DNA of 64,000 nt, taken from Ascidia mentula (taxonomy: Eukaryota > Chordata > Ascidiacea > Phlebobranchia > Ascidiidae). Positions within the stretch are counted from its first letter, which is position 1, and each line of letters begins with the position of its first letter. Below, one piece after another: positions 1-64,000 of the stretch. Both the position numbers and the translations under genes were made by a program. Below the pieces are notes generated by a model. That model saw nothing but the letters and a program-made list of their open reading frames with translations, searched no databases and was not told the DNA's origin. The DNA lies in the NCBI GenBank assembly GCA_947561715.1, contig OX387197.1:15435001-15499000 (forward strand). Direction: 5' to 3'.

Positions 1-74
1 ATAGGCTGGACTCTGTTTTTTTCGCGACCCACTTAACAATGGGCGAGATAGGGCCGAAGTTAAGACTGGGTGGG
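1..74 (+). repeat. Type A monomer, reference copy (74 bp)
   Basis: Layout by monomer position: head 1-24, CGA linker 25-27, core CCCACTTAACAATGGG 28-43, CGAG 44-47, and the A-only extension 48-74 containing GGGCCGAAGTTAAGACTGGG. The extension itself starts ATAGG and ends TGGGTGGG, echoing the unit ends CTTAACAATGGGCGAG and CTTAACAATGGGAGAC, so it may be an old internal duplication. Positions 28-37 and 59-70 can pair (CTTAAC with GTTAAG, CCCA with TGGG, two-base bulge, 21-nt loop). GGCC occurs only in A. Common variants are TTTTCTTCGCG in the T tract, CGAAATT, and GACCAACTT. Confidence 0.95.
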
Positions 75-127
75 ATAGGCTGGACTCTGTTTTTTTCGAG
101 CCCCAAGCCCACTTAACAATGGGAGAC
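75..127 (+). repeat. Type B monomer, reference copy (53 bp)
   Basis: Same 24-bp head as A, then AGCCCCAAG at 25-33, the shared core at 34-49, and AGAC at 50-53. Two end variants alternate through the array: GGGAGAC (B) and GGGCGAC (B'). In domain I, B' usually precedes an A unit carrying GACCAACTT. A 54-bp form has eight T. B lacks the GGCC and CGCG of A but has TCGA. Confidence 0.95.
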
Positions 128-381
128 ATAGGCTGGACTCTGTTTTTTTCGCGACCCACTTAACAATGGGCGAGATAGGGCCGAAGTTAAGACTGGGTGG
201 GATAGGCTGGACTCTGTTTTTTTCGAGCCCCAAGCCCACTTAACAATGGGAGACATAGGCTGTACTCTGTTTTTTTCGCGACCCACTTAACAATGGGCGA
301 GATAGGGCCGAAGTTAAGACTGGGTGGGATAGGCTGGACTCTGTTTTTTTCGAGCCCCAAGCCCACTTAACAATGGGAGAC

Positions 382-562
382 ATAGGCTGTACTCTGTTTT
401 TTTCGAGCCCCAAGCCCACTTAACAATGGGAGACATAGGCTGGACTCTGTTTTCTTCGCGACCCACTTAACAATGGGCGAGATAGGGCCGAAGTTAAGAC
501 TGGGTGGGATAGGCTGGACTCTGTTTTTTTTCGAGCCCCAAGCCCACTTAACAATGGGCGAC
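382..562 (+). repeat. Recurring 181-bp start module of domain I higher-order repeats
   Basis: Three units in fixed order: a B with the GGCTGTACT head (382-434), an A with TTTTCTTCGCG (435-508), and a 54-bp T8 B' (509-562). The same module begins near 2953, 7686, 10659, 11528, 12651, 13446, 15256, 16556, 18005, 19454, 22894 and 24831, so it marks the register of the larger repeats although the distance between copies varies. Copies at 13446, 16556, 18005, 19454 and 22894 also share ATAAGCTGG at the T8 unit. Confidence 0.85.
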
Positions 563-668
563 ATAGGCTGGACTCTGTTTTTTTCGAGCCCCAAGCCCAC
601 TTAACAATGGGAGACATAGGCTGGACTCTGTTTTTTTCGAGCCCCAAGCCCACTTAACAATGGGCGAC

Positions 669-740
669 ATAGGCTGGACTGTTTTTTTCGCGACCAACTT
701 AACAATGGGCGAGATAGGGCCGAAGTTAAGACTGGGTGGG
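669..740 (+). repeat. 72-bp A variant (A72), first copy
   Basis: This A unit has lost two bases in the head (GGACTG then the T run, instead of GGACTCTG) and also carries GACCAACTT. The paired differences recur at many places, for example about 7973, 16843-16914, 30924-30995 and 33122, nearly always after a B' unit and before a B with the GGCTGTACT head. It is therefore one inherited unit type, not repeated chance loss. Confidence 0.85.
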
Positions 741-1629
741 ATAGGCTGTACTCTGTTTTTTTCGAGCCCCAAGCCCACTTAACAATGGGAGACATAGGCT
801 GGACTCTGTTTTTTTCGCGACCCACTTAACAATGGGCGAGATAGGGCCGAAATTAAGACTGGGTGGGGTAGGCTGGACTCTGTTTTCTTCGCGACCCACT
901 TAACAATGGGCGAGATAGGGCCGAAGTTAAGACTGGGTGGGATAGGCTGGACTCTGTTTTTTTCGAGCCCCAAGCCCACTTAACAATGGGAGACATAGGC
1001 TGGACTCTGTTTTTTTCGCGACCCACTTAACAATGGGCGAGATAGGGCCGAAGTTAAGACTGGGTGGGATAGGCTGGACTCTGTTTTTTTCGAGCCCCAA
1101 GCCCACTTAACAATGGGAGACATAGGCTGGACTCTGTTTTTTTCGCGACCCACTTAACAATGGGCGAGATAGGGCCGAAGTTAAGACTGGGTGGGATAGG
1201 CTGGACTCTGTTTTTTTCGAGCCCCAAGCCCACTTAACAATGGGAGACATAGGCTGTACTCTGTTTTTTTCGCGACCCACTTAACAATGGGCGAGATAGG
1301 GCCGAAGTTAAGACTGGGTGGGATAGGCTGGACTCTGTTTTCTTCGCGACCCACTTAACAATGGGCGAGATAGGGCCGAAGTTAAGACTGGGTGGGATAG
1401 GCTGGACTCTGTTTTTTTCGAGCCCCAATCCCACTTAACAATGGGAGACATAGGCTGGACTCTGTTTTTTTCGAGCCCCAAGCCCACTTAACAATGGGCG
1501 ACATAGGCTGGACTCTGTTTTTTTCGCGACCAACTTAACAATGGGCGAGATAGGGCCGAAGTTAAGACTGGGTGGGATAGGCTGGACTCTGTTTTTTTCG
1601 AGCCCCAAGCCCACTTAACAATGGGAGAC

Positions 1630-4600
1630 ATAGGCTGGACTCTGTTTTTTTCGAGCCCCAAGCCCACTTAACAATGGGCGACATAGGCTGGACTCCGTTT
1701 TTTTCGCGACCCACTTAACAATGGGCGAGATAGGGCCGAAATTAAGACTGGGTGGGATAGGCTGGACTCTGTTTTCTTCGCGACCCACTTAACAATGGGC
1801 GAGATAGGGCCGAAGTTAAGACTGGGTGGGATAGGCTGGACTCTGTTTTTTTCGAGCCCCAAGCCCACTTAACAATGGGAGACATAGGCTGGACTCTGTT
1901 TTTTTCGAGCCCCAAGCCCACTTAACAATGGGAGACATAGGCTGGACTCTGTTTTTTTCGCGACCCACTTAACAATGGGCGAGATAGGGCCGAAGTTAAG
2001 ACTGGGTGGGATAGGCTGGACTCTGTTTTTTTCGAGCCCCAAGCCCACTTAACAATGGGAGACATAGGCTGGACTCTGTTTTTTTCGCGACCCACTTAAC
2101 AATGGGCGAGATAGGGCCGAAGTTAAGACTGGGTGGGATAGGCTGGACTCTGTTTTTTTCCAGCCCCAAGCCCACTTAACAATGGGAGACATAGGCTGGA
2201 CTCTGTTTTTTTCGCGACCCACTTAACAATGGGCGAGATAGGGCCGAAGTTAAGACTGGGTGGGATAGGCTGGACTCTGTTTTCTTCGCGACCCACTTAA
2301 CAATGGGCGAGATAGGGCCGAAGTTAAGACTGGGTGGGATAGGCTGGACTCTGTTTTTTTCGAGCCCCAAGCCCACTTAACAATGGGAGACATAGGCTGG
2401 ACTCTGTTTTTTTCGAGCCCCAAGCCCACTTAACAATGGGCGACATAGGCTGGACTCTGTTTTTTTCCCGACCAACTTAACAATGGGCGAGATAGGGCCG
2501 AAATTAAGACTGGGTGGGATAGGCTGGACTCTGTTTTTTTCGAGCCCCAAGCCCACTTAACAATGGGAGACATAGGCTGGACTCTGTTTTTTTCGCGACC
2601 CACTTAACAATGGGCGAGATAGGGCCGAAGTTAAGACTGGGTGGGATAGGCTGGACTCTGTTTTTTTCGAGCCCCAAGCCCACTTAACAATGGGAGACAT
2701 AGGCTGGACTCTGTTTTTTTCGCGACCCACTTAACAATGGGCGAGATATGGCCGAAGTTAAGACTGGGTGGGATAGGCTGGACTCTGTTTTTTTCAAGCC
2801 CCAAGCCCACTTAACAATGGGAGACATAGGCTGTACTCTGTTTTTTTCGCGACCCACTTAACAATGGGCGAGATAGGGCCGAAGTTAAGACTGGGTGGGA
2901 TAGGCTGGACTCTGTTTTTTTCGAGCCCCAAGCCCACTTAACAATGGGAGACATAGGCTGTACTCTGTTTTTTTCGAGCCCCAAGCCCACTTAACAATGG
3001 GAGACATAGGCTGGACTCTGTTTTCTTCGCGACCCACTTAACAATGGGCGAGATAGGGCCGAAGTTAAGACTGGGTGGGATAGGCTGGACTCTGTTTTTT
3101 TTCGAGCCCCAAGCCCACTTAACAATGGGCGACATAGGGTGGACTCTGTTTTTTTCGAGCCCCAAGCCCACTTAGCAATGGGAGACATAGGCTGGACTCT
3201 GTTTTTTTCGAGCCCCTAGCCCACTTAACAATGGGAGACATAGGCTGGACTCTGTTTTTTTCGCGACCCACTTAACAATGGGCGAGATAGGGCCGAAGTT
3301 AAGACTGGGTGGGATAGGCTGGACTCTGTTTTTTTCGCGACCCACTTAAAAATGGGCGAGATAGGGCCGAAGTTAAGACTGGGTGGGATAGGCTGGACTC
3401 TGTTTTTTTCGAGCCCCAAGCCCACTTAACAATGGGAGACATAGGCTGTACTCTGTTTTTTTCGCGACCCACTTAACAATGGGCGAGATAGGGCCGAAGT
3501 TAAGACTGGGTGGGATAGGCTGGACTCTGTTTTTTTCGAGCCCCAAGCCCACTTAACAATGGGAGACATAGGCTGGACTCTGTTTTTTTCGAGCCCCAAG
3601 CCCACTTAACAATGGGAGACATAGGCTGGACTCTGTTTTTTTCGCGACCCACTTAACAATGGGCGAGATAGGGCCGAAGTTAAGACTGGGTGGGATAGGC
3701 TGGACTCTGTTTTTTTCGAGCCCCAAGCGCACTTAACAATGGGAGACATAGGCTGGACTCTGTTTTTTTCGCGACCCACTTAACAATGGGCGAGATAGGG
3801 CCGAAGTTAAGACTGGGTGGGATAGGCTGGACTCTGTTTTTTTCCAGCCCCAAGCCCACTTAACAATGGGAGACATAGGCTGGACTCTGTTTTTTTCGCG
3901 ACCCACTTAACAATGGGCGAGATAGGGCCGAAGTTAAGACTGGGTGGGATAGGCTGGACTCTGTTTTCTTCGCGACCCACTTAACAATGGGCGAGATAGG
4001 GCCGAAGTTAAGACTGGGTGGGATAGGCTGGACTCTGTTTTTTTCGAGCCCCAAGCCCACTTAACAATGGGAGACATAGGCTGGACTCTGTTTTTTTCGA
4101 GCCCCAAGCCCACTTAACAATGGGCGACATAGGCTGGACTCTGTTTTTTTCCCGACCAACTTAACAATGGGCGAGATAGGGCCGAAGTTAAGACTGGGTG
4201 GGATAGGCTGGACTCTGTTTTTTTCGAGCCCCAAGCCCACTTAACAATGGGAGACATAGGCTGGACTCTGTTTTTTTCGCGACCCACTTAACAATGGGCG
4301 AGATAGGGCCGAAGTTAAGACTGGGTGGGATAGGCTGGACTCTGTTTTTTTCGAGCCCCAAGCCCACTTAACAATGGGAGACATAGGCTGGACTCTGTTT
4401 TTTTCGCGACCCACTTAACAATGGGCGAGATAGGGCCGAAGTTAAGACTGGGTGGGATAGGCTGGACTCTGTTTTTTTCGAGCCCCAAGCCCACTTAACA
4501 ATGGGAGACATAGGCTGGACTCTGTTTTTTTCGCGACCAACTTAACAATGGGCGAGATAGGGCCGAAGTTAAGACTGGGTGGGATAGGCTGGACTCTGTT

Positions 4601-5705
4601 TTTTTCGAGCCCCAAGCCCACTTAACAATGGGAGACATAGGCTGGACTCTGTTTTTTTCGCGACCCACTTAACAATGGGCGAGATAGGGCCGAAGTTAAG
4701 ACTGGGTGGGATAGGCTGGACTCTGTTTTTTTCGAGCCCCAAGCCCACTTAACAATGGGAGACATAGGCTGTACTCTGTTTTTTTCGCGACCCACTTAAC
4801 AATGGGCGAGATAGGGCCGAAGTTAAGACTGGGTGGGATAGGCTGTACTCTGTTTTTTTCGAGCCCCAAGCCCACTTAACAATGGGAGACATAGGCTGGA
4901 CTCTGTTTTTTTCGCGACCCACTTAACAATGGGCGAGATAGGGCCGAAATTAAGACTGGGTGGGATAGGCTGGACTCTGTTTTCTTCGCGACCCACTTAA
5001 CAATGGGCGAGATAGGGCCGAAGTTAAGACTGGGTGGGATAGGCTGGACTCTGTTTTTTTCGAGCCCCAAGCCCACTTAACAATGGGAGACATAGGCTGG
5101 ACTCTGTTTTCTTCGCGACCCACTTAACAATGGGCGAGATAGGGCCGAAGTTAAGACTGGGTGGGATAGGCTGGACTCTGTTTTTTTCGAGCCCCAAGCC
5201 CACTTAACAATGGGCGACATAGGCTGGACTCTGTTTTTTTCGAGCCCCAAGCCCACTTAACAATGGGAGACATAGGCTGGACTCTGTTTTTTTCGAGCCC
5301 CAAGCCCACATAACAATGGGCGACATAGGCTGGACTCTGTTTTTTTCGCGACCAACTTAACAATGGGCGAGATAGGGCCGAAGTTAAGACTGGGTGGGAT
5401 AGGCTGGACTCTGTTTTTTTCGAGCCCCAAGCCCACTTAACAATGGGAGACATAGGCTGGACTCTGTTTTTTTCGCGACCCACTTAACAATGGGCGAGAT
5501 AGGGCTGAAGTTAAGACTGGGTGGGATAGGCTGGACTCTGTTTTTTTCGAGCCCCAAGCCCACTTAACAATGGGAGACATAGGCTGGACTCTGTTTTTTT
5601 CGCGACCCACTTAACAATGGGCGAGATAGGGCCGAAATTAAGACTGGGTGGGATAGGCTGGACTCTGTTTTTTTCGAGCCCCAAGCCCACTTAACAATGG
5701 GCGAC
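1630..5705 (+). repeat. Mosaic AB/AAB/ABB satellite, no long tandem period resolved
   Basis: Forward units of both types with domain I markers (GGCTGTACT, CGAAATT, TTTTCTTCGCG, GACCAACTT). A start module lies at 2953 and a core variant TTAAAAATGG at about 3347. No gene-like or unique sequence was seen. Short frames here are repeat translations. Confidence 0.85.
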
Positions 5706-6795
5706 ATAGGCTGGACTCTGTTTTTTTCGCGACCCACTTAACAATGGGCGAGATAGGGCCGAAGTTAAGACTGGGTGGGATAGGCTGGACTCTGTTTTTT
5801 TCGAGCCCCAAGCCCACTTAACAATGGGAGACATAGGCTGGACTCTGTTTTTTTCGCGACCCACTTAACAATGGGCGAGATAGGGCCGAAGTTAAGACTG
5901 GGTGGGATAGGCTGGACTCTGTTTTTTTCGAGCCCCAAGCCCACTTAACAATGGGAGACATAGGCTGTACTCTGTTTTTTTCGCGACCCACTTAACAATG
6001 GGCGAGATAGGGCCGAAGTTAAGACTGGGTGGGATAGGCTGTACTCTGTTTTTTTCGAGCCCCAAGCCCACTTAACAATGGGAGACATAGGCTGGACTCT
6101 GTTTTTTTCGCGACCCACTTAACAATGGGCGAGATAGGGCCGAAATTAAGACTGGGTGTGATAGGCTGGACTCTGTTTTCTTCGCGACCCACTTAACAAT
6201 GGGCGAGATAGGGCCGAAGTTAAGACTGGGTGGGATAGGCTGGACTCTGTTTTTTTCGAGCCCCAAGCCTACTTAACAATGGGAGACATAGGCTGGACTC
6301 TGTTTTCTTCGCGACCCACTTAACAATGGGCGAGATAGGGCCGAAGTTAAGACTGGGTGGGATAGGCTGGACTCTGTTTTTTTCGAGCCCCAAGCCCACT
6401 TAACAATGGGAGACATAGGCTGGACTCTGTTTTTTTCGCGACCCACTTAACAATGGGCGAGATAGGGCCGAAGTTAAGACTGGGTGGGATAGGCTGGACT
6501 CTGTTTTTTTCGCGACCCACTTAAAAATGGGCGAGATAGGGCCGAAGTTAAGACTGGGTGGGATAGGCTGGACTCTGTTTTTTTCGAGCCCCAAGCCCAC
6601 TTAACAATGGGAGACATAGGCTGTACTCTGTTTTTTTCGCGACCCACTTAACAATGGGCGAGATAGGGCCGAAGTTAAGACTGGGTGGGATAGGCTGGAC
6701 TCTGTTTTTTTCGAGCCCCAAGCCCACTTAACAATGGGAGACATAGGCTGGACTCTGTTTTTTTCGAGCCCCAAGCCCACTTAACAATGGGAGAC
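5706..6795 (+). repeat. Segmental duplication, copy 1 (3355-bp spacing)
   Basis: Matches about 9061-10150 at a constant 3355-bp offset. Shared rare variants are GGTGTGATAGG (6156 and 9511) and TTAAAAATGG (about 6522 and 9877), with the same unit order. Similarity ends where B and B' variants part near 6795. Confidence 0.8.
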
Positions 6796-7304
6796 ATAGG
6801 CTGGACTCTGTTTTTTTCGCGACCCACTTAACAATGGGCGAGATAGGGCCGAAGTTAAGACTGGGTGGGATAGGCTGGACTCTGTTTTTTTCCAGCCCCA
6901 AGCCCACTTAACAATGGGAGACATAGGCTGGAATCTGTTTTTTTCGCGACCCACTTAACAATGGGCGAGATAGGGCCGAAGTTAAGACTGGGTGGGATAG
7001 GCTGGACTCTGTTTTCTTCGCGACCCACTTAACAATGGGCGAGATAGGGCCGAAGTTAAGACTGGGTGGGATAGGCTGGACTCTGTTTTTTTCGAGCCCC
7101 AAGCCCACTTAACAATGGGAGACATAGGCTGGACTCTGTTTTTTTCGAGCCCCAAGCCCACTTAACAATGGGCGACATAGGCTGGACTCTGTTTTTTTCC
7201 CGACCAACTTAACAATGGGCGAGATAGGGCCGAAGTTAAGACTGGGTGGGATAGGCTGGACTCTGTTTTTTTTCGAGCCCCAAGCCCACTTAACAATGGG
7301 AGAC

Positions 7305-8933
7305 ATAGGCTGGACTCTGTTTTTTTCGCGACCCACTTAACAATGGGCGAGATAGGGCCGAAGTTAAGACTGGGTGGGATAGGCTGGACTCTGTTTTTTT
7401 CGAGCCCCAAGCCCACTTAACAATGGGAGACATAGGCTGGACTCTGTTTTTTTCGCGACCCACTTAACAATGGGCGAGATATGGCCGAAGTTAAGACTGG
7501 GTGGGATAGGCTGGACTCTGTTTTTTTCGAGCCCCAAGCCCACTTAACAATGGGAGACATAGGCTGTACTCTGTTTTTTTCGCGACCCACTTAACAATGG
7601 GCGAGATAGGGCCGAAGTTAAGACTGGGTGGGATAGGCTGGACTCTGTTTTTTTCGAGCCCCAAGCCCACTTAACAATGGGAGACATAGGCTGTACTCTG
7701 TTTTTTTCGAGCCCCAAGCCCACTTAACAATGGGAGACATAGGCTGGACTCTGTTTTCTTCGCGACCCACTTAACAATGGGCGAGATAGGGCCGAAGTTA
7801 AGACTGGGTGGGATAGGCTGGACTCTGTTTTTTTTCGAGCCCCAAGCCCACTTAACAATGGGCGACATAGGCTGGACTCTGTTTTTTTCGAGCCCCAAGC
7901 CCACTTAACAATGGGAGACATAGGCTGGACTCTGTTTTTTTCGAGCCCCAAGCCCACTTAACAATGGGCGACATAGGCTGGACTGTTTTTTTCGCGACCA
8001 ACTTAACAATGGGCGAGATAGGGCCGAAGTTAAGACTGGGTGGGATAGGCTGTACTCTGTTTTTTTCGAGCCCCAAGCCCACTTAACAATGGGAGACATA
8101 GGCTGGACTCTGTTTTTTTCGCGACCCACTTAACAATGGGCGAGATAGGGCCGAAATTAAGACTGGGTGGTGTAGGCTGGACTCTGTTTTCTTCGCGACC
8201 CACTTAACAATGGGCGAGATAGGGCCGAAGTTAAGACTGGGTGGGATAGGCTGGACTCTGTTTTTTTCGAGCCCCAAGCCCACTTAACAATGGGAGACAT
8301 AGGCTGGACTCTGTTTTTTTCGCGACCCACTTAACAATGGGCGAGATAGGGCCGAAGTTAAGACTGGGTGGGATAGGCTGGACTCTGTTTTTTTCGAGCC
8401 CCAAGCCCACTTAACAATGGGAGACATAGGCTGGACTCTGTTTTTTTCGCGACCCACTTAACAATGGGCGAGATAGGGCCGAAGTTAAGACTGGGTGGGA
8501 TAGGCTGGACTCTGTTTTTTTCGAGCCCCAAGCCCACTTAACAATGGGAGACATAGGCTGTACTCTGTTTTTTTCGCGACCCACTTAACAATGGGCGAGA
8601 TAGGGCCGAAGTTAAGACTGGGTGGGATAGGCTGGACTCTGTTTTCTTCGCGACCCACTTAACAATGGGCGAGATAGGGCCGAAGTTAAGACTGGGTGGG
8701 ATAGGCTGGACTCTGTTTTTTTCGAGCCCCAATCCCACTTAACAATGGGAGACATAGGCTGGACTCTGTTTTTTTCGAGCCCCAAGCCCACTTAACAATG
8801 GGCGACATAGGCTGGACTCTGTTTTTTTCGCGACCAACTTAACAATGGGCGAGATAGGGCCGAAGTTAAGACTGGGTGGGATAGGCTGGACTCTGTTTTT
8901 TTCGAGCCCCAAGCCCACTTAACAATGGGAGAC
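7305..8933 (+). repeat. Long-range segmental duplication, copy 2
   Basis: Second copy of the 1.63-kb segment at 1-1629, with the same order of A, B, 72-bp and 54-bp units. The two copies are separated by about 5.7 kb of other satellite text, so they do not form a simple tandem pair. Either the period is 7304 bp with later change between copies, or one copy was placed by a longer-range exchange. Confidence 0.85.
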
Positions 8934-9060
8934 ATAGGCTGGACTCTGTTTTTTTCGCGACCCACTTAACAATGGGCGAGATAGGGCCGAAGTTAAGACT
9001 GGGTGGGATAGGCTGGACTCTGTTTTTTTCGAGCCCCAAGCCCACTTAACAATGGGAGAC

Positions 9061-10150
9061 ATAGGCTGGACTCTGTTTTTTTCGCGACCCACTTAACAAT
9101 GGGCGAGATAGGGCCGAAGTTAAGACTGGGTGGGATAGGCTGGACTCTGTTTTTTTCGAGCCCCAAGCCCACTTAACAATGGGAGACATAGGCTGTACTC
9201 TGTTTTTTTCGCGACCCACTTAACAATGGGCGAGATAGGGCCGAAGTTAAGACTGGGTGGGATAGGCTGGACTCTGTTTTTTTCGAGCCCCAAGCCCACT
9301 TAACAATGGGAGACATAGGCTGTACTCTGTTTTTTTCGCGACCCACTTAACAATGGACGAGATAGGGCCGAAGTTAAGACTGGGTGGGATAGGCTGTACT
9401 CTGTTTTTTTCGAGCCCCAAGCCCACTTAACAATGGGAGACATAGGCTGGACTCTGTTTTTTTCGCGACCCACTTAACAATGGGCGAGATAGGGCCGAAA
9501 TTAAGACTGGGTGTGATAGGCTGGACTCTGTTTTCTTCGCGACCCACTTAACAATGGGCGAGATAGGGCCGAAGTTAAGACTGGGTGGGATAGGCTGGAC
9601 TCTGTTTTTTTCGAGCCCCAAGCCCACTTAACAATGGGAGACATAGGCTGGACTCTGTTTTCTTCGCGACCCACTTAACAATGGGCGAGATAGGGCCGAA
9701 GTTAAGACTGGGTGGGATAGGCTGGACTCTGTTTTTTTCGAGCCCCAAGCCCACTTAACAATGGGAGACATAGGCTGGACTCTGTTTTTTTCGCGACCCA
9801 CTTAACAATGGGCGAGATAGGGCCGAAGTTAAGACTGGGTGGGATAGGCTGGACTCTGTTTTTTTCGCGACCCACTTAAAAATGGGCGAGATAGGGCCGA
9901 AGTTAAGACTGGGTGGGATAGGCTGGACTCTGTTTTTTTCGAGCCCCAAGCCCACTTAACAATGGGAGACATAGGCTGTACTCTGTTTTTTTCGCGACCC
10001 ACTTAACAATGGGCGAGATAGGGCCGAAGTTAAGACTGGGTGGGATAGGCTGGACTCTGTTTTTTTCGAGCCCCAATCCCACTTAACAATGGGAGACATA
10101 GGCTGGACTCTGTTTTTTTCGAGCCCCAAGCCCACTTAACAATGGGCGAC
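9061..10150 (+). repeat. Segmental duplication, copy 2 (3355-bp spacing)
   Basis: Second copy of about 5706-6795, with the same GGTGTGATAGG unit and the same TTAAAAATGG unit. It lies just after the second copy of the 7304-bp duplication, so the first 10 kb is an interleaved patchwork of duplicated blocks. Confidence 0.8.
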
Positions 10151-10658
10151 ATAGGCTGGACTCTGTTTTTTTCGCGACCAACTTAACAATGGGCGAGATA
10201 GGGCCGAAGTTAAGACTGGGTGGGATAGGCTGGACTCTGTTTTTTTCGAGCCCCAAGCCCACTTAACAATGGGAGACATAGGCTGGACTCTGTTTTTTTC
10301 GCGACCCACTTAACAATGGGCGAGATAGGGCCGAAGTTAAGACTGGGTGGGATAGGCTGGACTCTGTTTTTTTCGAGCCCCAAGCCCACTTAACAATGGG
10401 AGACATAGGCTGGACTCTGTTTTTTTCGCGACCCACTTAACAATGGGCGAGATAGGGCCGAAGTTAAGACTGGGTGGGATAGGCTGGACTCTGTTTTTTT
10501 CGAGCCCCAAGCCCACTTAACAATGGGAGACATAGGCTGTACTCTGTTTTTTTCGCGACCCACTTAACAATGGGCGAGATAGGGCCGAAGTTAAGACTGG
10601 GTGGGATAGGCTGGACTCTGTTTTTTTCGAGCCCCAAGCCCACTTAACAATGGGAGAC

Positions 10659-12138
10659 ATAGGCTGTACTCTGTTTTTTTCGAGCCCCAAGCCCACTTAA
10701 CAATGGGAGACATAGGCTGGACTCTGTTTTCTTCGCGACCCACTTAACAATGGGCGAGATAGGGCCGAAGTTAAGACTGGGTGGGATAGGCTGGACTCTG
10801 TTTTTTTTCGAGCCCCAAGCCCACTTAACAATGGGCGACATAGGCTGGACTCTGTTTTTTTCGAGCCCCAAGCCCACTTAACAATGGGAGACATAGGCTG
10901 GACTCTGTTTTTTTCGCGACCCACTTAACAATGGGCGAGATAGGGCCGAAGTTAAGACTGGGTGGGATAGGCTGGACTCTGTTTTTTTCGCGACCCACTT
11001 AAAAATGGGCGAGATAGGGCCGAAGTTAAGACTGGGTGGGATAGGCTGGACTCTGTTTTTTTCGAGCCCCAAGCCCACTTAACAATGGGAGACATAGGCT
11101 GTACTCTGTTTTTTTCGCGACCCACTTAACAATGGGCGAGATAGGGCCGAAGTTAAGACTGGGTGGGATAGGCTGGACTCTGTTTTTTTCGAGCCCCAAT
11201 CCCACTTAACAATGGGAGACATAGGCTGGACTCTGTTTTTTTCGAGCCCCAAGCCCACTTAACAATGGGAGACATAGGCTGGACTCTGTTTTTTTCGCGA
11301 CCCACTTAACAATGGGCGAGATAGGGCCGAAGTTAAGACTGGGTGGGATAGGCTGGACTCTGTTTTTTTCGAGCCCCAAGCCCACTTAACAATGGGAGAC
11401 ATAGGCTGTACTCTGTTTTTTTCGCGACCCACTTAACAATGGGCGAGATAGGGCCGAAGTTAAGACTGGGTGGGATAGGCTGGACTCTGTTTTTTTCGAG
11501 CCCCAAGCCCACTTAACAATGGGAGACATAGGCTGTACTCTGTTTTTTTCGAGCCCCAAGCCCACTTAACAATGGGAGACATAGGCTGGACTCTGTTTTC
11601 TTCGCGACCCACTTAACAATGGGCGAGATAGGGCCGAAGTTAAGACTGGGTGGGATAGGCTGGACTCTGTTTTTTTTCGAGCCCCAAGCCCACTTAACAA
11701 TGGGCGACATAGGCTGGACTCTGTTTTTTTCGAGCCCCAAGCCCACTTAACAATGGGAGACATAGGCTGGACTCTGTTTTTTTCGCGACCCACTTAACAA
11801 TGGGCGAGATAGGGCCGAAGTTAAGACTGGGTGGGATAGGCTGGACTCTGTTTTTTTCGCGACCCACTTAAAAATGGGCGAGATAGGGCCGAAGTTAAGA
11901 CTGGGTGGGATAGGCTGGACTCTGTTTTTTTCGAGCCCCAAGCCCACTTAACAATGGGAGACATAGGCTGTACTCTGTTTTTTTCGCGACCCACTTAACA
12001 ATGGGCGAGATAGGGCCGAAGTTAAGACTGGGTGGGATAGGCTGGACTCTGTTTTTTTCGAGCCCCAATCCCACTTAACAATGGGAGACATAGGCTGGAC
12101 TCTGTTTTTTTCGAGCCCCAAGCCCACTTAACAATGGG
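10659..12138 (+). repeat. 869-bp higher-order repeat, about 1.7 copies
   Basis: Copy 1 is 10659-11527, in order B A B'(54) B A A B A B B A B A B: 14 units, eight B (one of 54 bp) and six A, summing to 869 bp. Copy 2 starts at 11528 and repeats the order, including TTAAAAATGG (about 10999 and 11868) and CCCCAATCCC (11198 and 12067), until B is replaced by B' near 12138. Confidence 0.88.
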
Positions 12139-13445
12139 CGACATAGGCTGGACTCTGTTTTTTTCGCGACCAACTTAACAATGGGCGAGATAGGGCCGAA
12201 GTTAAGACTGGGTGGGATAGGCTGGACTCTGTTTTTTTCGAGCCCCAAGCCCACTTAACAATGGGAGACATAGGCTGGACTCTGTTTTTTTCGCGACCCA
12301 CTTAACAATGGGCGAGATAGGGCCGAAGTTAAGACTGGGTGGGATAGGCTGGACTCTGTTTTTTTCGAGCCCCAAGCCCACATAACAATGGGAGACATAG
12401 GCTGGACTCTGTTTTTTTCGCGACCCACTTAACAATGGGCGAGATAGGGCCGAAGTTAAGACTGGGTGGGATAGGCTGGACTCTGTTTTTTTCGAGCCCC
12501 AAGCCCACTTAACAATGGGAGACATAGGCTGTACTCTGTTTTTTTCGCGACCCACTTAACAATGGGCGAGATAGGGCCGAAGTTAAGACTGGGTGGGATA
12601 GGCTGGACTCTGTTTTTCTCGAGCCCCAAGCCCACTTAACAATGGGAGACATAGGCTGTACTCTGTTTTTTTCGAGCCCCAAGCCCACTTAACAATGGGA
12701 GACATAGGCTGGACTCTGTTTTCTTCGCGACCCACTTAACAATGGGCGAGATAGGGCCGAAGTTAAGACTGGTTGGGATAGGCTGGACTCTGTTTTTTTT
12801 CGAGCCCCAAGCCCACTTAACAATGGGCGACATAGGCTGGACTTTGTTTTTTTCGAGCCCCAAGCCCACTTAACAATGGGAGACATAGGCTGGACTCTGT
12901 TTTTTTCGAGCCCCAAGCCCACTTAACAATGGGCGACATAGGCTGGACTCTGTTTTTTTCGCGACCAACTTAACAATGGGCGAGATAGGGCCGAAGTTAA
13001 GACTGGGTGGGATAGGCTGGACTCTGTTTTTTTCGAGCCCCAAGCCCACTTAACAATGGGAGACATAGGCTGGACTCTGTTTTTTTCGCGACCCACTTAA
13101 CAATGGGCGAGATAGGGCCGAAGTTAAGACTGGGTGGGATAGGCTGGACTCTGTTTTTTTCGAGCCCCAAGCCCACTTAACAATGGGAGACATAGGCTGG
13201 ACTCTGTTTTTTTCGCGACCCACTTAACAATGGGCGAGATATGGCCGAAGTTAAGACTGGGTGGGATAGGCTGGACTCTGTTTTTTTCGAGCCCCAAGCC
13301 CACTTAACAATGGGAGACATAGGCTGTACTCTGTTTTTTTCGCGACCCACTTAACAATGGGCGAGATAGGGCCGAAGTTAAGACTGGGTGGGATAGGCTG
13401 GACTCTGTTTTTTTCGAGCCCCAAGCCCACTTAACAATGGGAGAC
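12139..13445 (+). repeat. Mosaic satellite between higher-order blocks
   Basis: Forward A and B units with a start module at 12651 that carries several private substitutions. The longest open frame of the window (12202-12555, minus strand) is here and is only repeat translation. No other feature was seen. Confidence 0.8.
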
Positions 13446-16248
13446 ATAGGCTGTACTCTGTTTTTTTCGAGCCCCAAGCCCACTTAACAATGGGAGACAT
13501 AGGCTGGACTCTGTTTTCTTCGCGACCCACTTAACAATGGGCGAGATAGGGCCGAAGTTAAGACTGGGTGGGATAAGCTGGACTCTGTTTTTTTTCGAGC
13601 CCCAAGCCCACTTAACAATGGGCGACATAGGCTGGACTCTGTTTTTTTCGAGCCCCAAGCCCACTTAACAATGGGAGACATAGGCTGGACTCTGTTTTTT
13701 TCGAGCCCCAAGCCCACTTAACAATGGGCGACATAGGCTGGACTGTTTTTTTCGCGACCAACTTAACAATGGGCGAGATAGGGCCGAAGTTAAGACTGGG
13801 TGGGATAGGCTGTACTCTGTTTTTTTCGAGCCCCAAGCCCACTTAACAATGGGAGACATAGGCTGGACTCTGTTTTTTTCGCGACCCACTTAACAATGGG
13901 CGAGATAGGGCCGAAATTAAGACTGGGTGGGGTAGGCTGGACTCTGTTTTCTTCGCGACCCACTTAACAATGGGCGAGATAGGGCCGAAGTTAAGACTGG
14001 GTGGGATAGGCTGGACTCTGTTTTTTTCGAGCCCCAAGCCCACTTAACAATGTGAGACATAGGCTGGACTCTGTTTTTTTCGCGACCCACTTAACAATGG
14101 GCGAGATAGGGCCGAAGTTAAGACTGGGTGGGATAGGCTGGACTCTGTTTTTTTCGAGCCCCAAGCCCACTTAACAATGGGAGACATAGGCTGTACTCTG
14201 TTTTTTTCGCGACCCACTTAACAATGGGCGAGATAGGGCCGAAGTTAAGACTGGGTGGGATAGGCTGGACTCTGTTTTCTTCGCGACCCACTTAACAATG
14301 GGCGAGATAGGGCCGAAGTTAAGACTGGGTGGGATAGGCTGGACTCTGTTTTTTTCGAGCCCCAATCCCACTTAACAATGGGAGACATAGGCTGGACTCT
14401 GTTTTTTTCGAGCCCCAAGCCCACTTAACAATGGGCGACATAGGCTGGACTCTGTTTTTTTCGCGACCAACTTAACAATGGGCGAGATAGGGCCGAAGTT
14501 AAGACTGGGTGGGATAGGCTGGACTCTGTTTTTTTCGAGCCCCAAGCCCACTTAACAATGGGAGACATAGGCTGGACTCTGTTTTTTTCGCGACCCACTT
14601 AACAATGGGCGAGATAGGGCCGAAGTTAAGACTGGGTGGGATAGGCTGGACTCTGTTTTTTTTGAGCCCCAAGCCCACTTAACAATGGGAGACATAGGCT
14701 GGACTCTGTTTTTTTTCGAGCCCCAAGCCCACTTAACAATGGGCGACATAGGCTGGACTCTGTTTTTTTCGCGACCAACTTAACAATGGGCGAGATAGGG
14801 CCGAAGTTAAGACTGGGTGGGATAGGCTGGACTCTGTTTTTTTCGAGCCCCAAGCCCACTTAACAATGGGAGACATAGGCTGGACTCTGTTTTTTTCGCG
14901 ACCCACTTAACAATGGGCGAGATAGGGCCGAAGTTAAGACTGGGTGGGATAGGCTGGACTCTGTTTTTTTCGAGCCCCAAGCCCACTTAACAATGGGAGA
15001 CATAGGCTGGACTCTGTTTTTTTCGCGACCCACTTAACAATGGGCGAGATAGGGCCGAAGTTAAGACTGGGTGGGATAGGCTGGACTCTGTTTTTTTCGA
15101 GCCCCAAGCCCACTTAACAATGGGAGACATAGGCTGTACTCTGTTTTTTTCGCGACCCACTTAACAATGGGCGAGATAGGGCCGAAGTTAAGACTGGGTG
15201 GGATAGGCTGGACTCTGTTTTTTTCGAGCCCCAAGCCCACTTAACAATGGGAGACATAGGCTGTACTCTGTTTTTTTCGAGCCCCAAGCCCACTTAACAA
15301 TGGGAGACATAGGCTGGACTCTGTTTTCTTCGCGACCCACTTAACAATGGGCGAGATAGGGCCGAAGTTAAGACTGGGTGGGATAGGCTGGACTCTGTTT
15401 TTTTTCGAGCCCCAAGCCCACTTAACAATGGGCGACATAGGCTGGACTCTGTTTTTTTCGAGCCCCAAGCCCACTTAACAATGGGAGACATAGGCTGGAC
15501 TCTGTTTTTTTCGAGCCCCAAGCCCACTTAACAATGGGCGACATAGGCTGGACTGTTTTTTCCCGACCAACTTAACAATGGGCGAGATAGGGCCGAAGTT
15601 AAGACTGGGTGGGATAGGCTGTACTCTGTTTTTTTCGAGCCCCAAGCCCACTTAACAATGGGAGACATAGGCTGGACTCTGTTTTTTTCGCGACCCACTT
15701 AACAATGGGCGAGATAGGGCCGAAATTAAGACTGGGTGGGGTAGGCTGGACTCTGTTTTCTTCGCGACCCACTTAACAATGGGCGAGATAGGGCCGAAGT
15801 TAAGACTGGGTGGGATAGGCTGGACTCTGTTTTTTTCGAGCCCCAAGCCCACTTAACAATGGGAGACATAGGCTGGACTCTGTTTTTTTCGCGACCCACT
15901 TAACAATGGGCGAGATAGGGCCGAAGTTAAGACTGGGTGGGATAGGCTGGACTCTGTTTTTTTCGAGCCCCAAGCCCACTTAACAATGGGAGACATAGGC
16001 TGGACTCTGTTTTTTTCGCGACCCACTTAACAATGGGCGAGATAGGGCCGAAGTTAAGACTGGGTGGGATAGGCTGGACTCTGTTTTTTTCGAGCCCCAA
16101 GCCCACTTAACAATGGGAGACATAGGCTGGACTCTGTTTTTTTCGCGACCCACTTAACAATGGGCGAGATATGGCCGAAGTTAAGACTGGGTGGGATAGG
16201 CTGGACTCTGTTTTTTTCGAGCCCCAAGCCCACTTAACAATGGGCGAC
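13446..16248 (+). repeat. 2.8-kb block duplicated 9.4-9.6 kb downstream, copy 1
   Basis: Matches 22894-25823. The offset is 9448 bp at the start and 9575 bp from about 14.17 kb onward; the change is exactly one A+B dimer (127 bp). Shared markers include ATAAGCTGG, the GTAGGCTGG head, two T8 units and the 72-bp A type. Copies diverge after the A unit at 16122 (25697 in the other copy). Confidence 0.82.
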
Positions 16249-16424
16249 ATAGGCTGGACTCTGTTTTTTTCGAGCCCCAAGCCCACTTAACAATGGGAGA
16301 CATAGGCTGGACTCTGTTTTTTTCGCGACCCACTTAACAATGGGCGAGATATGGCCGAAGTTAAGACTGGGTGGGATAGGCTGGACTCTGTTTTTTTCGA
16401 GCCCCAAGCCCACTTAACAATGGG
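16122..16424 (+). repeat. 180-bp local tandem duplication (A B' B)
   Basis: An A unit with the rare ATATGG variant, then B' and B, occupies 16122-16301. The A with ATATGG starts again at 16302. 74+53+53 is 180, so the step is a whole number of units. Confidence 0.82.
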
Positions 16425-16555
16425 AGACATAGGCTGTACTCTGTTTTTTTCGCGACCCACTTAACAATGGGCGAGATAGGGCCGAAGTTAAGACTGGGTG
16501 GGATAGGCTGGACTCTGTTTTTTTCGAGCCCCAAGCCCACTTAACAATGGGAGAC

Positions 16556-19500
16556 ATAGGCTGTACTCTGTTTTTTTCGAGCCCCAAGCCCACTTAACAA
16601 TGGGAGACATAGGCTGGACTCTGTTTTCTTCGCGACCCACTTAACAATGGGCGAGATAGGGCCGAAGTTAAGACTGGGTGGGATAAGCTGGACTCTGTTT
16701 TTTTTCGAGCCCCAAGCCCACTTAACAATGGGCGACATAGGCTGGACTCTGTTTTTTTCGAGCCCCAAGCCCACTTAACAATGGGAGACATAGGCTGGAC
16801 TCTGTTTTTTTCGAGCCCCAAGCCCACTTAACAATGGGCGACATAGGCTGGACTGTTTTTTTCGCGACCAACTTAACAATGGGCGAGATAGGGCCGAAGT
16901 TAAGACTGGGTGGGATAGGCTGTACTCTGTTTTTTTCGAGCCCCAAGCCCACTTAACAATGGGAGACATAGGCTGGACTCTGTTTTTTTCGCGACCCACT
17001 TAACAATGGGCGAGATAGGGCCGAAATTAAGACTGGGTGGGGTAGGCTGGACTCTGTTTTCTTCGCGACCCACTTAACAATGGGCGAGATAGGGCCGAAG
17101 TTAAGACTGGGTGGGATAGGCTGGACTCTGTTTTTTTCGAGCCCCAAGCCCACTTAACAATGGGAGACATAGGCTGGACTCTGTTTTTTTCGCGACCCAC
17201 TTAAAAATGGGCGAGATAGGGCCGAAGTTAAGACTGGGTGGGATAGGCTGGACTCTGTTTTTTTCGAGCCCCAAGCCCACTTAACAATGGGAGACATAGG
17301 CTGGACTCTGTTTTTTTCGCGACCCACTTAACAATGGGCGAGATAGGGCCGAAGTTAAGACTGGGTGGGATAGGCTGGACTCTGTTTTTTTCGAGCCCCA
17401 AGCCCACTTAACAATGGGAGACATAGGCTGTACTCTGTTTTTTTCGCGACCCACTTAACAATGGGCGAGATAGGGCCGAAGTTAAGACTGGGTGGGATAG
17501 GCTGGACTCTGTTTTCTTCGCGACCCACTTAACAATGGGCGAGATAGGGCCGAAGTTAAGACTGGGTGGGATAGGCTGGACTCTGTTTTTTTCGAGCCCC
17601 AAGCCCACTTAACAATGGGAGACATAGGCTGGACTCTGTTTTTTTCGCGACCCACTTAACAATGGGCGAGATAGGGCCGAAGTTAAGACTGGGTGGGATA
17701 GGCTGGACTCTGTTTTTTTCGAGCCCCAAGCCCACTTAACAATGGGAGACATAGGCTGGACTCTGTTTTTTTCGCGACCCACTTAACAATGGGCGAGATA
17801 TGGCCGAAGTTAAGACTGGGTGGGATAGGCTGGACTCTGTTTTTTTCGAGCCCCAAGCCCACTTAACAATGGGAGACATAGGCTGTACTCTGTTTTTTTC
17901 GCGACCCACTTAACAATGGGCGAGATAGGGCCGAAGTTAAGACTGGGTGGGATAGGCTGGACTCTGTTTTTTTCGAGCCCCAAGCCCACTTAACAATGGG
18001 AGACATAGGCTGTACTCTGTTTTTTTCGAGCCCCAAGCCCACTTAACAATGGGAGACATAGGCTGGACTCTGTTTTCTTCGCGACCCACTTAACAATGGG
18101 CGAGATAGGGCCGAAGTTAAGACTGGGTGGGATAAGCTGGACTCTGTTTTTTTTCGAGCCCCAAGCCCACTTAACAATGGGCGACATAGGCTGGACTCTG
18201 TTTTTTTCGAGCCCCAAGCCCACTTAACAATGGGAGACATAGGCTGGACTCTGTTTTTTTCGAGCCCCAAGCCCACTTAACAATGGGCGACATAGGCTGG
18301 ACTGTTTTTTTCGCGACCAACTTAACAATGGGCGAGATAGGGCCGAAGTTAAGACTGGGTGGGATAGGCTGTACTCTGTTTTTTTCGAGCCCCAAGCCCA
18401 CTTAACAATGGGAGACATAGGCTGGACTCTGTTTTTTTCGCGACCCACTTAACAATGGGCGAGATAGGGCCGAAATTAAGACTGGGTGGGGTAGGCTGGA
18501 CTCTGTTTTCTTCGCGACCCACTTAACAATGGGCGAGATAGGGCCGAAGTTAAGACTGGGTGGGATAGGCTGGACTCTGTTTTTTTCGAGCCCCAAGCCC
18601 ACTTAACAATGGGAGACATAGGCTGGACTCTGTTTTTTTCGCGACCCACTTAAAAATGGGCGAGATAGGGCCGAAGTTAAGACTGGGTGGGATAGGCTGG
18701 ACTCTGTTTTTTTCGAGCCCCAAGCCCACTTAACAATGGGAGACATAGGCTGGACTCTGTTTTTTTCGCGACCCACTTAACAATGGGCGAGATAGGGCCG
18801 AAGTTAAGACTGGGTGGGATAGGCTGGACTCTGTTTTTTTCGAGCCCCAAGCCCACTTAACAATGGGAGACATAGGCTGTACTCTGTTTTTTTCGCGACC
18901 CACTTAACAATGGGCGAGATAGGGCCGAAGTTAAGACTGGGTGGGATAGGCTGGACTCTGTTTTCTTCGCGACCCACTTAACAATGGGCGAGATAGGGCC
19001 GAAGTTAAGACTGGGTGGGATAGGCTGGACTCTGTTTTTTTCGAGCCCCAAGCCCACTTAACAATGGGAGACATAGGCTGGACTCTGTTTTTTTCGCGAC
19101 CCACTTAACAATGGGCGAGATAGGGCCGAAGTTAAGACTGGGTGGGATAGGCTGGACTCTGTTTTTTTCGAGCCCCAAGCCCACTTAACAATGGGAGACA
19201 TAGGCTGGACTCTGTTTTTTTCGCGACCCACTTAACAATGGGCGAGATATGGCCGAAGTTAAGACTGGGTGGGATAGGCTGGACTCTGTTTTTTTCGAGC
19301 CCCAAGCCCACTTAACAATGGGAGACATAGGCTGTACTCTGTTTTTTTCGCGACCCACTTAACAATGGGCGAGATAGGGCCGAAGTTAAGACTGGGTGGG
19401 ATAGGCTGGACTCTGTTTTTTTCGAGCCCCAAGCCCACTTAACAATGGGAGACATAGGCTGTACTCTGTTTTTTTCGAGCCCCAAGCCCACTTAACAATG

Positions 19501-20543
19501 GGAGACATAGGCTGGACTCTGTTTTCTTCGCGACCCACTTAACAATGGGCGAGATAGGGCCGAAGTTAAGACTGGGTGGGATAAGCTGGACTCTGTTTTT
19601 TTTCGAGCCCCAAGCCCACTTAACAATGGGCGACATAGGCTGGACTCTGTTTTTTTCGAGCCCCAAGCCCACTTAACAATGGGAGACATAGGCTGGACTC
19701 TGTTTTTTTCGAGCCCCAAGCCCACTTAACAATGGGCGACATAGGCTGGACTGTTTTTTTCGCGACCAACTTAACAATGGGCGAGATAGGGCCGAAGTTA
19801 AGACTGGGTGGGATAGGCTGTACTCTGTTTTTTTCGAGCCCCAAGCCCACTTAACAATGGGAGACATAGGCTGGACTCTGTTTTTTTCGCGACCCACTTA
19901 ACAATGGGCGAGATAGGGCCGAAATTAAGACTGGGTGGGGTAGGCTGGACTCTGTTTTCTTCGCGACCCACTTAACAATGGGCGAGATAGGGCCGAAGTT
20001 AAGACTGGGTGGGATAGGCTGGACTCTGTTTTTTTCGAGCCCCAAGCCCACTTAACAATGGGAGACATAGGCTGGACTCTGTTTTTTTCGCGACCCACTT
20101 AAAAATGGGCGAGATAGGGCCGAAGTTAAGACTGGGTGGGATAGGCTGGACTCTGTTTTTTTCGAGCCCCAAGCCCACTTAACAATGTGAGACATAGGCT
20201 GGACTCTGTTTTTTTCGCGACCCACTTAACAATGGGCGAGATAGGGCCGAAGTTAAGACTGGGTGGGATAGGCTGGACTCTGTTTTTTTCGAGCCCCAAG
20301 CCCACTTAACAATGGGAGACATAGGCTATACTCTGTTTTTTTCGCGACCCACTTAACAATGGGCGAGATAGGGCCGAAGTTAAGACTGGGTGGGATAGGC
20401 TGGACTCTGTTTTCTTCGCGACCCACTTAACAATGGGCGAGATAGGGCCGAAGTTAAGACTGGGTGGGATAGGCTGGACTCTGTTTTTTTCGAGCCCCAA
20501 TCCCACTTAACAATGGGAGACATAGGCTGGACTCTGTTTTTTT
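16556..20543 (+). repeat. 1449-bp higher-order repeat, about 2.75 copies
   Basis: Copies are 16556-18004, 18005-19453 and 19454 to about 20543. Each full copy has 23 units (11 A including one of 72 bp, 12 B including one of 54 bp), summing to 1449 bp. Variant markers hold their place in every copy: ATAAGCTGG, the GTAGGCTGG head, TTAAAAATGG (17202, 18651, 20100); ATATGG appears in both full copies. Private changes such as ATGTGAGAC near 20188 and GGCTATACT near 20328 appear only in the third. Confidence 0.92.
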
Positions 20544-23500
20544 CGAGCCCCAAGCCCACTTAACAATGGGCGACATAGGCTGGACTCTGTTTTTTTCGCG
20601 ACCAACTTAACAATGGGCGAGATAGGGCCGAAGTTAAGACTGGGTGGGATAGGCTGGACTCTGTTTTTTTCGAGCCCCAAGCCCACTTAACAATGGGAGA
20701 CATAGGCTGGACTCTGTTTTTTTCGCGACCCACTTAACAATGGGCGAGATAGGGCCGAAGTTAAGACTGGGTGGGATAGGCTGGACTCTGTTTTTTTTGA
20801 GCCCCAAGCCCACTTAACAATGGGAGACATAGGCTGGACTCTGTTTTTTTTCGAGCCCCAAGCCCACTTAACAATGGGCGACATAGGCTGGACTCTGCTT
20901 TTTTCGCGACCAACTTAACAATGGGCGAGATAGGGCCGAAGTTAAGACTGGGTGGGATAGGCTGGACTCTGTTTTTTTCGAGCCCCAAGCCCACTTAACA
21001 ATGGGAGACATAGGCTGGACTCTGTTTTTTTCGCGACCCACTTAACAATGGGCGAGATAGGGCCGAAGTTAAGACTGGGTGGGATAGGCTGGACTCTGTT
21101 TTTTTCGAGCCCCAAGCCCACTTAACAATGGGAGACATAGGCTGGACTCTGTTTTTTTCGCGACCCACTTAACAATGGGCGAGATAGGGCCGAAGTTAAG
21201 ACTGGGTGGGATAGGCTGGACTCTGTTTTTTTCGAGCCCCAAGCCCACTTAACAATGGGAGACATAGGCTGTACTCTGTTTTTTTCGCGACCCACTTAAC
21301 AATGGGCGAGATAGGGCCGAAGTTAAGACTGGGTGGGATAGGCTGGACTCTGTTTTTTTCGAGCCCCAAGCCCACTTAACAATGGGAGACATAGGCTGTA
21401 CTCTGTTTTTTTCGAGCCCCAAGCCCACTTAACAATGGGAGACATAGGCTGGACTCTGTTTTCTTCGCGACCCACTTAACAATGGGCGAGATAGGGCCGA
21501 AGTTAAGACTGGGTGGGATAGGCTGGACTCTGTTTTTTTTCGAGCCCCAAGCCCACTTAACAATGGGAGACATAGGCTGTACTCTGTTTTTTTCGCGACC
21601 CACTTAACAATGGGCGAGATAGGGCCGAAGTTAAGACTGGGTGGGATAGGCTGGACTCTGTTTTTTTCGAGCCCCAAGCCCACTTAACAATGGGAGACAT
21701 AGGCTGTACTCTGTTTTTTTCGAGCCCCAAGCCCACTTAACAATGGGAGACATAGGCTGGACTCTGTTTTCTTCGCGACCCACTTAACAATGGGCGAGAT
21801 AGGGCCGAAGTTAAGACTGGGTGGGATAAGCTGGACTCTGTTTTTTTTCGAGCCCCAAGCCCACTTAACAATGGGAGACATAGGCTGGACTCTGTTTTCT
21901 TCGCGACCCACTTAACAATGGGCGAGATAGGGCCGAAGTTAAGACTGGGTGGGATAGGCTGGACTCTGTTTTTTTTCGAGCCCCAAGCCCACTTAACAAT
22001 GGGCGACATAGGCTGGACTCTGTTTTTTTCGAGCCCCAAGCCCACTTAACAATGGGCGACATAGGCTGGACTGTTTTTTCCCGACCAACTTAACAATGGG
22101 CGAGATAGGGCCGAAGTTAAGACTGGGTGGGATAGGCTGTACTCTGTTTTTTTCGAGCCCCAAGCCCACTTAACAATGGGAGACATAGGCTGGACTCTGT
22201 TTTTTTCGCGACCCACTTAACAATGGGCGAGATAGGGCCGAAATTAAGACTGGGTGGGGTAGGCTGGACTCTGTTTTCTTCGCGACCCACTTAACAATGG
22301 GCGAGATAGGGCCGAAGTTAAGACTGGGTGGGATAGGCTGGACTCTGTTTTTTTCGAGCCCCAAGCCCACTTAACAATGGGAGACATAGGCTGGACTCTG
22401 TTTTTTTCGCGACCCACTTAACAATGGGCGAGATAGGGCCGAAGTTAAGACTGGGTGGGATAGGCTGGACTCTGTTTTTTTCGAGCCCCAAGCCCACTTA
22501 ACAATGGGAGACATAGGCTGGACTCTGTTTTTTTCGCGACCCACTTAACAATGGGCGAGATAGGGCCGAAGTTAAGACTGGGTGGGATAGGCTGGACTCT
22601 GTTTTTTTCGAGCCCCAAGCCCACTTAACAATGGGAGACATAGGCTGGACTCTGTTTTTTTCGCGACCCACTTAACAATGGGCGAGATATGGCCGAAGTT
22701 AAGACTGGGTGGGATAGGCTGGACTCTGTTTTTTTCGAGCCCCAAGCCCACTTAACAATGGGAGACATAGGCTGTACTCTGTTTTTTTCGCGACCCACTT
22801 AACAATGGGCGAGATAGGGCCGAAGTTAAGACTGGGTGGGATAGGCTGGACTCTGTTTTTTTCGAGCCCCAAGCCCACTTAACAATGGGAGACATAGGCT
22901 GTACTCTGTTTTTTTCGAGCCCCAAGCCCACTTAACAATGGGAGACATAGGCTGGACTCTGTTTTCTTCGCGACCCACTTAACAATGGGCGAGATAGGGC
23001 CGAAGTTAAGACTGGGTGGGATAAGCTGGACTCTGTTTTTTTTCGAGCCCCAAGCCCACTTAACAATGGGCGACATAGGCTGGACTCTGTTTTTTTCGAG
23101 CCCCAAGCCCACTTAACAATGGGAGACATAGGCTGGACTCTGTTTTTTTCGAGCCCCAAGCCCACTTAACAATGGGCGACATAGGCTGGACTGTTTTTTT
23201 CGCGACCAACTTAACAATGGGCGAGATAGGGCCGAAGTTAAGACTGGGTGGGATAGGCTGTACTCTGTTTTTTTCGAGCCCCAAGCCCACTTAACAATGG
23301 GAGACATAGGCTGGACTCTGTTTTTTTCGCGACCCACTTAACAATGGGCGAGATAGGGCCGAAATTAAGACTGGGTGGGGTAGGCTGGACTCTGTTTTCT
23401 TCGCGACCCACTTAACAATGGGCGAGATAGGGCCGAAGTTAAGACTGGGTGGGATAGGCTGGACTCTGTTTTTTTCGAGCCCCAAGCCCACTTAACAATG

Positions 23501-24980
23501 GGAGACATAGGCTGGACTCTGTTTTTTTCGCGACCCACTTAAAAATGGGCGAGATAGGGCCGAAGTTAAGACTGGGTGGGATAGGCTGGACTCTGTTTTT
23601 TTCGAGCCCCAAGCCCACTTAACAATGGGAGACATAGGCTGGACTCTGTTTTTTTCGCGACCCACTTAACAATGGGCGAGATAGGGCCGAAGTTAAGACT
23701 GGGTGGGATAGGCTGGACTCTGTTTTTTTCGAGCCCCAAGCCCACTTAACAATGGGAGACATAGGCTGTACTCTGTTTTTTTCGCGACCCACTTAACAAT
23801 GGGCGAGATAGGGCCGAAGTTAAGACTGGGTGGGATAGGCTGGACTCTGTTTTCTTCGCGACCCACTTAACAATGGGCGAGATAGGGCCGAAGTTAAGAC
23901 TGGGTGGGATAGGCTGGACTCTGTTTTTTTCGAGCCCCAATCCCACTTAACAATGGGAGACATAGGCTGGACTCTGTTTTTTTCGAGCCCCAAGCCCACT
24001 TAACAATGGGCGACATAGGCTGGACTCTGTTTTTTTCGCGACCAACTTAACAATGGGCGAGATAGGGCCGAAGTTAAGACTGGGTGGGATAGGCTGGACT
24101 CTGTTTTTTTCGAGCCCCAAGCCCACTTAACAATGGGAGACATAGGCTGGACTCTGTTTTTTTCGCGACCCACTTAACAATGGGCGAGATAGGGCCGAAG
24201 TTAAGACTGGGTGGGATAGGCTGGACTCTGTTTTTTTTGAGCCCCAAGCCCACTTAACAATGGGAGACATAGGCTGGACTCTGTTTTTTTTCGAGCCCCA
24301 AGCCCACTTAACAATGGGCGACATAGGCTGGACTCTGTTTTTTTCGCGACCAACTTAACAATGGGCGAGATAGGGCCGAAGTTAAGACTGGGTGGGATAG
24401 GCTGGACTCTGTTTTTTTCGAGCCCCAAGCCCACTTAACAATGGGAGACATAGGCTGGACTCTGTTTTTTTCGCGACCCACTTAACAATGGGCGAGATAG
24501 GGCCGAAGTTAAGACTGGGTGGGATAGGCTGGACTCTGTTTTTTTCGAGCCCCAAGCCCACTTAACAATGGGAGACATAGGCTGGACTCTGTTTTTTTCG
24601 CGACCCACTTAACAATGGGCGAGATAGGGCCGAAGTTAAGACTGGGTGGGATAGGCTGGACTCTGTTTTTTTCGAGCCCCAAGCCCACTTAACAATGGGA
24701 GACATAGGCTGTACTCTGTTTTTTTCGCGACCCACTTAACAATGGGCGAGATAGGGCCGAAGTTAAGACTGGGTGGGATAGGCTGGACTCTGTTTTTTTC
24801 GAGCCCCAAGCCCACTTAACAATGGGAGACATAGGCTGTACTCTGTTTTTTTCGAGCCCCAAGCCCACTTAACAATGGGAGACATAGGCTGGACTCTGTT
24901 TTCTTCGCGACCCACTTAACAATGGGCGAGATAGGGCCGAAGTTAAGACTGGGTGGGATAGGCTGGACTCTGTTTTTTTT
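19454..24980 (+). repeat. 3440-bp tandem duplication overlapping the 1449-bp repeat
   Basis: Text from 19454 to about 21540 recurs from 22894 to about 24980 at a constant 3440-bp offset, including TTAAAAATGG (20100 and 23540), a T8 unit with TTTGAGCC, and the start modules. After about 21540 the first copy carries extra units (a second start module at 21699 with ATAAGCTGG) that are absent from the second, 383 bp in total by the shift in offset. Confidence 0.85.
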
Positions 24981-25823
24981 CGAGCCCCAAGCCCACTTAA
25001 CAATGGGCGACATAGGCTGGACTCTGTTTTTTTCGAGCCCCAAGCCCACTTAACAATGGGAGACATAGGCTGGACTCTGTTTTTTTCGAGCCCCAAGCCC
25101 ACTTAACAATGGGCGACATAGGCTGGACTGTTTTTTCCCGACCAACTTAACAATGGGCGAGATAGGGCCGAAGTTAAGACTGGGTGGGATAGGCTGTACT
25201 CTGTTTTTTTCGAGCCCCAAGCCCACTTAACAATGGGAGACATAGGCTGGACTCTGTTTTTTTCGCGACCCACTTAACAATGGGCGAGATAGGGCCGAAA
25301 TTAAGACTGGGTGGGGTAGGCTGGACTCTGTTTTCTTCGCGACCCACTTAACAATGGGCGAGATAGGGCCGAAGTTAAGACTGGGTGGGATAGGATGGAC
25401 TCTGTTTTTTTCGAGCCCCAAGCCCACTTAACAATGGGAGACATAGGCTGGACTCTGTTTTTTTCGCGACCCACTTAACAATGGGCGAGATAGGGCCGAA
25501 GTTAAGACTGGGTGGGATAGGCTGGACTCTGTTTTTTTCGAGCCCCAAGCCCACTTAACAATGGGAGACATAGGCTGGACTCTGTTTTTTTCGCGACCCA
25601 CTTAACAATGGGCGAGATAGGGCCGAAGTTAAGACTGGGTGGGATAGGCTGGACTCTGTTTTTTTCGAGCCCCAAGCCCACTTAACAATGGGAGACATAG
25701 GCTGGACTCTGTTTTTTTCGCGACCCACTTAACAATGGGCGAGATAGGGCCGAAGTTATGACTGGGTGGGATAGGCTGGACTCTGTTTTTTTCGAGCCCC
25801 AAGCCCACTTAACAATGGGAGAC
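22894..25823 (+). repeat. 2.8-kb block, copy 2
   Basis: Counterpart of 13446-16248, and also the second half of the 3440-bp duplication. It differs from the 13.4-kb copy by one extra A+B dimer near 23.5 kb, which contains the TTAAAAATGG unit. Confidence 0.82.
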
Positions 25824-27504
25824 ATAGGCTGTACTCTGTTTTTTTCGCGACCCACTTAACAATGGGCGAGATAGGGCCGAAGTTAAGACTGGGTGGGATA
25901 GGCTGGACTCTGTTTTTTTCGAGCCCCAAGCCCACTTAACAATGGGAGACATAGGCTGTACTCTGTTTTTTTCGCGACCCACTTAACAATGGGCGAGATA
26001 GGGCCGAAGTTAAGACTGGGTGGGATAGGCTGGACTCTGTTTTTTTCGAGCCCCAAGCCCACTTAACAATGGGAGACATAGGCTGTACTCTGTTTTTTTC
26101 GAGCCCCAAGCCCACTTAACAATGGGAGACATAGGCTGGACTCTGTTTTCTTCGCGACCCACTTAACAATGGGCGAGATAAGGCCGAAGTTAAGACTGGG
26201 TGGGATAGGCTGGACTCTGTTTTTTTCCAGCCCCAAGCCCACTTAACAATGGGCGACATAGGCTGGACTCTGTTTTTTTCGAGCCCCAAGCCCACTTAAC
26301 AATGGGAGACATAGGCTGGACTCTGTTTTTTTCGAGCCCCAAGCCCACTTAACAATGGGCGACATAGGCTAGACTGTTTTTTTCGCGACCAACTTAACAA
26401 TGGGCGAGATAGGGCCGAAGTTAAGACTGGGTGGGATAGGCTGTACTCTGTTTTTTTCGAGCCCCAAGCCCACTTAACAATGGGAGACATAGGCTGGACT
26501 CTGTTTTTTTCGCGACCCACTTAACAATGGGCGAGATAGGGCCGACATTAAGACTGGGTGGGGTAGGCTGCACTCTGTTTTCTTCGCGACCCACTTAACA
26601 ATGGGCGAGATAGGGCCGAAGTTAAGACTGGGTGGGATAGGCTGGACTCTGCTTTTTTCGAGCCCCAAGCCCACTTAACAATGGGAGACATAGGCTGGAC
26701 TCTGTTTTCTTCGCGACCCACTTAACAATGGGCGAGATAGGGCCGAAGTTAAGACTGGGTGGGATAGGCTGGACTCTGTTTTTTTTCGAGCCCCAAGCCC
26801 ACTTAACAATGGGCGACATAGGCTGGACTCTGTTTTTTTCGAGCCCCAAGCCCACTTAACAATGGGAGACATAGGCTGGACTCTGTTTTTTTCGAGCCCC
26901 AAGCCCACTTAACAATGGGCGACATAGGCTGGACTGTTTTTTTCGCGACCAACTTAACAATGGGCGAGATAGGGCCGAAGTTAAGACTGGGTGGGATAGG
27001 CTGTACTGTGTTTTTTTCGAGCCCCAAGCCCACTTAACAATGGGAGACATAGGCTGGACTCTGTTTTTTTCGCGACCCACTTAACAATGGGCGAGATAGG
27101 GCCGAAATTAAGACTGGGTGGGGTAGGCTGGACTCTGTTTTCTTCGCGACCCACTTAACAATGGGCGAGATAGGGCCGAAGTTAAGACTGGGTGGGATAG
27201 GCTGGACTCTGTTTTTTTCGAGCCCCAAGCCCACTTAACAATGGGAGACATAGGCTGGACTCTGTTTTTTTCGCGACCCACTTAACAATGGGCGAGATAG
27301 GGCCGAAGTTAAGACTGGGTGGGATAGGCTGGACTCTGTTATTTTCGAGCCCCAAGCCCACTTAACAATGGGAGACATAGGCTGGACTCTGTTTTATTCG
27401 CGACCCACTTAACAATGGGCGAGATAGGGCCGAAGTTAAGACTGGGTGGGATAGGCTGGACTCTGTTTTTTTTCGAGCCCCAAGCCCACTTAACAATGGG
27501 CGAC
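25824..27504 (+). repeat. Mosaic satellite with more private substitutions
   Basis: Forward units including a start module near 26.1 kb with GATAAGGCC and a TTCCAGCC head variant. Scattered single changes (CTATTTTCG, TTTTATTCGCG near 27.34-27.40 kb) are more frequent than in the 16-20 kb repeats. Nothing other than satellite was seen. Confidence 0.78.
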
Positions 27505-28083
27505 ATAGGCTGGACTCTGTTTTTTTCGAGCCCCAAGCCCACTTAACAATGGGCGACATAGGCTGGACTGTTTTTTCCCGACCAACTTAACAATGGGCGA
27601 GATAGGGCCGAAGTTAAGACTGGGTGGGATAGGCTGTACTCTGTTTTTTTCGAGCCCCAAGCCCACTTAACAATGGGAGACATAGGCTGGACTCTGTTTT
27701 TTTCGCGACCCACTTAACAATGGGCGAGATAGGGCCGAAATTAAGACTGGGTGGGGTAGGCTGGACTCTGTTTTCTTCGCGACCCACTTAACAATGGGCG
27801 AGATAGGGCCGAAGTTAAGACTGGGTGGGATAGGCTGGACTCTGTTTTTTTCGAGCCCCAAGCCCACTTAACAATGGGAGACATAGGCTGGACTCTGTTT
27901 TTTTCGCGACCCACTTAACCATGGGCGAGATAGGGCCGAAGTTAAGACTGGGTGGGATAGGCTGGACTCTGTTTTTTTCGAGCCCCAAGCCCACTTAACA
28001 ATGGGAGACATAGGCTGGACTCTGTTTTTTTCGCGACCCACTTAACAATGGGCGAGATAGGGCCGAAGTTAAGACTGGGTGGG

Positions 28084-28104
28084 ATAGGCTGAACAATGGG
28101 AGAC
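28084..28104 (+). repeat. Truncated B unit (21 bp), copy 1
   Basis: ATAGGCTG is joined directly to AACAATGGGAGAC, removing 32 bp of a B unit including the whole T tract. I see no microhomology at the join. Confidence 0.9.
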
Positions 28105-29243
28105 ATAGGCTGGACTCTGTTTTTTTCGAGCCCCAAGCCCACTTAACAATGGGCGACATAGGCTGGACTGTTTTTTTCGCGACCAACTTAACAATGGGCG
28201 AGATAGGGCCGAAGTTAAGACTGGGTGGGATAGGCTGTACTCTGTTTTTTTCGAGCCCCAAGCCCACTTAACAATGGGAGACATAGGCTGGACTCTGTTT
28301 TTTTCGCGACCCACTTAACAATGGGCGAGATAGGGCCGAAATTAAGACTGGGTGGGATAGGCTGGACTCTGTTTTCTTCGCGACCCACTTAACAATGGGC
28401 GAGATAGGGCCGAAGTTAAGACTGGGTGGGATAGGCTGGACTCTGTTTTTTTCGAGCCCCAAGCCCACTTAACAATGGGAGACATAGGCTGGACTCTGTT
28501 TTTTTCGCGACCCACTTAACAATGGGCGAGATAGGGCCGAAGTTAAGACTGGGTGGGATAGGCTGGACTCTGTTTTTTTTCGAGCCCCAAGCCCACTTAA
28601 CAATGGGCGACATAGGCTGGACTCTGTTTTTTTCGAGCCCCAAGCCCACTTAACAATGGGAGACATAGGCTGGACTCTGTTTTTTTCGAGCCCCAAGCCC
28701 ACTTAACAATGGGCGACATAGGCTGGACTGTTTTTTCCCGACCAACTTAACAATGGGCGAGATAGGGCCGAAGTTAAGACTGGGTGGGATAGGCTGTACT
28801 CTGTTTTTTTCGAGCCCCAAGCCCACTTAACAATGGGAGACATAGGCTGGACTCTGTTTTTTTCGCGACCCACTTAACAATGGGCGAGATAGGGCCGAAA
28901 TTAAGACTGGGTGGGGTAGGCTGGACTCTGTTTTCTTCGCGACCCACTTAACAATGGGCGAGATAGGGCCGAAGTTAAGACTGGGTGGGATAGGCTGGAC
29001 TCTGTTTTTTTCGAGCCCCAAGCCCACTTAACAATGGGAGACATAGGCTGGACTCTGTTTTTTTCGCGACCCACTTAACCATGGGCGAGATAGGGCCGAA
29101 GTTAAGACTGGGTGGGATAGGCTGGACTCTGTTATTTTCGAGCCCCAAGCCCACTTAACAATGGGAGACATAGGCTGGACTCTGTTTTTTTCGCGACCCA
29201 CTTAACAATGGGCGAGATAGGGCCGAAGTTAAGACTGGGTGGG

Positions 29244-29264
29244 ATAGGCTGAACAATGGGAGAC
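29244..29264 (+). repeat. Truncated B unit (21 bp), copy 2
   Basis: Identical join to that at 28084, exactly 1160 bp later, inherited through the higher-order duplication. Confidence 0.9.
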
Positions 29265-29731
29265 ATAGGCTGGACTCTGTTTTTTTCGAGCCCCAAGCCC
29301 ACTTAACAATGGGCGACATAGGCTGGACTGTTTTTTTCGCGACCAACTTAACAATGGGCGAGATAGGGCCGAAGTTAAGACTGGGTGGGATAGGCTGTAC
29401 TCTGTTTTTTTCGAGCCCCAAGCCCACTTAACAATGGGAGACATAGGCTGGACTCTGTTTTTTTCGCGACCCACTTAACAATGGGCGAGATAGGGCCGAA
29501 ATTAAGACTGGGTGGGATAGGCTGGACTCTGTTTTCTTCGCGACCCACTTAACAATGGGCGAGATAGGGCCGAAGTTAAGACTGGGTGGGATAGGCTGGA
29601 CTCTGTTTTTTTCGAGCCCCAAGCCCACTTAACAATGGGAGACATAGGCTGGACTCTGTTTTTTTCGCGACCCACTTAACAATGGGCGAGATAGGGCCGA
29701 AGTTAAGACTGGGTGGGATAGGCTGGACTCT

Positions 29732-30817
29732 GTTTTTTTCGAGCCCCAAGCCCACTTAACAATGGGAGACATAGGCTGGACTCTGTTTTTTTCGCGACCC
29801 ACTTAACAATGGGCGAGATAGGGCCGAAGTTAAGACTGGGTGGGATAGGCTGGACTCTGTTTTTTTCGAGCCCCAAGCCCAGTTAACAATGGGAGACATA
29901 GGCTGGACTCTGTTTTTTTCGCGACCCACTTAACAATGGGCGAGATAGGGCCGAAGTTAAGACTGGGTGGGATAGGCTGGACTCTGTTTTCTTCGCGACC
30001 CACTTAACAATGGGCGAGATAGGGCCGAAGTTAAGACTGGGTGGGATAGGCTGGACTCTGTTTTTTTCGAGCCCCAAGCCCACTTAACAATGGGAGACAT
30101 AGGCTGGACTCTGTTTTTTTCGAGCCCCAAGCCCACTTAACAATGGGCGACATAGGCTGGACTCTGTTTTTTTCGCGACCAACTTAACAATGGGCGAGAT
30201 AGGGCCGAAGTTAAGACTGGGTGGGATAGGCTGGACTCTGTTTTTTTCGAGCCCCAAGCCCACTTAACAATGGGAGACATAGGCTGGACTCTGTTTTTTT
30301 CGCGACCCACTTAACAATGGGCGAGATAGGGCCGAAGTTAAGACTGGGTGGGATAGGCTGGACTCTGTTTTTTTCGAGCCCCAAGCCCACTTAACAATGG
30401 GAGACATAGGCTGGACTCTGTTTTTTTCGCGACCCACTTAACAATGGGCGAGATAGGGCCGAAGTTAAGACTGGGTGGGATAGGCTGGACTCTGTTTTTT
30501 TTCGAGCCCCAAGCCCACTTAACAATGGGCGACATAGGCTGGACTCTGTTTTTTTCGAGCCCCAAGCCCACTTAACAATGGGAGACATAGGCTGGACTCT
30601 GTTTTTTTCGAGCCCATAGCCCACTTAACAATGGGCGACATAGGCTGGACTGTTTTTTTCGCGACCAACTTAACAATGGGCGAGAAAGGGCCGAAGTTAA
30701 GACTGGGTGAGATAGGCTGTACTCTGTTTTTTTCGAGCCCCAAGCCCACTTAACAATGGGCGACATAGGCTGGACTCTGTTTTTTTCGAGCCCCAAGCCC
30801 ACTTAACAATGGGCGAC
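29732..30817 (+). repeat. Mosaic satellite, mainly AB dimers then B-rich
   Basis: A regular AB run is followed near 30.5-30.8 kb by clustered B and B' units. The 30.34-31.2 kb part recurs near 34.54-35.35 kb with an offset of 4206 bp that falls to 4153 bp, a change of exactly one B unit. Confidence 0.8.
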
Positions 30818-33470
30818 ATAGGCTGGACTCTGTTTTTTTCGAGCCCCAAGCCCACTTAACAATGGGAGACATAGGCTGGACTCTGTTTTTTTCGAGCCCC
30901 AAGCCCACTTAACAATGGGCGACATAGGCTGGACTGTTTTTTTCGCGACCAACTTAACAATGGGCGAGATAGGGCCGAAGTTAAGACTGGGTGGGATAGG
31001 CTGTACTCTGTTTTTTTCGAGCCCCAAGCCCACTTAACAATGGGAGACATAGGCTGGACTCTGTTTTTTTCGCGACCCACTTAACAATGGGCGAGATAGG
31101 GCCGAAATTAAGACTGGGTGGGGTAGGCTGGACTCTGTTTTCTTCGCGACCCACTTAACAATGGGCGAGATAGGGCCGAAGTTAAGACTGGGTGGGATAG
31201 GCTGGACTCTGTTTTTTTCGAGCCCCAAGCCCACTTAACAATGGGAGACATAGGCTGGACTCTGTTTTTTTCGAGCCCCAAGCCCACTTAACAATGGGAG
31301 ACATAGGCTGGACTCTGTTTTTTTCGCGACCCACTTAACAATGGGCGAGATAGGGCCGAAGTTAAGACTGGGTGGGATAGGCTGGACTCTGTTTTTTTCG
31401 AGCCCCAAGCCCACTTAACAATGGGAGACATAGGCTGGACTCTGTTTTTTTCGCGACCCACTTAACAATGGGCGAGATAGGGCCGAAGTTAAGACTGGGT
31501 GGGATAGGCTGGACTCTGTTTTTTTCGAGCCCCAAGCCCACTTAACAATGGGAGACATAGGCTGTACTCTGTTTTTTTCGCGACCCACTTAACAATGGGC
31601 GAGATAGGGCCGAAATTAAGACTGGGTGGGATAGGCTGGACTCTGTTTTTTTCGAGCCCCAAGCCCACTTAACAATGGGAGACATAGGCTGTACTCTGTT
31701 TTTTTCGAGCCCCAAGCCCACTTAACAATGGGAGACATAGGCTGGACTCTGTTTTCTTCGCGACCCACTTAACAATGGGCGAGATAAGGCCGAAGTTAAG
31801 ACTGGGTGGGATAGGCTGGACTCTGTTTTTTTCCAGCCCCAAGCCCACTTAACAATGGGAGACATAGGCTGGACTCTGTTTTTTTCGAGCCCCAAGCCCA
31901 CTTAACAATGGGAGACATAGGCTGGACTCTGTTTTTTTCGAGCCCCAAGCCCACTTAACAATGGGCGACATAGGCTGGACTGTTTTTTTCGCGACCAACT
32001 TAACAATGGGCGAGATAGGGCCGAAGTTAAGACTGGGTGGGATAGGCTGTACTCTGTTTTTTTCGAGCCCCAAGCCCACTTAACAATGGGAGACATAGGC
32101 TGGACTCTGTTTTTTTCGCGACCCACTTAACAATGGGCGAGATAGGGCCGAAATTAAGACTGGGTGGGGTAGGCTGGACTCTGTTTTCTTCGCGACCCAC
32201 TTAACAATGGGCGAGATAGGGCCGAAGTTAAGACTGGGTGGGATAGGCTGGACTCTGTTTTTTTCGAGCCCCAAGCCCACTTAACAATGGGAGACATAGG
32301 CTGGACTCTGTTTTTTTCGCGACCCACTTAACAATGGGCGAGATAGGGCCGAAGTTAAGACTGGGTGGGATAGGCTGGACTCTGTTTTTTTCGAGCCCCA
32401 AGCCCACTTAACAATGGGAGACATAGGCTGGACTCTGTTTCTTTCGCGACCCACTTAACAATGGGCGAGATAGGGCCGAAGTTAAGACTGGGTGGGATAG
32501 GCTGGACTCTGTTTTTTTCGAGCCCCAAGCCCACTTAACAATGGGAGACATAGGCTGTACTCTGTTTTTTTCGCGACCCACTTAACAATGGGCGAGATAG
32601 GGCCGAAGTTAAGACTGGGTGGGATAGGCTGGACTCTGTTTTTTTCGAGCCCCAAGCCCACTTAACAATGGGAGACATAGGCTGTACTCTGTTTTTTTCG
32701 AGCCCCAAGCCCACTTAACAATGGGAGACATAGGCTGGACTCTGTTTTCTTCGCGACCCACTTAACAATGGGCGAGATAAGGCCGAAGTTAAGACTGGGT
32801 GGGATAGGCTGGACTCTGTTTTTTTCCAGCCCCAAGCCCACTTAACAATGGGCGACATAGGCTGGACTCTGTTTTTTTCGAGCCCCAAGCCCACTTAACA
32901 ATGGGAGACATAGGCTGGACTCTGTTTTTTTCGAGCCCCAAGCCCACTTAACAATGGGCGACATAGGCTGGACTCTGTTTTTTTCGAGCCCCAAGCCCAC
33001 TTAACAATGGGAGACATAGGCTGGACTCTGTTTTTTTCGAGCCCTAAGCCCACTTAACAATGGGAGACATAGGCTGGACTCTGTTTTTTTCGAGCCCCAA
33101 GCCCACTTAACAATGGGCGACATAGGCTGGACTGTTTTTTTCGCGACCAACTTAACAATGGGCGAGATAGGGCCGAAGTTAAGACTGGGTGGGATAGGCT
33201 GTACTCTGTTTTTTTCGAGCCCCAAGCCCACTTAACAATGGGAGACATAGGCTGGACTCTGTTTTTTTCGCGACCCACTTAACAATGGGCGAGATAGGGC
33301 CGAAATTAAGACTGGGTGGGATAGGCTGGACTCTGTTTTCTTCGCGACCCACTTAACAATGGGCGAGATAGGGCCGAAGTTAAGACTGGGTGGGATAGGC
33401 TGGACTCTGTTTTTTTCGAGCCCCAAGCCCACTTAACAATGGGAGACATAGGCTGGACTCTGTTTTTTTC
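30818..33470 (+). repeat. 1046/1152-bp higher-order repeat, about 2.4 copies
   Basis: Copies begin at 30818, 31864 and 33016, each with the order B, B', A72, B(GGCTGTACT), A(CGAAATT), A(TTTTCTTCGCG). The second period is longer. The GATAAGGCC units at 31784 and 32777 are 993 bp apart, while the next landmark is 1152 bp apart; the 159-bp difference is exactly three B units, gained in a B-only run. Confidence 0.82.
32804..33121 (+). repeat. Run of six consecutive B units
   Basis: Six 53-bp units in the order B' B B' B B B' fill 318 bp with no A between them, the longest B-only run I parsed. It contains the three-unit gain noted for the surrounding higher-order repeat. Confidence 0.88.
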
Positions 33471-34970
33471 GCGACCCACTTAACAATGGGCGAGATAGGG
33501 CCGAAGTTAAGACTGGGTGGGATAGGCTGGACTCTGTTTTTTTCGAGCCCCAAGCCCACTTAACAATGGGAGACATAGGCTGGACTCTGTTTTTTTCGCG
33601 ACCCACTTAACAATGGGCGAGATAGGGCCGAAGTTAAGACTGGGTGGGATAGGCTGGACTCTGTTTTTTTCGAGCCCCAAGCCCACTTAACAATGGGAGA
33701 CATAGGCTGGACTCTGTTTTTTTCGCGACCCACTTAACAATGGGCGAGATAGGGCCGAAGTTAAGACTGGGTGGGATAGGCTGGACTCTGTTTTCTTCGC
33801 GACCCACTTAACAATGGGCGAGATAGGGCCGAAGTTAAGACTGGGTGGGATAGGCTGGACTCTGTTTTTTTCGAGCCCCAAGCCCACTTAACAATGGGAG
33901 ACATAGGCTGGACTCTGTTTTTTTCGCGACCCACTTAACAATGGGCGAGATAGGGCCGAAGTTAAGACTGGGTGGGATAGGCTGGACTCTGTTTTTTTCG
34001 AGCCCCAAGCCCACTTAACAATGGGAGACATAGGCTGGACTCTGTTTTTTTCGCGACCCACTTAACAATGGGCGAGATAGGGCCGAAGTTAAGACTGGGT
34101 GGGATAGGCTGGACTCTGTTTTTTTCGAGCCCCAAGCCCACTTAACAATGGGAGACATAGGCTGGACTCTGTTTTTTTCGCGACCCACTTAACAATGGGC
34201 GAGATAGGGCCGAAGTTAAGACTGGGTGGGATAGGCTGGACTCTGTTTTCTTCGCGACCCACTTAACAATGGGCGAGATAGGGCCGAAGTTAAGACTGGG
34301 TGGGATAGGCTGGACTCTGTTTTTTTCGAGCCCCAAGCCCACTTAACAATGGGCGACATAGGCTGGACTCTGTTTTTTTCGCGACCAACTTAACAATGGG
34401 CGAGATAGGGCCGAAGTTAAGACTGGGTGGGATAGGCTGGACTCTGTTTTTTTCGAGCCCCAAGCCCACTTAACAATGGGAGACATAGGCTGGACTCTGT
34501 TTTTTTCGCGACCCACTTAACAATGGGCGAGATAGGGCCGAAGTTAAGACTGGGTGGGATAGGCTGGACTCTGTTTTTTTCGAGCCCCAAGCCCACTTAA
34601 CAATGGGAGACATAGGCTGGACTCTGTTTTTTTCGCGACCCACTTAACAATGGGCGAGATAGGGCCGAAGTTAAGACTGGGTGGGATAGGCTGGACTCTG
34701 TTTTTTTTCGAGCCCCAAGCCCACTTAACAATGGGCGACATAGGCTGGACTCTGTTTTTTTCGAGCCCCAAGCCCACTTAACAATGGGAGACATAGGCTG
34801 GACTCTGTTTTTTTCGAGCCCCAAGCCCACTTAACAATGGGCGACATAGGCTGGACTGTTTTTTTCGCGACCAACTTAACAATGGGCGAGATAGGGCCGA
34901 AGTTAAGACTCGGTGGGATAGGCTGTACTCTGTTTTTTTCGAGCCCCAAGCCCACTTAACAATGGGCGAC
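33471..34970 (+). repeat. Mosaic satellite, AB dimers with AA pairs
   Basis: Repeated B A B A B A A(TTTTCTTCGCG) strings (33687 and 34142 are 455 bp apart), followed by the 34.54-kb counterpart of the 30.34-kb segment. No unique sequence was seen. Confidence 0.8.
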
Positions 34971-35855
34971 ATAGGCTGGACTCTGTTTTTTTCGAGCCCC
35001 AAGCCCACTTAACAATGGGCGACATAGGCTGGACTCTGTTTTTTTCGAGCCCCAAGCCCACTTAACAATGGGCGACATAGGCTGGACTGTTTTTTTCGCG
35101 ACCAACTTAACAATGGGCGAGATAGGGCCGAAGTTAAGACTGGGTGGGATAGGCTGTACTCTGTTTTTTTCGAGCCCCAAGCCCACTTAACAATGGGAGA
35201 CATAGGCTGGACTCTGTTTTTTTCGCGACCCACTCAACAATGGGCGAGATAGGGCCGAAATTAAGACTGGGTGGGGTAGGCTGGACTCTGTTTTCTTCGC
35301 GACCCACTTAACAATGGGCGATATAGGGCCGAAGTTAAGACTGGGTGGGATAGGCTGGACTCTGTTTTCTTCGCGACCCACTTAACAATGGGCGAGATAG
35401 GGCCGAAGTTAAGACTGGGTGGGATAGGCTGGACTCTGTTTTTTTCGAGCCCCAAGCCCACTTAACAATGGGCGACATAGGCTGGACTCTGTTTTTTTCG
35501 AGCCCCAAGCCCACTTAACAATGGGCGACATAGGCTGGACTCTGTTTTTTTCGAGCCCCAAGCCCACTTAACAATGGGCGACATAGGCTGGACTGTTTTT
35601 TTCGCGACCAACTTAACAATGGGCGAGATAGGGCCGAAGTTAAGACTGGGTGGGATAGGCTGTACTCTGTTTTTTTCGAGCCCCAAGCCCACTTAACAAT
35701 GGGAGACATAGGCTGGACTCTGTTTTTTTCGCGACCCACTCAACAATGGGCGAGATAGGGCCGAAATTAAGACTGGGTGGGGTAGGCTGGACTCTGTTTT
35801 CTTCGCGACCCACTTAACAATGGGCGAGATAGGGCCGAAGTTAAGACTGGGTGGG
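34971..35855 (+). repeat. 506-bp tandem duplication, about 1.75 copies
   Basis: Copy 1, 34971-35476, has units B' B' A72 B A A A B', summing to 506 bp. Copy 2 starts at 35477 and repeats the order and the rare CACTCAACAAT core (about 35232 and 35738) before replacing the third A with a T8 B near 35856. Confidence 0.9.
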
Positions 35856-36140
35856 ATAGGCTGGACTCTGTTTTTTTTCGAGCCCCAAGCCCACTTAACA
35901 ATGGGCGACATAGGCTGGACTCTGTTTTTTTCGAACCCCAAGCCCACTTAACAATGGGTGACATAGGCTGGACTCTGTTTTTTTCGAGCCCCAAGCCCAC
36001 TTAACAATGGGCGACATAGGCTGGACTGTTTTTCTCGCGACCAACTTAACAATGGGCGAGATAGGGCCGAAGTTAAGACTGGGTGGGATAGGCTGTACTC
36101 TGTTTTTTTCGAGCCCCAAGCCCACTTAACAATGGGAGAC

Positions 36141-36193
36141 ATAGGCTGGAGTCTGTTTTTTTCGCGACCCAAGCCCACTTAACAATGGGAGAC
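36141..36193 (+). repeat. Hybrid monomer: A-type linker on a B-type unit
   Basis: The unit has CGCGACCC, typical of A, followed by AAGCCCACTT and GGGAGAC, typical of B, and is 53 bp long. It also has GAGTCTG in the head. A short conversion or exchange between A and B, or three separate substitutions, would explain it. Confidence 0.75.
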
Positions 36194-39100
36194 ATAGGCT
36201 GGACTCTGTTTTTTTCGCGACCCACTTAACAATGGGCGAGATAGGGCCGAAGTTAAGACTGGGTGGGATAGGATGGACTCTGTTTTTTTCGAGCCCCAAG
36301 CCCACTTAACAATGGGAGACATAGGCTGGTCTCTGTTTTCTTCGCGACCCACTTAACAATGGGCGAGATAGGGCCGAAGTTAAGACTGGGTGGGATAGGC
36401 TGGACTCTGTTTTCTTCGCGACCCACTTAACAATGGGCGATATAGGGCCGAAGTTAAGACTGGGTGGGATAGGCTGGACTCTGTTTTCTTCGCGACCCAC
36501 TTAACAATGGGCGAGATAGGGCCGAAGTTAAGACTGGGTGGGATAGGCTGGACTCTGTTTTTTTCGAGCCCCAAGCCCACTTAACAATGGGAGACATAGG
36601 CTGGACTCTGTTTTCTTCGCGACCCACTTAACAATGGGCGAGATAGGGCCGAAGTTAAGACTGGGTGGGATAGGCTGGACTCTGTTTTTTTCGAGCCCCA
36701 AGCCCACTTAACAATGGGCGACATAGGCTGGACTCTGTTTTTTTCGAGCCCCAAGCCCACATAACAATGGGCGACATCGGCTGGACTCTGTTTTTTTCAC
36801 GACCAACTTAACAATGGGCGAGATAGGGCCGAAGTTAAGACTGGGTGGGATAGGCTGGACTCTGTTTTTTTCGAGCCCCAAGCCCACTTAACAATGGGAG
36901 ACATAGGCTGGACTCTGTTTTTTTCGCGACCCACTTAACAATGGGCGAGATAGGGCCGAAGTTAAGACTGGGTGGGATAGGCTGGACTCTGTTATTTTCG
37001 CGACCCACTTAACAATGGGCGAGATAGGGCCGAAGTTAAGACTGGGTGGGATAGGCTGGACTCTGTTTTTTTCGAGCCCCAAGCCCACTTAACAATGGGA
37101 GACATAGGCTGGACTCTGTTTTTTTCGCGACCCACTTAACAATGGGCGAGATAGGGCCGAAGTTAAGACTGGGTGGGATAGGCTGGACTCTGTTTTTTTC
37201 GAGCACCAAGCCCACTTAACAATGGGAGACATAGGCTGGACTCTGTTTTTTTCGCGACCCACTTAACAATGGGCGAGATAGGGCCGAAATTAAGACTGGG
37301 TGGGATAGGCTGGACTCTGTTTTTTTCGAGCCCCAAGCCCACTTAACAATGGGCGACATAGGCTGGACTCTGTTTTTTTCGCGACCCACTTAACAATGGG
37401 CGAGATAGGGCCGAAGTTAAGACTGGGTGGGATAGGCTGGACTCTGTTTTTTTCGAGCCCCAAGCCCACTTAACAATGGGAGACATAGGCTGGACTCTGT
37501 TTTTTTCGCGACCCACTTAACAATGGGCGAGATAGGGCCGAAGTTAAGACTGGGTGGGATAGGCTGGACTCTGTTTTTTTCGAGCCCCAAGCCCACTTAA
37601 CAATGGGAGACATAGGCTGTACTCTGTTTTTTTCGCGACCCACTTAAAAATGGGCGAGATAGGGCCGAAGTTAAGACTGGGTGGGATAGGCTGGACTCTG
37701 TTTTTTTCGAGCCCCAAGCCCACTTAACAATGGGAGACATAGGATGTACTCTGTTTTTTTCGAGCCCCAAGCCCACTTAACAATGGGAGACATAGGCTGG
37801 ACTCTGTTTTCTTCGCGACCCACTTAACAATGGGCGAGATAGGGCCGAAGTTAAGACTGGGTGGGATAGGCTGGACCCTGTTTTTTTCGAGCCCCAAGCC
37901 CACTTAACAATGGGCGACATAGGCTGGACTCTGTTTTTTTCGCGACCCACTTAACAATGGGCGAGATAGGGCCGAAATTAAGACTGGGTGGGATAGGCTG
38001 GACTCTGTTTTCTTCGCGACCCACTTAACAATGGGCGAGATAGGGCCGAAGTTAAGACTGGGTGGGATAGGCTGGACTCTGTTTTTTTCGAGCCCCATGC
38101 CCACTTAACAATGGGAGACATAGGCTGGACTCTGTTTTTTTCGAGCCCCAAGCCCACTTAACAATGGGAGACATAGGCTGGACTCTGTTTTTTTCGCGAC
38201 CCACTTAACAATGGGCGAGATAGGGCCGAAGTTAAGACTGGGTGGGATAGGCTGGACTCTGTTTTTTTCGAGCCCCAAGCCCACTTAACAATGGGCGACA
38301 TAGGCTGGACTCTGTTTTTTTCGAGCCCCAAGCCCACTTAACAATGGGAGACATAGGCTGGACTGTTTTTTTCGCGACCAACTTAACAATGGGCGAGATA
38401 GGGCCGAAGTTAAGACTGGGTGGGATAGGCTGTACTCTGTTTTTTTCGAGCCCCAAGCCCACTTAACAATGGGAGACATAGGCTGGACTCTGTTTTTTTC
38501 GCGACCCACTTAACAATGGGCGAGATAGGGCCGAAGTTAAGACTGGGTGGGATAGGCTGGACTCTGTTTTTTTTCGAGCCCCAAGCCCACTTAACAATGG
38601 GCGACATAGGCTGGACTCTGTTTTTTTCGAGCCCCAAGCCCACTTAACAATGGGAGACATAGGCTGGACTCTGTTTTTTTCGAGCCCCAAACCCACTTAA
38701 CAATGGGCGACATAGGCTGGACTGTTTTTTTCGCGACCAACTTAACAATGGGCGAGATAGGGCCGAAGTTAAGACTGGGTGGGATAGGCTGTACTCTGTT
38801 TTTTTCGAGCCCCAAGCCCACTTAACAATGGGAGACATAGGCTGGACTCTGTTTTCTTCGCGACCCACTTAACAATGGGCGAGATAGGGCCGAAGTTAAG
38901 ACTGGGTGGGATAGGCTGGACTCTGTTTTTTTCGAGCCCCATGCCCACTTAACAATGGGAGACATAGGCTGGACTCTGTTTTTTTCGAGCCCCAAGCCCA
39001 CTTAACAATGGGAGACATAGGCTGGACTCTGTTTTTTTCGCGACCCACTTAACAATGGGCGAGATAGGGCCGAAGTTAAGACTGGGTGGGATAGGCTGGA

Positions 39101-39270
39101 CTCTGTTTTTTTCGAGCCCCAAGCCCACTTAACAATGGGAGACATAGGCTGGACTCTGTTTTTTTCGCGACCCACTTAACAATGGGCGAGATAGGGCCGA
39201 AGTTAAGACTGGGTGGGATAGGCTGGACTCTGTTTTTTTCGAGCCCCAAGCCCACTTAACAATGGGAGAC

Positions 39271-40500
39271 ATAGGCTGGACTCTGTTTTTTTCGCGACCC
39301 ACTTAACAATGGGCGAGATAGGGCCGAAGTTAAGACTGGGTGGGATAGGCTGGACTCTGTTTTCTTCGCGACCCACTTAACAATGGTCGAGATAGGGCCG
39401 TAGTTAAGACTGGGTGGGATAGGCTGGACTCTGTTTTTTTCGAGCCCCAAGCCCACTTAACAATGGGCGACATAGGCTGGACTCTGTTTTTTTCGAGCCC
39501 CAAGCCCACTTAACAATGGGAGACATAGGCTGGACTCTGTTTTTTTCGAGCCCCAAGCCCACTTAACAATGGGCGACATAGGCTGGACTCTGTTTTTTTC
39601 GCGACCAACTTAACAATGGGCGAGATAGGGCCGAAGTTAAGACTGGGTGGGATAGGCTGGACTCTGTTTTTTTCGAGCCCCAAGCCCACTTAACAATGGG
39701 AGACATAGGCTGGACTCTGTTTTTTTCGCGACCCACTTAACAATGGGCGAGATAGGGCCGAAGTTAAGACTGGGTGGGATAGGCTGGACTCTGCTTTTTT
39801 CGCGACCCACTTAACAATGGGCGAGATAGGGCCGAAGTTAAGACTGGGTGGGATAGGCTGGACTCTGTTTTTTTCGAGCCCCAAGCCCACTTAACAATGG
39901 GAGACATAGGCTGGACTCTGTTTTTTTCGCGACCCACTTAACAATGGGCGAGATAGGGCCGAAGTTAAGACTGGGTGGGATAGGCTGGACTCTGTTTTTT
40001 TCGAGCCCCAAGCCCACTTAACAATGGGACACATAGGCTGGACTCTGTTTTTTTCGCGACCCACTTAACAATGGGCGAGATAGGGCCGAAGTTAAGACTG
40101 GGTGGGATAGGCTGGACTCTGTTTTTTTCGAGCCCTAAGCCCACTTAACAATGGGAGACATAGGCTGGACTCTGTTTTTTTCGCGACCCACTTAACAATG
40201 GGCGAGATAGGGCCGAAGTTAAGACTGGGTGGGATAGGCTGGACTCTGTTTTTTTCGAGCCCCAAGCCTACTTAACAATGGGAGACATAGGCTGGACTCT
40301 GTTTTTTTCGCGACCCACTTAACAATGGGCGAGATAGGGCCGAAGTTAAGACTGGGTGGGATAGGCTGGACTCTGTTTTTTTCGAGCCCCAAGCCCACTT
40401 AACAATGGGAGACATAGGCTGGACTCTGTTTTTTTCGCGACCCACTTAACAATGGGCGAGATAGGGCCGAAGTTAAGACTGGGTGGGATAGGCTGGACTC
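39271..40500 (+). repeat. Probable precursor of the 1037-bp higher-order repeat
   Basis: Units are A (39271), A with TTTTCTTCGCG and GGTCGAG (39345), then B' B B' A B A (39419-39778), then A with CTGCTTTTTT (39779), B, A, B with GGACACAT, A, B with CCCTAAG, continuing as AB. The 1037-bp repeat has the same series without the six units at 39419-39778 (53x4+74x2 = 360 bp). Offsets to the 42.88-kb copy are 3613 bp before that segment and 3253 bp after it. Confidence 0.8.
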
Positions 40501-41610
40501 TGTTTTTTTCGAGCCCCAAGCCCACTTAACAATGGGAGACATAGGCTGGACTCTGTTTTTTTCGCGACCCACTTAACAATGGGCGAGATAGGGCCGAAGT
40601 TAAGACTGGGTGGGATAGGCTGGACTCTGTTTTTTTTCGAGCCCCAAGCCCACTTAACAATGGGCGACATAGGCTGGACTCTGTTTTTTTCGAGCCCCAA
40701 GCCCACTTAACAATGGGCGACATAGGCTGGACTCTGTTTTTTTCGAGCCCCAAGCCCACTTAACAATGGGAGACATAGGCTGGACTCTGTTTTTTTCGAG
40801 CCCCAAGCCCACTTAACAATGGGAGACATAGGCTGGACTCTGTTTTTTTCGCGACCCACTTAACAATGGGCGAGATAGGGCCGAAATTAAGACTGGGTGG
40901 GATAGGCTGGACTCTGTTTTCTTCGCGACCCACTTAACAATGGGCGAGATAGGGCCGAAGTTAAGACTGGGTGGGATAGGCTGGACTCTGTTTTTTTTCG
41001 AGCCCCAAGCCCACTTAACAATGGGAGACATAGGCTGGACTCTGTTTTTTTCGCGACCCACTTAACAATGGGCGAGATAGGGCCGAAATTAAGACTGGGT
41101 GGGATAGGCTGGACTCTGTTTTCTTCGCGACCCACTTAACAATGGGCGAGATAGGGCCGAAGTTAAGACTGGGTGGGATAGGCTGGACTCTGTTTTTTTC
41201 GAGCCCCAAGCCCACTTAACAATGGGAGACATAGGCTGGACTCTGTTTTTTTCGCGACCCACTTAACAATGGGCGAGATAGGGCCGAAGTTAAGACTGGG
41301 TGGGATAGGCTGGACTCTGTTTTTTTCGAGCCCCAAGCCCACTTAACAATGGGAGACATAGGCTGGACTCTGTTTTTTTCGCGACCCACTTAACAATGGG
41401 CGAGATAGGGCCGAAGTTAAGACTGGGTGGGATAGGCTGGACTCTGTTTTTTTCGAGCCCCAAGCCCACTTAACAATGGGAGACATAGGCTGGACTCTGT
41501 TTTTTTCACGACCCACTTAACAATGGGCGAGATAGGGCCGAAGTTAAGACTGGGTGGGATAGGCTGGACTCTGCTTTTTCCAGCCCCAAGCCCAGTTAAC
41601 AATGGGAGAC

Positions 41611-41728
41611 ATAGGCTGGACTCTGTTTTTTTCACGACCCACTTAACAATGGGCGAGATAGGGCCTCTGTTTTCTTCGCGACCCACTTAACAATGGGCGA
41701 GATAGGGCCGAAGTTAAGACTGGGTGGG
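41611..41728 (+). repeat. 118-bp fused A-A unit (deletion junction GGGCC/TCTG)
   Basis: Two A units are joined by a 30-bp deletion running from the GGGCC of the first to the TCTG of the second head, leaving 74+74-30 = 118 bp. The first half carries TTCACGACCC. At most one base (C) of microhomology is visible. Confidence 0.9.
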
Positions 41729-42883
41729 ATAGGCTGGACTCTGTTTTTTTCGAGCCCCAAGCCCACTTAACAATGGGCGACATAGGCTGGACTCTGTTTT
41801 TTTCGAGCCCCAAGCCCACTTAACAATGGGAGACATAGGCTGTACTCTGTTTTTTTCGAGCCCCAAGCCCACTTAACAATGGGAGACATAGGCTGGACTC
41901 TGTTTTTTTCGCGACCCACTTAACAATGGGCGAGATAGGGCCGAAATTAAGACTGGGTGGGATAGGCTGGACTCTGTTTTCTTCGCGACCCACTTAACAA
42001 TGGGCGAGATAGGGCCGAAGTTAAGACTGGGTGGGATAGGCTGGACTCTGTTTTTTTTCGAGCCCCAAGCCCACTTAACAATGGGCGACATAGGCTGGAC
42101 TCTGTTTTTTTCGAGCCCCAAGCCCACTTAACAATGGGCGACATAGGCTGGACTCTGTTTTTTTCGAGCCCCAAGCCCACTTAACAATGGGAGACATAGG
42201 CTGGACTCTGTTTTTTTCGAGCCCCAAGCCCACTTAACAATGGGAGACATAGGCTGGACTCTGTTTTTTTCGCGACCCACTTAACAATGGGCGAGATAGG
42301 GCCGAAATTAAGACTGGGTGGGATAGGCTGGACTCTGTTTTCTTCGCGACCAACTTAACAATGGGCGAGATAGGGCCGAAGTTAAGACTGGGTGGGATAG
42401 GCTGTACTCTGTTTTTTTCGAGCCCCAAGCCCACTTAACAATGGGAGACATAGGCTGGACTCTGTTTTCTTCGCAACCCACTTAACAATGGGCGAGATAG
42501 GGCCGAAGTTAAGACTGGGTGGGATAGGCTGGACTCTGTTTTTTTCGAGCCCCATGCCCACTTAACAATGGGAGACATAGGCTGGACTCTGTTTTTTTCG
42601 AGCCCCAAGCCCACTTAACAATGGGAGACATAGGCTGGACTCTGTTTTTTTCGCGACCCACTTAACAATGTGCGAGATAGGGCCGAAGTTAAGACTGGGT
42701 GGGATAGGCTGGACTCTGTTTTTTTCGAGCCCCAAGCCCACTTAACAATGGGAGACATAGGCTGGACTCTGTTTTTTTCGCGACCCACTTAACAATGGGC
42801 GAGATAGGGCCGAAGTTAAGACTGGGTGGGATAGGCTGGACTCTGTTTTTTTCGAGCCCCAAGCCCACTTAACAATGGGAGAC

Positions 42884-44955
42884 ATAGGCTGGACTCTGTT
42901 TTTTTCGCGACCCACTTAACAATGGGCGAGATAGGGCCGAAGTTAAGACTGGGTGGGATAGGCTGGACTCTGTTTTCTTCGCGACCCACTTAACAATGGT
43001 CGAGATAGGGCCGAAGTTAAGACTGGGTGGGATAGGCTGGACTCTGCTTTTTTCGCGACCCACTTAACAATGGGCGAGATAGGGCCGAAGTTAAGACTGG
43101 GTGGGATAGGCTGGACTCTGTTTTTTTCGAGCCCCAAGCCCACTTAACAATGGGAGACATAGGCTGGACTCTGTTTTTTTCGCGACCCACTTAACAATGG
43201 GCGAGATAGGGCCGAAGTTAAGACTGGGTGGGATAGGCTGGACTCTGTTTTTTTCGAGCCCCAAGCCCACTTAACAATGGGACACATAGGCTGGACTCTG
43301 TTTTTTTCGCGACCCACTTAACAATGGGCGAGATAGGGCCGAAGTTAAGACTGGGTGGGATAGGCTGGACTCTGTTTTTTTCGAGCCCTAAGCCCACTTA
43401 ACAATGGGAGACATAGGCTGGACTCTGTTTTTTTCGCGACCCACTTAACAATGGGCGAGATAGGGCCGAAGTTAAGACTGGGTGGGATAGGCTGGACTCT
43501 GTTTTTTTCGAGCCCCAAGCCCACTTAACAATGGGAGACATAGGCTGGACTCTGTTTTTTTCGCGACCCACTTAACAATGGGCGAGATAGGGCCGAAGTT
43601 AAGACTGGGTGGGATAGGCTGGACTCTGTTTTTTTCGAGCCCCAAGCCCACTTAACAATGGGAGACATAGGCTGGACTCTGTTTTTTTCGCGACCCACTT
43701 AACAATGGGCGAGATAGGGCCGAAGTTAAGACTGGGTGGGATAGGCTGGACTCTGTTTTTTTCGAGCCCCAAGCCCACTTAACAATGGGAGACATAGGCT
43801 GGACTCTGTTTTTTTCGCGACCCACTTAACAATGGGCGAGATAGGGCCGAAGTTAAGACTGGGTGGGATAGGCTGGACTCTGTTTTTTTCGAGCCCCAAG
43901 CCCACTTAACAATGGGAGACATAGGCTGGACTCTGTTTTTTTCGCGACCCACTTAACAATGGGCGAGATAGGGCCGAAGTTAAGACTGGGTGGGATAGGC
44001 TGGACTCTGTTTTCTTCGCGACCCACTTAACAATGGTCGAGATAGGGCCGAAGTTAAGACTGGGTGGGATAGGCTGGACTCTGCTTTTTTCGCGACCCAC
44101 TTAACAATGGGCGAGATAGGGCCGAAGTTAAGGCTGGGTGGGATAGGCTGGACTCTGTTTTTTTCGAGCCCCAAGCCCACTTAACAATGGGAGACATAGG
44201 CTGGACTCTGTTTTTTTCGCGACCCACTTAACAATGGGCGAGATAGGGCCGAAGTTAAGACTGGGTGGGATAGGCTGGACTCTGTTTTTTTCGAGCCCCA
44301 AGCCCACTTAACAATGGGACACATAGGCTGGACTCTGTTTTTTTCGCGACCCACTTAACAATGGGCGAGATAGGGCCGAAGTTAAGACTGGGTGGGATAG
44401 GCTGGACTCTGTTTTTTTCGAGCCCTAAGCCCACTTAACAATGGGAGACATAGGCTGGACTCTGTTTTTTTCGCGACCCACTTAACAATGGGCGAGATAG
44501 GGCCGAAGTTAAGACTGGGTGGGATAGGCTGGACTCTGTTTTTTTCGAGCCCCAAGCCCACTTAACAATGGGAGACATAGGCTGGACTCTGTTTTTTTCG
44601 CGACCCACTTAACAATGGGCGAGATAGGGCCGAAGTTAAGACTGGGTGGGATAGGCTGGACTCTGTTTTTTTCGAGCCCCAAGCCCACTTAACAATGGGA
44701 GACATAGGCTGGACTCTGTTTTTTTCGCGACCCACTTAACAATGGGCGAGATAGGGCCGAAGTTAAGACTGGGTGGGATAGGCTGGACTCTGTTTTTTTC
44801 GAGCCCCAAGCCCACTTAACAATGGGAGACATAGGCTGGACTCTGTTTTTTTCGCGACCCACTTAACAATGGGCGAGATAGGGCCGAAGTTAAGACTGGG
44901 TGGGATAGGCTGGACTCTTTTTTTCGAGCCCCAAGCCCACTTAACAATGGGAGAC
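42884..44955 (+). repeat. 1037-bp higher-order repeat, two tandem copies
   Basis: Copy 1 is 42884-43920 (1037 bp) and copy 2 is 43921-44955 (1035 bp, with two bases lost in one B head: CTCTTTTTTT). Order is A A A B then six AB dimers: nine A and seven B, which sum to 1037 bp. Fixed markers are GGTCGAG in the second A, CTGCTTTTTT in the third, GGACACAT in the second B and CCCTAAG in the third B. The same 1037-bp spacing reappears reversed at 53.8-54.8 kb and forward at 56.2-57.2 kb. Confidence 0.93.
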
Positions 44956-45992
44956 ATAGGCTGGACTCTGTTTTTTTCGCGACCCACTTAACAATGGGCG
45001 AGATAGGGCCGAAGTTAAGACTGGGTGGGATAGGCTGGACTCTGTTTTCTTCGCGACCCACTTAACAATGGTCGAGATAGGGCCGAAGTTAAGACTGGGT
45101 GGGATAGGCTGGACTCTGCTTTTTTCGCGACCCACTTAACAATGGGCGAGATAGGGCCGAAGTTAAGGCTGGGTGGGATAGGCTGGACTCTGTTTTTTTC
45201 GAGCCCCAAGCCCACTTAACAATGGGAGACATAGGCTGGACTCTGTTTTTTTCGCGACCCACTTAACAATGGGCGAGATAGGGCCGAAGTTAAGACTGGG
45301 TGGGATAGGCTGGACTCTGTTTTTTTCGAGCCCCAAGCCCACTTAACAATGGGACACATAGGCTGGACTCTGTTTTTTTCGCGACCCACTTAACAATGGG
45401 CGAGATAGGGCCGAAGTTAAGACTGGGTGGGATAGGCTGGACTCTGTTTTTTTCGAGCCCTAAGCCCACTTAACAATGGGAGACATAGGCTGGACTCTGT
45501 TTTTTTCGCGACCCACTTAACAATGGGCGAGATAGGGCCGAAGTTAAGACTGGGTGGGATAGGCTGGACTCTGTTTTTTTCGAGCCCCAAGCCCACTTAA
45601 CAATGGGAGACATAGGCTGGACTCTGTTTTTTTCGCGACCCACTTAACAATGGGCGAGATAGGGCCGAAGTTAAGACTGGGTGGGATAGGCTGGACTCTG
45701 TTTTTTTCGAGCCCCAAGCCCACTTAACAATGGGAGACATAGGCTGGACTCTGTTTTTTTCGCGACCCACTTAACAATGGGCGAGATAGGGCCGAAGTTA
45801 AGACTGGGTGGGATAGACTGGACTCTGTTTTTTTCGAGCCCCAAGCCCACTTAACAATGGGAGACATAGGCTGGACTCTGTTTTTTTCGCGACCCACTTA
45901 ACAATGGGCGAGATAGGGCCGAAGTTAAGACTGGGTGGGATAGGCTGGACTCTGTTTTTTTCGAGCCCCAAGCCCACTAAACAATGGGAGAC

Positions 45993-46110
45993 ATAGGCTG
46001 GACTCTGTTTTTTTCACGACCCACTTAACAATGGGCGAGATAGGGCCTCGGTTTTCTTCGCGACCCACTTAACAATGGGCGAGATAGGGCCGAAGTTAAG
46101 ACTGGGTGGG
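45993..46110 (+). repeat. 118-bp fused A-A unit, TCGG form
   Basis: Same join and same TTCACGACCC variant as at 41611, with GGGCCTCGG in place of GGGCCTCTG. It follows a B with CACTAAAC. Confidence 0.9.
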
Positions 46111-47939
46111 ATAGGCTGGACTCTGTTTTTTTCGAGCCCCAAGCCCACTTAACAATGGGAGACATAGGCTGGACTCTGTTTTCTTCGCGACCCACTTAAC
46201 AATGGGCGAGATAGGGCCGAAGTTAAGACTAGGTGGGATAGGCTGGACTCTGTTTTTTTCGAGCCCCAAGCCCACTTAACAATGGGCGACATAGGCTGGA
46301 CTCTGTTTTTTTCGAGCCCCAAGCCCACTTAACAATGGGAGACATAGGCTGGACTCTGTTTTTTTCGAGCCCCAAGCCCACTTAACAATGGGAGACATAG
46401 GCTGGACTCTGTTTTTTTCGCGACCCACTTAACAATGGGCGAGATAGGGCCGAAGTTAAGACTGGGTGGGATAGGCTGGACTCTGTTTTTTTCGAGCCCC
46501 AAGCCCACTTAACAATGGGAGACATAGGCTGGACTCTGTTTTTTTCGCGACCCACTTAACAATGGGCGAGATAGGGCCGAAGTTAAGACTGGGTGGGATA
46601 GGCTGGACTCTGTTTTTTTCGAGCCCCAAGCCCACTTAACAATGGGAGACATAGGCTGGACTCTGTTTTTTTCGCGACCCACTTAACAATGGGCGAGATA
46701 GGGCCGAAGTTAAGACTGGGTGGGATAGGCTGGACTCTGTTTTTTTCGAGCCCCAAGCCCACTTAACAATGGGAGACATAGGCTGGACTCTGTTTTTTTC
46801 GCGACCCACTTAACAATGGGCGAGATAGGGCCGAAGTTAAGACTGGGTGGGATAGGCTGGACTCTTTTTTTCGAGCCCCAAGCCCACTTAACAATGGGAG
46901 ACATAGGCTGGACTCTGTTTTTTTCGCGACCCACTTAACAATGGGCGAGATAGGGCCGAAGTTAAGACTGGGTGGGATAGGCTGGACTCTGTTTTCTTCG
47001 CGACCCACTTAACAATGGTCGAGATAGGGCCGAAGTTAAGACTGGGTGGGATAGGCTGGACTCTGCTTTTTTCGCGACCCACTTAACAATGGGCGAGATA
47101 GGGCCGAAGTTAAGGCTGGGTGGGATAGGCTGGACTCTGTTTTTTTCGAGCCCCAAGCCCACTTAACAATGGGAGACATAGGCTGGACTCTGTTTTTTTC
47201 GCGACCCACTTAACAATGGGCGAGATAGGGCCGAAGTTAAGACTGGGTGGGATAGGCTGGACTCTGTTTTTTTCGAGCCCCAAGCCCACTTAACAATGGG
47301 ACACATAGGCTGGACTCTGTTTTTTTCGCGACCCACTTAACAATGGGCGAGATAGGGCCGAAGTTAAGACTGGGTGGGATAGGCTGGACTCTGTTTTTTT
47401 CGAGCCCTAAGCCCACTTAACAATGGGAGACATAGGCTGGACTCTGTTTTTTTCGCGACCCACTTAACAATGGGCGAGATAGGGCCGAAGTTAAGACTGG
47501 GTGGGATAGGCTGGACTCTGTTTTTTTCGAGCCCCAAGCCCACTTAACAATGGGAGACATAGGCTGGACTCTGTTTTTTTCGCGACCCACTTAACAATGG
47601 GCGAGATAGGGCCGAAGTTAAGACTGGGTGGGATAGGCTGGACTCTGTTTTTTTCGAGCCCCAAGCCCACTTAACAATGGGAGACATAGGCTGGACTCTG
47701 TTTTTTTCGCGACCCACTTAACAATGGGCGAGATAGGGCCGAAGTTAAGACTGGGTGGGATAGACTGGACTCTGTTTTTTTCGAGCCCCAAGCCCACTTA
47801 ACAATGGGAGACATAGGCTGGACTCTGTTTTTTTCGCGACCCACTTAACAATGGGCGAGATAGGGCCGAAGTTAAGACTGGGTGGGATAGGCTGGACTCT
47901 GTTTTTTTCGAGCCCCAAGCCCACTAAACAATGGGAGAC

Positions 47940-48057
47940 ATAGGCTGGACTCTGTTTTTTTCACGACCCACTTAACAATGGGCGAGATAGGGCCTCGGTT
48001 TTCTTCGCGACCCACTTAACAATGGGCGAGATAGGGCCGAAGTTAAGACTGGGTGGG
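47940..48057 (+). repeat. 118-bp fused A-A unit, TCGG form
   Basis: Copy of the 45993 unit exactly 1947 bp later, again after a B with CACTAAAC. It shows that the 1947-bp repeat includes the fused unit. Confidence 0.9.
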
Positions 48058-48548
48058 ATAGGCTGGACTCTGTTTTTTTCGAGCCCCAAGCCCACTTAAC
48101 AATGGGAGACATAGGCTGGACTCTGTTTTCTTCGCGACCCACTTAACAATGGGCGAGATAGGGCCGAAGTTAAGACTAGGTGGGATAGGCTGGACTCTGT
48201 TTTTTTCGAGCCCCAAGCCCACTTAACAATGGGCGACATAGGCTGGACTCTGTTTTTTTCGAGCCCCAAGCCCACTTAACAATGGGAGACATAGGCTGGA
48301 CTCTGTTTTTTTCGAGCCCCAAGCCCACTTAACAATGGGAGACATAGGCTTGACTCTGTTTTTTTCGCGACCCACTTAACAATGGGCGAGATAGGGCCGA
48401 AGTTAAGACTGGGTGGGATAGGCTGGACTCTGTTTTTTTCGAGCCCCAAGCCCACTTAACAATGGGAGACATAGGCTGGACTCTGTTTTTTTCGCGACCC
48501 ACTTAACAATGGGCGAGATAGGGCCGAAGTTAAGACTGGGTGGGATAG

Positions 48549-50232
48549 GCTGGACTCTGTTTTCTTCGCGACCCACTTAACAATGGTCGAGATAGGGCCG
48601 AAGTTAAGACTGGGTGGGATAGGCTGGACTCTGTTTTTTTCGAGCCCCAAGCCCACTTAACAATGGGCGACATAGGCTGGACTCTGTTTTTTTCGAGCCC
48701 CAAGCCCACTTAACAATGGGAGACATAGGCTGGACTCTGTTTTTTTCGAGCCCCAAGCCCACTTAACAATGGGCGACATAGGCTGGACTCTGTTTTTTTC
48801 GCGACCAACTTAACAATGGGCGAGATAGGGCCGAAGTTAAGACTGGGTGGGATAGGCTGGACTCTGTTTTTTTCGAGCCCCAAGCCCACTTAACAATGGG
48901 ACACATAGGCTGGACTCTGTTTTTTTCGCGACCCACTTAACAATGGGCGAGATAGGGCCGAAGTTAAGACTGGGTGGGATAGGCTGGACTCTGTTTTTTT
49001 CGAGCCCCAAGCCCACTTAACAATGGGAGACATAGGCTGGACTCTGTTTTTTTCGCGACCCACTTAACAATGGGCGAGATAGGGCCGAAGTTAAGACTGG
49101 GTGGGATAGGCTGGACTCTGTTTTTTTCGAGCCCCAAGCCCACTTAACAATGGGAGACATAGGCTGGACTCTGTTTTTTTCGCGACCCACTTAACAATGG
49201 GCGAGATAGGGCCGAAGTTAAGACTGGGTGGGATAGGCTGGACTCTGTTTTTTTCGAGCCCCAAGCCCACTTAACAATGGGAGACATAGGCTGGACTCTG
49301 TTTTTTTCGCGACCCACTTAACAATGGGCGAGATAGGGCCGAAGTTAAGACTGGGTGGGATAGGCTGGACTCTGTTTTCTTCGCGACCCACTTAACAATG
49401 GTCGAGATAGGGCCGAAGTTAAGACTGGGTGGGATAGGCTGGACTCTGCTTTTTTCGCGACCCACTTAACAATGGGCGAGATAGGGCCGAAGTTAAGGCT
49501 GGGTGGGATAGGCTGGACTCTGTTTTTTTCGAGCCCCAAGCCCACTTAACAATGGGAGACATAGGCTGGACTCTGTTTTTTTCGCGACCCACTTAACAAT
49601 GGGCGAGATAGGGCCGAAGTTAAGACTGGGTGGGATAGGCTGGACTCTGTATTTTTCGAGCCCCAAGCCCACTTAACAATGGGAGACATAGGCTGGACTC
49701 TGTTTTTTTCGCGACCCACTTAACAATGGGCGAGATAGGGCCGAAGTTAAGACTGGGTGGGATAGGCTGGACTCTGTTTTTTTCGAGCCCTAAGCCCACT
49801 TAACAATGGGAGACATAGGCTGGACTCTGTTTTTTTCGCGACCCACTTAACAATGGGCGAGATAGGGCCGAAGTTAAGACTGGGTGGGATAGGCTGGACT
49901 CTGTTTTTTTCGAGCCCCAAGCCCACTTAACAATGGGAGACATAGGCTGGACTCTGTTTTTTTCGCGACCCACTTAACAATGGGCGAGATAGGGCCGAAG
50001 TTAAGACTGGGTGGGATAGGCTGGACTCTGTTTTCTTCGCGACCCACTTAACAATGGTCGAGATAGGGCCGAAGTTAAGACTGGGTGGGATAGGCTGGAC
50101 TCTGTTTTTTTCGAGCCCCAAGCCCACTTAACAATGGGCGACATAGGCTGGACTCTGTTTTCTTCGCGACCCACTTAACAATGGGCGAGATAGGGCCGAA
50201 GTTAAGACTGGGTGGGATAGGCTGGACTCTGT
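48549..50232 (+). repeat. Forward arm next to inversion junction J1
   Basis: Domain II units with GGTCGAG A units near 48.59, 49.40 and 50.06 kb. Read backward from J1, its landmarks mirror those right of J1 with a constant extra 280 bp on the right, and mirror those right of J3 with almost no offset. Confidence 0.88.
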
Positions 50233-50239
50233 CCTTCGG
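50224..50239. other. Inversion junction J1 (forward to reverse)
   Basis: A forward A or B head ends at CTCTGT (50232). One C that fits neither flank lies at 50233, and the reversed A extension starts with CTTCGG at 50234. The join forms a perfect short hairpin: GGAC (50224-50227), loop TCT, GTCC (50231-50234). The same sequence recurs reversed at J3. Confidence 0.93.
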
Positions 50240-53200
50240 CCCTATCTCGCCCATTGTTAAGTGGGTCGCGAAAAAAACAGAGTCCAGCCTATGTCTCCCA
50301 TTGTTAAGTGGGCTTGGGGCTCGAAAAAAACAGAGTCCAGCCTATCCCACCCAGTCTTAACTTCGGCCCTATCTCGCCCATTGTTAAGTGGGTCGCGAAA
50401 AAAACAGAGTCAAGCCTATGTCTCCCATTGTTAAGTGGGCTTGGGGCTCGAAAAAAACAGAGTCCAGCCTATGTCTCCCATTGTTAAGTGGGCTTGGGGC
50501 TCGAAAAAAACAGAGTCCAGCCTATCCCACCCAGTCTTAACTTCGGCCCTATCTCGCCCATTGTTAAGTGGGTCGCGAAGAAAACAGAGTCCAGCCTATG
50601 TCGCCCATTGTTAAGTGGGCTTGGGGCTCGAAAAAAACAGAGTCCAGCCTATCCCACCCAGTCTTAACTTCGGCCCTATCTCGACCATTGTTAAGTGGGT
50701 CGCGAAGAAAACAGAGTCCAGCCTATCCCACCCAGTCTTAACTTCGGCCCTATCTCGCCCATTGTTAAGTGGGTCGCGAAAAAAACAGAGTCCAGCCTAT
50801 GTCTCCCATTGTTAAGTGGGCTTGGGGCTCGAAAAAAACAGAGTCCAGCCTATCCCACCCAGTCTTAACTTCGGCCCTATCTCGCCCATTGTTAAGTGGG
50901 TCGCGAAAAAAACAGAGTCCAGCCTATGTCTCCCATTGTTAAGTGGGCTTAGGGCTCGAAAAAAACAGAGTCCAGCCTATCCCACCCAGTCTTAACTTCG
51001 GCCCTATCTCGCCCATTGTTAAGTGGGTCGCGAAAAAAACAGAGTCCAGCCTATGTCTCCCATTGTTAAGTGGGCTTGGGGCTCGAAAAAAACAGAGTCC
51101 AGCCTATCCCACCCAGTCTTAACTTCGGCCCTATCTCGCCCATTGTTAAGTGGGTCGCGAAAAAAACAGAGTCCAGCCTATGTCTCCCATTGTTAAGTGG
51201 GCTTGGGGCTCGAAAAAAACAGAGTCCAGCCTATCCCACCCAGCCTTAACTTCGGCCCTATCTCGCCCATTGTTAAGTGGGTCGCGAAAAAAGCAGAGTC
51301 CAGCCTATCCCACCCAGTCTTAACTTCGGCCCTATCTCGACCATTGTTAAGTGGGTCGCGAAGAAAACAGAGTCCAGCCTATCCCACCCAGTCTTAACTT
51401 CGGCCCTATCTCGCCCATTGTTAAGTGGGTCGCGAAAAAAACAGAGTCCAGCCTATGTCTCCCATTGTTAAGTGGGCTTGGGGCTCGAAAAAAACAGAGT
51501 CCAGCCTATCCCACCCAGTCTTAACTTCGGCCCTATCTCGCCCATTGTTAAGTGGGTCGCGAAAAAAACAGAGTCCAGCCTATGTCTCCCATTGTTAAGT
51601 GGGCTTGGGGCTCGAAAAAAACAGAGTCCAGCCTATCCCACCCAGTCTTAACTTCGGCCCTATCTCGCCCATTGTTAAGTGGGTCGCGAAAAAAATAGAG
51701 TCCAGCCTATGTCTCCCATTGTTAAGTGGGCTTGGGGCTCGAAAAAAACAGAGTCCAGCCTATCCCACCCAGTCTTAACTTCGGCCCTATCTCGCCCATT
51801 GTTAAGTGGGTCGCGAAAAAAACAGAGTCCAGCCTATGTGTCCCATTGTTAAGTGGGCTTGGGGCTCGAAAAAAACAGAGTCCAGCCTATCCCACCCAGT
51901 CTTAACTTCGGCCCTATCTCGCCCATTGTTAAGTTGGTCGCGAAAAAAACAGAGTCCAGCCTATGTCGCCCATTGTTAAGTGGGCTTGGGGCTCGAAAAA
52001 AACAGAGTCCAGCCTATGTCTCCCATTGTTAAGTGGGCTTGGGGCTCGAAAAAAACAGAGTCCAGCCTATGTCGCCCATTGTTAAGTGGGCTTGGGGCTC
52101 GAAAAAAACAGAGTCCAGCCTATCCCACCCAGTCTTAACTTCGGCCCTATCTCGACCATTGTTAAGTGGGTCGCGAAGAAAACAGAGTCCAGCCTATCCC
52201 ACCCAGTCTTAACTTCGGCCCTATCTCGCCCATTGTTAAGTGGGTCGCGAAAAAAACAGAGTCCAGCCTATGTCTCCCATTGTTAAGTGGGCTTGGGGCT
52301 CGAAAAAAACAGAGTCCAGCCTATCCCACCCAGTCTTAACTTCGGCCCTATCTCGCCCATTGTTAAGTGGGTCGCGAAAAAAACAGAGTCAAGCCTATGT
52401 CTCCCATTGTTAAGTGGGCTTGGGGCTCGAAAAAAACAGAGTCCAGCCTATGTCTCCCATTGTTAAGTGGGCTTGGGGCTCGAAAAAAACAGAGTCCAGC
52501 CTATGTCTCCCATTGTTTAGTGGGCTTGGGGCTCGAAAAAAACAGAGTCCAGCCTATCCCACCCAGTCTTAACTTCGGCCCTATCTCGCCCATTGTTAAG
52601 TGGGTCGCGAAAAAAACAGAGTCCAGCCTATGTCTCCCATTGTTAAGTGGGCTTGGGGCTCGAAAAAAACAGAGTCCAGTCTATCCCACCCAGTCTTAAC
52701 TTCGGCCCTATCTCGCCCATTGTTAAGTGGGCCGCGAAAAAAACAGAGTCCAGCCTATGTCTCCCATTGTTAAGTGGGCTTGGGGCTCGAAAAAAACAGA
52801 GTCCAGCCTATCCCACCCAGTCTTAACTTCGGCCCTATCTCGCCCATTGTTAAGTGGGTCGCGAAAAAAACAGAGTCCAGCCTATGTCTCCCATTGTTAA
52901 GTGGGCTTGGGGCTCGAAAAAAACAGAGTCCAGCCTATCCCACCCAGTCTTAACTTCGGCCCTATCTCGCCCATTGTTAAGTGGGTCGCGAAAAAAACAG
53001 AGTCCAGCCTATGTCTCCCATTGTTAAGTGGGCTTAGGGCTCGAAAAAAACAGAGTCCAGCCTATCCCACCCAGTCTTAACTTCGGCCCTATCTCGCCCA
53101 TTGTTAAGTGGGTCGCGAAAAAAACAGAGTCCAGCCTATGTCTCCCATTGTTAAGTGGGCTTGGGGCTCGAAAAAAACAGAGTCCAGTCTATCCCACCCA

Positions 53201-55361
53201 GTCTTAACTTCGGCCCTATCTCGCCCATTGTTAAGTGGGTCGCGAAAAAAACAGAGTCCAGCCTATGTCTCCCATTGTTAAGTGGGCTTGGGGCTCGAAA
53301 AAAACAGAGTCCAGCCTATCCCACCCAGTCTTAACTTCGGCCCTATCTCGCCCATTGTTAAGTGGGTCGCGAAAAAAACAGAGTCCAGCCTATGTCTCCC
53401 ATTGTTAAGTGGGCTTGGGGCTCGAAAAAAACAGAGTCCAGCCTATCCCACCCAGTCTTAACTTCGGCCCTATCTCGCCCATTGTTAAGTGGGTCGCGAA
53501 AAAAACAGAGTCCAGCCTATGTCTCCCATTGTTAAGTGGGCTTAGGGCTCGAAAAAAACAGAGTCCAGCCTATCCCACCCAGTCTTAACTTCGGCCCTAT
53601 CTCGCCCATTGTTAAGTGGGTCGCGAAAAAAACAGAGTCCAGCCTATGTGTCCCATTGTTAAGTGGGCTTGGGGCTCGAAAAAAACAGAGTCCAGCCTAT
53701 CCCACCCAGTCTTAACTTCGGCCCTATCTCGCCCATTGTTAAGTGGGTCGCGAAAAAAACAGAGTCCAGCCTATGTCTCCCATTGTTAAGTGGGCTTGGG
53801 GCTCGAAAAAAACAGAGTCCAGCCTATCCCACCCAGCCTTAACTTCGGCCCTATCTCGCCCATTGTTAAGTGGGTCGCGAAAAAAGCAGAGTCCAGCCTA
53901 TCCCACCCAGTCTTAACTTCGGCCCTATCTCGACCATTGTTAAGTGGGTCGCGAAGAAAACAGAGTCCAGCCTATCCCACCCAGTCTTAACTTCGGCCCT
54001 ATCTCGCCCATTGTTAAGTGGGTCGCGAAAAAAACAGAGTCCAGCCTATGTCTCCCATTGTTAAGTGGGCTTGGGGCTCGAAAAAAACAGAGTCCAGCCT
54101 ATCCCACCCAGTCTTAACTTCGGCCCTATCTCGCCCATTGTTAAGTGGGTCGCGAAAAAAACAGAGTCCAGCCTATGTCTCCCATTGTTAAGTGGGCTTG
54201 GGGCTCGAAAAAAACAGAGTCCAGCCTATCCCACCCAGTCTTAACTTCGGCCCTATCTCGCCCATTGTTAAGTGGGTCGCGAAAAAAACAGAGTCCAGCC
54301 TATGTCTCCCATTGTTAAGTGGGCTTGGGGCTCGAAAAAAACAGAGTCCAGCCTATCCCACCCAGTCTTAACTTCGGCCCTATCTCGCCCATTGTTAAGT
54401 GGGTCGCGAAAAAAACAGAGTCCAGCCTATGTCTCCCATTGTTAAGTGGGCTTGGGGCTCGAAAAAAACAGAGTCCAGCCTATCCCACCCAGTCTTAACT
54501 TCGGCCCTATCTCGCCCATTGTTAAGTGGGTCGCGAAAAAAACAGAGTCCAGCCTATGTCTCCCATTGTTAAGTGGGCTTAGGGCTCGAAAAAAACAGAG
54601 TCCAGCCTATCCCACCCAGTCTTAACTTCGGCCCTATCTCGCCCATTGTTAAGTGGGTCGCGAAAAAAACAGAGTCCAGCCTATGTGTCCCATTGTTAAG
54701 TGGGCTTGGGGCTCGAAAAAAACAGAGTCCAGCCTATCCCACCCAGTCTTAACTTCGGCCCTATCTCGCCCATTGTTAAGTGGGTCGCGAAAAAAACAGA
54801 GTCCAGCCTATGTCTCCCATTGTTAAGTGGGCTTGGGGCTCGAAAAAAACAGAGTCCAGCCTATCCCACCCAGCCTTAACTTCGGCCCTATCTCGCCCAT
54901 TGTTAAGTGGGTCGCGAAAAAAGCAGAGTCCAGCCTATCCCACCCAGTCTTAACTTCGGCCCTATCTCGACCATTGTTAAGTGGGTCGCGAAGAAAACAG
55001 AGTCCAGCCTATCCCACCCAGTCTTAACTTCGGCCCTATCTCGCCCATTGTTAAGTGGGTCGCGAAAAAAACAGAGTCCAGCCTATGTCTCCCATTGTTA
55101 AGTGGGCTTGGGGCTCGAAAAAAACAGAGTCCAGCCTATCCCACCCAGTCTTAACTTCGGCCCTATCTCGCCCATTGTTAAGTGGGTCGCGAAAAAAACA
55201 GAGTCCAGCCTATGTCTCCCATTGTTAAGTGGGCTTGGGGCTCGAAAAAAACAGAGTCCAGCCTATCCCACCCAGTCTTAACTTCGGCCCTATCTCGCCC
55301 ATTGTTAAGTGGGTCGCGAAAAAAACAGAGTCCAGCCTATGTCTCCCATTGTTAAGTGGGC
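50233..55361 (-). repeat. Inverted satellite segment R1
   Basis: All units read on the minus strand between J1 and J2. Landmarks from J1 outward match the reversed order left of J1 after an extra 280 bp (50234 to about 50513). The arm carries three GGTCGAG A units within 3 kb of J1 and 1037-bp-spaced copies at 53.8 and 54.8 kb. Relative to its partner arm (55921-61010) it lacks 469 bp near 52.4-52.5 kb and has 508 bp extra near 52.7-53.2 kb. Confidence 0.93.
52680..53188 (-). repeat. 508-bp step (four AB dimers) present only in arm R1
   Basis: The AGTCTATCCC variant (reverse of ATAGACTGG) occurs at 52678 and again 508 bp later, 4 x 127. The partner arm has it once, at 58093. A four-dimer duplication here, or loss in the partner, explains the difference. 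Confidence 0.82.
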
Positions 55362-55366
55362 CGAAG
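55351..55366. other. Inversion junction J2 (reverse to forward)
   Basis: A reversed B unit read as far as GTTAAGTGGGC continues as the forward A extension GGGCCGAAG. GGGC at 55358-55361 belongs to both sides, a 4-bp microhomology. At the level of unit order the flanks are nearly self-complementary about position 55324 with a spacer of about 70 bp (55231-55288 against 55360-55417). At the level of rare markers the arms are separated by about 0.56 kb (55362-55921). Confidence 0.92.
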
Positions 55367-58270
55367 TTAAGACTGGGTGGGATAGGCTGGACTCTGTTTT
55401 TTTCGAGCCCCAAGCCCACTTAACAATGGGAGACATAGGCTGGACTCTGTTTTTTTCGCGACCCACTTAACAATGGGCGAGATAGGGCCGAAGTTAAGAC
55501 TGGGTGGGATAGGCTGGACTCTGTTTTTTTCGAGCCCCAAGCCCACTTAACAATGGGACACATAGGCTGGACTCTGTTTTTTTCGCGACCCACTTAACAA
55601 TGGGCGAGATAGGGCCGAAGTTAAGACTGGGTGGGATAGGCTGGACTCTGTTTTTTTCGAGCCCTAAGCCCACTTAACAATGGGAGACATAGGCTGGACT
55701 CTGTTTTTTTCGCGACCCACTTAACAATGGGCGAGATAGGGCCGAAGTTAAGACTGGGTGGGATAGGCTGGACTCTGTTTTTTTCGAGCCCCAAGCCCAC
55801 TTAACAATGGGAGACATAGGCTGGACTCTGTTTTTTTCGCGACCCACTTAACAATGGGCGAGATAGGGCCGAAGTTAAGACTGGGTGGGATAGGCTGGAC
55901 TCTGTTTTTTTCGAGCCCCAAGCCCACTTAACAATGGGAGACATAGGCTGGACTCTGTTTTTTTCGCGACCCACTTAACAATGGGCGAGATAGGGCCGAA
56001 GTTAAGACTGGGTGGGATAGGCTGGACTCTGTTTTTTTCGAGCCCCAAGCCCACTTAACAATGGGAGACATAGGCTGGACTCTGTTTTTTTCGCGACCCA
56101 CTTAACAATGGGCGAGATAGGGCCGAAGTTAAGACTGGGTGGGATAGGCTGGACTCTGTTTTTTTCGAGCCCCAAGCCCACTTAACAATGGGAGACATAG
56201 GCTGGACTCTGTTTTTTTCGCGACCCACTTAACAATGGGCGAGATAGGGCCGAAGTTAAGACTGGGTGGGATAGGCTGGACTCTGTTTTCTTCGCGACCC
56301 ACTTAACAATGGTCGAGATAGGGCCGAAGTTAAGACTGGGTGGGATAGGCTGGACTCTGCTTTTTTCGCGACCCACTTAACAATGGGCGAGATAGGGCCG
56401 AAGTTAAGGCTGGGTGGGATAGGCTGGACTCTGTTTTTTTCGAGCCCCAAGCCCACTTAACAATGGGAGACATAGGCTGGACTCTGTTTTTTTCGCGACC
56501 CACTTAACAATGGGCGAGATAGGGCCGAAGTTAAGACTGGGTGGGATAGGCTGGACTCTGTTTTTTTCGAGCCCCAAGCCCACTTAACAATGGGACACAT
56601 AGGCTGGACTCTGTTTTTTTCGCGACCCACTTAACAATGGGCGAGATAGGGCCGAAGTTAAGACTGGGTGGGATAGGCTGGACTCTGTTTTTTTCGAGCC
56701 CTAAGCCCACTTAACAATGGGAGACATAGGCTGGACTCTGTTTTTTTCGCGACCCACTTAACAATGGGCGAGATAGGGCCGAAGTTAAGACTGGGTGGGA
56801 TAGGCTGGACTCTGTTTTTTTCGAGCCCCAAGCCCACTTAACAATGGGAGACATAGGCTGGACTCTGTTTTTTTCGCGACCCACTTAACAATGGGCGAGA
56901 TAGGGCCGAAGTTAAGACTGGGTGGGATAGGCTGGACTCTGTTTTTTTCGAGCCCCAAGCCCACTTAACAATGGGAGACATAGGCTGGACTCTGTTTTTT
57001 TCGCGACCCACTTAACAATGGGCGAGATAGGGCCGAAGTTAAGACTGGGTGGGATAGGCTGGACTCTGTTTTTTTCGAGCCCCAAGCCCACTTAACAATG
57101 GGAGACATAGGCTGGACTCTGTTTTTTTCGCGACCCACTTAACAATGGGCGAGATAGGGCCGAAGTTAAGACTGGGTGGGATAGGCTGGACTCTGTTTTT
57201 TTCGAGCCCCAAGCCCACTTAACAATGGGAGACATAGGCTGGACTCTGTTTTTTTCGCGACCCACTTAACAATGGGCGAGATAGGGCCGAAGTTAAGACT
57301 GGGTGGGATAGGCTGGACTCTGTTTTCTTCGCGACCCACTTAACAATGGTCGAGATAGGGCCGAAGTTAAGACTGGGTGGGATAGGCTGGACTCTGCTTT
57401 TTTCGCGACCCACTTAACAATGGGCGAGATAGGGCCGAAGTTAAGGCTGGGTGGGATAGGCTGGACTCTGTTTTTTTCGAGCCCCAAGCCCACTTAACAA
57501 TGGGAGACATAGGCTGGACTCTGTTTTTTTCGCGACCCACTTAACAATGGGCGAGATAGGGCCGAAGTTAAGACTGGGTGGGATAGGCTGGACTCTGTTT
57601 TTTTCGAGCCCCAAGCCCACTTAACAATGGGACACATAGGCTGGACTCTGTTTTTTTCGCGACCCACTTAACAATGGGCGAGATAGGGCCGAAGTTAAGA
57701 CTGGGTGGGATAGGCTGGACTCTGTTTTTTTCGAGCCCTAAGCCCACTTAACAATGGGAGACATAGGCTGGACTCTGTTTTTTTCGCGACCCACTTAACA
57801 ATGGGCGAGATAGGGCCGAAGTTAAGACTGGGTGGGATAGGCTGGACTCTGTTTTTTTCGAGCCCCAAGCCCACTTAACAATGGGAGACATAGGCTGGAC
57901 TCTGTTTTTTTCGCGACCCACTTAACAATGGGCGAGATAGGGCCGAAGTTAAGACTGGGTGGGATAGGCTGGACTCTGTTTTTTTCGAGCCCCAAGCCCA
58001 CTTAACAATGGGAGACATAGGCTGGACTCTGTTTTTTTCGCGACCCACTTAACAATGGGCGAGATAGGGCCGAAGTTAAGACTGGGTGGGATAGACTGGA
58101 CTCTGTTTTTTTCGAGCCCCAAGCCCACTTAACAATGGGAGACATAGGCTGGACTCTGTTTTTTTCGCGACCCACTTAACAATGGGCGAGATAGGGCCGA
58201 AGTTAAGACTGGGTGGGATAGGCTGGACTCTGTTTTTTTCGAGCCCCAAGCCCACTAAACAATGGGAGAC

Positions 58271-58388
58271 ATAGGCTGGACTCTGTTTTTTTCACGACCC
58301 ACTTAACAATGGGCGAGATAGGGCCTCTGTTTTCTTCGCGACCCACTTAACAATGGGCGAGATAGGGCCGAAGTTAAGACTGGGTGGG
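58271..58388 (+). repeat. 118-bp fused A-A unit, TCTG form
   Basis: First of two fused units separated by one B that has its own changes (GAGCTCCAAG, CATTTAAC). Confidence 0.9.
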
Positions 58389-58441
58389 ATAGGCTGGACT
58401 CTGTTTTTTTCGAGCTCCAAGCCCATTTAACAATGGGAGAC

Positions 58442-58559
58442 ATAGGCTGGACTCTGTTTTTTTCACGACCCACTTAACAATGGGCGAGATAGGGCCTCGG
58501 TTTTCTTCGCGACCCACTTAACAATGGGCGAGATAGGGCCGAAGTTAAGACTGGGTGGG
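58442..58559 (+). repeat. 118-bp fused A-A unit, TCGG form
   Basis: Second fused unit of the pair, 171 bp (118+53) after the first. Confidence 0.9.
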
Positions 58560-61000
58560 ATAGGCTGGACTCTGTTTTTTTCGAGCCCCAAGCCCACTTA
58601 ACAATGGGAGACATAGGCTGGACTCTGTTTTCTTCGCGACCCACTTAACAATGGGCGAGATAGGGCCGAAGTTAAGACTAGGTGGGATAGGCTGGACTCT
58701 GTTTTTTTCGAGCCCCAAGCCCACTTAACAATGGGCGACATAGGCTGGACTCTGTTTTTTTCGAGCCCCAAGCCCACTTAACAATGGGAGACATAGGCTG
58801 GACTCTGTTTTTTTCGAGCCCCAAGCCCACTTAACAATGGGAGACATAGGCTTGACTCTGTTTTTTTCGCGACCCACTTAACAATGGGCGAGATAGGGCC
58901 GAAGTTAAGACTGGGTGGGATAGGCTGGACTCTGTTTTTTTCGAGCCCCAAGCCCACTTAACAATGGGAGACATAGGCTGGACTCTGTTTTTTTCGCGAC
59001 CCACTTAACAATGGGCGAGATAGGGCCGAAGTTAAGACTGGGTGGGATAGGCTGGACTCTGTTTTCTTCGCGACCCACTTAACAATGGTCGAGATAGGGC
59101 CGAAGTTAAGACTGGGTGGGATAGGCTGGACTCTGTTTTTTTCGAGCCCCAAGCCCACTTAACAATGGGCGACATAGGCTGGACTCTGTTTTTTTCGAGC
59201 CCCAAGCCCACTTAAAAATGGGAGACATAGGCTGGACTCTGTTTTTTTCGAGCCCCAAGCCCACTTAACAATGGGCGACATAGGCTGGACTCTGTTTTTT
59301 TCGCGACCAACTTAACAATGGGCGAGATAGGGCCGAAGTTAAGACTGGGTGGGATAGGCTGGACTCTGTTTTTTTCGAGCCCCAAGCCCACTTAACAATG
59401 GGACACATAGGCTGGACTCTGTTTTTTTCGCGACCCACTTAACAATGGGCGAGATAGGGCCGAAGTTAAGACTGGGTGGGATAGGCTGGACTCTGTTTTT
59501 TTCGAGCCCCAAGCCCACTTAACAATGGGAGACATAGGCTGGACTCTGTTTTTTTCGCGACCCACTTAACAATGGGCGAGATAGGGCCGAAGTTAAGACT
59601 GGGTGGGATAGGCTGGACTCTGTTTTTTTCGAGCCCCAAGCCCACTTAACAATGGGAGACATAGGCTGGACTCTGTTTTTTTCGCGACCCACTTAACAAT
59701 GGGCGAGATAGGGCCGAAGTTAAGACTGGGTGGGATAGGCTGGACTCTGTTTTTTTCGAGCCCCAAGCCCACTTAACAATGGGAGACATAGGCTGGACTC
59801 TGTTTTTTTCGCGACCCACTTAACAATGGGCGAGATAGGGCCGAAGTTAAGACTGGGTGGGATAGGCTGGACTCTGTTTTCTTCGCGACCCACTTAACAA
59901 TGGTCGAGATAGGGCCGAAGTTAAGACTGGGTGGGATAGGCTGGACTCTGCTTTTTTCGCGACCCACTTAACAATGGGCGAGATAGGGCCGAAGTTAAGG
60001 CTGGGTGGGATAGGCTGGACTCTGTTTTTTTCGAGCCCCAAGCCCACTTAACAATGGGAGACATAGGCTGGACTCTGTTTTTTTCGCGACCCACTTAACA
60101 ATGGGCGAGATAGGGCCGAAGTTAAGACTGGGTGGGATAGGCTGGACTCTGTTTTTTTCGAGCCCCAAGCCCACTTAACAATGGGAGACATAGGCTGGAC
60201 TCTGTTTTTTTCGCGACCCACTTAACAATCGGCGAGATAGGGCCGAAGTTAAGACTGGGTGGGATAGGCTGGACTCTGTTTTTTTCGAGCCCTAAGCCCA
60301 CTTAACAATGGGAGACATAGGCTGGACTCTGTTTTTTTCGCGACCCACTTAACAATGGGCGAGATAGGGCCGAAGTTAAGACTGGGTGGGATAGGCTGGA
60401 CTCTGTTTTTTTCGAGCCCCAAGCCCACTTAACAATGGGAGACATAGGCTGGACTCTGTTTTTTTCGCGACCCACTTAACAATGGGCGAGATAGGGCCGA
60501 AGTTAAGACTGGGTGGGATAGGCTGGACTCTGTTTTCTTCGCGACCCACTTAACAATGGTCGAGATAGGGCCGAAGTTAAGACTGGGTGGGATAGGCTGG
60601 ACTCTGTTTTTTTCGAGCCCCAAGCCCACTTAACAATGGGCGACATAGGCTGGACTCTGTTTTCTTCGCGACCCACTTAACAATGGGCGAGATAGGGCCG
60701 AAGTTAAGACTGGGTGGGATAGGCTGGACTCTGTTTTTTTCGAGCCCCAAGCCCACTTAACAATGGGAGACATAGGCTGGACTCTGTTTTTTTCGAGCCC
60801 CAAGCCCACTTAACAATGGGAGACATAGGCTTGACTCTGTTTTTTTCGCGACCCACTTAACAATGGGCGAGATAGGGCCGAAGTTAAGACTGGGTGGGAT
60901 AGGCTGGACTCTGTTTTTTTCGAGCCCCAAGCCCACTTAACAATGGGAGACATAGGCTGGACTCTGTTTTTTTCGCGACCCACTTAACAATGGGCGAGAT

Positions 61001-61020
61001 AGGGCCGAAGGACAGAGTCC
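61001..61020. other. Inversion junction J3 (forward to reverse), copy of J1
   Basis: AGGGCCGAAG (61001-61010) is followed by an extra G (61011) and then ACAGAGTCC. This is the exact reverse complement of J1 including the untemplated base, with hairpin GGAC, loop AGA, GTCC at 61010-61020. Confidence 0.93.
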
Positions 61021-63186
61021 AGCCTATCCCACCCAGTCTTAACTTCGGCCCTATCTCGCCCATTGTTAAGTGGGTCGCGAAGAAAACAGAGTCCAGCCTA
61101 TGTCGCCCATTGTTAAGTGGGCTTGGGGCTCGAAAAAAACAGAGTCCAGCCTATCCCACCCAGTCTTAACTTCGGCCCTATCTCGACCATTGTTAAGTGG
61201 GTCGCGAAGAAAACAGAGTCCAGCCTATCCCACCCAGTCTTAACTTCGGCCCTATCTCGCCCATTGTTAAGTGGGTCGCGAAAAAAACAGAGTCCAGCCT
61301 ATGTCTCCCATTGTTAAGTGGGCTTGGGGCTCGAAAAAAACAGAGTCCAGCCTATCCCACCCAGTCTTAACTTCGGCCCTATCTCGCCCATTGTTAAGTG
61401 GGTCGCGAAAAAAACAGAGTCCAGCCTATGTCTCCCATTGTTAAGTGGGCTTAGGGCTCGAAAAAAACAGAGTCCAGCCTATCCCACCCAGTCTTAACTT
61501 CGGCCCTATCTCGCCCATTGTTAAGTGGGTCGCGAAAAAAACAGAGTCCAGCCTATGTCTCCCATTGTTAAGTGGGCTTGGGGCTCGAAAAAAACAGAGT
61601 CCAGCCTATCCCACCCAGTCTTAACTTCGGCCCTATCTCGCCCATTGTTAAGTGGGTCGCGAAAAAAACAGAGTCCAGCCTATGTCTCCCATTGTTAAGT
61701 GGGCTTGGGGCTCGAAAAAAACAGAGTCCAGCCTATCCCACCCAGCCTTAACTTCGGCCCTATCTCGCCCATTGTTAAGTGGGTCGCGAAAAAAGCAGAG
61801 TCCAGCCTATCCCACCCAGTCTTAACTTCGGCCCTATCTCGACCATTGTTAAGTGGGTCGCGAAGAAAACAGAGTCCAGCCTATCCCACCCAGTCTTAAC
61901 TTCGGCCCTATCTCGCCCATTGTTAAGTGGGTCGCGAAAAAAACAGAGTCCAGCCTATGTCTCCCATTGTTAAGTGGGCTTGGGGCTCGAAAAAAACAGA
62001 GTCCAGCCTATCCCACCCAGTCTTAACTTCGGCCCTATCTCGCCCATTGTTAAGTGGGTCGCGAAAAAAACAGAGTCCAGCCTATGTCTCCCATTGTTAA
62101 GTGGGCTTGGGGCTCGAAAAAAACAGAGTCCAGCCTATCCCACCCAGTCTTAACTTCGGCCCTATCTCGCCCATTGTTAAGTGGGTCGCGAAAAAAACAG
62201 AGTCCAGCCTATGTCTCCCATTGTTAAGTGGGCTTGGGGCTCGAAAAAAACAGAGTCCAGCCTATCCCACCCAGTCTTAACTTCGGCCCTATCTCGCCCA
62301 TTGTTAAGTGGGTCGCGAAAAAAACAGAGTCCAGCCTATGTGTCCCATTGTTAAGTGGGCTTGGGGCTCGAAAAAAACAGAGTCCAGCCTATCCCACCCA
62401 GTCTTAACTTCGGCCCTATCTCGCCCATTGTTAAGTTGGTCGCGAAAAAAACAGAGTCCAGCCTATGTCGCCCATTGTTAAGTGGGCTTGGGGCTCGAAA
62501 AAAACAGAGTCCAGCCTATGTCTCCCATTGTTAAGTGGGCTTGGGGCTCGAAAAAAACAGAGTCCAGCCTATGTCGCCCATTGTTAAGTGGGCTTGGGGC
62601 TCGAAAAAAACAGAGTCCAGCCTATCCCACCCAGTCTTAACTTCGGCCCTATCTCGACCATTGTTAAGTGGGTCGCGAAGAAAACAGAGTCCAGCCTATC
62701 CCACCCAGTCTTAACTTCGGCCCTATCTCGCCCATTGTTAAGTGGGTCGCGAAAAAAACAGAGTCCAGCCTATGTCTCCCATTGTTAAGTGGGCTTGGGG
62801 CTCGAAAAAAACAGAGTCCAGCCTATCCCACCCAGTCTTAACTTCGGCCCTATCTCGCCCATTGTTAAGTGGGTCGCGAAAAAAACAGAGTCAAGCCTAT
62901 GTCTCCCATTGTTAAGTGGGCTTGGGGCTCGAAAAAAACAGAGTCCAGCCTATGTCTCCCATTGTTAAGTGGGCTTGGGGCTCGAAAAAAACAGAGTCCA
63001 GCCTATGTCGCCCATTGTTAAGTGGGCTTGGGGCTCGAAAAAAACAGAGTCCAGCCTATCCCACCTAGTCTTAACTTCGGCCCTATCTCGCCCATTGTTA
63101 AGTGGGTCGCGAAGAAAACAGAGTCCAGCCTATGTCTCCCATTGTTAAGTGGGCTTGGGGCTCGAAAAAAACAGAGTCCAGCCTAT

Positions 63187-63304
63187 CCCACCCAGTCTTA
63201 ACTTCGGCCCTATCTCGCCCATTGTTAAGTGGGTCGCGAAGAAAACCGAGGCCCTATCTCGCCCATTGTTAAGTGGGTCGTGAAAAAAACAGAGTCCAGC
63301 CTAT
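63187..63304 (-). repeat. 118-bp fused A-A unit, TCGG form, reversed
   Basis: Reverse-complement counterpart of 58442-58559 in the last inverted segment. It reads ACCGAGGCC on the plus strand. Confidence 0.9.
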
Positions 63305-63357
63305 GTCTCCCATTGTTAAATGGGCTTGGAGCTCGAAAAAAACAGAGTCCAGCCTAT

Positions 63358-63475
63358 CCCACCCAGTCTTAACTTCGGCCCTATCTCGCCCATTGTTAAG
63401 TGGGTCGCGAAGAAAACAGAGGCCCTATCTCGCCCATTGTTAAGTGGGTCGTGAAAAAAACAGAGTCCAGCCTAT
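63358..63475 (-). repeat. 118-bp fused A-A unit, TCTG form, reversed
   Basis: Counterpart of 58271-58388, again 171 bp from its partner and separated by the B with GAGCTC, so the pair was copied as a block. Confidence 0.9.
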
Positions 63476-64000
63476 GTCTCCCATTGTTTAGTGGGCTTGG
63501 GGCTCGAAAAAAACAGAGTCCAGCCTATCCCACCCAGTCTTAACTTCGGCCCTATCTCGCCCATTGTTAAGTGGGTCGCGAAAAAAACAGAGTCCAGCCT
63601 ATGTCTCCCATTGTTAAGTGGGCTTGGGGCTCGAAAAAAACAGAGTCCAGTCTATCCCACCCAGTCTTAACTTCGGCCCTATCTCGACCATTGTTAAGTG
63701 GGTCGCGAAGAAAACAGAGTCCAGCCTATCCCACCCAGTCTTAACTTCGGCCCTATCTCGCCCATTGTTAAGTGGGTCGCGAAAAAAACAGAGTCCAGCC
63801 TATGTCTCCCATTGTTAAGTGGGCTTGGGGCTCGAAAAAAACAGAGTCCAGCCTATCCCACCCAGTCTTAACTTCGGCCCTATCTCGCCCATTGTTAAGT
63901 GGGTCGCGAAAAAAACAGAGTCAAGCCTATGTCTCCCATTGTTAAGTGGGCTTGGGGCTCGAAAAAAACAGAGTCCAGCCTATGTCTCCCATTGTTAAGT

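What the first reader, a model, noticed from the sequence alone, without database searches (positions are those of the whole stretch)
47200..64000. Nested palindromes inside a satellite: forward, reverse, forward, reverse
Unit orientation flips at 50233, about 55360 and 61011. Landmark distances show that 50234-55361 mirrors 55921-61010, and that the symmetry continues outward (47.2-50.23 kb mirrors 61.01-64 kb). A second, older symmetry lies about J1 with a 280-bp asymmetric centre. Two successive fold-back duplications explain this: one at J1, then one at J2 that copied J1 and made J3. Most satellite arrays keep one orientation over tens of kilobases, so recent kilobase-scale palindromes in one would be unusual and potentially unstable. 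A chimeric assembly of fold-back long reads would give a similar picture.
Basis: partly seen in the sequence, partly recalled or inferred. Interest (0 to 1): 0.85.

Follow-up and report, generated by a model that had tools for sequence, protein, structure and literature searches.

The report
Nested palindromes in sea-squirt satellite DNA
A repetitive DNA block on chromosome 1 of a sea squirt appears to have been copied back on itself several times in the recent past, leaving nested mirror-image segments; it looks like the scar of a break or stalled copying, though the raw sequencing reads have not been checked.

Summary
Confirmed, corrected and extended. The window is chromosome 1 of Ascidia mentula (scaffold length matches to the base), in a satellite of 74- and 53-bp monomers. 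Orientation flips at 50,232|233 (J1), 55,361|362 (J2) and 61,011|012 (J3). Arms match at 99.90-99.93% in one register (next best 74-78%). J3 is the reverse complement of J1; the J1 55-mer occurs only at these two places in the assembly and the J2 42-mer once. So J1 came first and J2 copied it; no mutation dates the interval. The window cuts a larger complex: ten flips in 58 kb. Blocks B-D resemble mainly the left array (20 of 33 probes, 6 the right), blocks E and F the right array (64 of 67). They meet at J4 (67,354|355, outside the window). Best reading: both ends of one break or collapsed fork folded back, were copied and joined. An assembly fault exists 17 kb beyond the window: a 5.8-kb unmerged contig overlap adding two false flips. 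J1-J3 carry private differences and are spaced within HiFi read length, so are probably real. Reads were not checked.

The parts
1..50232 (+). Left satellite array (block A at its right end), + orientation throughout; monomers of 74 bp and 53 bp whose consensus shares its first 24 bp. It begins 4.1 kb left of the window.
43082..50232 (+). Part of the left array (block A) that blocks B, C and D most resemble; holds a 1,947-bp tandem duplication (44,427-46,403 = 46,374-48,350) that the matches show once in C and D
50232..50233 (.). J1, + to - junction; one extra C and no microhomology when read against block C (left side) and the monomer consensus (right side); the 55-mer across it occurs only here and, inverted, at J3
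50233..55361 (-). Block B, inverted copy of block A; 50,233-50,509 is the asymmetric centre of J1; 52,508-53,036 is changed relative to the other copies and is better matched by the right array
55361..55362 (.). J2, - to + junction with 4-bp microhomology (GGGC); 42-mer across it unique in the assembly
55362..61011 (+). Block C, reverse complement of B; 55,362-55,921 is the asymmetric centre of J2
61011..61012 (.). J3, + to - junction, exact reverse complement of J1 over the 55 bases searched
61012..64000 (-). Block D, reverse complement of A (also of C), continuing outside the window to 67,354 (J4), where it meets a + block that matches the right-hand array

Best explanation
A recent run of fold-back (inverted) duplications inside a satellite array that was + on both sides. 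Step 1 (shown by sequence): the left array, read to 50,232, continues as its own reverse complement, starting 277 bp further on (J1). Step 2 (shown): block B (5.1 kb) again continues as its own reverse complement with a 560-bp offset (J2), so that C and D are the reverse complement of A|B and J3 is a copy of J1. Step 3 (shown for E and F, only partly for two small blocks g1 and g2 that follow): right of J4 the blocks match, in alternating orientation, the right-hand + array (108.5-127 kb in window coordinates). Step 5 (inferred, weak): J1 and J2 came in quick succession, perhaps in one episode. No function is implied; it is a scar of repair.
For: Register-specific arms at 99.90-99.93%. J1 sequence twice, J2 once in the assembly. 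One-kilobase probes, best match left / right / within 1%: B 6/2/2 of 10, C 7/1/3 of 11, D 7/3/2 of 12; E 0/21/0 of 21, F1 0/6/0 of 6, E2 0/4/0 of 4, F 1/33/2 of 36 (a recount; F1 and E2 are the pieces next to the N gap). Four variable sites in 1,998 four-way columns, all private. Asymmetric centres and 0-4 bp microhomology resemble fold-back inverted duplications (PMC3907307, passages seen). Nine of the 12 flip sites found by anchor patterns in the assembly lie in this 58 kb.
Against: No reads were inspected. The same complex holds an N gap that is an unmerged overlap and an exact 3,676-bp direct copy, so the assembler was in difficulty nearby. Six of 33 B, C and D probes match the right array better than the left and 7 tie, and the small blocks g1 and g2 are mixed (left/right/tie g1 1/2/1 of 4, g2 1/4/0 of 5), so the two-source picture is not clean. 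Centres of 277 and 560 bp lie below the 766-70,466 bp range reported for human fold-backs. J1 has no microhomology. Zero mutations between J1 and J2 has probability 0.135 even if that interval was as long as the time since.
Confidence: 0.72

Rival explanations
1. Assembly artefact: hifiasm walked the same stretch twice in opposite directions, stitched the second haplotype in reverse, or used chimeric fold-back reads.
For: Contig 1 tail and contig 2 head at the N gap (81,419-81,618) are the same 5.8 kb, 0 mismatches and three 1-base indels, so two of the ten flips are probably false. A 3,676-bp direct copy without any difference lies at 99,344-103,019 / 104,765-108,440. The deposited assembly is not fully phased, and private differences between the copies would also be expected if C and D were the other haplotype joined in reverse at J2.
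Against: No N lies between 15,421,001 and 15,516,418, so J1-J4 are in one gap-free stretch. A, B, C and D differ by private substitutions and private length changes, which one stretch assembled twice would not show. A junction as abrupt as J2 needs reads that cross it, and fold-back reads from missed adapters should have no asymmetric centre (recalled), yet J1/J3 have 277 bp and J2 560 bp. J1-J2, J2-J3 and J3-J4 are 5.1, 5.7 and 6.3 kb apart, within 12-20 kb fragments at 74-fold coverage. Assembly-wide QV is 64.9, though it may be lower in satellites.
Confidence: 0.15
2. Breakage-fusion-bridge cycles: sister chromatids fused at J1, the dicentric broke, fused again at J2. The duplications are the same as in the best explanation, only the route differs, so the two odds overlap.
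For: A|B|C|D with J3 = rc(J1) is the classic nested product (product recalled).
Against: The scaffold continues for 12.4 Mb to the right of the complex, so no terminal loss in the assembly; U-type sister fusion leaves no spacer according to PMC3907307 (passages), while here the centres are 277 and 560 bp.
Confidence: 0.2
3. Functional macro-dyad symmetry of a centromere, kept by selection, as proposed for Tribolium beetles.
For: Multi-kilobase inverted subarrays in a mid-chromosome satellite; PMC13081366 describes such symmetries and proposes that they matter.
Against: Tribolium inversion sites are conserved and recur; here J1 recurs only as its own copy J3 and J2 is unique, and 54 kb to the left and 77 kb to the right of the complex show no flip (the right stretch holds a second N gap).
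Confidence: 0.06
4. A simple inversion, or several, of array segments without duplication.
For: Orientation alternates +/-/+/-.
Against: Inverted blocks are copies of sequence still present next to them, at 99.9% in one register.
Confidence: 0.02

Closest known systems
Satellite macro-dyad symmetries of Tribolium madens, T. freemani and T. castaneum (PMC13081366; 12 passages and part 1 of 2 of the discussion seen)
   Same: Kilobase to tens-of-kilobase inverted subarrays within a satellite in a probable (peri)centromere
   Different: There the flips are many, with conserved inversion sites. Here the flips found cluster in 58 kb, are private, nearly identical and nested, and the rest of the array sampled is in long one-way blocks. 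Different animal group (ascidian); the satellites were not compared by sequence here.
Fold-back inverted duplications with a disomic spacer in human germline (PMC3907307; passages seen)
   Same: Inverted duplication with an asymmetric centre; 4-bp microhomology at J2 lies in the reported 2-8 bp
   Different: Human cases go with terminal deletions, translocations or rings and have spacers of 766-70,466 bp; here the event is internal, nested and two-sided, with centres of 277 and 560 bp in the window and no microhomology at J1
Breakage-fusion-bridge amplification (recalled; also named in passages of PMC3907307)
   Same: Nested palindromes, inner junction copied by the outer one
   Different: No loss of the distal part of the scaffold

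Membership tests
Fold-back inverted duplication | Inverted copy next to its source, near-identical arms | tested here: met
Fold-back inverted duplication | Asymmetric centre (spacer) between the arms | tested here: met
   277 bp at J1/J3 and 560 bp at J2; the published range starts at 766 bp
Fold-back inverted duplication | Short inverted microhomology at the junction | tested here: inconclusive
   J1 0 bp plus 1 nt, J2 4 bp, J4 1 bp; beta 1, gamma 2 and the flip at 104,764 1 bp, these last three and one side of J1 read against the monomer consensus. Random mean 0.67; P 0.021 without J1 and 0.044 with it
Fold-back inverted duplication | Terminal deletion, translocation or dicentric intermediate | tested here: not met
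   Array and scaffold continue on the right; so filed as working like, not as a member of, the human class
Tribolium-type macro-dyad satellite | Multi-kilobase inverted subarrays | tested here: met
Tribolium-type macro-dyad satellite | Conserved, recurrent inversion sites | tested here: not met
   J1 only at J1/J3, J2 once. The flip at 102,405 does recur at 107,826, but within the 3,676-bp direct copy, and beta recurs only in the contig overlap
Tribolium-type macro-dyad satellite | Seen on raw long reads | not testable with these tools
   no reads on hand
Centromere | CENP-A or kinetochore binding | not testable with these tools
   only position: sampled satellite from 15.43 Mb to between 17.43 and 17.53 Mb of 27.92 Mb
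Breakage-fusion-bridge product | Loss of the distal chromosome end | tested here: not met
   12.4 Mb of scaffold follow; telomere not looked for
Simple inversion | No duplicated arms | tested here: not met

The most novel reading that the evidence does not exclude
A readable fossil of one germline accident in a candidate centromere: both ends of a single break or collapsed fork in a one-way satellite array folded back, copied themselves (left end twice, nested; right end at least twice) and were then joined at J4, adding about 50 kb. This would show that fold-back copying, and not only unequal exchange, builds and reorients satellite arrays.
Probability: 0.4. Interest if true: 0.62.

Novelty: new variant of a known kind. 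Interest (0 to 1): 0.45.

Why it matters
How satellite arrays change orientation is seldom visible, because old flips are blurred by homogenisation. Here the junctions, offsets and private mutations are still sharp, so the order of events can be read and tested on public reads. If the reads bear it out, it gives another animal group beside Tribolium with multi-kilobase palindromes in a satellite, but with flips that look accidental instead of conserved. It also marks a place where a finished-looking assembly carries a false duplication.

Tried and rejected
Simple inversion: rejected, because the inverted blocks duplicate sequence that is still present next door.

A MAFFT alignment of A-D was confounded by alternative repeat registers and was not used; columns fixed by the palindrome centres were used instead (1,998 of block A's columns, those outward of 48,235 were left out because B leaves the register there). 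Gapped pairwise alignments of whole blocks gave lower identities (B-C 99.70%, A-D 99.65%, A-C 99.42%), part of which is register error. A first fixed-distance comparison of the contig ends gave 441 mismatches in 5,827 because of 1-base indels; the gapped alignment replaced it. The second N gap (15,590,866) was tested for a like overlap without a clear result.

Rfam at gathering thresholds: 0 matches in the window. ORFs of 150 aa or more from ATG/GTG/TTG in the window: 0. Two rare satellite variants as probes for arrays elsewhere gave hits only on C1 between 15.476 and 15.665 Mb. A text search for the 15-base satellite start found no paper. One search listed 8 papers, each with 0 occurrences of 'Ascidia mentula'; one search listed 8, none with a title on ascidian satellites; one search found two papers with 'macro-dyad', one seen in part, the other in the listing only. 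Searches were used as listings. One search, by genome span, did not find the organism; one search did.
Full report
What the window is. It is G000:C1:15,435,001-15,499,000 of a 195.8-Mb assembly. C1 is 27,920,005 bp, exactly the longest scaffold of Ascidia mentula kaAscMent1.1 (PMC11109543, parts 1 and 2 of 3 read). The assembly on hand (195.84 Mb, 79 contigs) is slightly smaller than published (196.98 Mb, 95 scaffolds), which I did not resolve. The mitochondrial COX1 reads conserved glycines at AGA/AGG, the ascidian code: of 4 conserved blocks tested under 5 codes, 3 match only under table 13 and the fourth under none (the blocks are recalled). The assembly was made from 74-fold HiFi data of 12-20 kb fragments with hifiasm, purge_dups and YaHS, QV 64.9.

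The satellite. The window is built of a 74-bp and a 53-bp monomer (mean identity to consensus 99.2% and 99.3% for the 274 and 270 monomers of exactly those lengths in the left array; monomers of other apparent lengths were left out). An exact 38-mer occurs 4,118 times forward and 3,112 times reverse in the assembly. Samples of chromosome 1 give + satellite from 15.431 to 15.98 Mb, non-satellite at 15.992-16.03 Mb, - satellite from 16.04 to 16.78 Mb (one sample, at 16.63 Mb, reads only N) and + satellite from 16.83 to 17.43 Mb; the samples at 17.53 and 17.73 Mb are not satellite. From sampled densities this one locus could account for about all copies; that is an estimate from small samples, and arrays on other chromosomes were not excluded directly.

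Check of the observation. Orientation flips at J1 50,232|233, J2 55,361|362 and J3 61,011|012. Arms and mismatches: J1 2 in 1,998; J2 4 in 4,581 outer and 0 in 2,325 inner; J3 2 in 2,675. In the right register the arms agree at 99.90-99.93%; the next best ungapped register in the stretches scanned gives 74-78%. The J1 55-mer occurs twice in the assembly, at J1 (+) and J3 (-); the J2 42-mer once.

Order and timing. J3 is the reverse complement of J1, 277-bp centre included, so J1 existed when J2 was made. In 1,998 columns with all four copies (A 48,235-50,232) only 4 vary, each in a single copy: A one, B one, C two, D none. No site has A different from B with D like A and C like B, as a mutation between J1 and J2 would give. 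That interval is therefore not visibly long: at most about 7.5e-4 per base (95%) against 5.0e-4 since J2; but zero has probability 0.135 if both were equally long. Larger private differences exist too: a 1,947-bp tandem copy in A that C and D show once, a changed stretch in B, about 1,030 bp more in D. That these arose after J2 is my reading of which registers match. Counting them as three further changes would lower the probability to about 0.03, a rough figure of mine that mixes kinds of change.

The larger complex. In 15,421,001-15,679,000 the array is + for 54 kb, then flips ten times in 58 kb, then is + for 77 kb and, after a 19-kb insertion, beyond. Probes of up to 1 kb (steps of 500) were matched to the left array (-4.1 to 50.2 kb in window coordinates) and to a part of the right array (107.9-185.2 kb). 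Best match left / right / within 1% of score: B 6/2/2 of 10, C 7/1/3 of 11, D 7/3/2 of 12; E (67,355-78,077) 0/21/0 of 21, F1 0/6/0 of 6, E2 0/4/0 of 4, F (84,105-102,400) 1/33/2 of 36, g1 1/2/1 of 4, g2 1/4/0 of 5 (positions). So E and F clearly come from the right array, and B, C and D mostly from the left; their exceptions lie at 52.2-53.7, 57.9 and 63.0-65.0 kb, where copies have changed, and the arrays share higher-order units. g1 and g2 are mixed. The change of source falls at J4 (67,354|355).

The assembly fault. An N gap of 200 bases lies at 81,419-81,618. The 5,824 bases before it and the start of the next contig are the same sequence, 0 mismatches, three 1-base indels. Merged, this would leave one palindrome, E-centre-F, with arms of 10,040 bp (2 mismatches) and a 1,195-bp centre; two of the ten flips vanish. 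Its 21 kb exceed the 12-20 kb fragments, which may explain the break in the contig (inference). A second suspicious feature is the exact 3,676-bp direct copy 99,344-103,019 = 104,765-108,440, which begins at a flip. Both lie outside the window.

How widespread flips are. Anchor patterns for flips (+ to - with 1-122 bp between anchors, - to + with 32-92 bp; other spacings and changed anchors were not searched) found 12 sites in the assembly, all on C1: 9 in this 58 kb (8 without the false one) and 3 elsewhere (16,036,955; 16,184,702; 16,188,427). At least one more change of orientation, between 16.78 and 16.83 Mb, is implied by the samples and was not caught. By this count the complex stands out within its own array.

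Mechanism. The fold-back junctions join opposite strands with an offset (277 bp at J1/J3, 560 at J2, 1,195 at beta, about 1,290 at gamma), and the junctions read have 0-4 bp of microhomology; for beta, gamma, the flip at 104,764 and one side of J1 the ancestor beyond the junction was taken from the monomer consensus. Random + to - junctions in this satellite have a mean of 0.67 bp; the observed mean is mildly higher (P 0.021 without J1, 0.044 with it), which I do not lean on. Human fold-back duplications have spacers of 766-70,466 bp and 2-8 bp microhomology in 13 of 21 junctions (PMC3907307, passages). The picture fits fold-back or sister-template copying at a break or collapsed fork. That two cascades, one from each side, meet at a single joint with 1 bp of microhomology (J4) suggests that both ends of one break were processed and then rejoined; this is inference. 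Breakage-fusion-bridge gives the same nesting but should lose the distal arm, which is present in the assembly.

Compared with what is known. Tribolium satellites show macro-dyad symmetries, and their authors wrote that these were documented only in that genus (PMC13081366); orientation changes in other centromeric arrays, such as human alpha satellite, are recalled and were not looked up. The present case resembles a palindromic satellite but fails the test of conserved inversion sites. I call it a new variant of a known kind: recent, nested, two-sided fold-back duplication inside a satellite. Whether the array is the centromere was not tested.

Limits. No reads, depth, alternate haplotype or CENP-A data were available. 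Gene conversion between arms could hide age. Substitution ages are uncalibrated.

Noticed in passing
C1:15,516,419-15,516,618 (81,419-81,618 in window coordinates, outside the window): The N gap is an unmerged 5.8-kb contig overlap; the assembly duplicates a palindrome junction there.
   Followed up: yes
C1:15,534,344-15,538,019 and 15,539,765-15,543,440: Exact 3,676-bp direct copy, 0 differences, starting at an orientation flip; recent or a second assembly fault.
   Followed up: partly
C1:15.43-17.5 Mb (samples L029-L033, L035-L073): The array changes orientation on a large scale: + part, a non-satellite core at about 15.99-16.03 Mb, - part, then + again.
   Followed up: partly
L071 (C1:15,992,001-15,994,000) and L009:755-1460: The core between the + and - parts holds a tandem of about 717 bp, 96% like a stretch in the array's left flank.
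   Followed up: no
L009:2116-9033: Left flank of the array holds two non-LTR retrotransposon frames (1,158 and 1,001 aa; reverse transcriptase and endonuclease domains in Pfam). The end of the second lies about 0.85 kb from the satellite; this stretch is 90.6% like L072 in the core.
   Followed up: partly
C1:about 15,620,282-15,639,275 and 15,671,833-15,672,895: A 19-kb insertion with an internal tandem array (self-matches at shifts of about 190 bp) and a 1.1-kb insertion end in the same right-hand sequence, seen by eye.
   Followed up: no
C1:16,184,702-16,188,501: Two flips 3.7 kb apart in the - part bound what looks like a lone + block; only its last 1.4 kb was read.
   Followed up: no
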